Source of the DNA: Trichocoleus desertorum ATA4-8-CV12 | GTDB lineage: Bacteria; Cyanobacteriota; Cyanobacteriia; FACHB-46 | Length of the DNA stretch: 64,000 bases | Direction: 5' to 3' | NCBI GenBank assembly: GCA_019358975.1 | Contig: JAHHIL010000003.1 | Location: forward strand, 124,001 to 188,000 | In this document: positions 1 to 64,000 of the stretch, piece by piece | Layout of the letters: each line of letters opens with the position of its first letter | How positions within the stretch are numbered: position 1 is the first letter of the stretch | Translations under genes and position numbers: made by a program | The notes under the pieces: model-generated | What the model was told of the DNA's origin: nothing | Database searches by the model: none | Seen by the model: the letters and a program-made list of their open reading frames with translations, nothing else

Positions 1-312
1 AATCTAATCGTTCGCGATCGCTAGTGCTATTTCACCAGTGCTATCTCTTAACCTATGACCCCAACCCTAGCTCGCTTACGTTAGCTCTAGGCTAACTTCA
101 AACCCAGTTGTTTTGCTTAGTATCTTTTTGGATAGTATTGCACTTTTAAGTATGTACTTCCCATATCAATGCTAACTAGTTTAAAGTAGGAAGACATCCA
201 AGAAATAGCCAATTTCATTTGGATTCCAGCAAGATTTCAGCTGAAAAATACTTCCCTGACGCAACACACTAGGAGTGTTTTCAGCGATCGCCTTTATTAC
301 GAGGTTTAAGCC
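1..312. other. Intergenic region at left edge, no gene seen
   Basis: No supportable reading frame is present. The stretch contains one HIP1-type octamer near its start and another just before the pirin gene. The sequence ACGAGG lies about 9 bases upstream of the ATG at 313 and is a plausible ribosome binding site. Any promoter for the pirin gene should lie here, but no convincing -35/-10 pair could be fixed. Confidence 0.5.
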
Positions 313-1029
313 ATGACCCAAGGGACAGTGAGTAACCTAATTCATGATCGCAATGCCCGTGGTCGCACTAAAATCGGCTGGCTCGACAGCTATCACACCT
401 TCTCCTTCGGCAACTTCTATGACCCCAGTCGGATGGGCTTCCGGACTTTACGGGTGATCAATGACGATCGCATCACTCCCGGCGCTGGATTTCCCGCCCA
501 TAGCCACCGGGATATGGAAATTCTTACCTACGTGCTAGAAGGAGCTTTAGAGCACAAAGATAGCTTGGGCAACGGTGCCATCATTAAACCAGGGGAAGCC
601 CAGGTGATGAGTGCGGGCACAGGCATCACCCACAGCGAGTTCAACGCTTCCGGCACTGACCCTGCTCACTTCTTACAAATCTGGATTCTGCCAGATGAGA
701 CAGGGTTGAAACCTCGGTACGAGCAGCGTGACTTTCCTCTAGAGGAAAAGCAAGGTCAATGGCGCTTGATTGGTGCTAAAGATGGCCGTAACGGAGCCGT
801 CACGATTCACCAAAACGTTGACCTGTACGTGTCTATCTTGGCCGCAGGCGATCGCCTCACCTATGCCCTTCAGCCAGAACGCTATGGCTGGTTACAAGTA
901 GCGAAAGGTATGGTGACTTGGGGCGATCAACTCCTCCGAGAAGGAGATGGTGTCGCGATCGCCGCTGGAGAGCAGCTAGACCTCAGCAGCGATACAGGTG
1001 CAGAACTTTTGCTGTTTGACCTAGCCTAA
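313..1029 (+). CDS. Pirin family protein (bicupin)
   Basis: 238 residues, the usual length for short YhhW-type pirins. The N-terminal cupin carries the family metal motif: His residues in FPAHSHRDMEI, followed by H in LEHKD and the GITHSEF segment with a Glu, which normally hold one Fe/Zn ion. A weaker second cupin follows from about residue 150. Bacterial pirins of this type often have quercetin dioxygenase-like activity, but the physiological substrate is generally unknown and cannot be told here. The ATG at 313 has ACGAGG upstream. The gene converges tail to tail with the response regulator, with stop codons almost adjacent, so there is no room for separate terminators. Confidence 0.9.
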   Translation: MTQGTVSNLIHDRNARGRTKIGWLDSYHTFSFGNFYDPSRMGFRTLRVINDDRITPGAGFPAHSHRDMEILTYVLEGALEHKDSLGNGAIIKPGEAQVMSAGTGITHSEFNASGTDPAHFLQIWILPDETGLKPRYEQRDFPLEEKQGQWRLIGAKDGRNGAVTIHQNVDLYVSILAAGDRLTYALQPERYGWLQVAKGMVTWGDQLLREGDGVAIAAGEQLDLSSDTGAELLLFDLA

Positions 1030-1031
1030 CT

Positions 1032-1754
1032 TCAAGCTTGTACTTGATCCTCAAATTTGTAGCCCACCCCGATCACCGTTTTTATGAACGTGGGATTTGC
1101 GGGGTCGGGCTCAATTTTTTTGCGGAGTCGCGCGACATGGGTATCTACCACCCGTTCATCACCAAAAAAGTTACTACCCCAAAGTTTGTCGATGAGTTGG
1201 GTGCGGTTCCAAGCTCGTCCTGGGTAACTCATAAACGTGGCTAACAGCTCAAACTCTAGGGTGGTTAGATCCAATGCTTCTGCGCGATCGCCCTCTGTCA
1301 CACCCTCGCTAAACCGGGAAGCGGTGCGCTGCTCCAGATCAATCAGAAAATGCTGGGTGCGGTAAGTTTGACTTTGGCCCCCTTGTCGTAGCGTCCGCCG
1401 CAACAGCGCTCGTACCCGTGCTACCAATTCTCGTGGGCTAAAGGGCTTCACCAGGTAGTCATCGGCTCCAGTAGACAACCCGATAATGCGATCAATCTCT
1501 TCACCTTTAGCCGTCAGCATCAAGATGTAGGGATCTTTCGCCCCAGGACGTTGCCGAATCCGGGCGCAAACTTCTAAGCCATCTAGACCCGGAATCATCA
1601 GATCTAGGATGACCAAATCTGGCTTTTGCTCTGAAAACACTTGCAGCGCCGTGATGCCATCCCGACAAACTCGGCAGGAAAATCCTTCTTTTTCTAAATA
1701 CAGTTGAATCAGCTGGGCAATTTCAGCCTCATCCTCAACAATTAAGATTTCCAT
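1032..1754 (-). CDS. OmpR/PhoB-type two-component response regulator
   Basis: 240 residues. The receiver domain spans about 1-120, with acidic pocket E7/D8, phosphoacceptor D51 (in VILDLMIPG) and conserved K103 (in YLVKPFSP). A winged-helix DNA-binding domain spans about 145-235, ending in the typical sequence VVDTHVARLRKKIE...TVIGVGYKF. This is a complete, standard DNA-binding response regulator. No histidine kinase gene is adjacent, so the cognate sensor must lie elsewhere (orphan arrangement, common in cyanobacteria). Which of the several cyanobacterial OmpR-type regulators it is cannot be decided from sequence alone. The start ATG at 1754 directly begins the receiver fold, MEILIVEDE. Confidence 0.92.
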   Translation of the reverse strand: MEILIVEDEAEIAQLIQLYLEKEGFSCRVCRDGITALQVFSEQKPDLVILDLMIPGLDGLEVCARIRQRPGAKDPYILMLTAKGEEIDRIIGLSTGADDYLVKPFSPRELVARVRALLRRTLRQGGQSQTYRTQHFLIDLEQRTASRFSEGVTEGDRAEALDLTTLEFELLATFMSYPGRAWNRTQLIDKLWGSNFFGDERVVDTHVARLRKKIEPDPANPTFIKTVIGVGYKFEDQVQA

Positions 1755-1940
1755 TCGTTTTGCCGTTTTTCTACATTTTCTAAACTTTCTGCAACTGACG
1801 GTTAAGTTAGGCCGAAATCACCCACAAGCAGGATGTAGATTGTATGGATACGGTCGCGATCGCAACTTCTCCATTGGGCAACCTGGAACTGGAAGTTGCA
1901 TTTACATTTTTCAATTAACAGGTGGAAGGGGTATCGCCCT

Positions 1941-3788
1941 ATGGAAACCGCAGTGCATCAGGGTAACTTACAAGCGCTAGGACGGCAATTGCAGCAATAT
2001 TTGCAATCCGAGTTAGCCCAGCCAGTGCCGATCCAGATTCAGTGTGCGCTCAAACAAGGCGTCCTCATGATTTTAGGCCAGCACTCCCCCGGTATTAACC
2101 CACCCACTCCCCAAGCCGTATTCACGCTTCTAGAGCAAGCCTTAGAATTTCTACAACCCGCCTTGTCTGAGTCCGAGTTTAAGGGCGCAGTGCGGCTGTA
2201 TTTACGAGTTGCTGGGCAACAACAGCCTTACGCTAGCCATGCCTTGACCCTGGAACCCACAGCGCCCTCCAATCTAGGTGGTAATGTCGCCACACCTCCC
2301 ACCAATCAACTGGACAACTCAGCGGATAGCAGCCATTACTTTGCATCTACCAATGCCCTGATCCACTCCACCGACATTTCTGATCCACCAGACTTGAGTG
2401 CAGTGGAGGATAACCCCTTCTCTTCGGCCCTCCAACCTCTGACTGAGTCTGGTGGTGAGTTAGTTCCAACTCGAAAATCTAGCAAGACAGACCAACGCAC
2501 CACTTTACCTTTACTCGTTGCTGGAGCAGGGGTGGGGCTGTTTGCCCTGGCAGGAGCCATTTATGCCCTGACTCGTCCTTGTGTGATTGGTGGTTGTCCC
2601 GCGATCGCCACAGCTCAGCAGCTGAGTCAAGAGTCAGCCCAAATCCTCCAAGCGGCCAAATCTGGGCCAGAAGTTTTAAGTGCCCAACAGAAATTAGAAA
2701 CCGCGACCCAATCTCTAGCGCCGATTCCTGCTTGGTCGAGCCGTCATGGGGAAGCCCAAACGCTGCTAAAGACTTATCAAGTGCAAGAGCAGACCCTCGC
2801 CCAAGTGGTATCCGCACAAGACCAGGCTGGTGCTGCTGCCCAAAGAAGTCAGAACCCGCCACATCCGTTAGCAGAGTGGAGCGAGATTCAAAAGCTGTGG
2901 CGAGGGGCGATCGCGCAATTAGAGGCAGTGCCTAAAACCAGCAGTGCTTATGCGATCGCGCAGAAGAAGCTGACTGAATACCGCGCTAACCTCGTCATGA
3001 CCAACAAAAGGGTGGCGCTAGAGCAAAAAGCGAATGCCTCCTTAGCCAAGGCTAAATCAACCGCCCAGGTAGCAGAGGCTCGTCAGGGAATTGCCCAATC
3101 TTTGGCGAGTTGGCAACTGGCAGATGCAACTTGGCGCATGTCTACCAACACGCTACGGCAAGTTCCTCGCGGCACGATGGCCTATCAAGAAGCTCAAGCA
3201 TTGCTCAGTGAGTATCAGCCGAAGATCCTGGCAGCTCGCGATCGCAAAACTAAGGAACAGTTGTCTGCTACGGCTTACCGCCAAGCTGTGACGTTTGCTC
3301 GCCAAGCCCAAAGTTATGAGCGGCAAAACCAATGGTCTCAAGCGGTCGCTAACTGGCGAGATGCCCTAGCCGTAGTGAAGCAAGTCCCCACAGAAACTCT
3401 GTTCTACAACCAAGCCCAGCCACTGATGAGCTCCTACGGCAACTCGTTAACCGAAGCGGAGAATAAACTGAGTTTGGCAAATATTTTGGAAGGGGCACGG
3501 GCTGATCTTCGCCGTACCTGTGCTGGCTCTCCCAACGTTTGCGACTTTTCGGTGAGTCTCGGCTTGATTAGAGTGCAGCTCAACCCTGACCACGTCAGAA
3601 AGCTTGTGCGAACCGCAATCACGGCAGAAGCCAATGGCGACATTGGTACTCAAGTCGATGTGCGAAACCACATCCAAACCTTGGAAGCGGCTCTAGAAGC
3701 CATCAGCGAAAACTCTAATATCGCGATCGAACTCTATGACGAAAACGGATCGCTGCTAGGGCGTTACGTGCCTTCTCTAGGTCAATAA
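1941..3788 (+). CDS. Coiled-coil/TPR-like single-pass membrane protein, unknown function
   Basis: The open frame extends up to a TTG at 1896, but the ATG at 1941 is preferred. It gives 615 residues and has a purine-rich GGAAGGGG about 10 bases upstream. The N-terminal ~100 residues form a small globular domain. A Ser/Pro-rich linker is followed by one transmembrane helix at about residues 188-210, then a Cys pair (CVIGGC). The next ~330 residues are Ala/Gln-rich and helical, with repeating LA-W-A-L-VP segments that look like degenerate tandem repeats. A compact C-terminal domain holds two Cys (RTCAG..NVCDF). Similar architectures are frequent hypothetical proteins in cyanobacteria. No catalytic motif is visible. 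It is monocistronic and divergent from the response regulator. Confidence 0.75.
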   Translation: METAVHQGNLQALGRQLQQYLQSELAQPVPIQIQCALKQGVLMILGQHSPGINPPTPQAVFTLLEQALEFLQPALSESEFKGAVRLYLRVAGQQQPYASHALTLEPTAPSNLGGNVATPPTNQLDNSADSSHYFASTNALIHSTDISDPPDLSAVEDNPFSSALQPLTESGGELVPTRKSSKTDQRTTLPLLVAGAGVGLFALAGAIYALTRPCVIGGCPAIATAQQLSQESAQILQAAKSGPEVLSAQQKLETATQSLAPIPAWSSRHGEAQTLLKTYQVQEQTLAQVVSAQDQAGAAAQRSQNPPHPLAEWSEIQKLWRGAIAQLEAVPKTSSAYAIAQKKLTEYRANLVMTNKRVALEQKANASLAKAKSTAQVAEARQGIAQSLASWQLADATWRMSTNTLRQVPRGTMAYQEAQALLSEYQPKILAARDRKTKEQLSATAYRQAVTFARQAQSYERQNQWSQAVANWRDALAVVKQVPTETLFYNQAQPLMSSYGNSLTEAENKLSLANILEGARADLRRTCAGSPNVCDFSVSLGLIRVQLNPDHVRKLVRTAITAEANGDIGTQVDVRNHIQTLEAALEAISENSNIAIELYDENGSLLGRYVPSLGQ

Positions 3789-3995
3789 AGTGGGAGCGAT
3801 CGGCTCAATAGAGTAAGAGCGATCGCACTTTACTGACTTATAAATCAGGACGGTCTCCTGACGGCGATGTTTGCTGACTATAAATAAATTCTGAGGTGAT
3901 ACGAATTCTTCAGATAGCAGTTTGCTATAAACAAAGATTTAGCTGCTATCTGTTCAATGGTTAAAGGACTCTGTTGCTGAATCGTAACAAATCTA

Positions 3996-4811
3996 TTAAG
4001 TCTTGGTTTTTGGAACAGCATAAACAGAATCATGGGCTGCTTGACCTAGTAACAGATAATTTTCCATTCCATTGCACTCTTCAGGCCATGTATTACTTCT
4101 AACGGAGCGAAGATTAATTCTTATATTGGCCTTCTGATCTGGGGGAGTTTGGTTGAATTTATGTAAGCTTAGTAATCCCTCATAAGAAGAGAGCTGATGA
4201 GTGATTAAAAAAGCAATTGGATAGAACTTAATCATGTTGAAGAAGCCAGGCTTTTGCAGGTTACTCCTGACTGCTGGCATGGCAAAATCTCGAAGTATTA
4301 TGATTTCTTCATAAGGATATACCCAATAAAAAATATGAATGTCATCATGAATCGGTAATGATGAATCTGTTAGACATGGTCTTATAAGATTGTCTATAAC
4401 CACTTCATCAGTTTTAGTTTTTGCTGCAAGAAGATGCCCTAATATAGAACGCATGATTGCATTTGGTTGGCACTCTACTTCGAAAGATTCTGGCAGAGCC
4501 AAACTACTTTCGAGAAAACTTTCGACTCTTTGAGAAAACTGGCCTAAAGCCCAGTCGTACCGATTACCCAACTTGTTGTTACAGCCTCTACATATCGTCT
4601 TGAAAGTCACCCCATTTTGAGAAATTCTTGGATGAAATGACTTATCATCAGTCATCTGATAAAGAACCTTAGAAATAACTATATTTTTAGCTGGAGGGCA
4701 TGATTGAGGAGGTACGTGATCTTCCGACAGCTCTCCTTCTTGCTGACATATATTACAAATATTATCTTTTTTCTTTAGCTTTTCAATAATTGTTTTTTTT
4801 GCTTTTTTCAT
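3996..4811 (-). CDS. HNH-endonuclease-like zinc-binding protein
   Basis: 271 residues. The N-terminus shows CxxC (C19, C22), then DH (D31-H32) followed by PP, then a second CxxC (C74, C77) followed by NNKLGN. This is the layout of a Zn-stabilised HNH/beta-beta-alpha-metal domain: the DH would supply the catalytic His and the CxxCN the metal-proximal part. The remaining ~190 residues are not recognised. They could be a target-recognition or effector domain. The gene is visibly richer in A/T and in AAA/ATT codons than its neighbours, stands alone between ordinary genes, and has no good Shine-Dalgarno. This suggests horizontal acquisition, and a defence or mobile-DNA role is possible but only inferred. 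Confidence 0.7.
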   Translation of the reverse strand: MKKAKKTIIEKLKKKDNICNICQQEGELSEDHVPPQSCPPAKNIVISKVLYQMTDDKSFHPRISQNGVTFKTICRGCNNKLGNRYDWALGQFSQRVESFLESSLALPESFEVECQPNAIMRSILGHLLAAKTKTDEVVIDNLIRPCLTDSSLPIHDDIHIFYWVYPYEEIIILRDFAMPAVRSNLQKPGFFNMIKFYPIAFLITHQLSSYEGLLSLHKFNQTPPDQKANIRINLRSVRSNTWPEECNGMENYLLLGQAAHDSVYAVPKTKT

Positions 4812-5129
4812 GACATTTGCAAATGAATTACTAGAAGGTTTATGCTTCTAAACCTAGCTAAAATTCTGAAATGGCATTTTCATTACATATAAAACGTAAT
4901 AACAATGGGTACGTCATCAATCAAATAGCTAGAAGCGATTCCCCCTACCACCCTATTTCGGAAGTTTTTTGAAAAATTAGCCTGATTGAAGAGTCCGCTT
5001 GTTGGTCTTTTAGTCTTAATTGTGGAAATTTGCTACTATCCCGACCAACTCTCTAAGTTTTTGTTAGAGCTATTTACGGCACCAAAAGCAGCGATCGCTT
5101 CTACCCTATTCGTCAGCTCAATTTAATCC
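4812..5129. other. AT-rich intergenic region, no gene seen
   Basis: This 318-bp gap lies between the HNH-like gene and the FetB-like permease gene, both on the minus strand. It is AT-rich near the HNH gene and contains one HIP1-like GCGATCGC before the permease stop. No ORF, hairpin-plus-T-tract terminator or RNA gene was recognised. Confidence 0.5.
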
Positions 5130-5909
5130 TTAATACAGCGTTAATTGAGCTGCTTGATTAAAGAAGAGGCGACATAAACCTCTGGTGACTAATACTGTCG
5201 TGACTAGCGTGGTAAACGCCAGCATAAACATAATTAGCATTTGGTAACTAGCAGCATCCAGAGGACTAACCCCGCTGAGTAACTGCCCGGTAATCATGCC
5301 TGGTAGAGTGACTAACCCCACTGCCATCATCGAGTTAAGGGTAGGAATCATGCCTGCTTTGATGGCATCTCGACGGTATTGAGCCACTGCTTGCTCTGGA
5401 GTTGCCCCCAAACTCAAAAAAGTTTCAATTTCTAGGCGACTGTTACTGATTGTGCTGGCTAGGCGTTCTCCCGCGATCGAGGCTCCATTCATGGCGTTGC
5501 CTAATACAATCCCCGCTAGTGGAACCAAATATTGGGGCGAGTACCAAACGTCCGGACGAATCACGAGCAAGTTGGTGTAGCTCAAAGTCAAAGCGGCAGC
5601 GACAAAAATCGACCCCCAAAGTAGTGGCAGCAGACGCGGAATCTTTTTGCTGATGCGATTACGGGCGACAACTGTTGCGATCGTCAGCATCCCTGCAATA
5701 ATAGCCAGCACTACCCAAGGATTTTCGATAGTGAACACCAGCTCCAGTACATAGCCAACCATCACCAACTGAATAATGGTTCGCCCGGTCGCAATGGCTA
5801 GATTCCACTCTAAACCCACCCGCTGCCAAGCTGATAAGCCGATCGCGATCGCCATCATTCCCAGTGCCCAAGCCAGATCTAACGTATCTAGCTTTATCAA
5901 CGTATCCAC
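5130..5909 (-). CDS. fetB: ABC transporter permease of the FetB/YbbM (UPF0014) family
   Basis: 259 residues with about seven hydrophobic segments across the length, the size and topology of the FetB/UPF0014 family. Family-like segments include the early TIIQLVMVGYVLE helix, GNAMNGAS in the middle, and LSLGATPEQAV...LPGMITGQLLSG(V/A)SPLDAA near the end. In E. coli, FetAB is linked to iron export and peroxide resistance; the cyanobacterial substrate is not established. The ATP-binding partner (FetA) is not adjacent, so it is probably encoded elsewhere. The start is a GTG at 5909 (MDTLIKLD). The gene is divergent from the aminotransferase gene with about 160 bp between starts, which should contain both promoters. 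Confidence 0.88.
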   Translation of the reverse strand: MDTLIKLDTLDLAWALGMMAIAIGLSAWQRVGLEWNLAIATGRTIIQLVMVGYVLELVFTIENPWVVLAIIAGMLTIATVVARNRISKKIPRLLPLLWGSIFVAAALTLSYTNLLVIRPDVWYSPQYLVPLAGIVLGNAMNGASIAGERLASTISNSRLEIETFLSLGATPEQAVAQYRRDAIKAGMIPTLNSMMAVGLVTLPGMITGQLLSGVSPLDAASYQMLIMFMLAFTTLVTTVLVTRGLCRLFFNQAAQLTLY

Positions 5910-6067
5910 AAGTTCTGACCTGCCAACGTGTTTTCCTGATTTTGCCAGAGCTGAAACAATTTGAGGGCGGCCTTATTCTAAGAACTGGTAAAGCCGAGGA
6001 ATGGCGGATTCCATTTTTTAACAAAATTTGATTTCATTAACCTAGCAAGACTTGTGGTGCAAACGTA

Positions 6068-7237
6068 GTGAATAAAGTCCCTCTGCTCGACCTGACGCGG
6101 CAATTTCAAACGATTAGCGAAGAAGTCAATGCAGCCGTGCTCCAGGTTCTGGGTTCTGGTGGCTACATTGGTGGTCCCGCCGTTTCAGGATTTGAGCAGC
6201 AGTTTGCCGCCTACACGGGTACCTCTGAATGTGTTGCCTGTAACTCTGGTACTGACGCTCTCTTCTTAGCGCTCCGAGCTTTAGAGATTGGGCCTGGAGA
6301 CGAAGTAATTGCCCCTCCCTTTACCTTTTTCGCAACCGCAGAAGTGATCAGTGCGGTGGGAGCCACCCCTGTTTTTGTCGATATTGATGCGAATACGTTC
6401 AATCTCGACCTCAACCTCATCGAAGCTGCCATTACTGAAAAAACTCGCGCCATTATCCCGGTGCATTTGTTTGGTCAGCCCGTAGATATGACCCGACTGA
6501 TGGCGATCGCAGAAGCGCATAACTTAGCAGTAATTGAAGACTGTGCTCAGGCTACGGGAGCAGAATGGGTTGGGAAAAAGGTTGGCAGTATCGGCCATGT
6601 GGGTTGCTTTAGCTTCTATCCCACCAAAAATTTAGGCGCAGCCGGAGACGGGGGCGCAATCACCACCAACGATCCAGCGATCGCGGCCACTATTCGGATG
6701 CTGAAAGAGCATGGCAGCCAAACGCGCTACTACCATGATGCGATCGGGATGAATAGCCGCTTAGATGCCGTACAAGCGGTGGTACTACAAATCAAGCTGC
6801 GGTTTCTAGACGAGTGGAATGCCCAACGCCGTCAAGTTGCTGAGCGCTATCAACAACTGCTTAGCCGCATTCCCCACATTATTCCGCCTCAAGAAATCAG
6901 TGGTGGTCAATCGGTGTGGAACCAGTACACAATTCGCCTCGCGAGTACCCCGGATGCTCCCAAGCACCGCACCGAGCCTGGGGCCTTACGAGATTGGGTA
7001 CGGCAGGAATTGCAAAGCCGTGGCGTTGGCTCTATTGTTTACTACCCATTGCCCTTACATCTGCAATCGATTTATCAGGACTTAGGCTATCAGCCAGGTC
7101 AATTGCCTGTGTCTGAGCAAATGTCCCACGAAGTTTTGTCGCTGCCTATGTTTCCAGAGCTGTCTGTGGCAGAGCAAGACCAAGTTATTTACAGCTTGAA
7201 AGATTGCCTAACTGCTGCTGTCGAGTGTCGGAGCTGA
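6068..7237 (+). CDS. DegT/DnrJ/EryC1/StrS family PLP-dependent sugar aminotransferase
   Basis: 389 residues beginning with a GTG at 6068. This is a fold-type I aminotransferase of the nucleotide-sugar class, converting keto-sugar nucleotides to amino sugars. Motifs seen are the early MNKVPLLDL, the cofactor-contact GTDALFLAL, the ED-CAQATGA segment (Asp that pairs with the PLP nitrogen), and the Schiff-base lysine K187 in SFYPTKNLGAAGDGG. The C-terminal YYPLPLHLQ is also typical. It is a full-length, intact enzyme. No other sugar-nucleotide genes are adjacent, so the product (cell-surface polysaccharide or glycan) cannot be specified. It appears to be monocistronic. Confidence 0.92.
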   Translation: MNKVPLLDLTRQFQTISEEVNAAVLQVLGSGGYIGGPAVSGFEQQFAAYTGTSECVACNSGTDALFLALRALEIGPGDEVIAPPFTFFATAEVISAVGATPVFVDIDANTFNLDLNLIEAAITEKTRAIIPVHLFGQPVDMTRLMAIAEAHNLAVIEDCAQATGAEWVGKKVGSIGHVGCFSFYPTKNLGAAGDGGAITTNDPAIAATIRMLKEHGSQTRYYHDAIGMNSRLDAVQAVVLQIKLRFLDEWNAQRRQVAERYQQLLSRIPHIIPPQEISGGQSVWNQYTIRLASTPDAPKHRTEPGALRDWVRQELQSRGVGSIVYYPLPLHLQSIYQDLGYQPGQLPVSEQMSHEVLSLPMFPELSVAEQDQVIYSLKDCLTAAVECRS

Positions 7238-7745
7238 TCGGGAAAACTACAAGCGAAAGCCTTGAGTATGTTTGTGTTGCTCAGCAAGACTTACTGGCTA
7301 CTTGCTCAGCAAGATCTACCGATTGATCTGCCTGTTCTGCGTCTTAGTCAAACCGTTGCTGTCAGCAATTCAATACGAAACTATAGCAATATTCACAATT
7401 TCCTAGCTCTCTTGCGGGTAGGACTAATTTGCTCATGAGTTTGCGTGGCCCAGAGTTTTGGATTTTCACTCGCTGCCAAACCCCTAGAATAGAAGCTAGC
7501 TCTGATACAAAAGTTAACTCTGGCTGCATTTATACGCTGAGTGTTTGTAGTTTCCTATACTATAGTTAATAAAAAGATAAAGATTTTAGAGGTCTGGCCT
7601 AACCGCAGCTTGGGAAGTCACCCGTAAACTCTAGTCGAAAGTCAGTAGGGACTGGGTAGGCCGAGTGACAGGTCAAGGTGCAACTTTTCACTGCGACTGT
7701 CAGGCTTTTGAGACGTTAATCCCGCACAAAGAGGCGTAAAGAGGC
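7238..7745. other. Intergenic leader region upstream of the ABC1 kinase gene
   Basis: This 508-bp gap holds no convincing ORF. The first half contains GC-balanced sequence with no structure seen. The middle (about 7555-7590) is AT-rich (CTATAGTTAATAAAAAG) and is a reasonable promoter candidate. The last 150 bases are richer in G and C and may be an untranslated leader. The repeat AAGAGGCGT occurs twice in tandem immediately before the GTG start at 7746, and one copy provides the likely ribosome binding site. Confidence 0.4.
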
Positions 7746-9524
7746 GTGAGTCAGCATCCACTGGTTTCTGCAGTAGAAACACAACCGCGTTCCACCGACC
7801 TTAGCTGGCGTGCTCACCGCGAAAAACCACTCTCCACTCGCAAATATGACGCTCAGGCGATCGCCCGTCATTTCCGCTATCGCCCTCTCCAAGCTATCTG
7901 GCGTGCTCTTAACATTCTTTGGTCCTTTGCCTGGTTTGTGCTCGGCTTGAAGTTAGACGAATGGCAGCACCGCACCGAAGCCAACAAGTTCAAACGAGCC
8001 ACTCAACTGCGAATTTTGCTCACTCGCTTGGGGCCAACCTTTATCAAAGTGGGGCAAGCGCTCTCTACTAGACCAGACTTAGTCCGAAAAGACTTTTTAG
8101 AAGAGCTGGTGAAGCTACAAGACCAGTTACCACCTTTTCCTACGGCGATCGCCTTTGGCATTCTTGAAGAAGAATTAGGCTACGCAGTTGACGAGATTTA
8201 CGCGCAGATTTCCCCAGAACCGATCGCAGCTGCCAGCTTAGGGCAAGTGTATCGGGCGCGGCTTTACAGCGGGGAAGAAGTTGCCGTCAAAGTGCAACGG
8301 CCCAATTTGCTCCCGACGCTGACATTAGATTTGTACTTGATGCGCTGGGCTGCAACTTGGCTCGGTCCTTGGCTACCCCTGAATCTAGGACACGATCTCA
8401 CCTTGATTGTGGATGAGTTCGGCATCAAGCTGTTCGAAGAAATCGACTATTTGCATGAGGGATACAACGCTGAGAAGTTTGCTGATAACTTCCGCGACGA
8501 CCCCACGGTAAAAGTTCCTAGTATCTACTGGAGCTACAGCAATACTCGCGTCCTGACGCTGGAATGGATTCACGGCTTCAAGCTCACTGACACCGAAAGC
8601 ATTAAAGCCGCAGGATTGGATACAGATACCTTAATCCGCATCGGGGTCACTTCTGGGTTGCGCCAACTTCTAGAGTTTGGCTTCTTCCACGCCGACCCAC
8701 ACCCTGGTAACTTGTTTGCGATGCCCGACGGTCGCATGGCTTATATTGACTTCGGCATGATGGATCAACTGAGCGAAACCAACAAAGAAACCTTGGTGGA
8801 CTCGGTGGTACATCTAATCAACAAAGACTATGTGGATTTAGCCGCAGACTTTGTCAAACTCGGTTTTCTGGCTCCTGATACCAACATCTGGCCGATTGTT
8901 CCGGCGCTAGAAAGCGTATTGGGCGATATCATGGGCGAAAGCGTCGCCGACTTTAACTTCAAAACCATTACCGACAAGTTCTCGGAACTGATGTACGACT
9001 ATCCGTTCCGCGTTCCGGCTAAGTTTGCCCTAATTATTCGTTCCTTGGTGACGCAAGAAGGGCTAGCACTGAGCTTGAATACTCAGTTCAAAATTGTGGA
9101 TGTGGCTTACCCCTACGTGGCTCAGCGGTTGTTGAAGGGAGAATCACCTGAGCTGCGACGCAGGCTAATTGAGGTGCTGTTCAAGAATGGTAGATTTCAG
9201 TGGCAGCGACTGGAAGATCTAATCGCGATCGCCCGTTCTGATACCAACTTTGATTTATTACCGACGGCTCAGCTTGGTCTGCAATATTTGCTGTCGCCAG
9301 AGGCCACCTTCCTGCGCCAACAGCTCATCCTTGCTCTAATCGAGGACGATCGCCTGCACACCGAGGAAGTTCAGCGGCTCTGGAACTTGATTAAAGACGA
9401 ACTCAAGCCTGCTCGTCTCTTCAGTGCTGCTTGGGGAGCATTGGCTGGAGCTTCAATGCAGGGAGCGGCGGCGTTGCTGCCCACGATGCCATTTGCTAGC
9501 TGGCAGACTCCTCCGCAAAACTAA
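7746..9524 (+). CDS. ABC1/AarF/UbiB family atypical protein kinase-like protein
   Basis: 592 residues, GTG start. The ABC1 signature KVGQALSTRPDL is at about residues 102-113 (the KxGQ motif that replaces the normal Gly-loop). The ATP-binding Lys lies in VAVKVQRP near 180, the catalytic-loop FHADPHPGNLF near 315, and the metal-binding DFG in YIDFGMMD near 336. A hydrophobic segment around residues 50-70 (ALNILWSFAWFVLGL) and a helical C-terminal tail may peripherally anchor it to thylakoid or plasma membrane. Family members support quinone/prenyl-lipid metabolism in bacteria, mitochondria and plastids. Cyanobacteria carry several paralogues, so the exact client is unknown. Confidence 0.93.
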   Translation: MSQHPLVSAVETQPRSTDLSWRAHREKPLSTRKYDAQAIARHFRYRPLQAIWRALNILWSFAWFVLGLKLDEWQHRTEANKFKRATQLRILLTRLGPTFIKVGQALSTRPDLVRKDFLEELVKLQDQLPPFPTAIAFGILEEELGYAVDEIYAQISPEPIAAASLGQVYRARLYSGEEVAVKVQRPNLLPTLTLDLYLMRWAATWLGPWLPLNLGHDLTLIVDEFGIKLFEEIDYLHEGYNAEKFADNFRDDPTVKVPSIYWSYSNTRVLTLEWIHGFKLTDTESIKAAGLDTDTLIRIGVTSGLRQLLEFGFFHADPHPGNLFAMPDGRMAYIDFGMMDQLSETNKETLVDSVVHLINKDYVDLAADFVKLGFLAPDTNIWPIVPALESVLGDIMGESVADFNFKTITDKFSELMYDYPFRVPAKFALIIRSLVTQEGLALSLNTQFKIVDVAYPYVAQRLLKGESPELRRRLIEVLFKNGRFQWQRLEDLIAIARSDTNFDLLPTAQLGLQYLLSPEATFLRQQLILALIEDDRLHTEEVQRLWNLIKDELKPARLFSAAWGALAGASMQGAAALLPTMPFASWQTPPQN

Positions 9525-9602
9525 GCTGTAGCCGTAAGGCGAACCAATACCTTCATAGATTGATACAATTGAGCGTCAGCAACTGCATATTAGGAGTTCT
9601 TT

Positions 9603-9974
9603 GTGTTTACTTTCCCTGACCCTCCCTACTTCTTACTGGTTGCTGGCCTCCTGATCAGCATCACTTCTGGGGTCGCATTTGAGGCGACTCTGAAGCAAGC
9701 GGTACAAGATTGGGCCAAAAATCGCTCTACTCGCACCCTCGCAGCGTTGCAAGGCATGCAGCTTTTTGTGCCTTTTGTAGGAATCACCGCAGGTGCCTGT
9801 CTCTTTCTAGGTTCTGGGATGGAAATCTTTGGCTTTAGCACCAAGTTGTCCTACGCCCTCTCTTTTCCCCTATCACTCTTTACTAGTTGGCTAGTTTGGT
9901 CGCAGTTGGGCAAAATTTTGATCCAGCTAGAGCAGGGTGGCTCACAAGCGCTGGATCTAGATTCATTCAACTAA
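9603..9974 (+). CDS. Small conserved membrane protein, unknown function
   Basis: 123 residues from a GTG at 9603 with a strong AGGAG eight bases upstream. Three hydrophobic segments are visible: about 8-25 (YFLLVAGLLISITSGVAF), 50-72 (LFVPFVGITAGACLFLGSG) and 80-100 (LSYALSFPLSLFTSWLVW). A short acidic tail follows. Composition resembles conserved hypothetical proteins of cyanobacteria. It lies 78 bp downstream of the ABC1 kinase gene on the same strand and could be co-transcribed with it. It converges with the TPR gene, with only 23 bp between stops. No catalytic residues can be assigned. Confidence 0.7.
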   Translation: MFTFPDPPYFLLVAGLLISITSGVAFEATLKQAVQDWAKNRSTRTLAALQGMQLFVPFVGITAGACLFLGSGMEIFGFSTKLSYALSFPLSLFTSWLVWSQLGKILIQLEQGGSQALDLDSFN

Positions 9975-9997
9975 CTCGGCCCACATTAGGCTGGGTC

Positions 9998-10924
9998 TCA
10001 AGGTACTGACGCACTACCTGCCTGAGCCTGTTTTAGTTGCTGTTCAGCATTGGCGGCCCAGGCAGTATTGTTTTGAGCGGTGTAGAGGTCTTTAGCGTAC
10101 TGCAAGACCTGTTGGGCATCTTTGTACTGCCCTTGCCGCAGAAACACTAACCCAGCCCCGTAGTAAGCATTGGCATAGTTAGAGTTTGCCTCTGCCGCCT
10201 GTCTAAAAGCTGCCAAAGCTTCTGGCAACTGTCCCTGCTTCATCAAAATCGATCCCAAGTTGTAATGCGCTTCGGGATACTTGGGGCTAATTTTAATCGC
10301 TTCACGTAGAGCTGCGATCGCCTCAGACATTTTGCCCTGCTGCATATAAACCACACCGAGATGATAGGCAGGTTCTGGGGCGGTGGGGCTAAGCTGTTGT
10401 GCCCGCTTAAACGTTGCGATCGCCTGATCTAAAGCACCTTGCTGTTCTAGCACCAAGCCCAAGTTGTAATGAGCTAAACCCAGCTTCGGGTCTAGTTCTA
10501 GCGATCGCTGCAAATATTCTTTGGCTTGCTCTAAATTATTTCCTTCTAACAACGCTGCGCCTAAATTGGCATAGGCCAGGGCAAATTTCGGGTCTACCTG
10601 AGCCGCTTGATAAAAGGCATTGGCGGCGGGTTGCAGCTCACCTTTTTGGCGAAGTGCTAGACCTAAATTGTAGTGAGCTGCTGCCAGAGTGGGGTTTAGC
10701 TGGGTTGCTTTTTGGAAAGCCGCGATCGCTGGCTCTAGTTTGCCTTGCTGAACCGCTTGCAAGCCTTGCTGCATTAACCCCTCAGCAGTTTGGCTGGATT
10801 GAGCCTGAGCAACGAATCGTGATCCCATTTGCCCACCCCAACTGGTGTGAAACAATCCTAGCTGGAGCAGCACAGCCACACCCATCCAACTCAACCTAGA
10901 GACAAATCGATTGTGGTTTTTCAT
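9998..10924 (-). CDS. Secreted/periplasmic tetratricopeptide repeat protein
   Basis: The open frame reaches 11077, but the ATG at 10924 is chosen because ATAGGAG lies 10 bases upstream and it begins a classic signal peptide (MKNHNRF, then a hydrophobic core, ending at FVAQAQSS). This gives 308 residues. From about residue 48 there are seven or more consecutive 34-residue TPR units, with recurring A-HYNLGL---G and P--A consensus positions. It is a protein-protein interaction scaffold probably exported to the periplasm or lumen. Many cyanobacterial photosystem and pilus assembly factors have this form, but nothing in the context indicates the partner. The 51-residue N-terminal extension of the longer frame is judged non-coding. 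Confidence 0.85.
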   Translation of the reverse strand: MKNHNRFVSRLSWMGVAVLLQLGLFHTSWGGQMGSRFVAQAQSSQTAEGLMQQGLQAVQQGKLEPAIAAFQKATQLNPTLAAAHYNLGLALRQKGELQPAANAFYQAAQVDPKFALAYANLGAALLEGNNLEQAKEYLQRSLELDPKLGLAHYNLGLVLEQQGALDQAIATFKRAQQLSPTAPEPAYHLGVVYMQQGKMSEAIAALREAIKISPKYPEAHYNLGSILMKQGQLPEALAAFRQAAEANSNYANAYYGAGLVFLRQGQYKDAQQVLQYAKDLYTAQNNTAWAANAEQQLKQAQAGSASVP

Positions 10925-11540
10925 CCGGGCTGAACTCCTATCACACATGCTGCTTTTTGCACTGTAAACTGCCTGGGTTAGAGAATGGAACTCTGACTCG
11001 TGAACTGAGCTCATACAAGTATTTATCTGGTTGTAAACGAGCGATCGCTTTTGATGCAACAGGCAGGTATTGATCAACGGTTAGGGAAGGCGGATTTTTG
11101 ACAGTTTGTTAAAGGGGAAAACAGCTTTAAATAAGCTCAATAGAGGCTAATTTTTTGTTAAACGAGCTTAGATCTTTAAGGCAAGCTAAAAATAGTTATT
11201 GAGTAATTCTCAAGTAAAAATATTGGCAATTTATTCTGTGAATTAAGTTGAATTTCAGCCTCCTTCTGCTCCTTATAAATTGACATGAAGCTATTCTTGA
11301 CAACCCTGATTTTATTTGTGCCAGCATTTAGTCAAGCGGAAAAATGTGAATTAACAGCTTGAGAACTGTAAAGACACATCAAACAACTGTTACATAAAAT
11401 TTTGATAACGAAGTTCCACTTTCTGATCCTAGGCGCGTTAACCTAAGCTTTAAGCAATTCAGATTTCTGTGTTGGAAGCTGAGCAGTTATCTCCATTGCC
11501 GCTTTACTTTTTTCACATAATTAAATAAGGAGAGCGACCT
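10925..11540. other. Divergent intergenic region between TPR and EF-G-like genes
   Basis: This 616-bp region separates two divergent genes and should hold both promoters. It is AT-rich in the middle (about 11100-11420), with several T-rich tracts. An AAGGAG ribosome binding site lies just before the ATG at 11541. No ORF with coding character, no tRNA and no clear terminator were found. The length of leader upstream of the EF-G paralogue is notable, but no structured RNA element could be recognised. Confidence 0.45.
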
Positions 11541-13592
11541 ATGAACAACAAAGTAGAGGTGGGTTCGCGAAATGTAGCCATTGTTGGTCCTTATCTGAGT
11601 GGAAAAACCACGCTTCTCGAAAGTCTTTTATCGGTCACGGGGGCGATTAACCGTAAAGGTCGGGTGCAAGACCGTAATACCGTAGGGGACAGTGCCGCTG
11701 AAGCCCGCGATCGCCAAATGAGTGTGGAAATAAACGCCGCCAGTACTGAATATGGCGGCGTTCGTTTTACGTTTGTAGATTGTCCCGGTTCGGTTGAATT
11801 TGCTCAAGAAACTTACAATGCTTTGATTGGTGTCGATGCTGCGATCGTGGTTTGTGAAGCGGTTAGCGATCGCGTCCTCACCCTCGCTCCCTTATTTAAG
11901 TTTTTGGATGACTGGGAAATTCCCCATCTCGTCTTTATTAACAAAATGGACCGCGCCACCTCTCACTACATGGACGTGCTCCAGGCGCTGAAGTCCGTTT
12001 CTAGTCGGCCACTAGTACCGCATCAATACCCGATTGCCCAAGGCGAAGAGATTGTGGGTTTTATCGACTTGGTGAGCGAGCAAGCTTATCACTACCATCC
12101 GGGTGCGCCTGCTGACCCAGTGCCCCTCCCAGACGCACTTCGGAGTGAGGAACAAGCCGCACGGGCGGAGATGCTGGAAACTCTAGCCGACTTTGACGAT
12201 CATCTTTTAGAAGAACTGCTTGAAGAAATTAACCCCTCCGAAGAAGAAATTCTGCAAGATCTAAAAATGGATCTGGGCGCAGATTTGATCGTGCCTGTCT
12301 TCATTGGCGTGGCAGAGCAAGATTGTGGCGTTAGGCCGCTATTAGAAGCCTTGCTGCGAGAGGCACCCAATGCCGAAGCCACCGCAGAACACAGAGGCAC
12401 GGTGCTCAGCGCTAAGGCTCCACTAGCTCAAGTGCTCAAAACCTACTACACCCCGCAAGGTGGCAAGCTCTCTTTAGTCCGGGTTTGGCAAGGCACAATT
12501 ACTGATGGCATGACCTTAAATGGGGTGCGAGTGGGTGGTCTATATCGCATGATGGGCCAGCAAACCCACACTTTAACGAAGGCTCCAGCAGGCGAAATCA
12601 TTGCCATTAGCCGATTGGAAGGCGTGAAGACTGGGGACACCCTCACTACGGCTGATTCTCAACCGACTGCCGAATTGCCGAAAGCCGAACGTATAGCTCC
12701 CGTCTTTGCCCTCGCCATTACCCCTGAGAAACGCAACGATGAAGTGAAACTCAGCAGTGCCCTGACCAAATTGTTAGAAGAAGACCCCTCTCTCGCTTGG
12801 GAGCAACACGGCGACACCCACGAAGTGATTCTTTGGGGGCAAGGCGATATTCACTTGCAGGTAGCACTCGATCGCTTGCGGCGGAAATATAACTTGCCCA
12901 TGAGCACCCATCTGCCCCAAGTACCCTACAAGGAAACGATCCGCAAACCCACCTCTTCTCACGGTCGCTACAAGCACCAAACTGGGGGACATGGGCAGTT
13001 TGGCGATGTTCACCTAGACATCAAGCCATTGCCACGAGGAGAAGGCTTTAACTTTAAGGAAACGATTGTCGGGGGTGTGGTGCCACGGCAGTACATTCCA
13101 GGTGTAGAAACGGGGGTGCGAGAGTTCCTGGTGCATGGGCCGCTCGGTTTCCCAGTGGTGGATGTAGCTGTGACGCTTACCAACGGTTCCTACCACAACG
13201 TCGATAGCTCGGAGCAAGCCTTTAAGCAAGCAGCGCGGATTGCCATGCAGGAGGGCATGACCCAGTGTGAACCGACGCTACTAGAGCCGATTCTGGCGAT
13301 CGAGATTTCTGTGCCCACCGAATTCACATCCAAAGTGCTGAAGCTGGTGAGCGGACGGCGAGGGCAAATTCTGGGTTATGCCGCTAAAAACGGTTGGCAT
13401 GGTTGGGATGAAGTGGCGGCTCACTTACCCCAAGCGGAAATGCACGATCTGATTGTAGAGTTGCGATCGCTAACGATGGGAGTTGGCTACTTCCATTGGG
13501 AAGCACATCACCTACAAGAAGTTCCAGAAAAGCTGGCTGAGAAAGTGCTAGCCTCCAACAGTACCAACAGCAACGGGAACCATCGGCACTAA
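11541..13592 (+). CDS. Elongation factor G-like GTPase (divergent FusA paralogue)
   Basis: 683 residues, close to normal EF-G length, with domains I-V recognisable. The G1 P-loop is GPYLSGKT (residues 16-23), G3 is DCPGS (80-84) and G4 is NKMD near 134. The C-terminal domain IV segment GHGQFGDVHLDIKPLPRGEGF and domain V (LRSLTMGVGYFHWEAHHL) are present. Two differences from canonical EF-G are visible. The switch I motif normally reading RGITI is RQMSVEI, and the catalytic His of DTPGH is replaced by Ser. This places it in the EF-G-like group whose cellular role is unsettled; it is unlikely to be the main translocase. It has AAGGAG before the ATG and is monocistronic. Confidence 0.9.
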   Translation: MNNKVEVGSRNVAIVGPYLSGKTTLLESLLSVTGAINRKGRVQDRNTVGDSAAEARDRQMSVEINAASTEYGGVRFTFVDCPGSVEFAQETYNALIGVDAAIVVCEAVSDRVLTLAPLFKFLDDWEIPHLVFINKMDRATSHYMDVLQALKSVSSRPLVPHQYPIAQGEEIVGFIDLVSEQAYHYHPGAPADPVPLPDALRSEEQAARAEMLETLADFDDHLLEELLEEINPSEEEILQDLKMDLGADLIVPVFIGVAEQDCGVRPLLEALLREAPNAEATAEHRGTVLSAKAPLAQVLKTYYTPQGGKLSLVRVWQGTITDGMTLNGVRVGGLYRMMGQQTHTLTKAPAGEIIAISRLEGVKTGDTLTTADSQPTAELPKAERIAPVFALAITPEKRNDEVKLSSALTKLLEEDPSLAWEQHGDTHEVILWGQGDIHLQVALDRLRRKYNLPMSTHLPQVPYKETIRKPTSSHGRYKHQTGGHGQFGDVHLDIKPLPRGEGFNFKETIVGGVVPRQYIPGVETGVREFLVHGPLGFPVVDVAVTLTNGSYHNVDSSEQAFKQAARIAMQEGMTQCEPTLLEPILAIEISVPTEFTSKVLKLVSGRRGQILGYAAKNGWHGWDEVAAHLPQAEMHDLIVELRSLTMGVGYFHWEAHHLQEVPEKLAEKVLASNSTNSNGNHRH

Positions 13593-13692
13593 GTTTCTGC
13601 CTTGCCAAAGGCTATAGACTGGCCTTCTGGTAGACGCTAAAGCTAAGCGGAGAGTGGCATATCAGACAATACAGGTTATCTGGTATGTCACT

Positions 13693-13917
13693 ATGTTTAG
13701 CTTATTAGAAACCACTATTCGGCCACTGCAACTGAATTCCCAGGTGCTAGAGGTGGCCTATGAACTGTATTTAGAAGCACCCCAGGCAAGCCATCCTGGC
13801 ATTAACCTACAAGAACTCTCCCGACGCACTGGAGCCAGTTTGATGGAGTGCCGCAATGCAATTGTTGAAGCGAATCAAGTAGGCAGATTCCCCAATTGCT
13901 CTTTGTACACAGCATGA
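13693..13917 (+). CDS. Small hypothetical protein with HTH-like segment
   Basis: 74 residues if started at the ATG at 13693; the frame is open upstream to a GTG at 13654, which would add 13 residues. The centre (INLQELSRRTGASLMECRNAIVEANQVG) looks like a helix-turn-helix or winged-helix core, but the protein is too short to be sure. Its stop codon overlaps the ATG of the next gene in the four-base ATGA arrangement, indicating translational coupling with the acyltransferase-like gene. Function unknown. Confidence 0.55.
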   Translation: MFSLLETTIRPLQLNSQVLEVAYELYLEAPQASHPGINLQELSRRTGASLMECRNAIVEANQVGRFPNCSLYTA

Positions 13918-15023
13918 ATTGGGATCACACAGCCTATACCAATGACAGCGAATCTCCCTACGATCCGCCCCTGAACTCTGCGACTCAGCATTGTTCTTCG
14001 ACGCTGAAGCCCCACTCTGCTTATCATTGGAGCTGGTTTGACTGGTTCTGCCTCTGGTATCCGCCAGGCTGGCTGATTTTATTTAATCGCCACTGGCAGC
14101 ACTACCACGACGATCCTGAAGGCTGGAATGGGTTAGAGTATGCTCTATTTCTGATTCCAGGTGGCTTTTACCTCGCCTCCCTAATCCGTTGGTTGCGCTT
14201 AGGTTGCCGTGCCCCTCACGCAGAAGCAGGTAAGATCGAGCCAACTTATCAGGAAGCGTTTCAAACTGAAATCTTAGCGCCAATTGTGCAGCGCTACTTC
14301 CGCGCAGAGCTACACCAGCTAGAGCATTTGCCCTCCACGGGTCCGCTAGTCGTGGCGATGAATCACGCTGGGATGTGCTTTCCTTGGGATTTCATCGGTT
14401 TGGGCTGGCTACTCAGGCAGCAGCGGGATTGGGTGATCCAGCCATTAGCCCACACCATTTTCTTTGACCATCCTTGGTTAAATTGGTGGCTCCCTCCAGG
14501 TTGGTCGCAAATTCTGGGTGGGTTACGAGCTGAACGACAAGACTTTGAAGCAGCAGTCGCCAACACAGATTCGGAAGTGGCAGTACTCTACGCCCCGGAA
14601 GGCTGGCGAGGATTAATTAAGGGGTGGCGACACCGTTATCAATTAACCACCTTCGACCCTAGTTTCATTCAAATTAGCGATCGCCATCAAGTACCCATTT
14701 TGCCCGTGACTTGCATTGGTAATGAGTCGTTGCACCCCTGGGCCTGGAACTTCAAAACCTTAGCGCGTTGGATTAAGCTACCTTTGTTTCCCGTTTCATT
14801 GCTGATGCTGGCGTTTGTGCTCTTTCCCTCAATGGGGGTTTGGGCAATGCGATCGCGGCTCAAGTACACGCTGCAACCGCTCTATCAACCTTGGCAAGAA
14901 GTTGCTATTACAGGTGAGCACAAGCGATCGCATGCTTACCAACAGGCACAAGACTTGCGATCGCAGCTACAAGATCAACTCAACCAGTTACGCAATAACG
15001 TAAAAAGAATGCCTAACGACTGA
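13914..15023 (+). CDS. Lysophospholipid acyltransferase-like membrane protein
   Basis: 369 residues from the ATG at 13914, which overlaps the preceding stop (ATGA); an upstream in-frame start at 13896 is less likely. Hydrophobic segments occur near residues 35-50 and 280-305. The block LPSTGPLVVAMNHAG resembles motif I of glycerol-phosphate acyltransferases, with NH and a downstream D. Here the spacing is HAGMCFPWD, so His and Asp are separated by seven residues rather than the usual four. A later LYAPEGWRG resembles motif III (FPEGTRS). It is thus probably a distant PlsC-fold enzyme acting on lipid acyl groups at a membrane, but the substrate is unknown. Several hits of HIP1 lie inside the gene. 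Confidence 0.62.
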   Translation: MNWDHTAYTNDSESPYDPPLNSATQHCSSTLKPHSAYHWSWFDWFCLWYPPGWLILFNRHWQHYHDDPEGWNGLEYALFLIPGGFYLASLIRWLRLGCRAPHAEAGKIEPTYQEAFQTEILAPIVQRYFRAELHQLEHLPSTGPLVVAMNHAGMCFPWDFIGLGWLLRQQRDWVIQPLAHTIFFDHPWLNWWLPPGWSQILGGLRAERQDFEAAVANTDSEVAVLYAPEGWRGLIKGWRHRYQLTTFDPSFIQISDRHQVPILPVTCIGNESLHPWAWNFKTLARWIKLPLFPVSLLMLAFVLFPSMGVWAMRSRLKYTLQPLYQPWQEVAITGEHKRSHAYQQAQDLRSQLQDQLNQLRNNVKRMPND

Positions 15024-15045
15024 AGTCGCGGCTACAAGAACAAAG

Positions 15046-15133
15046 ACCGCCTTCGCGGTTTCATTCCTAAAAAGGTGACTTTAGCCTGCGCAGGCAGGCT
15101 TGGTTCCGATAGCCCTAGGCTTTAGCCTACGGG
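15046..15133. repeat. Palindrome cluster between convergent genes
   Basis: Three successive inverted repeats lie in the 139-bp gap between two convergent genes. These are ACCGC-CTTC-GCGGT (15046-15059), the perfect palindrome GCCTGCGCAGGC (15084-15095), and CCCTAGGC-TTTA-GCCTACGGG (15113-15133). None is followed by a clear T-tract on either strand, though the position suits a bidirectional terminator. The composition is typical of dispersed cyanobacterial intergenic repeats. Confidence 0.6.
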
Positions 15134-15162
15134 ACTTTAGCGATTCGTGCAGGAGGTGTCTA

Positions 15163-16812
15163 TTATTTCAAGCTCACCGCTTTAGGTTTGAGGGCTAAAA
15201 GCATCTCGACTTGGGCGGTGGTCTTGTCTGGTTGCGTCACGGTGATACCAAGGCCACGGATCGAGTTCATCATGGCTGTCGCTTCTGGCGTGATGGCGCT
15301 GGTCTGGGTTTTTAAGAGGCTAGTGTTCATCACGGCCATGACTTTATCCATGTCGAGATAAAAGTAGCCCGCATTTGGTTTCGCCAAAGAACCTGTCACC
15401 GTTTTGAAGGCAGCACTTTGGTCCAAAGGTTGCTTAGCTGGCGCGGTCATGCCATCGATCAGTGGACTGCCTACTGCGATAAAGAGAGAGTTCTGGTTAA
15501 GCCAACCATGCCCTAGAACGCTTTCCTGTTGCGGCAACTTCCATTCTGTAATGGTTTTGCCCTCTACATTGCGTTGCGCCACCCGCATGAAGTTCTTTTG
15601 GGCGATCGCATCTAGTTTAGTCAAGGTCGCTTCGGCAGTTGCGCGATCGCTCGTTTCTAGAACTATCACGCCGCCAAACCCAACCGAAGACAGCACGCCT
15701 TGATTAAGGGCGATCGCCCCTAGGCCAAACTCTCCATCCATCCAACCAAACACTTCTTTGTCGGCATCCAGATTAACCGTTTGTAGTTGTTGCCTAACGG
15801 TGTCAACGACCACTTGACTTTGGGGCACGTCTTTCGCCTGCTCAACCATCGTCGTCCAGGCAGTCTTCAGACCTTGCCCAGTCACTAAAGCGAGGGTTTC
15901 GGTGGGAAAGGCGGCGACTACTTTTCCGGGGACTGGCTTATACTGCATTGCAGTTGCTTGGGGTTTAGCTTTGGCCTTGGCTTTCAACCGTAGCCCTGAC
16001 TCATCCACGCCCACGCCTACAACCAAAGATTCCACCTGATCTAGCTGCTGCATACTTTGCGGCGGTATCTGGGCCGCTTGAGGGCTGCTGGCAATCAGTT
16101 GTTTGACTGAAGTGCCATAGTTAGGCAAATAAATTTGGGCGATCGGATTTTCTACATCCACGCCCGTTGCCATCAGTTTCGCCGCACCGGATTTATCGGC
16201 AAAGGAAGGCGCACCTTTGAAGGTATCCACGGCCTGTTCTATCGTGGCTTTCTTGTCGGCAAGGACTAGGCGATCGCTAAGAACGGCGCTGTAAATAGTG
16301 CTCTTTGGCTGATCCTTTTGCGTCGTGGCTGAGATTTTAACGCCTTTGTAGTCGCTTTCCTGAGTTTTCACGCCAGGCTGGGACTTAGCTTGGTTAGCAA
16401 ATGTCAAGGCTTGAACTTTGTCTTTAATGCCTACAACCATCAGGGTATCCGACTGCTGAGCATTGCCAGAGGAGCTGGGCATCACTGCCACCATGACACT
16501 ACCTACCCAAGGCTTGAGGTCTTTGTCATAGTTGAGCTGGCTACCTTTGAGCATGGAAGATTGAAAGCTCTGCATGCCTTGACCGATGAGCTTCTGAGCC
16601 TCTGGAGTACCAAACTGTTGTAGTTGCGACCACCCTTTGGCATCACTGGAAATAAAAGTAGCCATCAGCGCTTCATCGGGCACCACTTCAGCACTGGCAG
16701 CAGGGCTAGATGAATCAGCAGTCGGCCCTCCTTTGAAGAACCAGTAAGCCGCACCTCCACCAACAACCGCAACTGCAAGGACAGGCAATAAAACTTTTTT
16801 GAAGGCAGACAT
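15163..16812 (-). CDS. DUF3352 domain-containing membrane-anchored protein
   Basis: 549 residues. A short basic N-terminus (MSAFKK) precedes one transmembrane segment (VLLPVLAVAVVGGGAAYWFF). The rest is an exported or lumen-side DUF3352 domain with the characteristic opening PDEALMATFISSDAKGWSQLQQFGTPEAQ. It then follows the family pattern of repeated modules: a DKDLKPWVG turn, a DRLVLADKKATIEQAVDTFKG block and an EVFGWMDGEFGLG block. DUF3352 proteins are widespread in cyanobacteria; their function is not known. A second family member lies at 20697-22445, so the pair may be an ancient duplication. The ATG at 16812 has GGAGAA upstream (AGGAGAACTTTGTTTCC). Confidence 0.9.
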   Translation of the reverse strand: MSAFKKVLLPVLAVAVVGGGAAYWFFKGGPTADSSSPAASAEVVPDEALMATFISSDAKGWSQLQQFGTPEAQKLIGQGMQSFQSSMLKGSQLNYDKDLKPWVGSVMVAVMPSSSGNAQQSDTLMVVGIKDKVQALTFANQAKSQPGVKTQESDYKGVKISATTQKDQPKSTIYSAVLSDRLVLADKKATIEQAVDTFKGAPSFADKSGAAKLMATGVDVENPIAQIYLPNYGTSVKQLIASSPQAAQIPPQSMQQLDQVESLVVGVGVDESGLRLKAKAKAKPQATAMQYKPVPGKVVAAFPTETLALVTGQGLKTAWTTMVEQAKDVPQSQVVVDTVRQQLQTVNLDADKEVFGWMDGEFGLGAIALNQGVLSSVGFGGVIVLETSDRATAEATLTKLDAIAQKNFMRVAQRNVEGKTITEWKLPQQESVLGHGWLNQNSLFIAVGSPLIDGMTAPAKQPLDQSAAFKTVTGSLAKPNAGYFYLDMDKVMAVMNTSLLKTQTSAITPEATAMMNSIRGLGITVTQPDKTTAQVEMLLALKPKAVSLK

Positions 16813-16996
16813 GGAAACAAAGTTCTCCTAGAAGGATGGAATCTTAAGAGCTAATCTCAATCGGGGCAAAAGCTAAGACAAAGATTCAAGTTGGGTTTCA
16901 ATTTGGGCTTGAGATCAGAAACACAATTCTTCGGCCTGATTCCAGTGTTCCCTGCCACAATGGATCAAAGATTGGGCCGTTCTTTAAGAAATTCTT

Positions 16997-18151
16997 GTGA
17001 TTAACAACAGAGTTGAAGCGATTTTGCACCGCGCCTTAGTGGGTGATGATATTTCTCCCGAAGCAGGAGTGACGCTGCTGCAACAGACAGAGCCAGATGC
17101 GATCGCAGCCATCCGATCAGCAGCCGATCAATTGCGCCAGCAGCAAGCAGGCAACACTGTCACTTATGTGATTAATCGCAATATCAACTTCACCAATATT
17201 TGTGAGCAGCACTGTAGCTTCTGTGCCTTTCGTCGAGATGAGGGAGACGAGGGGGCTTACTGGCTTGACAACGCCAAAGTTCTCGAAAAAGCCACAGATG
17301 CAGTGCAACGGGGGGCCACTGAAATTTGTATGCAAGGCGGGTTGAATCTAGAAGCCAAGCTCAACGGCAGTTCCCTAGCCTACTATTGCCAAGTGGTAGA
17401 AACGATTACTCGCCAGTTTCCCCACCTGCACCTCCACGCTTTTTCACCTCAGGAAGTGCAGTTCATCGCGCGGGAAGATAATTTAAGTTACACGGAAGTG
17501 ATTAGGGCTTTACAAGCAGCGGGCGTTGGCTCCATGCCAGGAACCGCCGCCGAAGTGTTAGATGATGAAGTGCGTCGCATTCTTTGTCCAGAAAAGACTG
17601 ATAGTGCAACTTGGCTAGAAATTGTGGCGACTGCTCACCGCTTAGGCATGCCCACGACTAGCACCATGCTCTCCGGTCACATCGAAACGCCGGAGCAACA
17701 GATCAAACACTTGGATTTGCTGCGATCGCTCCAGCAATCTGCTCAAGACCGTGGCGATCGCGGCATCACTGAGTTTATTTTGTTGCCATTTGTCGGTCAG
17801 GAAGCCCCGAAACCATTACGTCGTCGGGTCGGACGCGATCAACCGATTCTGGCCGATGCTTTGCTGCTGATGGCAGTGGCTCGCATCTACTTAGGCCGCT
17901 GGATTCCCAACCATCAACCCAGTTGGGTCAAGCTCGGTTTGGCAGGAGCAACCGAAGCTCTGACTTGGGGCTGCAACGACATCGGCGGCACCTTGATGGA
18001 AGAACACATCACCACAATGGCAGGAGCCCAAGGCGGCACCTGTATGGAAGTTGATACGCTCCAAGCCGCAATTAGCTCTCTAGGCCGACCCTATCAACAG
18101 CGAGATACCCTGTATAACGCGATCGCCACTCCAACTCTAGTGACCTCTTGA
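16997..18151 (+). CDS. cofH: FO synthase subunit CofH (radical SAM)
   Basis: 384 residues, GTG start at 16997. The radical SAM cluster motif CxxxCxxC is present as C69, C73, C76 (in [12 protein letters not shown]). It is followed by CofH-type sequence: [34 protein letters not shown] and the C-terminal [10 protein letters not shown]. CofH, with CofG, joins 5-amino-6-ribitylamino-uracil and tyrosine to make 7,8-didemethyl-8-hydroxy-5-deazariboflavin (FO). In cyanobacteria FO serves mainly as an antenna chromophore of photolyases. CofG is not in this window, as is usual where the two subunits are encoded apart. Divergent from the DUF3352 gene. Confidence 0.95.
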
Positions 18152-18215
18152 ACCACTGCCTAAACTTCACGCTTGGATGCCTGAAAGTCTGCAATCTTGG
18201 AATATAAGCTGCCTT

Positions 18216-18245
18216 CGTTCCGGTGCAGCGGGGTTGTTATGCGGC
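18216..18245. repeat. 30-bp direct repeat, copy 1 (after toxin gene)
   Basis: CGTTCCGGTGCAGCGGGGTT begins a 30-bp sequence that recurs at 19031-19060 with 28 of 30 bases identical and in the same orientation. Read on the minus strand it begins GCCGCATAACAACCCCGCTG and starts eight bases after the stop codon of the VapC-like gene. The two copies bracket the toxin-antitoxin pair. Confidence 0.85.
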
Positions 18246-18253
18246 AAACTTAC

Positions 18254-18649
18254 TCACCAACCCACTGTTTGCAAATTTTCTACCTCTTGAAAATGGGCAT
18301 CCCGCGTTACCAGAATCAGATCATGCTGTAGTGCAAGAGCTGCAATCCAAATATCATTTTCAGGCAATGGACGGCCTTTGAGCCTCAATTTATTCTTAAC
18401 TTCGCCATAGTGCCGAGCCGTTTCAGCGTCACACACCAATATTGTGCTGCTAGCAACTAATTCATCAATTCTTGCTAAATTTGCTTCAATTCGCCCTGAT
18501 CTCCTGGCTCCGTAACACAACTCGCCAATGACAATGCTTGGAATGAAAACTTCGCTGGCTTGAGCAAGATTTTCTTTGACGATCGCCTCATCTGCGAAAA
18601 GCGCAATAACGATGTTGGTATCGAGCAAAAACCTACCACTCATCGACAT
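18254..18649 (-). CDS. vapC: VapC-family PIN-domain toxin (type II TA)
   Basis: 131 residues, the usual PIN toxin length. The acidic active-site residues are visible: D10 in LLDTNIVIALF, a Glu in VIGELCYGA near residue 42, an Asp in ENDIWIAALAL near 100, and a last Asp in VTRDAHF near 117. This is the four-acid Mg-binding set of VapC RNases, which typically cut tRNA or rRNA. The start codon (ATG 18649, or 18643) lies inside the end of the antitoxin gene, overlapping by about 17 bases, which supports coupled translation. The gene sits in an AT-rich accessory patch with a 30-bp repeat just after its stop. Confidence 0.9.
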   Translation of the reverse strand: MSMSGRFLLDTNIVIALFADEAIVKENLAQASEVFIPSIVIGELCYGARRSGRIEANLARIDELVASSTILVCDAETARHYGEVKNKLRLKGRPLPENDIWIAALALQHDLILVTRDAHFQEVENLQTVGW

Positions 18650-18860
18650 CTATCTGTTCACAATCTTGCTCAATTGCCTCACGCATTAACTGAAGGTCAT
18701 CAGAAGAAATTGAACCAGCAAAACGCAACAACTGCTGCCCAGGCGTACCTCGAACTTCCGTTTTTACCAATGATCGAACAAATTCAAGCACCTGCCATTG
18801 CAAATGCTGAGGCATGACCTTTAATTGTTCAACAACTTCGTCGATGATAGGAATATTCAT
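18633..18860 (-). CDS. DUF2281-like antitoxin partner of VapC
   Basis: 75 residues. The reading frame is open much further upstream (to 19070), but the ATG at 18860 is clearly the start because AAGGAGGG lies five bases before it. The segment EQLKVMPQHLQWQVLEFVRSL matches short DUF2281-type proteins that in cyanobacteria commonly precede PIN toxins. The acidic C-terminus (SSDDLQLMREAIEQDCEQIDVDEW) would bind and block the toxin. It overlaps the toxin gene and is presumably autoregulated with it, though no operator was identified. Confidence 0.85.
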   Translation of the reverse strand: MNIPIIDEVVEQLKVMPQHLQWQVLEFVRSLVKTEVRGTPGQQLLRFAGSISSDDLQLMREAIEQDCEQIDVDEW

Positions 18861-19030
18861 ATTGCCCTCCTTGCTACATCCTACACCGCTTACCTGGAGA
18901 GCGATAGAAGAGCAGTCTTTAATGCTGATAGGGGGCTCATGGGGATTGCCTTCACTGGGGACTTCAGCCACATAGCGATTTCGTTCAGCGATCGCAGATA
19001 ACCTCTTCAACTCAATCAACCACACTAAAA

Positions 19031-19060
19031 CGTTCCGGTGCAGCGGGATTGTTATACGGC
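19031..19060. repeat. 30-bp direct repeat, copy 2 (after unknown operon)
   Basis: This is the second copy of the repeat at 18216-18245 (two mismatches). On the minus strand it begins GCCGTATAACAATCCCGCTG and starts 18 bases after the stop codon of the last gene of the unknown three-gene operon. Each copy therefore follows the 3' end of a transcription unit. Confidence 0.85.
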
Positions 19061-19078
19061 TGGTTAGCACGATAAATG

Positions 19079-19522
19079 CTACGACACCTCGGCAAGAAGC
19101 AAATGTTTCTCAAAAAGCTCTTTGAGCAATTTATACTCAACACCTATCATTGCATGACGGCTTAACCTTTCCTGCATCGAAATCTTATCTTTCTGATCAA
19201 ATATGTGCAATATATTCTTTTCAATAATTTGCTGAATAGTAGTCCAATTTTTCTCATCAATTAAGAATAGTGACGAGCTTTCAAGCTTAAAGATATATTT
19301 AAGTTTTTTACTAATTTCTGGATTTATCTCGATAGCTTGTTCATAGTCAATTACTATTTGCTCTAATGAAACTTCTTCAAAATATTGTCCTATCATATCT
19401 GACGCACAATGATCACTGCCTTTAAATAGACTTCTAAGAGCATCATGCACATTTTCTCTGGGAAAATTTTTGACCTCTTCAGAAAAGATAATCAGCTTAT
19501 AGAACGAAAATGCTTGAGACAT
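19079..19522 (-). CDS. AT-rich hypothetical protein, third gene of unknown operon
   Basis: 147 residues, not recognised. It is predicted all-helical and rich in Glu, Lys, Ile and Leu, with no membrane segment, signal peptide or cysteine motif (a single Cys near residue 39, in DHCASDMIGQYF). Codon use is strongly A/T-biased compared with flanking housekeeping genes. It starts nine bases after the stop of the preceding gene in the same direction, so the two are almost certainly co-transcribed. The 30-bp repeat follows its stop. No function can be assigned. Confidence 0.62.
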   Translation of the reverse strand: MSQAFSFYKLIIFSEEVKNFPRENVHDALRSLFKGSDHCASDMIGQYFEEVSLEQIVIDYEQAIEINPEISKKLKYIFKLESSSLFLIDEKNWTTIQQIIEKNILHIFDQKDKISMQERLSRHAMIGVEYKLLKELFEKHLLLAEVS

Positions 19523-19530
19523 AGCGATCC

Positions 19531-19905
19531 CTAAATATCTTTCCCGAAATTTTTGGCTCTGACATTCTGAATATAATTAATAAAATCTTGCATAGATTTA
19601 ACATCACTCATTTTTAATGCTTGTTTCAAGAATATTTGATACTGATTGCAGTCAAAATACTTAATCTTAACCAAATCTATGTATTGGGTTTGAAGTTCTC
19701 CAAGAACTTTTTCGGCGTCAGAACCAACTGTATTGATTGGGAAAAGGTAAGTGTACGCAGTAGGTATATTTCCTTTTTCCCAACGTTTTCTCAGCATATT
19801 TATTTTTTGGCGTAATTGTCGCGTGTCAACATTACTTCCTAAATTAGTGGGTGTGGTCATACACTCCCAAATACAATCATTTAAAGTCAGAGTTTCAGAT
19901 TGCAT
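19531..19905 (-). CDS. AT-rich hypothetical protein, second gene of unknown operon
   Basis: 124 residues from the ATG at 19905, four bases after the stop of the preceding gene; a TTG at 19920 would add five residues and overlap that gene. The N-terminal part contains CIWECMTTPTNLGSNVDTRQLRQKINMLRKRWEKG, a helix with basic character. The C-terminal half is helical (KSMQDFINYIQNVRAKNF). Nothing matches a family known to me. Low GC and tight spacing tie it to its two neighbours as one transcription unit. Confidence 0.6.
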   Translation of the reverse strand: MQSETLTLNDCIWECMTTPTNLGSNVDTRQLRQKINMLRKRWEKGNIPTAYTYLFPINTVGSDAEKVLGELQTQYIDLVKIKYFDCNQYQIFLKQALKMSDVKSMQDFINYIQNVRAKNFGKDI

Positions 19906-19909
19906 GATT

Positions 19910-20302
19910 TTACAAATCAATATTACTTGAAATATCTACATTTTTCTTCTGAGGAATCCTTCTTGTATAAGCTGCAACTTCAATCATTTTGCCATTTTTA
20001 GTTGTCTTGATATGCGCTTTAACAATTTCAATTCGTCCTTCAAAAAGCCCCTCTAATATCTCCTGCGCTTTCTCAGAAACAACAAAGTCTGTTCCGGGTG
20101 CATTACTAGATAGATCGTCTAAAGGTATATAGTCTTCATAGGGTTTCAATCCAAATTTTTTCATCAAGTCTTCAAATAAAGATTTGATGGATCTATCAAC
20201 GATAATGCCCTTTTCTGGAGGACTTAAGTACTGAAAATCAGGAATTAGCTTAAGCGCTTCTGTGAATATTGATTTGACAGAGGAAAGTGCGACGTGCAAC
20301 AT
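19910..20302 (-). CDS. AT-rich hypothetical protein, first gene of unknown operon
   Basis: 130 residues, not recognised. The N-terminal half is helical (SVKSIFTEALKLIPDF...SIKSLFEDLMKKFGLKPYEDYIPLDDL). The C-terminal half (GRIEIVKAHIKTTKNGKMIEVAAYTRRIP) has the alternating pattern of a beta-sheet with a Lys/Arg-rich surface. That would suit nucleic-acid or protein binding but is not diagnostic. It is the promoter-proximal gene of a three-gene AT-rich operon next to a toxin-antitoxin pair. An accessory role such as conflict or immunity is possible from context only. Confidence 0.6.
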   Translation of the reverse strand: MLHVALSSVKSIFTEALKLIPDFQYLSPPEKGIIVDRSIKSLFEDLMKKFGLKPYEDYIPLDDLSSNAPGTDFVVSEKAQEILEGLFEGRIEIVKAHIKTTKNGKMIEVAAYTRRIPQKKNVDISSNIDL

Positions 20303-20696
20303 ATGTCAATGAAAATCATTTGGCTTCGCGCTTAGAGTTCCCTGTTCTAAGCAATGTCTAACCAATTCTGAGTAGAAAGGTGCAGTAAGTTTAATACCAA
20401 TTACAAATGAACGTGAGCATGATTCAATCCCTGGAAACCTTACAAAGCAGACTTTTCCAAGATTACAAGTAATCGCACTTCATAGTTGATTGGTATAAGA
20501 TGATTTTTCTTAAGCGATAGATTTGTCTGCTGAGCGCTGAATCTTTCCGCTTTCACTAGAGAACTTTGCAAAGCTAAGCAATAACTAATCGAGTCCTGCT
20601 GGAAAGCTGTCCGGATATGGCAGGCCACAGGCCGATAATACTTTGCTAGAGTGTCAACGGCGTTGCGTATTCTGTCTGGCTAAGAGAGCTTGGGTC
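20303..20696. other. Intergenic region containing a possible small mobile repeat
   Basis: This 394-bp gap lies between the divergent unknown operon and the second DUF3352 gene. It should contain both promoters. It also contains the inverted-repeat element listed at 20394-20496. Otherwise no gene or RNA was seen. A TTG at 20643 opens the DUF3352 frame early, but the ATG at 20697 is preferred. Confidence 0.45.
20394..20496. repeat. Possible MITE-like inverted repeat element
   Basis: ATACCAATTA at 20394-20403 is mirrored by TGATTGGTAT at 20487-20496 (nine of ten positions pair). Similarity continues inward at a lower level (ATGAA on both arms), giving an element of about 103 bp. ATACCAAT termini resemble small non-autonomous elements in cyanobacteria. 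No second copy exists in the window, so this is tentative. Confidence 0.4.
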
Positions 20697-22445
20697 ATGA
20701 TCGAGAAGAAAAATAAAGTTGCTCTAGCACTCGCGCTAGGAGCAGCAGGCTTACTGATTGCAGGGGGAGCGGCGACCTACTGGTTTATTACTCAGAGAAA
20801 TACTGGGTCAGGCGATGTGCCTGCGGGAGCCAATATCATCCCGCAAACAGCGCTCATGGCGGTTTCGGTCTCTACCGATCCAAATCAGTGGCAAACCCTG
20901 AGACAATTTGGCACGCCAGAAACTCAAGCCTTGGTAGACCAAAACTTAGCTCAATGGCGCGATCGCCTGCTGACTGCCAACGGCTACAACTACCAGAAAG
21001 ATATTCAACCTTGGGTCGGCAAACAAGCCACCTTCGCCTTTCTACCTCCCCAATCACCGCCACCTGCTAGCTCTACGCCAAACCTCCCTGCTCCGACTCC
21101 AGGTGGACAACAATCGGTGGTGTTGGTTCTGCCCATTACCAATCCGGGGCAAGCACAGCAAGCGCTCTCGCAGCCCAAAACTGGCGTAGCGACCAAGTGG
21201 GCTCAGCGCGATTACAAAGGATTTCAGATTCGAGAAACCCAAGGAGCACCGACTCAAAATTACTCTGCCACCGTTTTGGATGGGCGCTTCTTAGTCGTGA
21301 CGACTGACCCGAAAGTCACCGATCAAGCGATCGACACCTATAAAGGAGGAGCTTCTCTTCTCACCGCTCCTGGCTATAGCGCTGCCTTCAGTAAGGTCGG
21401 CAACAATCAGGCTTTCGCTAACTTATATGTCAATGTGCCAGCCGCTGCTGCTGTGGCTTCCACCAGTTCAGCCGTTCCGGTCGCACCCGAAAGCCTCACC
21501 CAACAGATTCAAGGTTTAACCGCTACTTTTAACTTGCAGCCACAGGGTGTTCTGGTTCGGAGTGTTTCTTGGCTAAAACCAGACAGTAAGAAAAAGTATA
21601 CGGTTGAGAACGCGGCCAGAAGTATGACTAGCCGATTGCCCGCAGAAACCTTGGTTATGGCATCTGGTGGCAATCTCAAGCATCTCTGGGAACAGTACAT
21701 TCAAGGAGCTACTACCGCTACGTCTCCTAATCTGACCAATCCCCAAGTTTTACGGGAAGGACTTCAAACTCAGACGGGGTTAGACCTAGACAAAGATTTG
21801 CTGAAGTGGATGGATGGGGAGTTTTCGCTGGCTTTAATTTCCAACCCACAGAAAGCACCGACAGATTTACCCGCTGGATTGATGTTTATGGTGCAGGCCA
21901 GCGATCGCCGAGCCGCTGAAAAAGCCTTTAAACAGCTGGATGAGGTGATGACGAAGCGATACAACTTCAAAGTTAATGAAGTCAAGGTTGGCAATCAATC
22001 CACGATTACTTGGTCACCTGCTTTAGGAGGCGCGATCGCCAGTCATGGCTGGTTGGATAGTAATGTCGCCTTTTTGAGCGTGGGGGCACCTGTCGCCAAT
22101 GGCATTATCCCCAAACCTCTCACTCCTTTAGCCGCCAGTGAACTATTCCAAGCGACGGTGCCAACGGAGCTAAAACCTAACAATGGGCACTTCTTTATTG
22201 ATGTCGATCGCACCCTCAGCAGCAACTTAGCTTTGATTAGACTGGCCCCCAGCAGCCAGGTTTGGGCGAAGGCAATTCAGTCGATCGGGGTGACGGGAGC
22301 AATCAACGATGAGCGAACCACTCGCTACGATGTGTTTGTACGCTTGCGTCAGGGTAACAAGCCAGGTCCATTACCTAGCGCTTCCAGCAATCCTGGTGTC
22401 ACTCCTAGCCCCACCTTGCCTCCTTCTCCTACGCCATCTCCTTAG
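20697..22445 (+). CDS. DUF3352 domain-containing membrane-anchored protein (second copy)
   Basis: 582 residues from the ATG at 20697, preceded by GAGAG; the TTG at 20643 is rejected because the family N-terminus begins at MIEKKNKVALAL. A transmembrane anchor at about residues 7-28 is followed by the DUF3352 opening PQTALMAVSVSTDPNQWQTL. Later family blocks match the copy at 15163-16812: QKDIQPWVG, DPKVTDQAIDTYKGG and LLKWMDGEFSLA. It differs by a longer Pro/Ser/Thr-rich tail (ending in SPTLPPSPTPSP) and a Pro-rich insertion near residue 125. Probably an exported, membrane-tethered protein; molecular function unknown. Confidence 0.9.
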   Translation: MIEKKNKVALALALGAAGLLIAGGAATYWFITQRNTGSGDVPAGANIIPQTALMAVSVSTDPNQWQTLRQFGTPETQALVDQNLAQWRDRLLTANGYNYQKDIQPWVGKQATFAFLPPQSPPPASSTPNLPAPTPGGQQSVVLVLPITNPGQAQQALSQPKTGVATKWAQRDYKGFQIRETQGAPTQNYSATVLDGRFLVVTTDPKVTDQAIDTYKGGASLLTAPGYSAAFSKVGNNQAFANLYVNVPAAAAVASTSSAVPVAPESLTQQIQGLTATFNLQPQGVLVRSVSWLKPDSKKKYTVENAARSMTSRLPAETLVMASGGNLKHLWEQYIQGATTATSPNLTNPQVLREGLQTQTGLDLDKDLLKWMDGEFSLALISNPQKAPTDLPAGLMFMVQASDRRAAEKAFKQLDEVMTKRYNFKVNEVKVGNQSTITWSPALGGAIASHGWLDSNVAFLSVGAPVANGIIPKPLTPLAASELFQATVPTELKPNNGHFFIDVDRTLSSNLALIRLAPSSQVWAKAIQSIGVTGAINDERTTRYDVFVRLRQGNKPGPLPSASSNPGVTPSPTLPPSPTPSP

Positions 22446-22539
22446 GATTCTAGGTGAACTACCGACGGAACCCAGGAGTGGATAGGATAGGATCAGCCTT
22501 ATACAGCATCCAGTCTTCAGAACTGTTGGGAGAGCGCCG

Positions 22540-23568
22540 ATGGATTTGGTTGAACTTCAAGGCAAGCTAGACAATGTCTCGTTTGCTGTTTTATTTGCCA
22601 CCATGCTGATCTACTGGGTAGGAGCAGCATTTCCCAAGATTCCGCTCTTACCCGCTTTAGGCACTGCCGGAATGGCGATCGCCAACCTCTGCATGGCGGC
22701 CCTCCTCGCAGCCCGGTGGCTAGAAGCTGGTTACTTTCCCATCAGTAATCTCTACGAATCCTTATTTTTCTTGGCGTGGGGCCTCACTGCCATCCACTTG
22801 GTAGCGGAGAACATGAGCCGTAGCCGTTGGGTGGGTACTGTCACCGCTCCAGTGACAATGAGTATTGCTGCATTTGCCGCTCTAACTCTACCGGATGAAA
22901 TGCAGTCTTCCGCGCCCTTGGTCCCAGCTCTCAAGTCCAACTGGTTGATGATGCATGTCAGCGTCATGATGCTTAGCTATGCGACTTTGATGGTAGGAGC
23001 ACTGCTGGCGATCGCCTTTCTGATTGCCACGCGGGGTCAAAAGATCGAGCTACATGGTAGTTCTGTGGGTACGGGTGGCTTCCGTGAAGGCGCTTATCGC
23101 TTGCGTCGGGCCGGAGAATCAGTGAACTCAGAAGTGAGTCCTGAACCTGCGTTAGCTTATGCCGCTGACAGTAACGGTAGCGGTGGCACCGCAGTCCTGA
23201 ACGCGGTTGGCACTGAAACAGCTAGCGATCGCCTTTCGCCTCAGCGCCTCAGCTTGGCAGAAACTTTAGACAACATCAGCTATCGGATTATTGGTCTAGG
23301 CTTCCCGCTGCTCACGATTGGCATTATCGCAGGTGCGGTGTGGGCTAATGAAGCTTGGGGTTCTTACTGGAGCTGGGACCCGAAAGAAACTTGGGCCTTG
23401 ATTACCTGGCTGGTATTTGCGGCTTATCTCCACGCTCGGATCACCAAAGGCTGGCAAGGTCGCCGTCCTGCGATTTTGGCAGCTAGTGGCTTTGTAGTGG
23501 TTTGGATTTGCTACCTCGGAGTCAACTTGCTTGGTAAAGGACTCCACAGCTACGGCTGGTTCTTCTAA
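22540..23568 (+). CDS. ccsA: Cytochrome c biogenesis protein CcsA (system II)
   Basis: 342 residues with about eight transmembrane helices. The haem-handling tryptophan-rich motif is clear as [20 protein letters not shown] near residues 276-295. Candidate haem-ligand histidines flank it, including HVSV near residue 138, HARI near 301 and HSYGWF at the extreme C-terminus. CcsA works with Ccs1/CcsB to move haem across the thylakoid or plasma membrane and attach it to apocytochromes (cytochrome f, c6, c550). A poorly conserved hydrophilic insert (about residues 165-245) is typical of cyanobacterial members. A good intrinsic terminator follows the stop. Databases often label this protein CcsB, so naming is inconsistent. 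Confidence 0.94.
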
Positions 23569-23589
23569 ACCGTCAATCATTTAACAGCG

Positions 23590-23627
23590 GCAGTCAGTTC
23601 TTCCTGGAGCTGACTGCTTATTTTTTG
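23590..23627 (+). terminator. Rho-independent terminator after ccsA
   Basis: GCAGTCAG and CTGACTGC form an 8-bp perfect stem around a short loop, followed by TTATTTTTT. It lies 21 bases after the ccsA stop and before tilS. Confidence 0.85.
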
Positions 23628-23650
23628 CCACGATTCAGCCTACCAGTGCC

Positions 23651-24634
23651 ATGAGTGCCTCTGCTACTTGGACCCCCCTCCATGCCAAAGTTCACCAAAC
23701 CTTGCGATCGCGGCAACTTCTACCCCGACAGCAGCGGTTATTAATCGCGGTCTCCGGTGGACAAGATTCGCTGTGCTTGGCAAGATTACTCTTGGACTTA
23801 CAGCCTAAGTGGCAGTGGCAGATCGCGATCGCCCATTGTGACCATCGCTGGCGGGCTGACTCAGAGGCTAACGCAGCCCATGTACAACAGTTAGCGCAAA
23901 ATTGGCAGGTTGAGTTTTATCAGCAAACCGCTACGCAGGCGCTACTCAGTGAAGCTGCGGCTAGAAACTGGCGCTATCAAGTTTTAACCGAGATTGCTCA
24001 AGCTCACAATTATTCCTACCTAGTTACAGGCCATACTGCTAGCGATCGCGCTGAGACATTACTTTACAACTTGATGCGGGGTAGTGGGGCAGATGGGTTG
24101 CAAGCTCTAACTTGGCAGCGAATTTTAAGCCCAGGCATTACCTTAGTGCGGCCTCTGCTGAATCTGACACGGACTGAAACAGCTCAGTTTTGCCAAAAAT
24201 TTGACTTAGCTGTTTGGGAAGACTCAACCAACCAAGATTTGAAGTATGCCCGCAATCGGATTCGGCAAGAATTATTGCCTTACTTGCAGCAGCACTTTAA
24301 CCCGCAGGTAGAAAAAGCTTTGGCACAGGCAACTGAGTTACTCCAAGCCGACGTGGAATATTTGGAGAAAACCGCCACAGAGCTACGCCAGCAAGCTCAA
24401 CATCCTTCCCAAGCTGGCTTAAATCGGTTGGTTCTGCGGTCAGCTCCGCTCGCGTTGCAAAGACGGGTAGTGCGGCAGCTTCTTAAATCTGTACTGATGA
24501 GCGCAATTGATTTTGAGCAAGTTGAGAAAGTAACTAGCTTAATTACAGCCCCTAACCGATCGCAAACTGACCCTTTTCCCGGAGGCGCGATCGCAATAGT
24601 AGAGGGTGAATGGATTTGGCTAAAACAGCTCTAG
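23651..24634 (+). CDS. tilS: tRNA(Ile)-lysidine synthase
   Basis: 327 residues. The N-type ATP pyrophosphatase P-loop SGGQDS is at residues 35-40 (family consensus SGGxDS). Further TilS signatures are the HCDHRWR segment, GHTASDRAETLLYNLMRGSG, and RPLLNLTRTE followed by EDSTN with YARNRIRQELLP. TilS modifies the wobble C34 of tRNA-Ile(CAU) to lysidine, changing its specificity from Met to Ile, and is essential. The protein is of the short cyanobacterial type, lacking the large C-terminal domains of the E. coli enzyme. ATG start at 23651, downstream of the ccsA terminator. Confidence 0.95.
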   Translation: MSASATWTPLHAKVHQTLRSRQLLPRQQRLLIAVSGGQDSLCLARLLLDLQPKWQWQIAIAHCDHRWRADSEANAAHVQQLAQNWQVEFYQQTATQALLSEAAARNWRYQVLTEIAQAHNYSYLVTGHTASDRAETLLYNLMRGSGADGLQALTWQRILSPGITLVRPLLNLTRTETAQFCQKFDLAVWEDSTNQDLKYARNRIRQELLPYLQQHFNPQVEKALAQATELLQADVEYLEKTATELRQQAQHPSQAGLNRLVLRSAPLALQRRVVRQLLKSVLMSAIDFEQVEKVTSLITAPNRSQTDPFPGGAIAIVEGEWIWLKQL

Positions 24635-24678
24635 CACTGCGCTCATCCACTCACCCTCATGTACCGACTTTAGACTCG

Positions 24679-26433
24679 CTAAGGCGCTGCTAACTCCGGC
24701 GTATTCATCAAGCTGATCAGCACTTGTCGCATTTCAGCGATCGCTTGCAATTGGTAGTCGCTGGCCTCTTGTACTTGATTAAACACACCCGCGATCGCCT
24801 CTAGCTTTTGTCGCAGCCCATCCACATGGTCTTGTACGGGTTGCATCATCTCTTGGTAAAGATTGACTCTACCCGACAGTTCCGCCAAATTAGTCCGCTG
24901 GGTTTGCAGATTTTGCTCTAGCTGCTTCAGCTCGTTTTGTTTCTGGGTTTGCTCATTAGATTGATGCTCGACCATGCTCTGGGCCTGCTGGATAGCACTG
25001 CGCATTTGCTCAATTTGGCTCTCAAGCTTTTGCAGTTCTTCCGCTTGCTGCTGCTTAATGTTTTCGATCTGAATTAAGGCAGGCCCCAAGTCAATCTCAC
25101 TCTCTTGTTTTACCGCTTCTGATTTGCCTTCTCGTCGCAGCAAAACTGCTTGATGTTGAGCCAGAATTTCTTCTCGCTCTTTGAGGTTACGCCGTTGCCC
25201 CACCAAGGTCTCATTCAGCATTTGATAACGGTCTTGCTCATCCGCTAGCTCGGTCTCTAGCCTGAGACGGTCATACTCGCTGGCCTTCGGAATCTGAGCT
25301 TGCACTTCTTCAATCGTCTGCTGCTGGAACCCTAACTCTTCTTCTTGGTCATTGACGAAACGCAGGATTTTTTCCCAGTCTCGCTGGAGGTCTTGCAGTA
25401 CTCCTTGCAGCTCTCCCAGAGGCATGGTTTCTAGCGCTTCAACGTCAACTTTAGGACTAATCTTCACTTTGTCTGAAGTTTCCGAAAGCCGATACAGTTG
25501 CTGGTGTAGTTCTTCTTGGGTTTGTAGTTGCAGCCCTAGCGTTTGGGCGTAGTCTTGCCGCAGGTGTAGGGCGTTTTGCTGCACCTTCAACTCACCTTTT
25601 GCCTGCTCCAAGGACGTTTGGGCTTGCTGCCACTCATCCCAACGACCTTGCAGATCTTGGGCTTGACGATCGACCTCTTGTTGTAGCTGTTGAGCACTGG
25701 CCCGTTGTTGTTCTAGCCGTTGCCAATGCTCGCTCAGAACGTTTTGCTGTCCATTAATAATTTCAACTGCTAAATTCAATTGCTCACGAGCCGATTCTGT
25801 AGGAGCTACGGAGCCAGATAAGCGATTGAGTAAGTCTTGAATTCTACTAGCTTGTTCATCATCTAATACCGCAGATTGCTGAATCTCGGCTTGGCGTTCC
25901 TCCAGACGGCGCATTTCGCCATGTAGATGAGCCCAAGCTCCCTCTAGCTCTTGATTGCGGCGCTCTAGTTCTTCCCGGAGTTGGTTGGCTTCCTCTCGCG
26001 ATCGCTCAACTTCTTGACGTTGCTGCTCTAGCTGCTCAAAATCTTCTTCTATTTGCTGAAGCTGCTCCCGCCGCGCTTCCATTTCCATTTCACGGCGATT
26101 CAGTTCCTGGCTTTGATAAGTCAGAGATTGCTTCCACTGCTCAATCTCCTCTTCCTGCGTCTTAAACTTTTCTTGCAGCCGAGAGAAATTTTGCAGAATG
26201 GTCACCAGTTGCCGAGATGCTTCCTGCAATCGCTGCACTTGCTTATTCGCAGTCAAATCAGCTAGCACCAAGGCTCCCGCGTTAAAGCTATTAGCCTCAT
26301 CTGAGGGAATAACTTCTTCTCCAGGGACAGCAGTCCAACTCTGTTCAGAACGCTGACAAGCCAGCAGCTTTAGCTCTGCCTTACCACTTCCAATAAATCC
26401 GGTCTTTTTTTGTACTTCTGCTAGATACAGCAC
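24679..26433 (-). CDS. hmpF: Pilus motility taxis protein HmpF
   Basis: 584 residues, GTG start at 26433. The first ~55 residues form a small conserved domain (LYLAEVQKKTGFIGSGKAELKLL). Nearly everything after residue 60 is Gln/Glu/Leu-rich coiled coil with heptad spacing. This is the architecture of HmpF, which in filamentous cyanobacteria and Synechocystis is required for type IV pilus-dependent motility and localises to cell poles or junctions in hormogonia. It stands divergent from an Hmp/Pil-type chemotaxis operon, which strongly supports the assignment. About 1 kb separates the two starts, implying shared or separately regulated promoters. Confidence 0.93.
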   Translation of the reverse strand: MLYLAEVQKKTGFIGSGKAELKLLACQRSEQSWTAVPGEEVIPSDEANSFNAGALVLADLTANKQVQRLQEASRQLVTILQNFSRLQEKFKTQEEEIEQWKQSLTYQSQELNRREMEMEARREQLQQIEEDFEQLEQQRQEVERSREEANQLREELERRNQELEGAWAHLHGEMRRLEERQAEIQQSAVLDDEQASRIQDLLNRLSGSVAPTESAREQLNLAVEIINGQQNVLSEHWQRLEQQRASAQQLQQEVDRQAQDLQGRWDEWQQAQTSLEQAKGELKVQQNALHLRQDYAQTLGLQLQTQEELHQQLYRLSETSDKVKISPKVDVEALETMPLGELQGVLQDLQRDWEKILRFVNDQEEELGFQQQTIEEVQAQIPKASEYDRLRLETELADEQDRYQMLNETLVGQRRNLKEREEILAQHQAVLLRREGKSEAVKQESEIDLGPALIQIENIKQQQAEELQKLESQIEQMRSAIQQAQSMVEHQSNEQTQKQNELKQLEQNLQTQRTNLAELSGRVNLYQEMMQPVQDHVDGLRQKLEAIAGVFNQVQEASDYQLQAIAEMRQVLISLMNTPELAAP

Positions 26434-27510
26434 GCCGATCGTCCTCTTCCGTGTCGATGCCCAGTTCCTTGTGTTAGATAAGCCTTCTGCCAGCAGATTG
26501 GTTCATTCTGCTAAACCCAGTCTAAGAAGAGAACATCGGTTGAGCAATATTCTTCGTCACTGGGCTTCCTGCTTAGAACGCTACTGAATCCACCTACATA
26601 AATACGAGAGGGTCATGATGAGTTCACTGCTCCTACCATCTCTAGTTAATTGGTTACTAGCTGCTGCTTACGACCAGCAATCTAAATTACAAGTGGGATT
26701 GCCCTCCTAAGCACTTTTGTCGTCGAAAACTCAACCATCTTAGCGTCATCGTATCCCTAAGACTGCTTCACCCATCACCTTGGGTTGAGCAAAGTCAATC
26801 TGTATTGACTTTAAAGGATTCCTACAGCAGATGGCTCTGCTAAAGGTAGAGTGACACAATCAACGGCTGAAAGTACAGGTCTAGCGCACCATACTAACCC
26901 TTACAACCCGCGATCCAGTGAGAATTGCAGTAAAAAGGCTATTTAGATCTAAATAATCAAAGTTTTGTCGGAGAAGCAAAAAATGTAATAGTTATAGCCT
27001 CAAGCCTTAGAGCCAGCCAAGTAAGGAAGATGCCAATAGCCCTGTCAAAGTCTTAAACTAAACTGAATATATACTTCAGTGACCCTGTACTATTTCCACA
27101 ATCTAGCATCATTTCTAGCAGAGATGTCGAAGCACCAATTCTTCAAAAAATTTTTCACTGACTAGTCCACGCTGACAGGTTAGTGGCATCTGCCCTGAGA
27201 AGGTCTGATGCTGAGTTAGGTTTTAGGATTAAGCTACAAAAAATTACTTTTGTTCCGTTGATCAACCAAATTTTTAATGTTACGAACAAGGGAAAACAGT
27301 AAGCACTTAGTCCTTCTGTTAGGCACTCATAGGGCAAAAACTCGTAGGAGGTTTGTAAAATTTTTAACGCAGGTTTGATTTCCTACTGATCGTCATTGTT
27401 TTTTGTAGGAATATCTGCGGTGGGCAAGAAACTTAAAACGATTTAGTTTGAGTCAGGTTTCCCCTTGACACGTGTCGAAGCTGTTCTTAGGAGAGCATCA
27501 TAGCTGCATC
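26434..27510. other. 1.1-kb divergent control region between hmpF and the chemotaxis operon
   Basis: This is the longest gene-poor stretch in the window. It is AT-rich from about 26900 to 27470 and lacks HIP1 octamers over most of its length. It should contain the promoters of hmpF and the PatA-like gene, possibly with a long 5' leader on the latter. A 31-codon ORF at 26615-26710 is the only coding candidate. No terminator or known RNA family was recognised, and no sigma-factor box could be assigned with confidence. Confidence 0.5.
26615..26710 (+). CDS. Possible 31-residue hydrophobic small protein
   Basis: An ATG-ATG start with GAGAGGG a few bases upstream opens a 31-residue frame. It reads MMSSLLLPSLVNWLLAAAYD and then a short polar tail ending before TAA. 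The first 18 residues could be a membrane-inserting helix. It lies in the hmpF/chemotaxis divergent region. It may be real or chance; only the ribosome binding site and hydrophobic pattern support it. Confidence 0.3.
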   Translation: MMSSLLLPSLVNWLLAAAYDQQSKLQVGLPS

Positions 27511-28788
27511 ATGCAAGGCAAGTTAAACGAGATAGACATCCGCAGCATTCTACAACTGATTGAACTGGGTCAACGAACCGGGGAGCTTTGTGTTGAAGCT
27601 TATGGTGCTTTGCCAAGCCTGATGAGCAGTGAGCGTCTAGGGCGATCGCTATCTAGCCAGTCTTGGTTTGTCTTTTTCCTCAACGGCCAAATTGTCTATG
27701 CTGCAGAAGGGGATGGCAATTTAGCACGCCTGCGTGACTATCTTCGTCGCTACAAAGTAGAAGCGGCACTCGACACTGTCACTGTCCCTTCGATTGCTGC
27801 CATTAATGCCCCTGAGTACGGCTACTTGTGGGCCTTGTTAGAGAACCACCTCCTAACCCCAGCCCAAGGCCGCAGCATCATCCGCAACATGGTGCATGAA
27901 ACGCTTTTTGACTTACTGAGCTTGCATCAAGGTTTGTTTATTTTTGAAATTGGCTCCGCCCTATCCCCCCAGCTCACCACCTTGGAGATTAACCCGCTGG
28001 TAGCCAAAATCATGAAGCAAGTCCAAGAGTGGAAACAATTTCACCCCCACATCCAATCACCTGATCAGTGCCCGATTATTGCTGATGCCAATCAGCTACG
28101 GAAAGCGTTGCCCGAAAAGGCCTTCAATAGCCTAGATCGTTGGGCTGATGGCAAAACCTCAGTCCGCCAAATGGCTCGTTATCTCAATCGAGACATCCTT
28201 ACAGTTGCTAGAGCAATTTATCCGTATGTGCAGCAAGGACTTGTACAACTGCTGTACCCTACCGCCAAAGAAACGGCTGCTCACAAGCGGACATTTACGT
28301 TTCAAACTGCCCGGACTCCCAGAGTCCTTTGTATCGACGATGGCACCAGCATCCGCAAAGCAGTGGAGTACATCTTAAGTCAACATGGTTATGAAGCCAC
28401 ATCAATTGGGAATCCTCTAAAGGCACTCAGTTTAGTATTTCAACTCAAGCCAGATTTGATTCTTTGTGATATTGCTATGCCTGAGTTGGATGGTTACGAA
28501 ATTTGTGCCATGCTACGCAAATCAACGGCTTTCCGGCAAACTCCTATTGTGATGTTGACGGGTAAAGATGGATTTATTGATCGGGTAAAAGCTCGTATGG
28601 TCGGGGCAACTGACTACCTCACTAAACCGTTTGGTGAAAATGAGCTGCTCATGCTAGTGGAAAAATACGCTGGCTCAGGTGACCCCAACCATCCCAAACC
28701 GGATAGGTTACTGGCTGACGCCCTAGAGGACGAGCTAGAAATTGACATTGCTGGTCCAGCTTCTGCTTCCTCAGCGCCTTTTGGTTAA
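27511..28788 (+). CDS. PatA-type response regulator (PATAN + receiver)
   Basis: 425 residues from the ATG at 27511, which begins the PATAN/DUF4388 domain with MQGKLNEIDIRSILQLIELG; a GTG at 27472 would add 13 residues. The PATAN region spans about 1-240. The receiver domain spans about 270-390: DD in VLCIDDGTS, phosphoacceptor D320 in ILCDIAMPELDG, and Lys in YLTKPFGE. This matches the PatA-subfamily regulators (PilG of Synechocystis) that head pil/hmp chemotaxis operons and act as CheA outputs on pili. First gene of the run PatA-CheY-CheW-MCP-CheA. Confidence 0.92.
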   Translation: MQGKLNEIDIRSILQLIELGQRTGELCVEAYGALPSLMSSERLGRSLSSQSWFVFFLNGQIVYAAEGDGNLARLRDYLRRYKVEAALDTVTVPSIAAINAPEYGYLWALLENHLLTPAQGRSIIRNMVHETLFDLLSLHQGLFIFEIGSALSPQLTTLEINPLVAKIMKQVQEWKQFHPHIQSPDQCPIIADANQLRKALPEKAFNSLDRWADGKTSVRQMARYLNRDILTVARAIYPYVQQGLVQLLYPTAKETAAHKRTFTFQTARTPRVLCIDDGTSIRKAVEYILSQHGYEATSIGNPLKALSLVFQLKPDLILCDIAMPELDGYEICAMLRKSTAFRQTPIVMLTGKDGFIDRVKARMVGATDYLTKPFGENELLMLVEKYAGSGDPNHPKPDRLLADALEDELEIDIAGPASASSAPFG

Positions 28789-28932
28789 GCATTGAGGGTA
28801 TTTTAGTGATTAATGAGTGATTAATCTAAAGATCAAGGATTAAGGTGACTAATACAAACCTAAGGATTAAGTTTAAGGGTGTACAAGGTCGATCTTTCCC
28901 GTTAACCTTTGCAGTTAGCAGGTAGGGTAGTT

Positions 28933-29298
28933 ATGAGTACAGTTCTAGTTGTGGAAGATAGTGTCACGCAACGGGAGATGATCACAGACCTTCTCAAAGG
29001 GAGTGGCCTAACTGTTACTGTAGCTAGCGATGGGGTTGAGGCATTAGAGCGCATCCAATCACAGTGCCCTGATTTGGTGGTCTTGGATATTGTGATGCCG
29101 CGCATGAACGGGTATGAGGTTTGCCGTCGATTGAAAGCAGATCCTAAGACCCAAAATGTCCCAGTCGTCATGTGCTCTTCTAAAGGTGAGGAGTTTGACC
29201 GCTACTGGGGCATGAAACAAGGTGCGGATGCTTATATTGCCAAACCTTTTCAACCCACAGAGTTAGTAGGAACAGTCAAACAGCTGCTACGAGGATAG
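28933..29298 (+). CDS. CheY-type single-domain response regulator
   Basis: 121 residues from the ATG at 28933, preceded by GGTAGGG; the upstream TTG at 28909 is not needed. It is a complete receiver domain: E-D pair in VVEDSVTQ, phosphoacceptor D52 in VVLDIVMPRMNG, and Lys in AYIAKPFQP. This is the second gene of the pilus chemotaxis operon, equivalent in position to PilH/PixH/HmpB-type proteins. It would be phosphorylated by the hybrid CheA and act as an output or phosphate sink. The CheW gene starts ten bases after its stop, so the two are co-transcribed. Confidence 0.94.
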   Translation: MSTVLVVEDSVTQREMITDLLKGSGLTVTVASDGVEALERIQSQCPDLVVLDIVMPRMNGYEVCRRLKADPKTQNVPVVMCSSKGEEFDRYWGMKQGADAYIAKPFQPTELVGTVKQLLRG

Positions 29299-29308
29299 GT
29301 AGACGTGA

Positions 29309-29839
29309 ATGGTTGGGAATCCAGATTTTTTAACAGGTAGAGGTCAAGACCAAGCTCCAGAATTTCAGGAATTAGAAAGTCCTGAAGGTGAGTTGCACTT
29401 AAGATTCTACGTATCTTCTGGCAATGAGTTTGCTTTACCTGCCACAGGAATTCGGGAAGTGATTTCGCCTTCACCGGATCGGATTACCCCCATTCCCAAC
29501 GTTTCTCCCTTACTTTTGGGTACGCTGAATGTACGTGGGCGTGTCATTTGGGTGGCTGATTTAGGCCAGTTTCTGGGCGATGCTAATTCTCTCAATACGG
29601 ATAGACCAGAGATTCCTGTCATTGCAGTAGAAGATCAAGACACCATGTTAGGGTTAGCGGTTGATCGAATTGTGGGGATGGATTGGCTAGACATTGATGA
29701 GGTGCAAATGCCAGCAAACGTTCCGGATAGCATGGCTCCGTTTCTACGGGGCGAATGGATGACGGACAGTCAAGATGACAAGCTGCTCCGATTACTCGAT
29801 CAAATCGCAATTCTTCGATCAGCGCGGTGGGCAGCATGA
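29309..29839 (+). CDS. CheW-like adaptor protein
   Basis: 176 residues. The CheW fold is recognisable from about residue 30: LRFYVSSGNEFALPATGIREVI, PIPNVSPLLLGTLNVRGRVIWVADL and VEDQDTMLGLAVDRIVG. A conserved DSMAPFLRGEW near residue 142 is typical of cyanobacterial pilus-type CheW proteins (PilI/PixI). It couples the MCP to CheA in the receptor array. The start ATG is ten bases after the cheY stop. The first 28 residues are variable and acidic. Confidence 0.94.
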   Translation: MVGNPDFLTGRGQDQAPEFQELESPEGELHLRFYVSSGNEFALPATGIREVISPSPDRITPIPNVSPLLLGTLNVRGRVIWVADLGQFLGDANSLNTDRPEIPVIAVEDQDTMLGLAVDRIVGMDWLDIDEVQMPANVPDSMAPFLRGEWMTDSQDDKLLRLLDQIAILRSARWAA

Positions 29840-29952
29840 ATCATCTAGGTTTAGGTTTGAGCAAGATGACTGAGGCACCCAGCGCAAAATAATCCATACA
29901 AGTAGGGTGAGCTTCGAGCAAATGGGATACGTGCAATGGCAGGAGGAGGCAA

Positions 29953-32928
29953 ATGGCATCCAGCACTGAGTACGCGCAAGAATATCAACAAGCGCAGAAG
30001 GCATATTATCAGGGAAGCTATGATGAGGCGGCTGCGATCGTCGATCGCTTGACTCAAGACTTTCCTGATGACCCCAGTGTCCATCTTCTGAGGGGACATA
30101 TCTACTGCTACGGACTCCAGCAGTATGATGTGGCACGCGAGCAATATCAACGTGTGCTGGGCTTAACCTCTGATCCAGAATTTCTCGATTATGCAAATAG
30201 CGGATTGGCTTACACTAACGAACTTGCTGTTGATGAGGGAGTTTCTTCAGCCGCCAATTTGGATGATGGGTCTGCTAATTTTCAAGAGCTGGAGGATTCT
30301 TCAAATAGCTCTGACTATGGGGCCGCAGAAAGTTGGCAGTCCTATGAAGAACCCGCTTTTGACTTTAACAACGCTGAGTTAGAAAGCTTCGACGATTTTG
30401 ACTCTGGCTTGGGTTTGGCAGAAACCCCGATGGCTTTTGATCAGCCGTTTGATGAACCTGTTGATACGCCTGCGACGGAAGCACCCTTTGGTGATCCCTT
30501 CTCTAGTGGCACCTCCTACTCCAATGCTGCACCTTTAGAAAATGCTGCCGATCCGTTTGTCTTTGATGAATATCTTGATACTCAAGATTCAGGAATTCAG
30601 CAACCATCCGCATCAGCCAGCTCTGACTTTTCGCCCTTTGGAGCTGACGCCGATCTGGGTCAAGGCGAATTTGATGCCTCTCTAGACCAGTTTGACGATG
30701 TCTTTCAGCCTCTAGACTTTCCAGAAGACGATGTGAGTGCGGATGCTTCGTTGTATGCGGTGAGCGATCAAGATAGGCCGTATAGCGATCCGTCACCTTC
30801 CCCAGGCTTTTCGGTGGGTGGTGACGCTTCTTCAAGTAGTCCCTTTAGTGCGAATTCTCCCTTAAGAGAAGACGAAACGCTCTTCATGGCTGATGAGGAA
30901 GCGGACGATTTTAACGCTGATAGTTTTGGCTATGCGGATCCAGATTCAGCAGACTACGGTGCCAGTAACTACGAGCAAGATGAGCAAACCTTTGTCTCAT
31001 CTTCTAGTTGGAATGGGTTTGACGCTCAGGACAACTTGAACGTCAGTACCTTTGATGATGGTTTTTCGGGCACAGAGCCTGCGACCGAAGGCCCCTCTTC
31101 TAGCGAAGGCATTGGCCGCCAGAGTAGCATTGACTTTCTTGATGAGTTCGATGAGTTTGATGACCTAGGAAATCTCCCCGATTTTGATATCTCTGAAAGT
31201 TCTGCTGGCTTTACGAGTCCTTCTGTCGGTTCAGCCGCATTTGGCGGTTTGGGTGGGACTTCGGGGTTAAACAGCCGCCGAGGTCAAGAGAATGCTTCGC
31301 CAGAAGCTGCTGCGGGGTTGGGCTTTACTTCCAGTATGGGAGATGTCGATTTCAGCGATAGTGGCGATCGCTCCATTATTCGGGATGACGAAGTATTCGG
31401 GATTGCTGGCAACTCTGAACAAGTTCCCATCTTTACCCAAAACGACAGCCTGAATGTTGAGCCCACTGTCACGGCTGAGCAGGGTATGTTGTCGTTCCTA
31501 GACAATGCCTCCCTGAAAACCAAGCACTTGATCACAGCAGGTGCGGTCGGAGTGATCTCAGCTTTAGCCGTTGCAGCTGTTAGTTGGGCAACCGCTCGGG
31601 GTGCCGTAGAGGAAAAGCGGCCCGAAGTCGTTGCTAGCTTGAGACAAACTGGGCTAATTATGGCTCTCGTAGCGGGTGTCAGTAGCGGCGGTGTGGCTTA
31701 CTTCATGGGGCGCAAAACTGCTAAACAAATTCAGCGAGCGACTGATAATTTGCAAGCTCAATTTCAGTCTGTGTCGCAAGGAAACCTGGATGCTAGAGCG
31801 TCCGTTTACTCAGAAGATGAATTTGGCCAGTTAGCCGCTGGGTTTAACCAAATGGCACGAGTCATCCTCACAACAACCAGTGAGGCGCAGCGGAAGGCAG
31901 AGGAACAAGAGCAGGCCAAGGAAGACCTACAACGTCAAGTGATTCGCCTCTTAGACGACGTAGAAGGCGCAGCCAGAGGTGACCTCACAGTTCAAGCTGA
32001 AGTAACCGCTGACGTACTGGGGGCGGTTGCAGATTCGTTTAACTTAACGATTCAAAACCTGCGCGAAATTGTGCAACAGGTGAAGTTGGCAGCCCGACAG
32101 GTGAACAAAGGCGCTTCTGACAGTGAAATGTTCGCTCGCGGCTTATCATCTGACGCTTTACGGCAAGCAGAAGAGTTAGCTGTGACGCTCAATTCTGTCC
32201 AGGTCATGACTGACTCGATTCAGCGGGTGGCTGAAAGTGCTCGCCAAGCTGAAGAAGTGGCTCGGTCGGCATCGGCAACGGCCCTCAAAGGGGGTGAGGC
32301 AGTAGAAAGCACGGTTTCCGGTATTCTCAAAATCCGCGAAACGGTGGCGGAAACGACTCGAAAGGTAAAGCGGCTGGCCGAATCGTCACAAGAAATTTCA
32401 AAAATTGTGGCGTTGATTTCTCAGATTGCTTCTCGTACCAACCTGCTAGCACTTAACGCTAGTATTGAGGCAGCGAGAGCGGGTGAGGCTGGACGTGGGT
32501 TCGCGATCGTTGCTGATGAAGTCCGACAGTTAGCTGACCGGGCCGCAAAAGCTTCTAAGGAAATTGAGCAGATCGTGCTACAAATCCAGAGCGAAACAGG
32601 CTCCGTGATGACGGCCATGGAAGAAGGGACTCAACAGGTGATTGAGGGGACTCGCTTAGCAGAACAAGCGAAGCGATCGCTGGAAGACATTATTCAAGTG
32701 TCTAACCGCATTGATGCCTTGGTTCGTTCCATTACTGCCGATACAGTAGAGCAGACCGAAACCTCAAGAGCCGTAGCTCAGGTCATGCAATCGGTCGAAC
32801 TGACAGCTCAAGAAACTTCCCAAGAAGCCCAACGAGTTTCGGGATCTCTACAAAACCTAGTAGGTGTAGCCCGTGACCTCTTGACTTCCGTAGAACGATT
32901 CCGCGTAGAAACAGGAGATCGGCAGTAG
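29953..32928 (+). CDS. Methyl-accepting chemotaxis protein with N-terminal TPR and long acidic linker
   Basis: 991 residues. Residues 1-95 form TPR-like helices ([20 protein letters not shown]...[12 protein letters not shown]). About 95-515 is an Asp/Glu/Ser/Phe-rich low-complexity linker. Two transmembrane helices lie near 528-548 and 566-588 with only a short loop between them, so there is no periplasmic sensor domain. HAMP-like segments follow (about 590-700). The signalling hairpin carries the tip [35 protein letters not shown] near 824-858. It has no GAF domains, so it is a PilJ/HmpD-type rather than a PixJ/TaxD1 photoreceptor. The sensory input would come from inside the cell through the TPR and linker. 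Confidence 0.93.
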
Positions 32929-33120
32929 GGAAAACTGTTTTAGTGTTTTGTCGTTACTAGAATTAACTCGAAGTTAATTTGTTTTGATGTCGATTTTGAA
33001 AGGATCGGGTACATTAAAACAATCTTAGGCAGAAGCATATCTAAGCTCAGGAAGCAAGCTAGCCACTTGTCAATGCCTTGGCTCTGAAGCCGTCCTCTGC
33101 CTTCTAGTTCTATCACCTGC

Positions 33121-33144
33121 AACCCAAACGCCATCGTTTTGGGT
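33121..33144 (+). terminator. Weak stem-loop between MCP and CheA genes
   Basis: ACCCAAACG-CCAT-CGTTTTGGGT forms a stem of about nine pairs with one bulge in the 293-bp gap between the MCP and CheA genes. No T-tract follows, so it may be an attenuating or processing site rather than a full terminator. Confidence 0.3.
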
Positions 33145-33221
33145 GCTCTTTGGCTTTAGGCTACGCTTGGATACAAAGCATTTAAAAGAAATAACGTTTT
33201 CCAAAGGAACGGGGCACTGCT

Positions 33222-36200
33222 ATGCAGTCAGAACAACAGCAGCGAATCATGGGTTACTTCATTGAGGAGGCCAAAGACCACCTCAACACCATTGAGCAAG
33301 GTTTGCTGAATCTGCAGAGCACCATCGAAGACTCTGAAATGGTGAATGAAGTCTTCCGAGCGGCTCACTCTGTCAAGGGCGGAGCGGCAATGCTAGGAAT
33401 TAATAGCATTCAGCAGGTTTCGCACCGTCTAGAGGACTGCTTCAAACTCTTAAAAGAGTGCCCCATCAAAGTTGATCAAAAATTAGAGTCATTATTCCTC
33501 AGGGTGTTCGATACTCTGCACGAACTCCTAGAGCAACTCCAAGGGCCATTTGGTCTGACTGAGGATACTGCTAACGGCATTATGTCAGGCATTGAGCCGA
33601 TTTTTACCGAGCTTACCAATCACTTGGAAGGACTCATCACTCAAGCAGGCGGTGTGATTCCGGTCGAAGAAGGGTCTAGCTTTATACCTGTTGTGGTTGA
33701 GGCTACCCCAATCCCGGTTTCAGCCGCTCCTCTGCATCAAGAAGAAAGCGCTCTGCTATTGCTTTTCCAAAGTGATGTGCCGACTCGCTTACGCGAGATG
33801 TTGCAGTTGTTTAAGCAGTCCGAAAATTCAGAGAATCGCCAACAACTGCAAGACCTTTGCCGTGGTTTGGGGCAACTGGGTGAACCGTTCGATTTGCCGA
33901 GTTGGTGCGATTTGCTTGAGGTGACACGACAGGCGATCGCTTGTCCGGATAATGCTTATCGCACTCTAGCTCCGATTGTCATCAAAGAAATCAAAAAAGC
34001 GCAAGAATTGGTTCTATCTAACCAAGCAGCAGCCATTGTAGCGAGTGATGCTCTGAGCGTTTTAGTGCCAATTTCGTCTGCCGCAGCTGAGACAGAGCCC
34101 ACCTTTGATGACCTGCTGGCTGCGGATATCTTTGAATTTGCTAACGAACCGGAAGAGTCTCTGACGGGAGCCTTCGACCTATTTGAAGCCGCAGAAGATC
34201 CCTCTGAAGTTGACATTTTCGCTGTGGATCTGGCTGAGGACAGTCAATCAGCAGATAGTCAGTCAGCTGGGCTGGACGATTGGTTTAGTGGTGCCCCTCT
34301 AGAATTAGACGCAACGACCAGTGACGCAGCTCTCGGTCTAGACCTATCCGCTAATCTCAGTGGAGATGCGGCAACGCCTGAGCAGTCTACAGGCGATCGC
34401 AACGGTCCAGAAGTAGGGATGGCAGAGCTAAACAGCCTAGCCGACCTCTTTGAAGGTGAAGTTCTGGATTTGGGCGTCACTTGGCAAGAAGAAGAAATTA
34501 TTAGAGAGGCAGCTGAGTCGATAGAAAGCTCCGCAAACAATGCAGTCAACTCAGATGATTTCGATTTCTCGGATGACTTCTCAGATTTACTCTTTGAGGA
34601 GCCAGATGGGAGCGGTTCCTCTGCCAAAGCCAAGGCAGCAGATGATCTAGCCAGCTTGTTTGGCAGTGATGACTTACTCAACGATGAATCTCTCGACTTG
34701 CCAGAATTCGAGGAAATCGCTGATACGTCACTGGATGCAGCCGCGATCGCCCCGGAAGCGCAACCGGATGAAGACTTCCTAGGGGAATTGGCAGACGGCT
34801 TTGAGTTAGATGTTCTCGTAGTCGAGTCATCTGTGGACAGCTCTACTTTGGAATTCTCTGAATTTGAGACTTCAGAATTTGAGACTTCAGTAGCTAATGC
34901 CCCTGCGGAGGAGCTAGAGAGCTTTACGGATTTATTTGTTGATGTAGATGAGACTGAGCTATTTGTTCTAGAAACCTCTACGGAAGAGGCCACTACAGTT
35001 AACTCAGGCGATTTAAGCTCAGATGAGCTAGACTCAGACGCTCTAGGCTCAGATGATTTCACTGATTTTCTCAGTGAGTCTACTGCACAAATCTCTTTTG
35101 AGGCGCTAGAGAGCGAGCCAGATCTCTTTGCTTCTGAGCCTATGTTGGAGGCTGATGCGGAATTAGAACTCGCTCTAGACAGCCCAGAATCCATCGGGCT
35201 ATTCGGTGAAGAAGTTGCTCCGGAATTGGTAGCAGATAATCTGGCGGTAGATGAGACAGACCTTGACAATCTCTTTGAAACCCCTGAAGACTCTGCATTC
35301 TTAGCGGACACCACCTCCACAGCAATCAGCGACCCCACAGCAATCGACGATGAAGATGATCTATCCAATGACCTTTGGTCAGAGGGAAATACCGACTCCT
35401 CAGAGCCAGTTGTTTCGTGGTTAGACACTCCTCTAGATGAGACAGAAGAGGAACCGTTTGATTTGTCCTTAGATCTAGGGGAACTCAGTGCTGAGACAGA
35501 AACCGCTGATTTTCTGGGTGATTTCTCTGAAGAAGTAGCAGCCACAGAGGCCGCAGAAACAGATTTAAATGACCTGTTTGCTCCTAGTGAAGACCAAGAA
35601 TTAATCCTTGATACTAGTGCCACCAATTCCTTAGCAGTAGACCCAACTCCTGAACAGCCTCCAGCGGCGATCGCTGATCCTTGGGAGGAGCAAGGGCTAG
35701 CAGACAGTACCTCCGATTCTGAGCCTGCTTGGAATTTAGATCCCCTAGATGAAGATCTTTTAGCAACTCCGGAAGCCATTAGCGATGGTGGAGAAAATCC
35801 TTTTGATGCAGTTGGTGAAGAGTTAGAAAGCTTGGACTTTGATCTAGAGGTATCCCAAGATCTTGATGACGCCTTCATTTTTGCCGCAGAAGCTGACGAA
35901 GAGTTACTGCTAGAAGAACCAATAGAAGAACCAACGGGCGAAGCAGAAGTGTCTGATTGGACGCTGGCTGACCTGGGAGATTCTAGCGATGAATTGAGTC
36001 TAGACTTGCTCGAAGATTCCAGTGCCGAAGATTCCAGTACAGATGCGATGTCAGATCTTTGGGATACAGATGCTTTTGAGCAACAGAGCTTAGATGCTGC
36101 TGTTGCTGAAACTGATCTCAGTAGCGAGTTTGACTCGGCGTTATTGCCAGAAGAACCTGGTGAAGAACTCAGTGACGCTGATGAATTTGCCGACTTCTTG

Positions 36201-39200
36201 CTTGAAACGGAGCTGGTTGAAACAGAACTGGTTGAAACAGAACTGAGCGATCGCGTTGATGATCTTAGCGTTGATGACAGCGCTGGTGATCTTGGCTTTG
36301 AACTCAGTCGTGATGAAACGACCGACCTTTGGGGAGACGACTCCGCAGCCACAGATGAGTCAGCCTTGGATGACTTATCTCTAGGTACATCGGTTGCGGC
36401 TACTGAGAGCACCGACAACCTAATTTTTGAGGAAACCATTGAAGAATCGGTTGCAGAGCCCGTTACAGAGGCTTTAGATTTAGCCGATATGTTCGCTGAG
36501 TCTGCTGAACTTAGCGAGTTAATGGCTGGTGCAGAAGAATTCGATTTTGATCTGGCCAGCGATGAAGCTAGCGATCTAGAGGTTGAAGCGTCTACATCCG
36601 AAGCTGATCTAACATCGCTGAGCGCAGAGGATACGGGGGATTGGGGTGGTTCTGCTGATGACCCACTAGCAAACTTTTCTATAGAAGCTGATTTTGCTGA
36701 TGCCACAGCAGACCCGGATCAGGTGAGTTCCGACACGGATGATTTTGACTTTGACTTCATGACTAGCGATGGAGCTGATGATCGTGAGGTCGGAGAGTCT
36801 ACAACAGAATTGGATGGGCTCTTCGACGCCACAGCTTCAGACACCGATCTCTTTGATCAAGAATTGTCGTTAGAAGTGGCAGAGCCAAATTCTGATTTGG
36901 GCGATCTAGCAGACTTTATGGGTGAGCCTCTAGAAGCTAGAGATGCTAGCTCAGACCTGAGCGAACTTGAAGGTTTATCACTCAGTGATTTGTCGATCGA
37001 TCAGCCAGAAACTCCTGAAGACCTTAGCTTTGAGCTTGCAGCAAATACATCGGACGAGCTAGACTTTGGCGCTGACTTGACTTCGTCGGCGGACTTAGGA
37101 GACTTGTTGGATGACTCGCCATCTGAGCCAGATGCGATCGCTTTCGACTTAGACAACTTTGATGATTTGTCACTCGATCAACCATCGGCTGAGTCACCAG
37201 AGACTAGTGAAGACTTTATCTTTGAGCCAGCAGAAACCTCCAACGAACTGGACTTTGGTGCTGAGTTAGACTTCGACCTAGACGCAACTAGCAGCAATAC
37301 TGAAGCTGATGCTCTGGCTGATATTACCGCCACCGAATCCTTAGACACTGCTGATTTTGCCTTCGACTTAGACAGTTCAGATGCCAGCTTCAATGAAGAT
37401 GAACTAGAATTTGACAGCTTATTGGCATCTGATCTCGATCTAAGCGAATCTTTGACACCCGTGGAGCCATCCATAGAAACTGAGAGCGAGTTGGACTTTG
37501 GGACCGAACTGGCAGCAGAGCCGTCTATAGAGGCGGAGAATGAGCTGGATTTCGGGGACGAACTAGCGTTAGAAGGTTTATTTGATGCAGAACCATCATT
37601 AGATAACCTCAGCGAAGCCGATCTGTTTGGGTTATCTGATGAGCCATCTGAAGCGTTAGATAACCTTAGTGAAGCCGCTATTGACGAAGATACAAATAAT
37701 GAAAACTGGCTTGGTGACTTTGATGCTGGTGTAGCTGACATAGCAACTTCTACAGACGCAGACTCTGCCACTAGCGACGAGTTAGGTGACTTCTTCGCCA
37801 CAGAGTCGAGTGATTCCACAGCTGACGAACCAGTTGATCTTTTTGCTGATTCCCTAAATACCGAAGCGGTAGCCGAAGATGACTTTGGCTTCGACACGCT
37901 CGATTTCTCTGATTTATCTTCTAACGAAACAGATGAATTGAGTGACGCGTCAGCCGAGTTGGATGCACTATCTGCTCTGGTAGAGGATGACTTAACAACT
38001 CCTACAGAATCAACCCTAGAACAGCCAACAGAATCCAGCTTTGACTTCGATGAAGTAGACCTTGATCTCTTCGATGTGGCACCAGACACAGCCGCTGCCA
38101 GCGTTGCAGATACGGGAGATTTTGATTTCAGCTTAGAAAGCTCTGAAGCAGTAGATGAAAACGATTTTGATTTATTCGCGCTTGACTCAGCCGATGACTT
38201 CTCTAGCAGCTTAGATCTTAGTCAACAGACCAATTCAGATGTGACAGATACTAGTGACACTGATTTGGATGACTTCTTAGCCGCAGCGATGGAAGATAGC
38301 TCACAGGATAGCTTTGATTTCGCTACAGAGTCAGCTGGGTCTTTAGACAACTTTGATGATTTAGAGGCATTACTCAACGAAGATGACTCTGCCACGTCAT
38401 CCTCCGCATCTGTTGCTTCAGAAGATGCAGACTTCTCTGGGCTAGAAGCTTTACTAGATGAGGAACCTTCAGGTTGGAATACTGGGTCGGGAGGCGCTGC
38501 TGCTTTTGATGGAGTTGCGGGCAATGCTGACTCTGCTAGTGGCCTAGATGGTGAGTTTGATGACCTAGAAAAGCTGCTAGAGGATGCTGATAACACCCTA
38601 GGTGGACCCCCGACTGTGAAGACTAGTCGAGGAGCGGCTCCTCAGTCTAGCCGTCGGCCTGGTCGTCGCGGAGCTGCGGGTTTTGCTGAGCAGACCATGC
38701 GAGTCCCCGTAAAACACCTGGATAACCTGAGTAACCTGGTTGGGGAACTGGTGGTTAACCGGAATAGCTTGGAGCAAGACCAAGAACGGTTACGGCAGTT
38801 CCTAGATAATTTGCTTTATCAAGTGCAGCAACTCAGCGATGTGGGGCAGCGAATGCGTGACTTATACGAGCGATCGCTATTGGAAAGCTCACTCTTAGCG
38901 AGTCGCCAAAGTCATCAGTCTCCCCTACATAACACTAATGCTAATGGTGGGGCTCAGAACAGCCATTCTACAGGAGCTAGCTTCGATGCCTTGGAGATGG
39001 ACCGCTTTACGGGGTTCCATACTTTATCCCAAGAGATGATCGAGTTAATTGTCCGAGTGCGGGAGTCTGCGTCTGACATTGAGTTCATCGTGGATGAAAC
39101 CGATCAGGTGACTCGGATGTTCCGGCAAGTCACGACGCAACTGCAAGAAGGTCTGACTCGTTCCCGAATGGTGCCTTTCGCCCAGATTGCCGATCGCTTG

Positions 39201-40646
39201 CCACGAGCGGTACGCGATATTGCTCTCAAGTGCGGGAAGCAGGCAGAATTGCATGTCGAAGGTCGCGAAACCTTGATTGACAAGATGATTCTGGAACAGC
39301 TTTATGATCCCATGACTCACTTGGTCAACAACGCGATCGCCCACGGCATTGAGACTCCAGAAGTGCGACAAGCAGCCGGGAAGCCACCTACTGGTCGCAT
39401 CACGATTCGGGCCTTCCATCAAGGGAACCAAACGGTAATCTCCGTCTCTGATGATGGAGCGGGAATTGAGCCAGAGCGCGTTAAAACAAAAGCGATTGAA
39501 AAACGCTTGATTACATCAGCCGAGGCCAGAACGCTCTCTCGGTTGGACATTTATGACCTGCTGTTCCATCCTGGATTCACCACTCAGGATCAAGTCACTG
39601 ACTATGCAGGCCGTGGCGTTGGCATGGATGTAGTTCGCACTAGCTTAGGCGAAATTCGCGGTGCGATCACCACTGATTCTGCGGTGGCCAAGGGAACGAC
39701 GTTTACCATTCGCTTACCGCTCACGTTGAGCATTTCTAAGGCCCTCTGCTGTATCAGTAATCGGGCGCGCATTGCCTTCCCGATGGATGGGGTAGAGGAC
39801 ATGCTAGATGTGCCAAAGGAGCGAATTCAAGCCAATCCAGACGGTCAACCTTGCATTCTGTGGCGAGATTTGCTATTGCCCTTCCGACCGTTATCCGAAA
39901 TCCTCAAATACAACCGTTATCTGGGCCGTGGTAGCGTCTACGGGGGTAATCAGGAAGATGATATTGTCTCCATCGTCGTGCTGCGGAGCGCTGGCAACTT
40001 TATTGCTTTGCAGGTAGACCAAGTACTAGGCGAGCAAGAAATTGTAATTAAGCAACTAGAAGGCCCAGTACCCAAACCCATTGGGGTAGCGGGTGCCACA
40101 GTTCTAGGAGACGGTCGGATTATGCCGATCGCGGATGTGTTAGAGCTGATCGACCTATCTATGGGTCGGATTCGCCGAGAAGCTAGCACCACTCTGTGGG
40201 ATCAAAGTGCTGAACCCCCTGTAGCTGAACCCGTTGCTAAAACTGACCCGACGGTTCTGATTGTGGATGACTCGATTACGGTACGTGAGCTGTTGTCCAT
40301 GACGTTCAACAAGATCGGCTACCGAGTTGAACAAGCGCGTGACGGTCAGGAAGCTTGGGAAAAACTACGCTCTGGCTTGCCCTGCGATATGGTGTTCTGT
40401 GACATTGAGATGCCTAGGATGGATGGACTAGAGCTGCTATCGCGGATTCAGAAGGACTCTACGCTCAACCATATCCCGATCGCGATGCTGACCTCACGGG
40501 GTGCCGATCGCCATAGACAGATGGCTGTCCAACTCGGTGCAAAGGGTTACTTCACCAAGCCGTATCTAGAAGAAGCTTTGCTAGATGCAGCTCAACGCAT
40601 GCTCAAAGGCGAAGTCTTGATTGCTGGTAGTGGTAGCCACGCCTAA
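33222..40646 (+). CDS. Giant CheA hybrid histidine kinase with ~1500-residue acidic region
   Basis: 2474 residues. The Hpt domain is at 1-110 with phospho-His H49 (FRAAHSVKGGA). A helical segment follows to about 280. An uninterrupted Asp/Glu/Ser/Leu/Phe-rich low-complexity region then spans about 285-1790. The dimerisation domain starts near 1826 (MRVPVKHLDNLSNLVGELVV). The HATPase has its N-box (HLVNNAIAHGIE) near 2030, G1 (DDGAGI) near 2075 and G2 (GRGVGMDVV) near 2130. A CheW-like domain covers about 2180-2310 and a receiver about 2343-2465 with phosphoacceptor D2394. It is the kinase of the pilus-motility signalling operon (PilL/HmpE type). The frame is fully open with no sign of decay. 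The acidic region, half the gene, is the unusual part. Confidence 0.93.
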   Translation: MQSEQQQRIMGYFIEEAKDHLNTIEQGLLNLQSTIEDSEMVNEVFRAAHSVKGGAAMLGINSIQQVSHRLEDCFKLLKECPIKVDQKLESLFLRVFDTLHELLEQLQGPFGLTEDTANGIMSGIEPIFTELTNHLEGLITQAGGVIPVEEGSSFIPVVVEATPIPVSAAPLHQEESALLLLFQSDVPTRLREMLQLFKQSENSENRQQLQDLCRGLGQLGEPFDLPSWCDLLEVTRQAIACPDNAYRTLAPIVIKEIKKAQELVLSNQAAAIVASDALSVLVPISSAAAETEPTFDDLLAADIFEFANEPEESLTGAFDLFEAAEDPSEVDIFAVDLAEDSQSADSQSAGLDDWFSGAPLELDATTSDAALGLDLSANLSGDAATPEQSTGDRNGPEVGMAELNSLADLFEGEVLDLGVTWQEEEIIREAAESIESSANNAVNSDDFDFSDDFSDLLFEEPDGSGSSAKAKAADDLASLFGSDDLLNDESLDLPEFEEIADTSLDAAAIAPEAQPDEDFLGELADGFELDVLVVESSVDSSTLEFSEFETSEFETSVANAPAEELESFTDLFVDVDETELFVLETSTEEATTVNSGDLSSDELDSDALGSDDFTDFLSESTAQISFEALESEPDLFASEPMLEADAELELALDSPESIGLFGEEVAPELVADNLAVDETDLDNLFETPEDSAFLADTTSTAISDPTAIDDEDDLSNDLWSEGNTDSSEPVVSWLDTPLDETEEEPFDLSLDLGELSAETETADFLGDFSEEVAATEAAETDLNDLFAPSEDQELILDTSATNSLAVDPTPEQPPAAIADPWEEQGLADSTSDSEPAWNLDPLDEDLLATPEAISDGGENPFDAVGEELESLDFDLEVSQDLDDAFIFAAEADEELLLEEPIEEPTGEAEVSDWTLADLGDSSDELSLDLLEDSSAEDSSTDAMSDLWDTDAFEQQSLDAAVAETDLSSEFDSALLPEEPGEELSDADEFADFLLETELVETELVETELSDRVDDLSVDDSAGDLGFELSRDETTDLWGDDSAATDESALDDLSLGTSVAATESTDNLIFEETIEESVAEPVTEALDLADMFAESAELSELMAGAEEFDFDLASDEASDLEVEASTSEADLTSLSAEDTGDWGGSADDPLANFSIEADFADATADPDQVSSDTDDFDFDFMTSDGADDREVGESTTELDGLFDATASDTDLFDQELSLEVAEPNSDLGDLADFMGEPLEARDASSDLSELEGLSLSDLSIDQPETPEDLSFELAANTSDELDFGADLTSSADLGDLLDDSPSEPDAIAFDLDNFDDLSLDQPSAESPETSEDFIFEPAETSNELDFGAELDFDLDATSSNTEADALADITATESLDTADFAFDLDSSDASFNEDELEFDSLLASDLDLSESLTPVEPSIETESELDFGTELAAEPSIEAENELDFGDELALEGLFDAEPSLDNLSEADLFGLSDEPSEALDNLSEAAIDEDTNNENWLGDFDAGVADIATSTDADSATSDELGDFFATESSDSTADEPVDLFADSLNTEAVAEDDFGFDTLDFSDLSSNETDELSDASAELDALSALVEDDLTTPTESTLEQPTESSFDFDEVDLDLFDVAPDTAAASVADTGDFDFSLESSEAVDENDFDLFALDSADDFSSSLDLSQQTNSDVTDTSDTDLDDFLAAAMEDSSQDSFDFATESAGSLDNFDDLEALLNEDDSATSSSASVASEDADFSGLEALLDEEPSGWNTGSGGAAAFDGVAGNADSASGLDGEFDDLEKLLEDADNTLGGPPTVKTSRGAAPQSSRRPGRRGAAGFAEQTMRVPVKHLDNLSNLVGELVVNRNSLEQDQERLRQFLDNLLYQVQQLSDVGQRMRDLYERSLLESSLLASRQSHQSPLHNTNANGGAQNSHSTGASFDALEMDRFTGFHTLSQEMIELIVRVRESASDIEFIVDETDQVTRMFRQVTTQLQEGLTRSRMVPFAQIADRLPRAVRDIALKCGKQAELHVEGRETLIDKMILEQLYDPMTHLVNNAIAHGIETPEVRQAAGKPPTGRITIRAFHQGNQTVISVSDDGAGIEPERVKTKAIEKRLITSAEARTLSRLDIYDLLFHPGFTTQDQVTDYAGRGVGMDVVRTSLGEIRGAITTDSAVAKGTTFTIRLPLTLSISKALCCISNRARIAFPMDGVEDMLDVPKERIQANPDGQPCILWRDLLLPFRPLSEILKYNRYLGRGSVYGGNQEDDIVSIVVLRSAGNFIALQVDQVLGEQEIVIKQLEGPVPKPIGVAGATVLGDGRIMPIADVLELIDLSMGRIRREASTTLWDQSAEPPVAEPVAKTDPTVLIVDDSITVRELLSMTFNKIGYRVEQARDGQEAWEKLRSGLPCDMVFCDIEMPRMDGLELLSRIQKDSTLNHIPIAMLTSRGADRHRQMAVQLGAKGYFTKPYLEEALLDAAQRMLKGEVLIAGSGSHA
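34860..34889 (+). repeat. 15-bp tandem repeat in cheA acidic region
   Basis: GAATTTGAGACTTCA is repeated twice head to tail, giving EFETSEFETS in the protein. It is a perfect in-frame duplication and shows one way the acidic region grows. Confidence 0.85.
36204..36248 (+). repeat. 15-bp tandem repeat (x3) in cheA acidic region
   Basis: Three head-to-tail copies of a 15-base unit (GAAACGGAGCTGGTT, GAAACAGAACTGGTT, GAAACAGAACTGAGC) encode ETELVETELVETELS. Units are in frame and differ at a few bases, so the expansion is not brand new. Confidence 0.85.
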
Positions 40647-40694
40647 GTTCTAGCTCACCTACTAAAACCTGGTGAGCGATCGCGCCATTTTAAG

Positions 40695-40733
40695 AAAGGA
40701 GGGGATCACGCTTTTGACGGGTTCCCTCCTTTT
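40695..40733 (+). terminator. Intrinsic terminator after the chemotaxis operon
   Basis: AAAGGAGGG pairs with CCCTCCTTT across a loop of about 20 bases, with TTTT at the end of the right arm. It lies about 50 bases after the CheA stop, marking the end of the operon. Confidence 0.7.
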
Positions 40734-40783
40734 CAGTCTCACAGAGAATATCTTTTTGCCCCTATTTTCTTTTACTTACACCT

Positions 40784-42889
40784 ATGTCCTATTCCGACGA
40801 ATCCTTTGTTTACCCTTCCAGCCCTCAAGGTACTCAAGTTGATAGCTATCACGGCGTTGAAGTCCCCGATCCTTATCGCTGGTTAGAAGACCCAGATTCG
40901 GACGAAACTCAGGCATGGGTGGCAGCGCAAAATCAGGTTACCTTTCAGTTCCTCAAGCAGATTGCGATTCGAGAGCGCCTACAACAACGCTTAACCCAAC
41001 TCTGGGACTACGAAAAATATGGCATTCCGTTTCGGGGGGGCGATGCCCAAAAATATGGTGTTCCAGAGCGCTATTTTTACTTCAAGAATGATGGTCTGCA
41101 AAATCAGAGCGTCCTCTACACATTGACCTCACTTGAGGCCGAACCAAGAGTTTTACTAGACCCTAATAAGCTCTCTGAGGATGGTACAGTTGCCCTCTCT
41201 GGGCTGGTTATTAGTGAAGACGCTAGACTCATGGCCTATGGTCTCTCTACCTCTGGGTCAGATTGGCAGACGTGGCAAGTTCGAGAGATTGAAACGGGTC
41301 AAGACTTGAGCGATCGCCTAGAGTGGATTAAATTCTCTGGAGCTGCTTGGATCCATGACAGCCAAGGGTTTTTCTACAGTCGCTACGACGAACCCAACGC
41401 AGCAAGCAAGCTAGAAGAAATCAACTATTTTCAGAAGCTTTACTACCATCGTTTAGGCACCCCTCAAGCTGAAGATGTACTGATTTATCAGCGCTCTGAT
41501 CAACCGGAGTGGGGCTTTAATGGCGGTGTTACCGAAGATGGTCGTTATTTAATCATCTCGGTGTGGCGTGGTACCGATCCGAAGAATCTAGTCTTCTACA
41601 AGGATTTGGCTGACCCTAATGCTGCTGTGGTTGAACTAATCTCTGAGTTTGAGGCTAGCTATAGCTTTGTGGATAATGAGGGGTCAACGTTTTGGTTCCA
41701 GACTGATTTAGAGGCCCCCCGTGGTCGTGTAATTGCGATCGATATTAATGCTCCAGAGCGAAACAATTGGCGGGAACTGATTCCCCAAGCGGCTGAAACC
41801 TTAGAAGGTGTGGGCCTACTCAACCATCAGTTTGTGGCTTCCTACCTCAAAGACGCTCGCAGCCAAGTCAAAATCTTTGATTTAAATGGTAGTTTCGTGC
41901 GGGAAGTTGTTTTGCCCGGAATTGGTTCGGCAGGTGGCTTTGGCGGGCGACGAGAGGATACAGAAACGTTTTATAGCTTCACGAGTTTCACCACTCCGCC
42001 GACCATCTATCGCTACGACATGGTAAGTGGTGAGAGCAGCCTTTTTCGGCAGCCAACTGTCGCCTTTAACCCTGACGAATACGAAACCAAACAGGTTTTT
42101 TACGCCAGTAAAGATGGGACTCAGGTGCCCATGTTTATTACTTACAAAAAAGGCTTGCAGCTAAACGGCAATAACCCCACTTACCTCTATGGCTATGGTG
42201 GCTTTAATGTTTCGCTGACGCCTAGCTTCTCGGTCAGCAACTTGGTGTGGATGGAACTCGGCGGTGTGTATGCCATGCCAAATCTACGGGGAGGCGGTGA
42301 GTATGGGGAGGAGTGGCACCAAGCGGGGACAAAGCTCAACAAACAAAATGTATTTGACGATTTTATTGCCGCAGCCGAGTGGTTGATTGCTAACCAATAC
42401 ACCTCTGCGAGCAAGTTAGCGATCGGGGGCGGCAGTAATGGTGGTTTGCTGGTGGGGGCTTGCATGACCCAGCGTCCAGATTTATTTACCGCAGCGTTAC
42501 CCGCAGTCGGCGTGATGGATATGCTGCGGTTTCACAAGTTCACCATTGGCTGGGCTTGGACTTCGGATTATGGGTCTCCTGAAGAGCCAGAGGAGTTTAA
42601 GGCGCTCTCTGCCTACTCACCCTTACACAACCTCAAGCCAAAAACTGCTTATCCTGCCACTCTGATTACTACGGCGGACCATGACGATCGCGTGGTGCCT
42701 GCCCATAGCTTTAAGTTTGCCGCAGCCCTGCAAGCCGCTCATACAGGCGTAGCTCCCGTATTAATTCGGATTGAAACTAAAGCAGGCCACGGAGCAGGCA
42801 AACCGACTGCCAAAGTGATCGAGGAAGTCAGCGATCGCTGGGCCTTCTTAGTGCAAACCCTCCACATCTCGACTCCTGCTGAAGCTTAA
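40784..42889 (+). CDS. Prolyl oligopeptidase family serine peptidase (S9A)
   Basis: 701 residues, the standard size. The N-terminus (YPSSPQGTQVDSYHGVEVPDPYRWLEDPDSDET) and a seven-bladed propeller region are followed by the alpha/beta-hydrolase catalytic domain. Catalytic residues are S551 in GGGSNGGLL, the Asp of DHDDRVVP (residues 632-635), and H669 in KAGHGAGK. It cleaves after proline in short peptides; without a signal peptide it should be cytoplasmic. The ATG at 40784 has no strong Shine-Dalgarno. The gene follows the chemotaxis terminator and stands alone. Confidence 0.95.
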   Translation: MSYSDESFVYPSSPQGTQVDSYHGVEVPDPYRWLEDPDSDETQAWVAAQNQVTFQFLKQIAIRERLQQRLTQLWDYEKYGIPFRGGDAQKYGVPERYFYFKNDGLQNQSVLYTLTSLEAEPRVLLDPNKLSEDGTVALSGLVISEDARLMAYGLSTSGSDWQTWQVREIETGQDLSDRLEWIKFSGAAWIHDSQGFFYSRYDEPNAASKLEEINYFQKLYYHRLGTPQAEDVLIYQRSDQPEWGFNGGVTEDGRYLIISVWRGTDPKNLVFYKDLADPNAAVVELISEFEASYSFVDNEGSTFWFQTDLEAPRGRVIAIDINAPERNNWRELIPQAAETLEGVGLLNHQFVASYLKDARSQVKIFDLNGSFVREVVLPGIGSAGGFGGRREDTETFYSFTSFTTPPTIYRYDMVSGESSLFRQPTVAFNPDEYETKQVFYASKDGTQVPMFITYKKGLQLNGNNPTYLYGYGGFNVSLTPSFSVSNLVWMELGGVYAMPNLRGGGEYGEEWHQAGTKLNKQNVFDDFIAAAEWLIANQYTSASKLAIGGGSNGGLLVGACMTQRPDLFTAALPAVGVMDMLRFHKFTIGWAWTSDYGSPEEPEEFKALSAYSPLHNLKPKTAYPATLITTADHDDRVVPAHSFKFAAALQAAHTGVAPVLIRIETKAGHGAGKPTAKVIEEVSDRWAFLVQTLHISTPAEA

Positions 42890-42970
42890 AATCTCATCTT
42901 AAGGAAGAGTGACAAGCTCTCTCTAACGTGCGATCGCGGTTCTTCCCATTTACAGAACTCACTCAATAGA

Positions 42971-43017
42971 CACTCTCGTTAACATGTTTACAAAAGTTAA
43001 ATATTTTAATGAGAGTG
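42971..43017 (+). promoter_or_regulatory. Inverted repeat in the leader of the 43026 gene
   Basis: CACTCTCGTTAA (42971-42982) pairs with TTAATGAGAGTG (43006-43017), eleven of twelve positions, with a 23-base loop. It ends eight bases before the ATG at 43026 and could mask the ribosome binding site or be an operator. Confidence 0.5.
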
Positions 43018-43025
43018 CCTTTATC

Positions 43026-43286
43026 ATGCCTAATTTACTCGCAGCGACTCAAGATTATTGGCGTAAGTTAAATGAGCTAGAAGCTGCTTACCAACGGGGA
43101 GAGGTATCGCTGCCAGAAGTCGATGCCAGAGTTGCAGAGCTAATGAGTGAGCTAGGGCAAGAGCGTCGAGCTGCGATCGACTTCACGGTTGCTAGTATTG
43201 GCCATTTATGGAATCAGCAGAGGGAGACTGTTGTTGGTGTGAGTTTGTTAGGGATGCTCACCTATGCTTGGGCAGTCATGAGCTAA
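43026..43286 (+). CDS. Small hypothetical protein with C-terminal membrane helix
   Basis: 86 residues from the ATG at 43026 (an upstream in-frame ATG at 42984 lies inside an inverted repeat and is less likely). The N-terminal 60 residues are helical and charged (YWRKLNELEAAYQRGEVSLPEVDARVAELMSELGQERRAAI). The C-terminus ends with a hydrophobic stretch (VVGVSLLGMLTYAWAVM), so it may be tail-anchored. No family recognised. The strong inverted repeat in its leader suggests regulated expression. Confidence 0.6.
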   Translation: MPNLLAATQDYWRKLNELEAAYQRGEVSLPEVDARVAELMSELGQERRAAIDFTVASIGHLWNQQRETVVGVSLLGMLTYAWAVMS

Positions 43287-43466
43287 GTGAGGCAAAATGC
43301 TACAGCAAAAAATCCCGTTTACCGGAACTTTTAGGGTCGAATTACGTCATCGTTTGGTAACGTCATAGCGAATCGCTACTTTGCTGGGCTGTCATTAACC
43401 GTTATGCTCCGAAACGGTTTTGCCTGTTATAGTTGGTGCGATCGCTCACCCAAGCGCGAGACAATT

Positions 43467-44024
43467 ATGAAACGAGTTCTAGCTGCCCTTGCCTGCATTC
43501 CTCTCACTCTAACGGGTTCAATTGTTGGACTAACACCTGCTAGCGCTGCCCCTACAGCCGCCGCTCAACAGGCGCAACAGCAACAACGGGCCAAGGCTGC
43601 CAGCTATCGTCGCTATATGCAACTAGGGTACGCTGCGAATAAACAGCGAGACTACCAAACTGCCCAGTCGAGTTTTCAAGCAGCGCTAAAAATTCGTCCT
43701 GGCGATCCTTATGCCACAAAGGCACTACGTAATGTCAGAGGGTTTGTACGACGCAACGAGTTGATTAGAGCGGCTAACGTAGCGCGGCAAAAACGAGCGG
43801 ATGCTTTGGGGCAAACGTTACAACAAGCAACCGCAGGGCAAGATTGGCAATGTGCAGTGGCGGTGATCGATAATTTAACTCCCTTGCTCCCAGCCAATTC
43901 TTTGAAACGAGCTGAGCTGCTAACTTATCGGAGTCGGCTCCAAGGACTGATTGGGGCAGAAGCAGATATTACCCGCTGGTCTAGTGTTTGTAGTCAGGCT
44001 AGTCTTACTGCTCAAAATCGATAA
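43467..44024 (+). CDS. Exported TPR-like protein
   Basis: 185 residues from the ATG at 43467, which begins a clear signal peptide (MKRVLAALACIPLTLTGSIVGLTPASAAP). The longer frame from 43404 lacks support. After a Gln/Ala-rich spacer, residues about 50-90 form one TPR pair (RYMQLGYAANKQRDYQTAQSSFQAALKIRPGDPYATKAL). The C-terminal part is helical and has two Cys (WQCAVAVI, SSVCSQ) that could form a disulfide after export. Partner and function are unknown. A possible 29-codon frame begins at the stop codon (TAATG). Confidence 0.7.
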   Translation: MKRVLAALACIPLTLTGSIVGLTPASAAPTAAAQQAQQQQRAKAASYRRYMQLGYAANKQRDYQTAQSSFQAALKIRPGDPYATKALRNVRGFVRRNELIRAANVARQKRADALGQTLQQATAGQDWQCAVAVIDNLTPLLPANSLKRAELLTYRSRLQGLIGAEADITRWSSVCSQASLTAQNR

Positions 44025-44113
44025 TGTTTTTAGCAGCGATCGCCTCTTATCAGGCGGAGAAAACACAGGAAGCGATCGCGCAATTTAGCAAAATTTTGGT
44101 TCAGGCAAATTAG
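44024..44113 (+). CDS. Possible 29-residue TPR-like small ORF
   Basis: The ATG overlaps the preceding stop codon by one base (TAATG), an arrangement that favours reinitiation. It reads MFLAAIASYQAEKTQEAIAQ followed by FSKILVQAN, which looks like one TPR helix pair. It may be a displaced fragment of the gene above or a chance frame; its end overlaps the convergent pentapeptide gene by four bases. Confidence 0.3.
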   Translation: MFLAAIASYQAEKTQEAIAQFSKILVQAN

Positions 44114-45099
44114 CGATACAAACTCCCGTCTGGCATTGTAGCCCCTGCTAGAATTGCTTCTCCTGAGTTGGTAGCGGCAATGTCGGCTCCCCGGAGGCTA
44201 GCTTCTGCTAGGTTGGTTTGCCATAGGTTTGCTTGGGTTAGTTTTGCCCCCCACAAGTAAGCACGGTAGAAACTAGCGGCGGTTAAGTTAGCCTCGCAGA
44301 GCGTTGCCGCATTCAAGTTTGCGCCTGTTAAATCCGCTTCAGTTAAATCGGCAGCAGTCAAGTCAGCCTTACTCAGAGTTGCTTCACTCAAATTGGCTCT
44401 GCGTAAATCGGCTTCGCTCAAATTTGCAGCGTGTAGATTGACTCGAATTAAGCTTGCTACTCGCAGTTGAGTGGCACTCAAATTTGCAGCGGTGAGGGTC
44501 GCGCCATTGAGATTGGCTCCCCCTAGTTTGGCCGCACTAAGATTAACTCCATCTAAGTCAATCCCATTTAGATCAACGCCGTTCAAAAAGGCGGCACTAA
44601 GCTTAACACCGTTGAGTAAAGCACCACTGAGAGAAGCACCACTCAGTCTTGCCCCGGTCAAGTTGGCCCAGTTGAGATTCGCCTTAGTGAGGTTGGCAGA
44701 GCGCAGATTGATATTGTGCAGATCAGCGCCACAGAAGTTAACTTCTTGCAGGTTAGCAGCTCGTAAGTTGACTGCCGTGAGAATGGCTCCACTCACTTTA
44801 GCGCCAGTTAAATCAGCTTTAACCAGAAATGCCCCCTTGAGATTGGCTTTAGTTAAGTCTGCATGGGCTAATCGGGCGTACCCCAGTTTGGCAAAACTCA
44901 GATCAGCAGAGTAAAAAAATGCTCCATTTAAGTTGGCACCTGTGAATGAAGCCCGACTCAAGTTAGCAGACGCAAACGAAGCACCCGTAAAGTTAGCGCC
45001 TGCTAGATCTGCTCGTTCTAGATTGACCCCGATCAGATTAATGCCACTAAAGTCTCTTTCCCCTGCTGCATACCGTTTCAGTAACTCGTCCGCATTCAT
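44110..45099 (-). CDS. Pentapeptide repeat protein 1
   Basis: 329 residues. After a short N-terminus (MNADELLKRYAAGERDFSG), essentially the whole protein consists of A(D/N)LXX pentapeptides. This would fold as a right-handed four-sided beta-helix of about 14-15 coils. Such proteins are abundant in cyanobacteria; some mimic DNA and protect gyrase, most have no known role. No transmembrane segment or enzyme domain is attached. The N-terminal LLKRYAAGER motif is shared with two other pentapeptide proteins within 5 kb (46312-47121 and 48325-49167), so the three are recent paralogues. The pentapeptide periodicity also opens long antisense frames, which are not genes. Confidence 0.92.
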   Translation of the reverse strand: MNADELLKRYAAGERDFSGINLIGVNLERADLAGANFTGASFASANLSRASFTGANLNGAFFYSADLSFAKLGYARLAHADLTKANLKGAFLVKADLTGAKVSGAILTAVNLRAANLQEVNFCGADLHNINLRSANLTKANLNWANLTGARLSGASLSGALLNGVKLSAAFLNGVDLNGIDLDGVNLSAAKLGGANLNGATLTAANLSATQLRVASLIRVNLHAANLSEADLRRANLSEATLSKADLTAADLTEADLTGANLNAATLCEANLTAASFYRAYLWGAKLTQANLWQTNLAEASLRGADIAATNSGEAILAGATMPDGSLYR

Positions 45100-45277
45100 A
45101 TACTATGGCCTCGCGATCGCTCTAGGCAGGTAATTAGGTTTAGGTTGCCCAGGCTAGGATGCAAGTTCAGAAGATATGTGCTATTTGATACAAAGCGTTA
45201 TACAGTTTCAGAGGCTCAGAGTCCTAGAAGACCTGTATTTTTTATCTTCATGACGTCAGTGCAACCAGTCGCAGAAG

Positions 45278-46090
45278 TTACTCGATCGCGTAAGTCACAC
45301 TAATCTGACTGATCACTCTAACTTCTGTAGGTGCTGCTGGATCATAGGGAGGCGCACCCGTTCTGGCAGGAGTAAGCAGGTTCGCCGGACTCCCTACTTT
45401 GGAGCCACACTGAGAGAAAGCCGAAGGTGAACCCGCTACTGGGAGTTCTGTAATCTGCAACACAGAGCCTAGACGGACCTGCACGGTTGTTGCCAAAGCT
45501 TGCAGCCGTTGTTGAGCATCATTCAAAGCAGCTCGTCGTGAGGCATTTTCTAACGGTCTACAGTTTCTAACGGCATACTCAGCTCCGACACTTTGGACAT
45601 CGAAGCGATTGGTTTTCTGAGCCGCAGTATTTGCGGTCAGGACTACTTGTTGGACGCGAGGACGAGTGGGTTTCTCTAGCAACACAATCACGTCAGCGCT
45701 TTCACTAGAGGTTACTTGAACCGTAATCGCTTCTGCGGGAACTCCAATGGCTTCTAGGGCTGTGACGACAGGTTGCAGAGCTGAAGGTTGCAGCGATTGA
45801 TTACCGATGTTCAGCTGGCTAGGTATGTCAGCAGCAGACTCAAACGGATTACGACTGATCATCTGAATTTCCAGACGAGCACTATCCGCTGGAGCGGCCA
45901 CTTGGCCTTGGCCCAAAACTGTAATGTTGCGTGGAGTATCCCCTAAAGGACTGGCAGGATAGGCAAGCTGGGCCACGGAGGCGGAGCCTGCAAGTGGAGA
46001 ACCTAAAGCTTTTACCTCAATTGCGTTCACCTGGGGGGTGGGTAAGAGGAACGCTGATGAAAAAAGCGCTGCGATCGCGATCCCTTTCAT
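45278..46090 (-). CDS. SIMPL (DUF541) domain-containing exported protein
   Basis: 270 residues. A signal peptide spans about the first 23 residues (MKGIAIAALFSSAFLLPTPQVNA). The SIMPL/DUF541 domain follows from about residue 55, starting with RNITVLGQGQVAAPADSARLEIQM. It contains a central helix region (SRRAALNDAQQRLQALATTVQVRLGSVLQITE), the usual hallmark, and ends VRVISQISVTYAIE. The family forms oligomeric periplasmic or outer-membrane proteins (for example BP26 and YggE), with stress-related phenotypes but no fixed biochemical activity. Two Cys (RNCRPL, SQCGSK) may form a disulfide. It lies between two pentapeptide genes on the same strand. Confidence 0.88.
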   Translation of the reverse strand: MKGIAIAALFSSAFLLPTPQVNAIEVKALGSPLAGSASVAQLAYPASPLGDTPRNITVLGQGQVAAPADSARLEIQMISRNPFESAADIPSQLNIGNQSLQPSALQPVVTALEAIGVPAEAITVQVTSSESADVIVLLEKPTRPRVQQVVLTANTAAQKTNRFDVQSVGAEYAVRNCRPLENASRRAALNDAQQRLQALATTVQVRLGSVLQITELPVAGSPSAFSQCGSKVGSPANLLTPARTGAPPYDPAAPTEVRVISQISVTYAIE

Positions 46091-46311
46091 GGGGGCAAGA
46101 CTCCTACTTCAAGCGTTTCACTTCTGGCGTCTGCTAGGTTTAACAGATTACTGCTGTGTTGCCAGCACACGACCCCCACTGTTATAACCTTTCCAGCCCC
46201 AGAAACGCCCAATTTGCCGCTGCTGTCACGAGAGGATCGCTCATGAAGAGGCCAGCAGGGCAACCTGATGAATGTTTATACCTCCTACAGCTCTACTGAG
46301 TTGTGTACGGT

Positions 46312-47121
46312 TTAGTTGTGCACAGTGCCATCGGGCATAATGGCTCCACTCAAATTGGCATTCTTCAGGTCAGTGTCAATCAATGTTGCCCGTCTTAGGT
46401 TGGCATCCATCAACATAGCTTCTACCAAACTGACCTCTGTTAGATTCGTCCAAGTCAGGTTGGCTCGATACAAGTTGGTGTTGCTTAAGTCGGCCCCCCG
46501 GAGGCTAGCCCAGCTCAAATTAGCGTTTCTGAGATTTGCCTGCTTCAACTGAGCAACTCTGAAGTTGGCTCCACTCAAATTGGCTTTGCTCAAATTCGCT
46601 TCATTGAGCTTGGCTCCGTCTAAAACGGCACCTGCCAAAATACTATGAGTTAGATTCGCTCGGTCTAAGCAAGCGCGACTGAGGTTGGTATGAGTCAAGT
46701 TGGCATTACTTAAGTTGGAGCCGTTGAGAGATGCTTCTACGAGTTTGGCTTTGCTCAAATTCGCTTCATGCAAATCTGCTTCAATCAAGCTAGCCCCACC
46801 CATATTGGCCTCACTCAAATTGGTGTCTTGCAAGATAGCACCTCGAAAATTCGCCTCACCGGATTGGACTCCTTTCAAGCTAGCTTCGCGAAAATTGACC
46901 CGAATTAGGTTGGCTCCAATGAGAGTCGCATTCGTCAAGTTGGCTTGACTTAAATTCGCTCCTCCTAAGTTGGCACCACTTAAATTGGCTTCTGATAAAT
47001 TTGCTCCTGTGAAGTCTGCACCACAAAGGTTGACCTCGCTCAAAGATGCTCGCACCAAACTGACATCTTGAAAATTTCTTTCCCCTGCTGCATACCGTTT
47101 CAGCAGTTCAGCAGCATCCAT
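46312..47121 (-). CDS. Pentapeptide repeat protein 2
   Basis: 269 residues starting MDAAELLKRYAAGERNF, then continuous A(N/D)LXX pentapeptide repeats to the C-terminal GAIMPDGTVHN, a tail shared with paralogue 3 (GAIMPNGRTYE) and paralogue 1 (GATMPDGSLYR). A quadrilateral beta-helix is predicted. It has a slightly different repeat composition (more ANLS and ANLT units) than paralogue 1. The common start and tail show that these three genes derive from one ancestor by duplication. Confidence 0.92.
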   Translation of the reverse strand: MDAAELLKRYAAGERNFQDVSLVRASLSEVNLCGADFTGANLSEANLSGANLGGANLSQANLTNATLIGANLIRVNFREASLKGVQSGEANFRGAILQDTNLSEANMGGASLIEADLHEANLSKAKLVEASLNGSNLSNANLTHTNLSRACLDRANLTHSILAGAVLDGAKLNEANLSKANLSGANFRVAQLKQANLRNANLSWASLRGADLSNTNLYRANLTWTNLTEVSLVEAMLMDANLRRATLIDTDLKNANLSGAIMPDGTVHN

Positions 47122-47736
47122 AGGATTTCCTCTCGCAATTCTGTAAGTAAGCTAGTTAGCTGAGCATGTTCATCTATCAGCCTCTGAATCCACTCTGAAC
47201 CCAAGTGGCTTAGCTGGGATGCAGGGTTTCATTCTATTCAGACTGAAGCGCAGCTGGCGATCGCTGCTTACTGATATAGCAGCTATTTACACTAGGTTGC
47301 CTCTTTAATCAGTAGAGTCTGACAAACTTTTATTCGTCTTAATAGTAACAAAACTATCTAGTCCTACCTTTTGATTTGTAGTTATACACTTGGTTCTAGT
47401 TAGGCAGGGGTCACATTTTGCAATGGCAAGAGCTAGCTTGAAATGAGATGAGTCTACTCTAAATTCGCGCAATTAGCATAACTCCTGCACTAATTTTTTT
47501 TCAAGCGGAATGTTGATCTAAAGGTTTTTAGAAGATTAGTGAGGCGATCGCATCTTGCCGTCCTACCTAAGACGCAACTTGGCAAACAGTTATTTGATCT
47601 ACATTCCGACAGAGTTATTTGTTGATAAATTTACATAGTGTAACAAATAGTTGAAAAGCTGTTAGTTCCCTTGAATAAGCTGAACTACGGCTCAAACATT
47701 ACTCAGCTCAATAACTTGTGAAGTGAGGTAACTGCA
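47122..47736. other. AT-rich intergenic region upstream of the DUF2945 gene
   Basis: This 615-bp gap lies between divergent genes and should hold promoters for pentapeptide gene 2 and the DUF2945/DUF3140 pair. It contains two HIP1-like sites and a long T-rich section. No ORF with coding character, RNA gene or terminator was recognised. The sequence AAGTGAGGTAACTGCA before the ATG at 47737 provides a GAGG ribosome binding site. Confidence 0.45.
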
Positions 47737-47952
47737 ATGACTGAACAGTTCAAGAAAGGTGATTCAGTAGAGTGGAATACAGCTCAGGGTAAAACCCAAG
47801 GCGAAGTCAAGAAAAAACTAACTTCCCCGACTGAAGTTAAAGGGCATTCTGTCGCAGCATCCCAAGAGAATCCTGAGTATTTGGTTGAAAGTGAGAAAAC
47901 TGGCAAACAAGCGGCCCATAAACCCGCAGCCCTCAAAAAAGTGGAGGACTAG
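47737..47952 (+). CDS. DUF2945 (hypervirulence-associated TUDOR-like) small protein
   Basis: 71 residues. The sequence FKKGDSVEWNTAQGKTQGEVKKKLTSPTEVKGHSVAASQENPEYLVESEKTGKQAAHKPAALKKV is a typical DUF2945 protein: a small SH3/Tudor-like barrel with GDxVxWN..G...G and a KTGKxAxHKP..L tail. These basic proteins are often linked to stress responses or nucleic-acid binding, without proven function. The next gene (DUF3140) starts three bases after its stop, so the pair is co-translated. This pairing recurs in bacteria as far as I recall. Confidence 0.88.
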   Translation: MTEQFKKGDSVEWNTAQGKTQGEVKKKLTSPTEVKGHSVAASQENPEYLVESEKTGKQAAHKPAALKKVED

Positions 47953-47955
47953 ATC

Positions 47956-48285
47956 ATGACTGCCGATGCCAAATCAGTGGTTGGGGAGTTTAAGCAAACG
48001 GTCAACATGACGGCCCATGAACTCAGCTCTTGGCTAGAGACTGAAGAATCGCAAGCCGTGGGGCAGAAGGAGTCAGGACACGAATCTATTGGTCATCAAT
48101 CTGGCAAACACATTATTGAGCTACTTAGCAAATCTAAAGCAGAGTACACTGAGGACGATTTATCCCAGATGAAACGGGTTATCAGTTATGTACACCGTCA
48201 CCTAGCTCAGCACCCATCTGGTAATACTGAGCATACTCGCTGGCGTTATTCCCTCATGAACTGGGGCCACGATCCGCTCAAGTAA
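47956..48285 (+). CDS. DUF3140 family small DNA-binding-like protein
   Basis: 109 residues. Family-typical segments are VNMTAHELSSWLETEESQAVG, a GHQSGKHIIELL block, and the C-terminal DLSQMKRVISYVHRHLAQHPSG...HTRWRYSLMNWGHDPLK. DUF3140 proteins are described as putative DNA-binding proteins, commonly beside DUF2945. The ATG at 47956 follows the DUF2945 stop by three bases (TAGATCATG), so they form a two-gene operon. Convergent with pentapeptide gene 3. Confidence 0.88.
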   Translation: MTADAKSVVGEFKQTVNMTAHELSSWLETEESQAVGQKESGHESIGHQSGKHIIELLSKSKAEYTEDDLSQMKRVISYVHRHLAQHPSGNTEHTRWRYSLMNWGHDPLK

Positions 48286-48324
48286 AGGCGATCGCTTAGA
48301 TTGAGCTGGCTAAACTATTCAAAA

Positions 48325-49167
48325 CTATTCATAAGTTCTGCCATTGGGCATGATGGCTCCACTTAAGTCTGCGTTACGCAAGTTGGCCTGGTTGAGTTTG
48401 GCGTCGATTAAAATGGCTTCTTGTAAATTTCCTTCACTCAAGTTGGCCCAACTTAAATTGGCTCGGTAAAGATTGGCTCGGCTAAGGTTAGCACCCCGCA
48501 AGGTCGTCCAACTCAAATTTGCGCCTCTCAGATTCGCACCTGACAAGTTGGCTTTGGTCAAAGTGGCACCGCTCAAGCGAGCACGGCTGAGGTATGCTCC
48601 TTGAAAGTTAGCCGCTTCTAAAATGGCTCCGTTCAGGATGGCATTGGTGAGGTTGGCCAACTCCAAAGTGGCTCCATGCAAGATAGCGTTCGTCAGATTC
48701 GCCGCCTCTAAAATGGCACCATTCAGCATAGCCTCGGTCAAATTAGCTCGGTTCAAAGCTACCTCGGCCAGTTTGGCTCGACTTAAGTCAGCTCCGCGCA
48801 GGTTTGCTTCACTTAAGCTAGCTTCACTGAAATTAGCTGCTACACAAATCGCGTTAGTGAGATTGGCCCCTCGTAGATTGGCAGTTTGCAACTTAGCTTC
48901 TCGCAAATCTACACCTGTGAGGTCAGCGCCTGTGAGATTTGCTTCTTGCAAGTTCGCTTGTAAATTGGCATTGCGAAGATTGGCTTCTCTTAGGTTTGCG
49001 CCCACTAAGGAAGCACCCAACAGCTGAGCACCGCTCAAATTAGCACCTCTCAGATTCGCCTCACTCAAATCGACTGCGGTCAAATCTGCACCTGCTAAGT
49101 TGGCACTGCGAAAATCTCGCTCGCCCGCTGCATACCGCTTGAGTAAATCCATAGGCACCCAGGTCAT
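48325..49167 (-). CDS. Pentapeptide repeat protein 3
   Basis: 280 residues as the frame opens (MTWVPMDLLKRYAAGERDF); the ATG at 49152 (MDLLKRYAAGER) would match its paralogues better and gives 275 residues. Repeats are A(N/D)LXX throughout, with a small irregularity near residue 65 (ANLRNANLQANLQEANL) where one repeat has lost two residues. An internal near-duplication is seen (NLTNAILHGATLELANLTNAILNGAILEAAN). Same beta-helix fold and C-terminal GAIMPNG tail as the other two. Confidence 0.92.
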   Translation of the reverse strand: MTWVPMDLLKRYAAGERDFRSANLAGADLTAVDLSEANLRGANLSGAQLLGASLVGANLREANLRNANLQANLQEANLTGADLTGVDLREAKLQTANLRGANLTNAICVAANFSEASLSEANLRGADLSRAKLAEVALNRANLTEAMLNGAILEAANLTNAILHGATLELANLTNAILNGAILEAANFQGAYLSRARLSGATLTKANLSGANLRGANLSWTTLRGANLSRANLYRANLSWANLSEGNLQEAILIDAKLNQANLRNADLSGAIMPNGRTYE

Positions 49168-49446
49168 CTCAGTCTGCTCTTGATGTCACTATTCTCAGGG
49201 TGCCTCAATGGATACAAGGTGCATCATTCCTTTTAATTCTTAAGAGTTTAATTGTCAGGGTGAGTGGGGCGATCGCTTCACTACTGCTTCACTACTCCTA
49301 ATAATCGCACCTGGCAATCTCAGAGAAAATCAACTCAGCAATTTGGACGCTACTCTGGCGATAAACACCATCGCCAATAATCCTGCATTCTGACAGAATC
49401 AGAGAAAGCAGTTAACCTAATCCTCACATCTTTCACGGAAAGAAGA

Positions 49447-51129
49447 ATGCCTGACAACGTTAGAAGCCAAGTCGTAACTCAAGGTGTCCAGCGATCGCCC
49501 AACCGTGCCATGCTTCGGGCAGTCGGCTTTGGCGATGATGACTTTACCAAACCTATTGTAGGGGTCGCTAACGGTTATAGCACGATTACTCCCTGTAATA
49601 TGGGGCTGAACGATTTGGCGAAGCGGGCAGAAACAGGCATTAAAATGGCTGGAGCCATGCCCCAGATGTTTGGCACCATCACCATCAGTGATGGGATTTC
49701 GATGGGAACCGAAGGGATGAAGTATTCCCTGGTTTCCCGTGAAGTGATTGCCGACTCAATTGAGACAGCTTGCATGGGCCAAAGCATGGACGGCGTGTTA
49801 GCCGTGGGTGGCTGCGACAAAAACATGCCTGGAGCCATGATTGCGATCGCCCGGATGAATATTCCGGCGGTTTTTGTTTATGGTGGCACGATTAAGCCCG
49901 GACATCACAACGGCAAAGATCTAACCGTAGTGAGCGCTTTTGAAGCGGTAGGTGAATATAGTGCTGGCAAAATCAGCCAAGACGAGCTTCTGGAAGTAGA
50001 ACGCAAAGCTTGCCCTGGGGCTGGTTCTTGCGGCGGCATGTACACAGCCAACACCATGTCGTCCGCGATCGAAGCGATGGGCATGAGCTTGATGTACTCT
50101 TCCACAATGGCGGCTGAAGATGCTGAGAAAGCTGAGAGCGCTGAAAAATCAGCGTTTGTCTTGGTCGAGGCCATTCGCCAGCAAATTCTGCCGAAGCAAA
50201 TTCTGACTCGCAAAGCGTTTGAAAACGCAATTTCGGTCATTATGGCTGTGGGTGGTTCTACGAATGCAGTGCTGCATTTACTCGCGATCGCCCATGCTAT
50301 TGGGGTTGAACTCACGATTGATGACTTTGAAACCATTCGAGGTCGCGTCCCTGTCTTGTGTGACCTCAAGCCTTCAGGTCGCTACGTCGCAACGGATCTG
50401 CACCAGGCAGGTGGGATTCCCCAAGTCATGAAGATGCTATTGGAGCATGGCTTGCTGCATGGTGATGCGCTGACCGTGACAGGACAAACCCTAGCAGAAG
50501 TGCTGGCAGATGTCTCGGCTGAACCTCGTGCCGACCAAGATGTGATTCGTCCTTGGAACAAACCCATGTATCCTCAAGGACACTTGGGCATTCTCAAGGG
50601 CAACTTAGCGCTTGAAGGTTCTGTCGCAAAGCTAACCGGAGTCAAGAACCGTCGCATCACTGGCCCCGCTCGCGTATTTGAGTCAGAAGAAGAATGCTTA
50701 AAGGCCATTCTGGCGAAGCAAATCCAAGCGGGAGATGTGATTGTCATTCGCTATGAAGGCCCCAAGGGTGGTCCTGGCATGCGAGAAATGCTGGCTCCTA
50801 CTTCGGCCATTATTGGCGCAGGCTTAGGAGATTCCGTTGGCCTGATCACCGATGGTCGTTTCTCTGGCGGTACTTACGGTATGGTCGTGGGTCACGTTGC
50901 ACCAGAAGCGGCTGTGGGAGGTGCGATCGCCTTAGTTCAAGAAGGCGATACCATTACCATTGATGCCGATGCTCGGCTGTTGCAGTTGAATGTGTCGGAT
51001 GAGGAGTTGGCAAGCCGTCGAGCTAACTGGCAACCGCGTCCGCCTCGCTATACCAAGGGAGTTTTGGCGAAGTATGCGAAGTTGGTCGCCTCGAGTAGTG
51101 TGGGCGCGGTGACTGACCTGAGTTTATAA
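49447..51129 (+). CDS. ilvD: Dihydroxy-acid dehydratase
   Basis: 560 residues, the standard length of bacterial IlvD. Iron-sulfur cluster cysteines are visible in [23 protein letters not shown] and [17 protein letters not shown]. Further IlvD motifs are [10 protein letters not shown] at the start and the C-terminal [25 protein letters not shown]. It converts 2,3-dihydroxy-isovalerate and -methylvalerate to the keto acids in valine, isoleucine and leucine synthesis. ATG at 49447 preceded by GGAAAGAAGA. It is monocistronic with a strong terminator downstream. Confidence 0.97.
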
Positions 51130-51266
51130 CTCTAAAACCTCCTAGTAGCAATCAAGTTCTTTTCTAATTGCTCTGACAGAATTGAATCGCACCTAAAAAA
51201 TGGAAAAGGCTAGAAGTACTTGCCTATGTTTCGATTAGGTTGCGTTTAAGCCAATTTTAAGTAGTC

Positions 51267-51304
51267 AGTTGGGAGAGTATTTCTGAGACTCTCCCAACTT
51301 TTTT
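51267..51304 (+). terminator. Strong intrinsic terminator after ilvD
   Basis: AGTTGGGAGAGT (51267-51278) and ACTCTCCCAACT (51288-51299) form a perfect 12-bp stem with a 9-base loop, followed by TTTTTT. It lies about 140 bases after the ilvD stop. Confidence 0.92.
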
Positions 51305-51353
51305 AGTTGGAGTTGAAACTTACTCTCGGGGCAATATGAACTTGTAGTAAAAA

Positions 51354-53138
51354 CTATGGCATTGTTTGATGGGGAGTTCCTAGTTTATAGGCTTTTGTTG
51401 TTTCTACATCAAATGCCCAAGCCTCAATTTTGGTATTTGGGGGTAAAGGCTTATCCATAGAAAATGTATCGCTCCATCCAGAACGTAAGTAAGTTTGAAC
51501 TCCTAACAGCTTTACTACGTCAGGTCTTGCATCTCCTACTTTGATAACTTTAAACACAGTTGCCCCCTGACCCAGATCATAAGTTAACAAAACCGTATCG
51601 GCAGGGCGGTTTAATTGTGGTAAAACTGCCCAACCGCTAGCTACATATTCTTTATTGCCTTGTAAAGAAAAAGCGTCAAAATAGCCGTAAATATTGCTGT
51701 TTGTGGAACTATTTATTAGACGGTTAGTAGATAGTAATGGTGGATTGAGAAGGCCTAAACGATTGGCGGAATTAGCGACTGGCTGTAAGTAATTGATTCC
51801 ACCAAAACTGAAACCATAAAAATAAGCTCCCCAGTAAAGGCTACGTTCAACGCAGCTAGCATCAGGTACAGAATTAATAAATAACAAGCAGGTTTTAGCA
51901 AACAATCTTTCTTGTCGCATCTGCTGCATTTGGCTTATTGAATAAATAAAAGTAAAGCCATGTAACAAAATAAACGTTGTTACTAGGATAGTGATTCCGT
52001 GGTTGAGTATTGTAGAATAACTCGGTACTCTCAAATTTTTCTGACTAATGAAAAGAGCTATTAAATGTATGACAGATATAAATAAATAAATTGCGAAAGT
52101 AGAGTATCTAGAGGCAAGAGCTTGCTCAGTACTGAATCCAACTCTGCCAACAGTTGTGATAGCAGCGCTGACAATTCCGTAAGCACCCAACGATAGCCAA
52201 ATGATTTCCTGTTGCCGTGTCCCTAGTTTTGAGCATGACCTTAACCAATTCAAGCCAAGGAGGCAATATAAAACCAACAATACTAATCCAACAATAGTTG
52301 CCTGATTGGGTGTTTGCACCACTGTTCCCCAGGCTAGGGGATTTCCCAAAAAAGAAAGAAAGTAAACAATCGCTTTTCCTGGACTCCATACAGCAGTTAG
52401 TAAACTTGGATGGTAGCCAGGCTTATGATAGTCATAGAAATATACAACTAAATTAAGCGCTGCAATAAGAAACCATCCTAAGACTAACCAAATTTTTTCT
52501 AAGAACTTAGAACTGCCTGTAAAGCTGTATAACGCTGGAAAAATAATTATCCAAGCAAGAATACCGTTAGCAAAAGAGAACGTACTAATTGTTGCTAGTA
52601 CAGCACAGATACCTAGCTTAATTCCTGGATGTAAAGAAGTAGTAGCGATAACTAGACCACTGGTAATACAAGCTAAGGAAAGATAGACAACGTTGGAGAG
52701 ACCGTTTAACCACGCTTCATATTGAATTGGACTAAATAGCAATAAGTTGGTAATTAATGCCAAAGCACATATCACAATCCTTCGTTGAGATATAGTCACA
52801 TAGCTTAGCCAGATGAGACTAAGCGATATGACGCAACTGAGAAGAATTGATAGAAACATCTCCGCTCTAACATCATATTTAGTTAGATAGGCTAGAGCAA
52901 TATCAACTAAACGAGGAAAAAATTTTCTGCTTTCATTATGTTGTGCTAATAGATCACCAAAGGTTATAGTTCCATTCATTGCTTTGATGATCGTTTGTGT
53001 TGTCCACCATTGGTCCCCGACGGGTACATCAACACTATAATTTAGAACCAAAGCTGCCAAAGTGAGGGCAGGAAGAAGGACGAAGAAGCATAACAAAGCA
53101 AGCCTAAATCTGCCTGGCCAGTGGAAAAAGTAGGGCAT
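51354..53138 (-). CDS. Polytopic membrane protein, GT-C glycosyltransferase-like
   Basis: 594 residues with about 11-12 hydrophobic helices. The first extracytoplasmic loop contains DVPVGDQWW and, further on, AQHNESRKFFPRLVDIAL, an arrangement of acidic and His residues between helices 1 and 2. This recalls GT-C enzymes that use lipid-linked sugars, but no family is certain. A soluble C-terminal domain of about 150 residues follows the last helix. Base composition is markedly more AT-rich than in ilvD next door, suggesting transfer or relaxed selection. Monocistronic. Confidence 0.65.
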   Translation of the reverse strand: MPYFFHWPGRFRLALLCFFVLLPALTLAALVLNYSVDVPVGDQWWTTQTIIKAMNGTITFGDLLAQHNESRKFFPRLVDIALAYLTKYDVRAEMFLSILLSCVISLSLIWLSYVTISQRRIVICALALITNLLLFSPIQYEAWLNGLSNVVYLSLACITSGLVIATTSLHPGIKLGICAVLATISTFSFANGILAWIIIFPALYSFTGSSKFLEKIWLVLGWFLIAALNLVVYFYDYHKPGYHPSLLTAVWSPGKAIVYFLSFLGNPLAWGTVVQTPNQATIVGLVLLVLYCLLGLNWLRSCSKLGTRQQEIIWLSLGAYGIVSAAITTVGRVGFSTEQALASRYSTFAIYLFISVIHLIALFISQKNLRVPSYSTILNHGITILVTTFILLHGFTFIYSISQMQQMRQERLFAKTCLLFINSVPDASCVERSLYWGAYFYGFSFGGINYLQPVANSANRLGLLNPPLLSTNRLINSSTNSNIYGYFDAFSLQGNKEYVASGWAVLPQLNRPADTVLLTYDLGQGATVFKVIKVGDARPDVVKLLGVQTYLRSGWSDTFSMDKPLPPNTKIEAWAFDVETTKAYKLGTPHQTMP

Positions 53139-53562
53139 GAGAATAATGTATTAACAACTAACAAGATATTGTATCGCTGTAGTTTATCTAATATTATTTT
53201 TTAGGTATAGTCTTGCCTTTTGATCTCTTAAAGAGATGATTAACATAAATTACTTTCAAGTGCAAGTTTGCTTGTATCAAATATTATTTATATAGCTTGG
53301 TTGACTGTTTTTTATCAAATATTTCAGAGTATATTGTTGCACAGTTGTCAATAATGTTGCTGCTAACTCCAAGTTGTGTACTAACGCAATATGAACTCAA
53401 ATGTCGGCATATATTCACCTCTAGCAGCTATAGCGGTTCCTAATCTGGTGAGGTACAAGTCACAAGCTGAAATCCTTACCCAGCCTGGATATGTGTACCT
53501 CATTTCGAGGAGAAACGCTATATAGCTTGTTACTTAGCTAGTTAAGGCATCGTAATTAAGTC
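53139..53562. other. AT-rich intergenic region with one MITE copy
   Basis: This 424-bp gap between divergent genes is AT-rich up to about 53400 and then contains the 90-bp inverted-repeat element at 53431-53520. No ORF or RNA gene was recognised. The ATG at 53563 lacks an obvious Shine-Dalgarno. The element lies only 43 bases upstream of that start, so it probably affects the transcript leader. Confidence 0.5.
53431..53520. mobile_element. 90-bp MITE, copy 1
   Basis: The element begins TAGCGGTTCCTAATCTGG and ends GAGGAGAAACGCTA. Its termini form imperfect inverted repeats: TAGCGGTTCC against TAGCGTTTCT, then both arms read TGAGGTACA. It is flanked by TA on both sides (53429-53430 and 53521-53522), consistent with the TA target duplication of IS630/Tc1-mariner-type elements. 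It matches 57726-57815 at 89 of 90 bases. It encodes no protein. Confidence 0.85.
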
Positions 53563-54060
53563 ATGGCGATCGCGTTTGATGATCTCAATTCTCTTTCCAG
53601 CACTTTGTCCCACAAGGCAGGTCAGGCTCTGACGCAGGTGCAGCAGAGTACAGTGGCTGACGCGATGCAAAATGCTCTTGGTGGGGCAATGCAGCAGTGG
53701 ATGGCGGAGCATCAGTTTTGGGCTTGGGTTCTTCAGCATCCTTTCTGGTCGGTTGGATTGTTGCTGGTGCTGCTGGTGTTGCTACAAGGGCTTTTGAGTA
53801 CGATCGCTCAACTCATTCAACAGGCAGGAATTGGTCTGCTGCGATCGCCTTGGAAGCTGAGTCAATGGTTGTTTGGTTTTAGTGCTAGGTCGTTTCAGTC
53901 GGCCCTAACGGCGGGTGATGCAAAGCAAGGCACTGACTCGAAACAGCAAAGGCTGAGCGAGATTGTGGATCGATTAGAAGCCCTTAAGCAGGAGCAGGAT
54001 GCCCTGTTGCAGGAAGTTAAAGCAATTGTGGCATCGGAGGAACCTAAGGCTAATGGTTAA
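53563..54060 (+). CDS. Hypothetical single-pass membrane protein
   Basis: 165 residues. The N-terminal ~65 residues are amphipathic and Gln-rich (LNSLSSTLSHKAGQALTQVQQ...QWMAEHQFWAWVLQHPFW). One strong transmembrane helix follows (SVGLLLVLLVLLQGLLSTIAQLI, about 66-88). The C-terminus ends in a coiled-coil segment (LSEIVDRLEALKQEQDALLQEVKAIV). Proteins like this are common conserved hypotheticals in cyanobacteria. Convergent with the small exported protein gene. Function unknown. Confidence 0.68.
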   Translation: MAIAFDDLNSLSSTLSHKAGQALTQVQQSTVADAMQNALGGAMQQWMAEHQFWAWVLQHPFWSVGLLLVLLVLLQGLLSTIAQLIQQAGIGLLRSPWKLSQWLFGFSARSFQSALTAGDAKQGTDSKQQRLSEIVDRLEALKQEQDALLQEVKAIVASEEPKANG

Positions 54061-54081
54061 GGGTTCTGGCGATCGCTGCAA

Positions 54082-54414
54082 CTACCCGCATTGACTCTGA
54101 CGCTCGTACGCTTCACCTTTACGGATGTCGGCGGGAACGTAGACTGAGCCACCCCCAGAACGACTGTTGATGTAATTGCCACGGGCGTCGCTGTTGCAGT
54201 TGAAGGCAATTACAGTCGTGCTTGGTAGTTGTTGCCCACACAAGTTTTCTAAATTGATCAGCTGGTTGCCCTCAGTTTGCATGTAGCAGATGGGAGGATC
54301 AAGGTTGGGTTTGACTTGGGTTGCTGGCCGAGGAACATTGACTTGAGCGATCGCTGGAACAGTGAGCAGTAAGGCAGTTGTGGTGCTACTCAACCCGGAA
54401 AGCAATTTCAGCAT
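54082..54414 (-). CDS. Small exported hypothetical protein
   Basis: 110 residues. A signal peptide is evident (MLKLLSGLSSTTTALLLTVPAIAQ). The mature part is about 85 residues, with Cys at ICYMQT, NLCGQQ, FNCNSD and SQCG, four in all, so disulfides are likely. It contains DARGNYINSRSGGGSVYVPADIRKGEAYERQSQCG, a Gly-rich, basic-acidic patch. Short exported proteins with the NLxxLCG pattern recur in cyanobacteria. No function assigned. Confidence 0.65.
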   Translation of the reverse strand: MLKLLSGLSSTTTALLLTVPAIAQVNVPRPATQVKPNLDPPICYMQTEGNQLINLENLCGQQLPSTTVIAFNCNSDARGNYINSRSGGGSVYVPADIRKGEAYERQSQCG

Positions 54415-54453
54415 GGTTCAAAAATGGAGACAGCGGGAAATGTAGGGGCGATC

Positions 54454-54523
54454 GCGTAGCCTTAGCGTAGTCTTAGCGTAGCCATGCCGAAGGTTATTGC
54501 TGAAGGCTATTGCCGAAGGCTTT
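54454..54523. repeat. Two adjacent short tandem repeat blocks
   Basis: An 11-bp unit (GCGTAGCCTTA) occurs 2.7 times at 54454-54483. One base later a 13-bp unit (TGCCGAAGGTTAT) occurs three times with small changes at 54485-54523. They lie between the small exported protein gene and the dehydrogenase gene. They resemble the short tandemly repeated repetitive sequences known from cyanobacteria. Confidence 0.8.
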
Positions 54524-54565
54524 ACGGTGGCTCGCCCTCCTAAGCTCTATATAGTTACGGGATAG

Positions 54566-55612
54566 TTACGGGTAAATCAAAATCTTGTAGGTTTCTGGGC
54601 CTGGTGAAACAGCTTGATCGACCGCTTTGGATAAGTCCTCCAAGGGATAGCGATCGCTAATCAGGGCTTCCACATCAATGCGACGATTAAACACAATATC
54701 AGCCGCTAAGTTTTGCACCCGGAAAGAAGAGCTGTAGCTTCCCATTAGGTCAATTTCTCGCCGATAGAGCACATTGGGATTGAGCGGAATTTCAACTTCA
54801 TCCGGAAACTCTGCAAAGAACAGAATTTTGCCACCTTTGCGGGTACAGTCTAATGCCTGGAAAAAAGCTTTGTCACTAGGCACAGCTAGCAAACTCACAT
54901 CCACACCCATGCCCTGGGTTAATTCTTGAACTTTTTGAGCAATTTCAGGATCGCGGGCATCAAAAGCGGCATCGGCTCCCACACTCAGAGCCTTTTCAAT
55001 CCGCGAAGGAATTAGATCTGTCGCGATCGCTCTAGCCCCAAAGTACTTCACCAACATGATAAACATCAGCCCAATTGGGCCTGCGCCAGTGATCAGCACA
55101 GTTTGACCAGGGGCGATTTGAGCTTTTTTAACCGCTTTGAGGCAGCAATTGGTGGGCTCGACAAAGCTGGCTTGCTCAAAACTAATGTCATTGGGGATAG
55201 GAATCAGACCACCATTGCGAACAATGTGCCCCGGTACTTTGACGTATTCTGCAAACCCGCCACCACTAGGCGAAAATCCTGCGGTTGTCGTGACGTTTTT
55301 GTATACGTCGCACATGGAGAAGTTGTCGTTGAGGCAATAGTTGCAATGCATACAGGGAATGTGATGCATCACGACCACGCGATCGCCTACTTGCCAATTT
55401 CTGACTTCATCTCCGATAGCTGCAATTGTTCCGGCAGTTTCGTGACCAAAAATTCTGGGTGGTTCGTAGAGCGGATACAGAATTTTTTTGATGTCAGATT
55501 GACACAGGCCCACAACTTTGACTTGTACGAGCACTTCATCTGCACCTAGTTCGGGCACAGGCAGTTCCTCGTAACTCAACTGCTTCACTCCACGAAATAC
55601 TTGTGCTTTCAT
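54566..55612 (-). CDS. Zinc-dependent medium-chain alcohol/polyol dehydrogenase
   Basis: 348 residues from the ATG at 55612, which has AGAGGGGAG three bases upstream; the frame is open to 55699 but the extension is not homologous-looking. The MDR fold is clear. Catalytic zinc residues are C in GLCQSDIK and HE in FGHETAG, and the structural zinc set is CMHCNYCLNDNFSMC (four Cys). The Rossmann motif is GAGPIGLMFIMLV. It resembles sorbitol/threonine dehydrogenases (reaction: sugar alcohol or amino-alcohol to ketone with NAD(P)), but the substrate is not fixed. It is divergent from an FAD-oxidoreductase gene 122 bp away, possibly one regulatory unit. Confidence 0.9.
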   Translation of the reverse strand: MKAQVFRGVKQLSYEELPVPELGADEVLVQVKVVGLCQSDIKKILYPLYEPPRIFGHETAGTIAAIGDEVRNWQVGDRVVVMHHIPCMHCNYCLNDNFSMCDVYKNVTTTAGFSPSGGGFAEYVKVPGHIVRNGGLIPIPNDISFEQASFVEPTNCCLKAVKKAQIAPGQTVLITGAGPIGLMFIMLVKYFGARAIATDLIPSRIEKALSVGADAAFDARDPEIAQKVQELTQGMGVDVSLLAVPSDKAFFQALDCTRKGGKILFFAEFPDEVEIPLNPNVLYRREIDLMGSYSSSFRVQNLAADIVFNRRIDVEALISDRYPLEDLSKAVDQAVSPGPETYKILIYP

Positions 55613-55734
55613 ACTCCCCTCTAATGCTGATAATCTACAGCCACTAAACTGCCCAAAAACCTGGATTTTTGTAGGCTCAATGATCATAGACTTTATCAAG
55701 ATCTGTTATTCGACACGTCAACAAAGTCATTCCC

Positions 55735-57627
55735 ATGCCACTCACCTTAGAAGAATTAGCCGCTGATGTTTTAGTTGTGGGTGGAGGGACAGGCGGCACA
55801 GTTGCAGCGCTACAAGCAGCCCGTCGAGGAGCCAAAACTATTCTGGTCAGCGAGTTTCCTTGGTTGGGTGGCATGCTGACGAGTGCAGGAGTCTGTGCCC
55901 CAGATGGCAATGAGTTGGCTGCATTTCAGACCGGGATTTGGGGCGCTTTTTTGCGGGAATTGCAACGACGGCAACCCGGTGGCTTAGACCATGCCTGGGT
56001 CAGCTTCTTTACCTATGACCCTCGCGTGGGTGCCCAGATTTTTGCCGATTGGGTGCGATCGCTGCCTAACTTGCATTGGATTAGCGGTCAAACGCCTGTA
56101 GAAGTTCTCCGCCAAGGCGATCGCATTACCGGAGTTCGCTTTCCAGACTTGACAGTCAAGGCTAAAGTCACGCTAGACGCCACTGAGCTAGGAGATCTGC
56201 TGGCTCTAGCTGAAGTGCCTTACCGCTGGGGGTGGGAACTGCAATCTGCATGGCAGGAACCGAGCGCTCCACCTACTACGAATGCTTTAACTCAGCGCTG
56301 CTCGGTGCAGTCACCTACTTGGGTTGTCATCCTCCAAGACTTTGGCGTAGGCAATCGGGCCCCCGCGATCGCCCCTCCACCGAATTACGATCCAGCCCAA
56401 TTTGCTGGGGCTTGGGAGGGTTATGACCCAGAGCAGTTTCTCAACTATGGCCGCTTACCTGGCGATCGCTTTATGCTCAACTGGCCCCAGTGCGGTAATG
56501 ATTACGGCTTAGGGGTCGATCGTCTAGTTCAATTACCTGAAGCGCAGCAAGAGTTTTTGCAAGAAGCGCGCTGGCACACTCAAGGTTTTGCTCATTTTAT
56601 CCAAACGCAGCTGGGCGATCGCTATGGCTTAGCGTCTGATATCTTTCCCCACTTGCCTGGAAATTTAGGCGGAGGCGCTTTTGCCTTGCATCCCTACTAT
56701 CGAGAATCTCGTCGCTTGCAAGGACTCACGACCGTCTGTGAGCGGGACATTTTGCCTGTGCCTGGAGGCCACGTAGCCGCTCTACCTGTAGATCACCAAG
56801 GCCAAGTTACGGCGATCGCGAGCGGTAACTACGCCAATGACCATCACTACCCCACGCACTTTCAAGATCAAGCGTTACCGAGCTTAAATCTCAAGCCCAA
56901 ATCGATTCGTTGGGGCGGACGCTGGACAGGCACTCCTTTCACCATTCCTTATGGCTGTCTAGTGCCACTAGCTCTAGATGGTTTGTTAGTTTGCGAAAAG
57001 AATATTTCTGTGTCCCATATCGCCAACGGGGCAACCCGCCTACAACCCGTTGTGATGAATATTGGTCAAGCCGCAGGAATGGCTGCTGCTTTGTGTGTAG
57101 AACAAAACTGTCAGCCTAAAGAACTCAGAGTGCGATCGCTGCAAATCGCTTTACTAGAAGAGCCTACTGCTCCTGCTGCGATCGTCCCACTCTTCAATTC
57201 CTTGCCCCAGCATTCTGACTGGCTCCATTGGCAGTCTTATTATCTAGCTCATCCAGAGACTTACTCTGTCTATGGTCAATGCGCTAGAACAGAACACCAA
57301 AGCGAACTGGAAATTGCAGCGAGCGCAGCGAGTGCAACGAGCCCCCATCCTGAATCAACGAACTCTCCCTCAATCGTATTGAGCGGTATTTTTTCCCGCG
57401 ATCGCGATCAAACCTATACCTTAAACTCGCTCAGTTCAACTACGTCATTGGCTGCGGGTTCGCCTGCCAGTGTTAGCCTCGTGACCTTGTGTCCACAAGT
57501 TAATCAACAGCTAGAACAGTATCCCGATCAGCAACCGTTGCAAGTGCTAGGACGCCTCAATCGAGCAGGAAACTGGCTATTAATTGAGCAAATTCTCCAT
57601 TTCATCCCTAGTACTTCACCACACTAG
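55735..57627 (+). CDS. FAD-dependent oxidoreductase (FAD_oxidored family)
   Basis: 630 residues. The dinucleotide-binding motif [20 protein letters not shown] opens the protein (residues 9-28), followed by the family stretch [18 protein letters not shown] second conserved block lies near the end of the FAD domain ([24 protein letters not shown]). The family (PF12831-like) includes enzymes acting on carbohydrates or unknown hydroxy-compounds. The last ~150 residues form an additional domain with no assignment. It is divergent from the alcohol dehydrogenase gene, so both may act on the same small molecule; that is inference from position only. Confidence 0.88.
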
Positions 57628-57725
57628 CTTGCAGGTTGAAAGTTGGAATAAAATGACAGCCAAGTAATTTAAAAGGCAGATCTTTGATTTGGTCATCTTG
57701 TATTAAAAATCCAGAGATTCTAATA

Positions 57726-57815
57726 TAGCGATTCCTAATCTGGTGAGGTACAAGTCACAAGCTGAAATCCTTACCCAGCCTGGATATGTGTACCTCATTT
57801 CGAGGAGAAACGCTA
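57726..57815. mobile_element. 90-bp MITE, copy 2
   Basis: This copy differs from that at 53431-53520 at only one position (A instead of G at base 6) and has the same orientation. TA dinucleotides flank it at 57724-57725 and 57816-57817. The high identity implies recent movement. It lies 71 bases upstream of the glycosyltransferase-like gene start. Confidence 0.85.
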
Positions 57816-57886
57816 TAGCTTCACCTGGTTACTGGCTCATAGTCAATCCTCCCCTTAGCTTGATACTCTCAAATGGATTCTAAAAA

Positions 57887-59476
57887 ATGGATTCTGAAAA
57901 TTTTATCCAGCAAGTACCTACGAAATCAAGAATAGGCTCTACAAACTTAGGAGCAGCTCCTACCTGGTTAAGATTTTTGTGTATTTTTTTACTGGTACTA
58001 GGCGTTTGCTTTCGGTTTGCAAATTTAGGGCAAAAAGTCTATTGGAAGGATGAGGCTTATACTTCTCTTTGGCTTTCAGGTCACTCTCAAAGCGAAGTAG
58101 TCGAAAATATTTTTAACGGCCAAATTCTTAGTGCTAGCGATATTTCTAGATATCAATTTCTTAGCCCTGACAGAACAGTTTTAGATACTGTCAAACAACT
58201 TGCAGAGAATGATCCTCAGCATCCACCCCTTTACTATTTCTTAACTTGGTTTTGGGCCAAATCGTTTGGCAATTCTACTGCAATCTTAAGAAGTTTGGCA
58301 GCAGTTCTAAGTTTATTGATCTTTCCCAGTCTTTATTGGCTTTGTCGAGAACTCTTTGGCGGGACCACTCCAAGTTGGATCGCGATCGCATTATTTTCAG
58401 TATCTCCCTTTCATGTTCTTTACGCCCAAGAAGCACGGGAGTATAGCTTGTGGGCTGCAATAGTTGTGCTATCTAGTGCAGCTTTGCTCAGCGCCTTAAG
58501 ACAGCAAACTAAATTAAGCTGGGGAGTCTATAGCCTCACCATTCTGTTAGGGTTTTACTCGTGCATCTTACAAGGATTAGTTGTTGTGAGTCATGGACTC
58601 TACATCTTGTTTACAGAAGGTTGGCGACTAAACAAAACTTGGAAAGCCTACTTGGCTAGTTCTCTAATAGCCGTTATCGGTTTCTTACCTTGGTTGAAAT
58701 ACCTTACTGAAATTGATGCCGCAGGATGGACTGCTACCCCTATACCCTTGTTAGCTTTTATCAAAATTTGGATCTTGAATATCAGCCGTTTGTTCTTAGA
58801 TGTGCGGTTTAGCTTGAGTAATCCACTCACCTACTTAATACTGCCAATCTTGCTACTAGTGGCCTACTCACTTTACTTTGTGATTCATAATGCTCCCAAG
58901 CCCACTTGGTTGTTTATTGTCACGTTACTGGGTGTCACCTTATTAGTTTTTACAGCACCAGATTTGATTGTTGGAGGACGGCGATCGCTGATCAATCGCT
59001 ATTTAATTCCTTGCTACATAGCAATTCAACTTGCCGTCACCTACCTATTAACCGTCAAAATTTCCGGACATAAACATCTCTTCCCCTATTTTTGGCGATC
59101 GGTACTCGCTATTCTCATAGGCATTGGCATTATTTCCTGCGCTGCTAGCACGTCTGCAACTACTTGGTGGAACAAATACAGCAGCAATGAAAACCCAGCG
59201 ATCGCGCAAGTTATTAATCAGTCGCCTCGCCCCCTCGTTATTAGCGATTCTAGTTTTGGTGAGATGCTTGCTTTAAGCCACCTCTTAAAACCAGATGTGA
59301 AACTGCAGCTAACCTTGAAACCTCAACAACCGATCATTTCTCGATCCGTGAATCAAGCATTCAGTGATGTATTTCTGATAGAGCCTTCACGCAACCTGCG
59401 CAAAACATTAACACAGCAAGCATTTAATCCTCAGCCAGTGCCTCAAGTTAAACATCTTTGGCGCTTAAAACCATGA
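57887..59476 (+). CDS. GT39-like (PMT/ArnT family) membrane glycosyltransferase
   Basis: 529 residues with 10-12 hydrophobic helices. After the first helix comes NLGQKVYWKDEAYTSLWLSG, with the Asp-Glu pair in the first extracytoplasmic loop that is catalytic in GT-C/PMT-type enzymes. Next is the loop with ENDPQHPPLYYFLTWFWAKSFG, a PMT_2-like signature. A short soluble C-terminal domain (about 450-529) follows. The likely donor is a polyprenyl-phosphate sugar and the acceptor a surface lipid or protein. The gene is more AT-rich than neighbouring aspS. A MITE copy lies immediately upstream. The ATG at 57887 is preceded by an in-frame-looking duplicate (AAATGGATTCTAAAAAATGGATTCTG), a small tandem duplication of the start region. 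Confidence 0.85.
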   Translation: MDSENFIQQVPTKSRIGSTNLGAAPTWLRFLCIFLLVLGVCFRFANLGQKVYWKDEAYTSLWLSGHSQSEVVENIFNGQILSASDISRYQFLSPDRTVLDTVKQLAENDPQHPPLYYFLTWFWAKSFGNSTAILRSLAAVLSLLIFPSLYWLCRELFGGTTPSWIAIALFSVSPFHVLYAQEAREYSLWAAIVVLSSAALLSALRQQTKLSWGVYSLTILLGFYSCILQGLVVVSHGLYILFTEGWRLNKTWKAYLASSLIAVIGFLPWLKYLTEIDAAGWTATPIPLLAFIKIWILNISRLFLDVRFSLSNPLTYLILPILLLVAYSLYFVIHNAPKPTWLFIVTLLGVTLLVFTAPDLIVGGRRSLINRYLIPCYIAIQLAVTYLLTVKISGHKHLFPYFWRSVLAILIGIGIISCAASTSATTWWNKYSSNENPAIAQVINQSPRPLVISDSSFGEMLALSHLLKPDVKLQLTLKPQQPIISRSVNQAFSDVFLIEPSRNLRKTLTQQAFNPQPVPQVKHLWRLKP

Positions 59477-59654
59477 AGCAAGTATTTAGAAGAGATCTAG
59501 GCTGTTAGCCGTCGTGAGTTGGCTTCATTAAGATTCTGTGTTCTGCTTACCTGCCAAATCTGGGCAAAGTGGTTAGATTGGATTTAGAGGTAGCGTGATT
59601 TCAATTGAGTCAGCCATCAGAGTTAATTAGCCTTATCTGATCTGGAGACCTGTT

Positions 59655-60098
59655 ATGAATCCTGAACCAATGGATGCAGAAACATCTGTCGTTGTAGAAA
59701 TCCATCCTCCATCCACTTCTAGCGAAAATACGGCGCTGGTCAGCTCCCAAACCGATGCGATCGTGACGGTTGAGCCGACGGAGGAAGATGACGAAATTAA
59801 ACGAGAAACTCAAGCTTTAATTGCAGCCATTCGCAAACGCGCCCAAGCCGAAGTTCAGTCTGCGGGTGATTTTAGCCGCGATGCCTACCTCAACGCCATC
59901 CGACAAGCAAGGGCAACTGTTGAACAAAGCCAATTGGTGATTGATCCTCAGCGGTTAGAGCAGACGATTCAAACCTTACAGAATGAAGCTGATAAAAGCT
60001 GGCATGTGATTGTGGGTGAAATTGAGTCGGTTGGTTTTCAACTAGCAGATGCAGCTAGATTGGCTTGGCAGAACTTGATGGCGACTCGCCCTAAGTAA
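59655..60098 (+). CDS. Hypothetical acidic helical protein
   Basis: 147 residues, ATG at 59655. The first ~45 residues are disordered and acidic (SVVVEIHPPSTSSENTALVSS...VEPTEEDDEIKRE). The rest is helical (TQALIAAIRKRAQAEVQSAGDFSRDAYLNAIRQARATVEQ...). No transmembrane segment or catalytic motif. The C-terminal half resembles small conserved cyanobacterial hypotheticals. It precedes aspS by about 200 bp on the same strand with no terminator seen, so read-through is possible. Confidence 0.68.
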   Translation: MNPEPMDAETSVVVEIHPPSTSSENTALVSSQTDAIVTVEPTEEDDEIKRETQALIAAIRKRAQAEVQSAGDFSRDAYLNAIRQARATVEQSQLVIDPQRLEQTIQTLQNEADKSWHVIVGEIESVGFQLADAARLAWQNLMATRPK

Positions 60099-60193
60099 GA
60101 CGCACCGCGTAGCCTGTGTTCACAACCCAGAAGTAGCTTTTCGTTTGATGCAACTCTGACTCAGTTACAGTAGCGCAAGCAAAATGCTGGATA

Positions 60194-60280
60194 ATGGGAA
60201 GGTTTCACTGGATGTTGTTAGGATGCACTGCGATTTTGGCAGCTTCTCCTGAGCCTCAACCCCAATCTGATCAATTCTGA
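60194..60280 (+). CDS. Possible 28-residue lipopeptide-like small ORF
   Basis: A short frame from ATG 60194 reads [20 protein letters not shown] followed by PQPQSDQF. The LLGC sequence resembles a lipobox after a basic-hydrophobic N-terminus. It ends 26 bases before aspS. It may be a chance frame or a remnant; support is weak. Confidence 0.25.
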
Positions 60281-60306
60281 AAAGCAAGAACTCTGAATCA
60301 TTAGCT

Positions 60307-62103
60307 ATGCGAACCCATTATTGCGGCCAACTCCGAGCAGAAAATATTGGAGAGACTGTCACGCTGTGTGGATGGGTAGACCGTCGCCGCGATCACGGGG
60401 GTGTGATCTTTCTAGACCTACGCGATCGCACTGGCATTATCCAAATTGTCAGCGATCCGGAACGCACCCCCAATTCTTACGAGCCAGCAGGTGATCTACG
60501 CAATGAGTATGTCATCCAAGTCACGGGTCGGGTGACTCGCCGTCCTGATGACTCGCTCAATCCTCGACTGCCGACGGGAGAAATCGAAATCTATGCCGAT
60601 CAGGTCGAGCTGTTGAATGCGGTTCGCAAGCAACTTCCCTTTCAAGTTTCTACAGCAGATAATGAGGCTGTCCGAGAAGACTTGCGCCTGAAATATCGCT
60701 ACTTGGATTTGCGGCGCGATCGCATGCATCAGAATCTGCGGTTGCGTCACGAAATCATCAAGACCTTGCGGCGTTATCTAGAAGATGCCAAAGGCTTTAT
60801 CGAAATCGAAACACCAATTCTGACTCGCTCCACTCCAGAGGGCGCACGAGATTACTTAGTGCCCAGCCGAGTCAACCCTGGAGATTGGTTTGCACTGCCG
60901 CAGTCGCCGCAGTTGTTCAAGCAATTGCTGATGGTGTCAGGGTTCGATCGCTACTACCAAGTAGCTCGTTGCTTCCGAGATGAAGACTTACGGGCCGATC
61001 GTCAACCAGAATTTACCCAACTCGACATGGAAATGAGTTTCATGTCTCAAGAGGAAATTCTGACCCTGAACGAAGATCTAGTTTGCCATCTCTTCAAGAC
61101 CATCAAAGGGATTGACCTACCCAGACCCTTCCCCCGTCTGACCTACAAAGAGGCGATGGACCGCTATGGTTCTGACAAGCCTGACACCCGCTACGGACTA
61201 GAACTAGTAGAAGTCTCCGATTTAGTTAAGGACTCTGGCTTCAAAGTCTTCTCTGGTGCAGTCGCAAGCGGAGGTGTTGTCAAAGTGCTGCCCATTCCTA
61301 GCGGTAACGATGCCATCTCTAATGTGCGGATTAAACCCGGTGGCGACTTATTCCAAGAAGCTTGCAACGCTGGGGCCAAAGGTCTCGCTTACATCCGTGT
61401 GCGCGAAGATGGCGAAATTGACACCATTGGAGCCATCAAGGACAACCTGACTGATGGGCAGAAGCAAGAACTACTAGCTCGCACTGGCGCTAAAGCAGGT
61501 GATTTGTTGCTGTTCGGCGCTGGGCCAACCGATTTGGTGAACAAAACCCTTGATCGCCTCCGCCAGGTGATTGCCCAAGAACTCAATCTGATTGATCCAG
61601 AAAAAATCAACCTGCTCTGGATCGTCGATTTTCCCATGTTTGAGTGGAACGCTGACGAGAAGCGCCTCGAAGCCCTACACCACCCCTTCACTGCCCCCCA
61701 CCCCGACGATCGCGACGACCTGAAAACCGCTCGCGCTCAAGCTTACGACTTAGTGTTCAATGGCTTTGAAGTTGGAGGCGGTAGCTTGCGGATTTATCAA
61801 CCCGATTTACAAGCTCAAGTCTTCGAGACCATTGGCTTAGCTGAGGAGGAAGCTCGGAGTAAGTTTGGTTTCTTAATAGAAGCGTTTGAGTACGGCACTC
61901 CTCCCCACGGTGGTATTGCCTATGGTTTGGATCGCTTGGTGATGTTGTTGGCGGGTGAAGAGTCGATCCGAGACGCGATCGCTTTCCCCAAAACTCAACA
62001 AGCCCGTTGCCTCCTCACCAGCGCCCCTTCCAGTGTGGATGATAAGCAACTCAAGGAGCTACACGTCGCCTCTACTCACAAACCAAAACCCCAAAACGCC
62101 TAA
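60307..62103 (+). CDS. aspS: Aspartyl-tRNA synthetase
   Basis: 598 residues, bacterial-type length. The N-terminal OB-fold ([40 protein letters not shown]) binds the anticodon. Class II motifs follow: [21 protein letters not shown] (motif 1 area), [20 protein letters not shown] (motif 2), and [13 protein letters not shown] (motif 3). A bacterial insertion (GAD-type) domain lies near residues 300-410. It attaches aspartate to tRNA-Asp; in organisms lacking AsnRS it may also charge tRNA-Asn, which cannot be told here. Intact and full length. Confidence 0.97.
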
Positions 62104-62118
62104 AACTCTTGTAAGGTC

Positions 62119-62161
62119 GAAGCATTTTCTCAGATATCAGTGTGCTCAGTGAAAATGCTTC
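62119..62161 (+). promoter_or_regulatory. Stem-loop between aspS and the protease gene
   Basis: GAAGCATTTTC (62119-62129) and GAAAATGCTTC (62151-62161) form a perfect 11-bp stem around a 21-base loop. It ends 15 bases before the ATG at 62177. No T-run follows, so it may be a weak terminator for aspS or a control element of the next gene. Confidence 0.6.
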
Positions 62162-62176
62162 ACCCTTGCAGAATGT

Positions 62177-62434
62177 ATGGATCTTTATACCATCACTTTT
62201 TGGGCGATCGCACCGCCGCTCTTAGCTCTCGCTTACTATTGCTGCCAAGTTCGCCAAGTCCCTGTCCCTCAACTACTCCTCGGTTTTCTGTCGGGAGGGC
62301 TAGCTGGGCTAGCGGCTTTAGGGCTGGAGTGGAGTTTTGAGTTCTTAGCTCAAAGCCTACTGCCTTGGCAACAGATCACGCGATCGCTCTTAGGTGCAAG
62401 CTTTACGACAACTACTAGAAATTGGCCCCATTGA
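62177..62434 (+). pseudogene. N-terminal part of PrsW-family protease, cut off by frameshift
   Basis: 85 residues with two transmembrane segments (ITFWAIAPPLLALAYYCC and LLLGFLSGGLAGLAALGL). They match the opening helices of PrsW-like intramembrane proteases. The frame continues for only a dozen codons beyond the point where the downstream frame (62394) takes over with RQLLEIGPIEEGCK. This indicates a one-base slip near 62390-62400. Together the two parts would give about 329 residues. Either this is a real frameshift mutation or a sequencing error; a separate functional short protein is less likely. Confidence 0.65.
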
Positions 62435-63164
62435 AGAAGGCTGCAAACTTATAGGGGTGTTGTTGCTCGTAGTTGGCCTTCGTAGGTGGCAGTCGCGATC
62501 GCCCTCAAGCAGTACCGTTCTGCTTTACACCATTGCTGTAGCCCTAGGGTTCACCGCCGAAGAAAACCTGTTGTATCTCTTCAATGGTGTGGCTTCGATT
62601 TTCGATCGCACCATCGGCGTTGCAGTTCACGCTTGGTTTGCCGCCCCCTGGGGCTATGCGCTAGGACTGGCACTGAATCGAAAATACTCTTTAGCCTCCC
62701 TTTTTAAGGCGGGTTGGGGAGATCTCTTAATAGCTTGGCTAAACGCAGTTGGCTGTCACGCCCTCGTCAACAGCCTCTCCCTCGCTTGGCGCTATGAACC
62801 ACCCATTCAGCTCTTAAGCTACGGCCTCTTTCCGTTTTTTCTCTGGATGGCATGGCGGTTGAATAGCTTGCTCAAGCGATCGCAACACCAATCCCCATCC
62901 ACACTCATTTCTGGCAATACTCCACAGGAATGTTACTGGCAGCGTGGCTTGGTTCTATTTGCGCTGATGTTAGGAGGTAACGCAATTTTTGGCTGGTTTC
63001 TGTTAGGCAGAAGCTTAAGTAGCGTCAGTTGGGCGCAACTCGTTGCCACACCAAATTTAGTCCAGTTTGCTCTCAGTCATTTTGTGCTGAATTTGATTCC
63101 AGGAGCGATCGCCTGGGGTATTTACCGCTATTTAAGGCGCAGAGGCGATCGTCATTTGGGGTAG
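62394..63164 (+). CDS. PrsW-family intramembrane metalloprotease-like protein, catalytic part
   Basis: 256 residues in a frame opening at a GTG at 62394. Motifs of the PrsW/CPBP-type proteases are present: EEGCK (EExxK) near residue 14-19, FTAEENLLY with another Glu pair near 58, and HAWFAAPWGYALG near 83. Six or so transmembrane helices follow. PrsW proteases perform site-1 cleavage of anti-sigma factors in Bacillus; cyanobacterial members have no known substrate. The usual first two helices are found in another frame just upstream (62177-62434), so the gene is split by a +1-type shift. Stop lies inside a downstream inverted repeat. Confidence 0.8.
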   Translation: MQALRQLLEIGPIEEGCKLIGVLLLVVGLRRWQSRSPSSSTVLLYTIAVALGFTAEENLLYLFNGVASIFDRTIGVAVHAWFAAPWGYALGLALNRKYSLASLFKAGWGDLLIAWLNAVGCHALVNSLSLAWRYEPPIQLLSYGLFPFFLWMAWRLNSLLKRSQHQSPSTLISGNTPQECYWQRGLVLFALMLGGNAIFGWFLLGRSLSSVSWAQLVATPNLVQFALSHFVLNLIPGAIAWGIYRYLRRRGDRHLG

Positions 63165-63226
63165 GGCGGGTTGATTGAAACATATCTCGCTCAAACCACC
63201 AATCTTTACGAAAAACCCGCCCCTAC
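63161..63226. repeat. GC-rich inverted repeat between convergent genes
   Basis: GTAGGGCGGGTT (63161-63172) pairs with AACCCGCCCCTAC (63214-63226) with a single bulged base. It overlaps the stop of the PrsW-like gene and sits before the convergent QueD-like stop. The GTAGGG(G)CGGGTT arm resembles dispersed cyanobacterial repeats and could act as a bidirectional terminator. Confidence 0.65.
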
Positions 63227-63254
63227 GTTGGCCCTTTGGAAACCCTTTTCTAGG

Positions 63255-64000
63255 CTACGCTAGAGCCGCTTCGCGTTGTTGACCTGCTACTTGATTGAAA
63301 TCAGCTTCAGTGCAGAAGACTTCGCAGGAGTTATTGGGGCTTTCGATTAACTTGATCTTGTACAACTGGGCACCAATCTCACGAATGGGCTGTTGCAACA
63401 GGTCACGAATGTGAACGGCAATATTTTCAGCCGTGGGCACAACCTCAGCAAAGTAAGGAATATCCTTGTTGAGAAAGGTGTGGTCAAACGGTTCCACCAC
63501 ATAATCATCCACGGCTTTTTGGAAAGCTACCAAGTCAGCAATCATGCCTGTGCGGGGGTCCATCTCGCCTTTGATTGTGACTTCTAGGTGATAGTTGTGG
63601 CCGTGACCATTGACCCGTGCACATTTCCCGTAGATTTCAGAGTTCTGTTCTAAGGTGAGGTGAGGTAGAGCCAGACGGTGAGCGGCGCTGAAGTGAGTGC
63701 TGATGGTGAGGTAAGCTTCCATTCCGTTTCCTTTATAGTCGGCCCAGAGTTCAGGATGTTCAAACAGTTGAATATTGGTGATTGGCAGATGAGGTGCGAG
63801 ACGTTGCCAAATCACCCGCGCGATATTTTCCGTCGTCGGCAGCGTTTGCTGAAACTCTGGCAAAGCGTCATTTAGGTACGAGAAGTTAAGATGATTGGTC
63901 ACTTCTCGCTTGATCACATGCTTCACATCCGACAGGTTTAGCACCATGCCATATTCATCGAGTTCGCCCGCCATCGCGACATAAAAGACATAGTTATGTC
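63255..64000 (-). CDS. Tandem-domain 6-carboxytetrahydropterin synthase (QueD/PTPS) homologue, partial
   Basis: The frame is open to the right edge, so the start is outside the window; about 248 residues are visible. The last visible codons read HNYVFYVAMAGELDEYGM, the end of a first PTPS-like domain. A complete second PTPS domain follows, with zinc histidines in HFSAAHRL and NGHGHNYHLEV, the catalytic Cys in GKCARVNGHGH, and the later DHTFLN and PTAENIA segments. The two-domain form is typical of cyanobacteria. The enzyme converts dihydroneopterin triphosphate in queuosine or pterin synthesis; which of the two is not certain. The N-terminal ~50 residues are missing. Confidence 0.88.
   Translation of the reverse strand, partial: HNYVFYVAMAGELDEYGMVLNLSDVKHVIKREVTNHLNFSYLNDALPEFQQTLPTTENIARVIWQRLAPHLPITNIQLFEHPELWADYKGNGMEAYLTISTHFSAAHRLALPHLTLEQNSEIYGKCARVNGHGHNYHLEVTIKGEMDPRTGMIADLVAFQKAVDDYVVEPFDHTFLNKDIPYFAEVVPTAENIAVHIRDLLQQPIREIGAQLYKIKLIESPNNSCEVFCTEADFNQVAGQQREAALA

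Follow-up and report, generated by a model that had tools for sequence, protein, structure and literature searches.

Acidic linkers of the receptor and the kinase in a cyanobacterial pilus-taxis operon co-vary in acidity, not in length, and carry different candidate docking motifs

The MCP receptor and the CheA kinase of an Hmp/Tax3-type pilus-taxis operon both carry a long acidic linker. Across species, the acidity of the two linkers and their choice between aspartate and glutamate (D:E) co-vary modestly, and this does not run through length, phenylalanine content, operon position or base composition. The explanation we prefer, with a probability of about one half, is that the two linkers act as disordered docking strings, alike in general design and different in motif sets and specificity. 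The operon lies in a 64-kb window, the whole stretch of DNA analysed, of a 6.06-Mb cyanobacterial genome (Table 1). Many cyanobacteria steer their pilus-driven movement with the Hmp/Tax3 system, whose kinase lacks P2.

Table 1. Genes, linkers and short conserved elements of the operon, with positions in the 64-kb window
Feature	Position	Strand	Basis
HmpF, coiled-coil, acidic	24679..26433	-	NCBIfam taxis_HmpF NF038350, E=5.7e-229
PATAN/DUF4388-receiver output regulator (HmpA/PilG type), candidate docking partner	27472..28788	+	Pfam DUF4388, Response_reg
CheY-like single receiver	28909..29298	+	Pfam Response_reg
CheW adaptor	29309..29839	+	Pfam CheW
MCP (HmpD/PilJ-type receptor), 991 aa	29953..32928	+	TPR_16 11-71 (below its cut-off), HAMP 590-636, MCPsignal 768-948
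MCP acidic linker, residues 86-515	30208..31497	+	Composition; boundaries from alignment of flanking domains
MCP acidic-aromatic island, residues 395-414	31135..31194	+	Column conservation, 158 distinct linkers
MCP juxtamembrane island RDDEVF...EQVPIFTQ...EPTVTAEQG, residues 477-515	31381..31497	+	Column conservation, 158 linkers
CheA (HmpE/PilL-type kinase), 2474 aa	33222..40646	+	Pfam; AlphaFold2 models of 1-300 and 1704-2474
CheA acidic linker, residues 276-1815, 1540 aa	34047..38666	+	Composition; flanking-domain alignment
FxDLExLL copy 1, FDDLEALL, CheA 1711-1718	38352..38375	+	Motif search; AlphaFold2 helix 1712-1719
FxDLExLL copy 2, FSGLEALL, CheA 1738-1745	38433..38456	+	Motif search; AlphaFold2 helix 1740-1745
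FxDLExLL copy 3, FDDLEKLL, CheA 1779-1786, adjoins dimerisation domain	38556..38579	+	AlphaFold2 helix 1778-1793, pLDDT ~63-73

The MCP adjoins CheW and CheA, the gene order of PilJ-type receptors in a pilus-taxis operon. A TPR-like N-terminus is followed by the acidic linker, two membrane helices joined by a short loop, HAMP and MCPsignal. The membrane helices were located by reading the sequence, not by a profile match. Since they precede the cytoplasmic HAMP domain, the TPR and the linker should face the cytoplasm. Pfam gave no match for a periplasmic ligand-binding domain in the MCP, and about 20 residues separate the helices in the sequence. CheA runs from Hpt and a second four-helix domain through the acidic linker to the dimerisation, ATPase, CheW and receiver domains. 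As in Tfp-class CheAs, Hpt, dimerisation, ATPase, CheW and receiver domains were all matched by Pfam in a single chain. The Pfam scan returned no P2/CheY-binding domain. It found one Hpt; the second four-helix bundle is an AlphaFold2 prediction at residues 171-265. A PDB search with the whole Hpt and four-helix module was topped by P1/Hpt entries, with the second domain inside the joint query, and fold searches were topped by known CheA, receiver and Hpt structures. HmpF scored 761 bits against a NF038350 cut-off of 200. The operon members correspond to HmpA-E and PilG-L by name; in the published Hmp nomenclature, HmpD is the MCP.

Elsewhere in the window, two full-length DUF3352 proteins (15163-16812, minus strand, and 20643-22445, plus strand) lie about 4 kb apart on opposite strands. 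Four small ORFs of 129-147 aa without a Pfam match stand in a row at 18633-20302 (minus strand), adjoined by a PIN-domain ORF at 18254-18649.

A sequence-only reading had described an acidic low-complexity stretch between the TPR and the membrane helices of the MCP, and composition and domains bear this out. MCP residues 96-515 (30238-31497) contain 13.8% D, 7.6% E, 15.7% S and 8.8% F, with no K and 1.7% R, and have a net charge of -83, or about -0.20 per residue for the linker. The charge per residue was below -0.1 in all 158 distinct MCP linkers. CheA residues 281-1800 contain 16.8% D, 13.8% E, 12.3% S, 12.6% L and 6.1% F; the net charge is -455, and about -0.30 per residue for the linker. 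Five of 102 CheA linkers were longer than that of the window. Three opposite-strand frames over the CheA linker (34259-36706, 37178-38089 and 38222-38596, all minus strand; 815, 303 and 124 aa) are serine-rich and look like by-products of its codon composition, not genes.

Of the chemosensory proteins covered in this genome, only this pair has such stretches. Among seven MCPsignal ORFs, one (1005 aa) has such an acidic stretch, and the other six are 277-569 aa long. Among the two ORFs with a dimerisation domain and the CheA-like ORF of contig C8, one CheA (2483 aa) has it; the other CheA-like ORFs have 881 and 806 aa. In the paralogous chemosensory loci examined, no more than a single acidic segment (191 aa) was present. 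Two kinases of other genomes have an unusual make-up. At locus L158 (G119), the CheA frame begins at the second four-helix domain, without Hpt, and reads as ending in two receiver domains. At L308 (G155), a fused CheA has a linker of only 107 residues by the boundaries used. Its Hpt has AAQSLQTEA in place of the usual AAHSxKG stretch, so that the phosphorylatable histidine may be missing.

The two linkers resemble each other in composition and in the acidic surroundings of F, W, Y and L. The units that had been named as repeated in both are not repeats: FDDFD, DEFDEFDD, SAFGG and DxFDxxF occur 1, 1, 0 and 1 times in the MCP linker and 0, 0, 0 and 1 times in the CheA linker. The MCP reads SAAFGG where SAFGG was named. 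When either linker was used to search its own genome, it matched only itself, and no homology between the two was detected. Shared repeat units or homology were rejected on these counts and searches. Composition alone sorted MCP from CheA linker pieces with 97.6% accuracy (101 species). Leucine was lower in the MCP linker in 100 of 101 species, and the enriched patterns differ between the two.

The likeness lies in the placement of residues. An excess of D/E around F/W/Y/L over shuffled sequences was found in 99/100 species for the MCP and 100/100 for CheA, and the same numbers remained after the motif-rich parts were cut out. FtsY served as a comparison. Its N-terminal linkers are long, acidic and rich in E, A and P, and reach 100 aa or more in 72 of 80 cyanobacterial genomes. 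Its linkers show the excess in only 7/72, and the tendency is mostly reversed. Other acidic segments show it in 31/42, with z > 2 in 8, which is weaker than in MCP and CheA. Aromatic residues and leucine thus stand amid acidic neighbours beyond what composition gives, as described for acidic exposure; this is a likeness of design, not membership. The observed resemblance was therefore real for composition and residue grammar and wrong for repeated units.

Loci were taken from two sets, 80 via CheW and the MCP locus from 89 genomes, with some genomes in both (e.g. L089 = L018, L090 = L048). Among the 170 loci (the window and L009-L177), an MCP linker was obtained in 162, a CheA linker in 106, and both within one stretch in 104. 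Eight loci had no MCP linker: L042, L049, L171 and L173 had no in-frame TPR match, and L035, L059, L062 and L076 were short with an incomplete MCP. After removal of two duplicate pairs, 102 distinct pairs remained; the CheA linker had at least 200 aa in 101. The FtsY set comprised 80 of 83 wanted genomes (without G062, G044 and G231), 68 of which had all three linkers long enough.

Correlated expansion of the two linkers had been put forward as a test of their coupling. The raw Spearman correlation of their lengths was -0.38, and phylogenetic contrasts gave r=0.06 (p=0.53, 102 pairs) and, in the FtsY-genome set, r=0.005 (50 contrasts). Correlated length expansion was rejected on these contrasts. 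The length of the CheA linker follows that of the FtsY linker (contrast r=0.43). Such data invite the explanation that the linkers are entropic spacers, which would only keep domains apart and mobile; acidity would be a default for solubility and the likeness a convergence. The lengths vary freely, from 152 to 791 aa in the MCP and from 6 to 1736 aa in CheA, and are uncoupled. The absence of detected homology agrees with spacers as well, and general linker growth predicts the correlation with FtsY. Spacers leave the residue grammar unexplained, by which both linkers differ from that of FtsY, and the paralogous MCPs and CheAs of the own genome do without such linkers. Together with the split kinases described below, in which acidic region and motif survive where nothing is tethered, this makes a pure spacer role rather unlikely, though it deserves to be taken seriously.

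Composition gave a different result. Contrasts of the 102 pairs yielded r=0.58 for D, 0.40 for net charge, 0.29 for E, 0.21 for F (p=0.038), 0.09 for S and -0.13 for L. Sixteen composition features were tested, and a 16-fold correction was applied to the permutation and rank tests. D, E and net charge passed both tests, K+R and G passed only the permutation test, and F passed neither. With GC and the composition of the folded domains removed, 0.54 remained for D, 0.34 for charge and 0.15 for F. A coupling of composition was thus found for acidity (D, net charge and D:E), and not, after controls, for F and S, on which the earlier reading had laid weight.

This coupling may report a shared bias of the genome, in that weakly constrained linkers follow its D:E or base preference. 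Such a bias would be compatible with docking strings and with spacers. The D:E of the remaining ORFs in the locus indeed tracks that of each linker (r 0.35 and 0.36). Several controls speak against it as the full cause. The D:E coupling was 0.52 before and after control for FtsY in 68 genomes, and the D:E of FtsY itself was uncoupled from the two linkers (0.14 and 0.09). Coupling of net charge fell from 0.44 to 0.35 under this control; FtsY charge was also coupled, with 0.40 and 0.38. For D, FtsY serves only imperfectly as a control, since its linker is rich in E and has a mean of 4.4% D; further controls were added for this reason. With the other ORFs of the locus as control, 0.37 remained for D:E and 0.28 for charge. 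With other acidic segments of the loci, 0.48 and 0.29 remained. Third-position purine/pyrimidine bias, GC and core D:E together left 0.44 for D:E. An explanation by genome bias is accordingly unlikely, and base composition as the cause of the coupling is not supported, as the coupling survives the GC and third-position controls. The coupling is stronger for the choice between D and E than for net charge, though D and E differ little in charge. This, like the coupling of FtsY charge, counts against the preferred docking-string explanation.

Unlinked pairs were also available. CheA was searched in 37 genomes and matched in 36, with none in G107. In 23 unlinked MCP/CheA pairs, r was 0.55 for D:E, 0.66 for charge and 0.29 for D alone (p=0.18). 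Operon proximity as the cause of the like composition is not supported, as the coupling holds in these pairs.

A positively charged partner shared by both linkers had been proposed, with HmpF as the scaffold. HmpF has a net charge of -41 and a pI of 4.71, and no 40-residue window, taken every 20 residues, exceeded +1. It is acidic along its length and was rejected as a cationic scaffold, which rules out the simple form of the suggestion. HmpF, CheW, CheY and the PATAN regulator each have a negative net charge, and no cationic partner was found among these operon proteins. Published work describes interactions of HmpF with Hfq and PilT, and a relocation of HmpF that Hmp controls (PMC12288463). 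Polar HmpF is described there as dynamic and Hmp-dependent, which suits a co-condensation at the pole, in which both acidic-aromatic linkers would enter one putative condensate with a shared cationic partner. Also in its favour, the acidity of both linkers co-varies beyond controls, and both bear aromatic residues and many sites. Against it, the like charges of the linkers repel each other, their F content does not co-vary after control, and no cationic partner turned up among the operon proteins. Co-condensation is therefore very doubtful. The earlier interpretation is partly supported: the linkers are coupled in acidity but not in length, and HmpF does not suit the role proposed for it.

Conserved islands stand out in the MCP linker in one MAFFT alignment of disordered sequence. 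The island at residues 395-414 is a degenerate signature, because its strict form, FDDLGx[LFM]PxFD, was present in only 23/102 MCPs; it was present in 0/102 CheAs. The juxtamembrane island reaches the first membrane helix. NPF/DPF is enriched in MCP linkers, with 2.31 against 0.42 per linker.

The CheA linker has another motif, FxDLExLL. Its strict form, F.[DEGN]LE.L[LIM], was found in 92/101 fused linked CheA linkers, compared with 0.005 copies per linker in shuffles. Nine of the 101 linked CheAs lacked it, as did all 102 MCPs. A relaxed motif was present in the last 75 linker residues of 96/101 linked CheAs, against 0.006 expected. In fused unlinked CheAs, the strict motif was found in 2/11 and the relaxed form near the dimerisation domain in 10/11. 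The rarity of the strict form in unlinked CheAs and its absence from nine linked ones weigh against docking. A CheA can have up to five FxDLExLL copies, mainly in the final fifth of the linker, close to the dimerisation domain, where 183 of 223 occurrences of a related pattern also lie. Leu1782 is invariant among 70 aligned sequences, and Phe1738, Leu1741, Leu1745, Phe1779 and Leu1786 are at least 90% conserved. AlphaFold2, run on a single chain, predicted helices on all three copies of the window, and the flanks mostly had pLDDT < 50. The structure alignments comprised 70 of the 78 available sequences (A1) and 62 of 91 (A2). A search of the open-access literature, which omits most subscription papers, retrieved no description of these linkers or of FxDLExLL. 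The hypothesis of a docking motif in CheA, with candidate partners, is the most useful new element of this analysis; it is supported by the conservation and by the split kinases described below.

The helices could also act in cis, folding back onto the dimerisation/ATPase core and inhibiting or gating the kinase. Their place beside the dimerisation domain would suit this, and the last copy is a predicted helix of 16 residues with moderate confidence. Extra copies lie farther upstream, and the copy number of a related pattern, DLxxL[FL], climbs with linker length (rho 0.53), which speaks against such a fold-back. Regulation in cis is quite improbable. Kinases that are naturally divided bear on docking in trans, as preferred here.

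In 17 genomes (family labels f3, f6, f14, f17 and f29), the Hpt module is a separate gene. Sixteen of these Hpt ORFs have 282-346 aa and one has 644 aa (G093, best match); 16 end 13-57 residues past the module. The C-terminal kinase opens with an acidic region no shorter than 118 residues; measured lengths are 118-354, with at least 400 in G225 and partial masking in G066. This region cannot tether P1, because the Hpt module is on a separate protein. Strict FxDLExLL is nevertheless retained in 15/17 of these C-terminal kinases. A motif that is kept where there is no tethering is hard to explain by a spacer role. Most PilL-N proteins of split genomes, e.g. L322 (G016; the PilL-C is L302), have a conserved tail of about 47 residues with a pattern like ILIPxEPxxAAxxLLxxFxxxQxxQLVxLL, which was not seen in the fused form.

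The kinase of Synechocystis is likewise split into PilL-N (Hik36) and PilL-C (Hik43) (PMC7656254). In two-hybrid assays, Hik43 without its catalytic, CheW and receiver parts bound Hik36 (PilL-N) and Rre6 (PilG), and Hik43 without its N-terminal part, including the dimerisation domain, bound neither (PMC7656254). These data fit docking through the motif-bearing region. The published deletion also removed the dimerisation domain, and for this reason the binding site of Hik36 and Rre6 may be that domain rather than FxDLExLL.

The docking-string explanation starts from what is observed: both linkers are long and acidic, poor in K and R, and have their F, L, W and Y surrounded by D and E. The acidic setting would keep short hydrophobic motifs soluble and exposed. 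In CheA, the motif would recruit the phosphotransfer module (the PilL-N part), the PATAN response regulator or both, and would do the work of the missing P2 domain. The islands of the MCP would present other partners near the membrane. Acidity may co-evolve because both strings work in the same crowded, anionic receptor-kinase layer. Linker length is nearly free. A broader version is more tentative, and we regard it as possible rather than probable: FxDLExLL would be a phylum-wide substitute for P2, a multi-copy helical docking motif with which the pilus CheA of cyanobacteria recruits its own phosphotransfer module and the PATAN regulator. The covalent link would then be dispensable, so that the kinase could split, and the receptor would have a matched acidic string with other motifs, the pair being co-tuned in acidity.

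A conserved motif that outlives the split of the kinase is a direct, mutable target. The results suggest that the acidic filler, which is the most striking trait of these proteins and runs from hundreds to over 1500 residues, has an organisation and is not junk. They also suggest that two partner proteins can be coupled in composition when neither their lengths nor their motifs are.

Known systems share parts of this design. Synechocystis has the same kind of kinase in its tax3/pilG system, with the gene split into PilL-N (Hik36, slr0073) and PilL-C (Hik43, slr0322), and the split relatives found here match it (PMC7656254). The CheA of the window is instead fused and has an acidic linker of 1540 residues. 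In Synechocystis, the interaction was assigned to the N-terminal part, and the accessible text gives no description of a motif (PMC7656254). ChpA of Pseudomonas aeruginosa is similar: this large CheA lacks P2, has additional Hpt-type domains and ends in a receiver at its C-terminus (PMC10782961; PMC12632253). Its length is due to folded Xpt domains, whereas that of the window CheA is mostly acidic linker. PilJ of P. aeruginosa has a periplasmic ligand-binding domain, unlike the window MCP, in which none was detected. Long dimerisation domains are reported for cyanobacterial Tfp CheAs, and the word 'disordered' is absent from the main text of that study (PMC10782961).

CheA of Escherichia coli, with its order P1-linker-P2-linker-P3, also has long linkers around a regulator-docking element (PMC10782961). 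Its docking element is a folded P2 domain; in the window CheA, a short helical motif would take this role if the docking hypothesis holds. The window MCP has a string of about 430 residues N-terminal to its membrane helices. The tether of E. coli receptors, in contrast, is a short C-terminal tail. With its pentapeptide, which docks CheR/CheB, this tail resembles the proposed design as a flexible tether with a short motif in a chemosensory array (PMC7390727; PMC10561060). Eukaryotic acidic activation domains are similar in that hydrophobic residues are clustered with acidic ones (PMC10550315). They are unrelated by descent or function, and the analogy is one of design only. The acidic exposure model is the mechanism proposed for these eukaryotic domains.

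Follow-up and report, generated by a model that had tools for sequence, protein, structure and literature searches.

A long polyacidic linker carrying two conserved motif classes in a cyanobacterial pilus-type CheA kinase

Why does the CheA kinase of a pilus chemotaxis operon carry an acidic, low-complexity region of about 1,500 residues, and is this region peculiar to one gene or a selected part of the protein? The gene that raises the question lies in the 64,000-nucleotide stretch of Trichocoleus desertorum ATA4-8-CV12 DNA analysed here (the window), as one open frame with an ATG start and no stops (33222-40646, + strand; 2474 aa). The operon order is PATAN-REC, CheY, CheW, MCP, CheA; Pfam identified a DUF4388/PATAN-type response regulator (27472..28788, +), a CheY-like response regulator (28909..29298, +) and CheW (29309..29839, +). 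Judged by domain order, operon order and core orthology, this CheA belongs to the cyanobacterial type-IV-pilus class (PilL/HmpE; Synechocystis tax3, Nostoc hmp), which it resembles in gene order and in the Hpt-P3-P4-P5-REC arrangement. The literature match for the operon is Synechocystis pilG-H-I-J with the split pilL-N/pilL-C (PMC7076178), and in the literature searchable on PilL/HmpE we found no description of the linker or of the motifs reported below.

Pfam placed Hpt at residues 9-107, H-kinase_dim at 1823-1879, HATPase at 2031-2168, CheW at 2175-2311 and a receiver at 2345-2457. The Hpt phosphotransfer domain, P1 (33246..33542, +; E = 2.6e-16), was modelled by AF2 with pLDDT >95 and matched the CheA P1 structures 1i5n and 3kyj in Foldseek. 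It is followed by a second four-helix bundle without a phospho-acceptor His (residues 172-265; 33735..34016, +; AF2 helices 172-198, 203-223, 226-240 and 246-265, pLDDT 96-98), which matched no Pfam family and which we infer to be pseudo-Hpt-like. The kinase core P3-P4-P5 and the receiver (38688..40592, +) are supported by Pfam, AF2 and Foldseek matches to CheA core structures; with both AF2 models, Foldseek re-found CheA parts alone. Pfam identified no P2 (CheY-binding) domain in this CheA, including in the linker searched at E<=10. This genome also encodes two CheA paralogues, of 859 and 794 aa, whose linkers are short and of the ordinary kind.

As the earlier note had stated, the acidic linker stands between Hpt and the dimerisation domain, in one uninterrupted frame; it spans residues 286-1795 (34077..38606, +), that is, about 1,510 of 2474 aa or about 61% of the protein, with a net charge of -454. 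Residues 286-1815 (a 1530-aa slice) consist of D (16.7%), E (13.7%), L (12.5%), S (12.4%), A (12.3%), T (6.7%) and F (6.0%) among others, with 465 acidic and 14 basic residues and Y, H and C all absent. By calculation the linker is disordered: 98.6% of its 60-aa windows fall on the disordered side of the charge-hydropathy test, and in the parts that AF2 modelled, which are the two ends only, pLDDT is <50 except in the motif helices. The helices predicted outside the folded domains lie mostly at motif sites. The linker, searched as 1508 aa, matched no Pfam family at E<=10. That it might conceal folded domains or additional copies of Hpt, the latter a feature of Pseudomonas ChpA, was rejected on the Pfam result and on the low pLDDT where the linker was modelled.

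The repeat peptides quoted in the earlier note are all present (LDFG in four copies, EPSIE in two, LDNLSEA in two, and (S/I)(L/I)DQP-ETxED units), and several short units exceed their expectation from local shuffles (LDFG, 4 vs. 0.09; FDF, 7 vs. 1.1; DLF, 10 vs. 1.9). Its view that the region grows by local duplication was borne out by 15-bp in-frame tandem arrays at 34860..34890 (+; EFETS), 35018-35056 and 36202..36245 (+; ETELV, three copies in the window vs. two in the same-genus genome G001), and by a unit of about 65-70 aa containing LDFG, present in two copies (residues 1256-1349; 36987..37268, +) and further amplified in a second genome, G002. Such in-frame duplications of 15 bp and about 70 aa are what would be seen if the linker were passive, expanded by slippage and duplication and selected only for solubility, disorder and the lack of positive charge, its motifs being relics of duplication. 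The lack of any matched domain and the range of linker lengths among orthologues (below) also favour this explanation; we nevertheless regard it as unlikely on account of two conserved motifs described below.

Pilus-type CheA orthologues were identified in 285 of 390 Cyanobacteriia genomes, with kinase-core identity outside the genus mostly 50-84%. In a diverse set of 66 cyanobacterial orthologues whose linkers are at least 250 aa long, linker length ranges from 285 to 1,755 aa (median 834), and the linker in the window ranks fifth. The composition is common to the class (D/E mostly 23-33%, K/R typically 1-3%), and most orthologues from related genera carry a linker of the same kind, although some short-linker lineages retain little of the region. 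The suggestion that this linker is unusually long even for PilL/PixL proteins thus did not hold, and length as an anomaly was ruled out by the class-wide survey; compared with the PilL/HmpE class, the protein is near the upper end in length and otherwise a member. The great length itself is real: the linker is not an artefact of assembly or repeats, because the single-contig genome G001 has a linker of 1,530 aa. Within the genus, core identity is 96-99.6% and linker identity 59-90%. Linker dN/dS is 0.16-0.27, showing that purifying selection acts on the linker, and only 3 of 129 and 3 of 226 linker changes touch K, R or H, vs. 13% expected, that is, positive charge is selected against. The aromatic residues are also more evenly spaced than in shuffled sequences (CV 0.745 vs. 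0.945), and the corresponding value lies below the shuffled mean in 53 of 60 orthologues.

The linker further contains two classes of conserved motifs that are new relative to the earlier note, which had described the region without them; both remain unchanged within the genus, and neither occurs in the MCP, the PATAN protein or other neighbouring ORFs. Motif A is a single-copy island (GPEVGMAELNSLADLFEGEVLDLGVTWQEEE, residues 395-425; 34404..34496, +) with the consensus GPEVGxAELNSLADLFEGExPDLGxTWQEE and an AF2 helix at 400-411 (pLDDT about 77). It is nearly invariant across 34 aligned orthologues and identical in three same-genus genomes. Exactly one copy per genome was found in 55 of 145 genomes (0 in the reversed control), and the strict form was observed 37 times vs. 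0 expected. In the split PilL of Moorena it resides on the kinase half. A recognisable motif A is absent from 18 of the 66 orthologues, mostly the most divergent ones. Because this 30-residue island is single-copy and persists from one family to another amid scrambled flanking sequence, it cannot stem from recent duplication, contrary to the expectation for a passive linker.

Motif B ([DE]FxDL[DE]xLL), which is amphipathic, forms an array beside the kinase core. There are 116 copies vs. 1.6 expected, distributed over 50 of 66 orthologue linkers, and the strict form was observed 82 times vs. 0.09 expected. The window contains copy 1 (DNFDDLEALLNED, residues 1709-1721; 38346..38384, +; helix predicted at low confidence, fragment residues 31-38), a variant copy 2 read from the sequence (DFSGLEALLDEE, residues 1737-1748; 38430..38465, +), the core of which is unchanged in G001 and G002, and a terminal copy (GEFDDLEKLLEDADNTLGG, residues 1777-1795; 38550..38606, +) with an AF2 helix (pLDDT about 79). 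In orthologues, the last copy lies a median of 30 aa upstream of the core start, and in split PilL proteins it is retained on the kinase half (PilL-C); that it adjoins P3 even in split proteins is the second observation at odds with a passive linker. Between the linker and P3 lies a basic hinge (residues 1800-1822, containing RRPGRR; 38619..38687, +); its median net charge in 50 orthologues, calculated over 26 residues, is +5. The conservation of this hinge directly after the acidic region, and the higher confidence with which the terminal motif B helix is modelled relative to the other copies, would suit an intramolecular latch, in which the acidic linker, together with terminal motif B, would double back onto the core or the hinge and so limit either access to P1 or the activity of the kinase. 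We consider such a latch rather improbable, given that a single hinge needs no 1,500 acidic residues and that nearly 1,400 residues separate it from motif A.

The partner MCP (29953..32928, +; net charge -104) is composed of TPR, an acidic F-rich region, HAMP and the MCP signalling domain, and almost every orthologue has the same acidic, F-rich character in the stretch from TPR to HAMP. This shared feature and the even aromatic spacing would be compatible with a condensate in which aromatic and Leu stickers spaced along the acidic chain co-cluster CheA and the MCP at poles or septa. We judge this quite improbable: both chains are strongly negative and should repel each other, receptor arrays cluster CheA already without the linker, and the operon has no basic partner (net charge -1 for CheY, -4 for PATAN-REC and -15 for CheW).

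We consider it moderately probable that the linker is a selected, disordered polyacidic tether that holds P1 and the second bundle apart from the dimeric core and carries docking motifs. This reading is based on the class-wide composition, the excess of motifs over expectation, the linker dN/dS, the even aromatics, the helices at motif sites and the absence of P2, as well as on the constancy of the motifs while the linker drifts, their location on the kinase half of split PilL proteins and the short linkers of the paralogues. Negative charge would keep the chain extended and the evenly spaced F, L and W residues exposed, while motifs A and B would turn into short helices that bind partner proteins, raising the local concentration of partners near phosphorylated P1. 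The linker would lend reach to the phosphotransfer head, and its total length would be buffered, charge and motifs mattering but not exact length. The array would do the work of the P2 domain of E. coli CheA, which is missing here and for which the linker with its docking motifs probably substitutes. The proposal in the earlier note that acid-rich motifs mimic partner-binding peptides gains support from the two motif classes, which look like putative docking sites. The operon's own response regulators are the likeliest partners, although any such assignment is doubtful; otherwise, the partner would be another polar or pilus-base protein. More generally, we tentatively suggest that a polyacidic disordered scaffold may have replaced the folded P2 in cyanobacterial pilus CheAs, with A and B docking specific partners that may be confined to cyanobacteria (PATAN regulators, HmpF or a protein of the pilus base) and motif duplication tuning valency.

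The CheY-binding peptides at the FliM N-terminus and the CheZ C-terminus present a hydrophobic-acid-x-L-L pattern on an amphipathic helix. Motif B resembles them in this pattern, but homology was rejected on a profile search: its profile retrieved no FliM or CheZ chain at E<=10 from a PDB set of chains of at least 20 aa, the sole match being a prolidase (E = 1.4). This negative search counts against docking, as do the lack of a basic partner in the operon, the orthologues without motif A and the short-linker lineages. In acidic transcriptional activation domains, aromatic and Leu residues are set among acidic ones and short amphipathic helices form on binding (the acidic exposure model); the likeness to the CheA linker is one of physics only, with no transcriptional role implied. 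CheAs that lack P2 and have an unstructured region between Hpt and P3 are documented (PMC10782961) and are alike in having that region where the CheY-binding domain is missing, whereas the CheA in the window differs in its strict acidic composition, its great length and its two conserved motif classes. The disordered C-terminal scaffold of RNase E, in which disorder, compositional bias and tandem repeats are conserved and embedded microdomains dock partners (PMC4435900), resembles the linker in its conserved disorder, bias, repeats and embedded conserved segments; RNase E is an unrelated protein, and its partners are known (RhlB, enolase, PNPase). The CheA linker would exemplify, in a chemosensory kinase, a disordered region selected for composition and embedded motifs. 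It bears on how signals pass from chemotaxis-like systems to the pilus machinery and on protein recruitment to the active pole in cyanobacteria, and a 30-residue island that is nearly constant amid more than 1,000 drifting residues offers a precise handle, for clean deletion or as bait.

Antisense ORFs beneath the linker (815, 303 and 124 aa) are Ser/Lys-rich shadows of the acidic codons and were not counted as evidence for genes. In the organism's own genome, the DNA pattern of strict motif B occurs in CheA and at one other site, which is probably a chance occurrence.

A single continuous frame at window positions 33222-40646 encodes a CheA of 2474 amino acids, in which Pfam identified Hpt, dimerisation, ATPase, CheW and receiver domains, while the linker preceding the kinase core (1508 residues) had no Pfam match even at E ≤ 10. 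Of the 1530 linker residues counted, 465 are acidic and 14 are basic (net charge −454), Tyr, His and Cys are absent, and the longest run free of Lys, Arg and His extends over 543 residues. The single frame, the domain search and the composition, together with 15-bp tandem units that are indeed present in the linker, confirm the long acidic linker described in the earlier note. Minus-strand ORFs opposite the linker (34259-36706, 37178-38089 and 38222-38596; 815, 303 and 124 aa) are Ser/Lys-rich, mirroring the acidic codons, and are a potential pitfall for gene callers.

The same note regarded the linker length as unusual even for PilL/PixL proteins, which was not borne out. Using the kinase core as a query, we identified a CheA orthologue in 285 of 390 Cyanobacteriia genomes, often in frames of 1,500-2,700 codons. 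Linkers were measured at 80 extracted loci; in the 66 with a linker of at least 250 aa, from which length statistics were taken, they range from 285 to 1,755 aa (median 834) and are similar in composition (D/E mostly 23-33%, K/R mostly 1-3%), with the window linker, 1,525 aa in this comparison, ranking fifth. The linker spans 1,530 aa in a same-genus single-contig genome, 1,681 aa in a named Trichocoleus genome, 1,449 aa in Elainella saxicola, and commonly 700-1,300 aa in Nostoc and Calothrix, whereas linkers are short and ordinary in the other two CheAs of the window genome (859 and 794 aa) and the best CheA frames in Cyanobacteriota outside Cyanobacteriia are at most 1,031 codons long. Thus, the long acidic linker is typical of the cyanobacterial pilus-type CheA and, within the searched set of genomes, mostly confined to it. 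One genome carries a paralogous CheA core in a 2162-codon frame (G148:C1:85927-87393); other paralogues differ.

Near the linker start (median distance 102 residues) lies a single-copy island, motif A (GPEVGxAELNSLADLFEGExPDLGxTWQEE). It is nearly invariant across 34 aligned orthologues, but these were selected for carrying its core pattern, so that the independent evidence comes from its recognition in 48 of the 66 linkers (the 18 without it are mostly the most divergent) and from genome counts. A degenerate DNA pattern of motif A matched exactly once per genome in 55 of 145 genomes, with placement inside CheA confirmed only where the kinase core shares the contig and some matches on other contigs; the reversed control had 0 matches in 145 genomes. 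Nostoc has motif A as well, and the split proteins of Moorena carry it in their kinase half. In the drafts G107, G032, G127, G081 and G028, kinase core and motif A are often on separate contigs because the assemblies apparently break within the linker, and short CheA frames in draft genomes may therefore be truncations.

Gapped tetrapeptides were enumerated in the linkers and in locally shuffled versions of them, and strong motifs emerged from the comparison. Motif B, [DE]FxDL[DE]xLL, occurs in 116 copies (1.6 expected) in 50 of the 66 linkers, concentrated toward the C-terminal end and often spaced by 20-50 residues, with the final copy at a median of 30 residues upstream of the kinase core. 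The window CheA has copies at aa 1711 and 1779 and a variant at aa 1738. Between the terminal motif B and P3 lies a basic hinge (RRPGRR; 38619-38687), which is conserved in orthologues (net +5 over 26 residues). Motif B may resemble FliM/CheZ peptides; this likeness is only a lead, because a profile test did not reach E ≤ 10.

Compared with two same-genus relatives, the window CheA is 99.6 and 96% identical in the core and 89.5 and 59% identical in the linker, with dN/dS of 0.013 and 0.018 in the core vs. 0.27 and 0.16 in the linker, the last value being rough because dS is near saturation and the alignment uncertain in the second comparison. Single-base linker changes touching K, R or H amounted to 3 of 129 and 3 of 226, compared to 13% expected. 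Aromatic residues in the window linker are more evenly spaced than in shuffled sequences (CV 0.745 vs. 0.945; 2 in 1,000 shuffles), and in 53 of 60 orthologues the spacing value is below its own shuffled mean. These findings indicate that, besides the motifs, the composition, charge and spacing of the linker are kept.

AF2 models cover aa 1-446 and 1682-2474. In the first, P1 and, after it, a second four-helix bundle without the phospho-acceptor His (33735-34016) are predicted at pLDDT >95 and the linker part mostly at <50, with a helix over motif A (aa 400-411; block pLDDT about 77). In the second, disorder precedes the folded core and receiver, and the motif B copies are modelled as short helices (pLDDT about 79 for the terminal one). 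Foldseek matched parts of these models to CheA P1 and CheA core structures. The CheA gene is split as pilL-N/pilL-C in Synechocystis (PMC7076178); in split lineages, the kinase half retains a shortened acidic segment, and in several split PilL-C proteins the second bundle remains on that half.

The folded P2 domain of E. coli CheA binds response regulators and speeds phosphotransfer, and more than half of surveyed CheAs lack P2 and have an unstructured region in its place (PMC10782961). Extended unstructured regions of P2-less CheA are already known; our literature search, mostly at title and abstract level and with subscription journals largely outside it, found no description of the acidic composition or of motifs A and B. 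The anatomy of the window CheA fits a polyacidic tether that would give P1 reach and whose putative docking motifs would stand in for P2. As has been suggested for acidic activation domains, the acidic residues would hold hydrophobic residues exposed. The closest architectural precedent is RNase E, with conserved disorder, composition and tandem repeats in its tail, which bears partner-binding microdomains (PMC4435900). By the P2 argument, the response regulators of the operon would be the first candidate partners; HmpF is another candidate, because its localisation is under control of the hmp system (PMC12288463).

In the MCP adjoining CheA (29953-32928), a low-complexity segment that is acidic and rich in Phe lies between TPR and HAMP (about 450 aa; D/E about 20%, F 8%). 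This segment was found in nearly all of the 58 orthologues measured, and its length correlates only weakly with that of the CheA linker.
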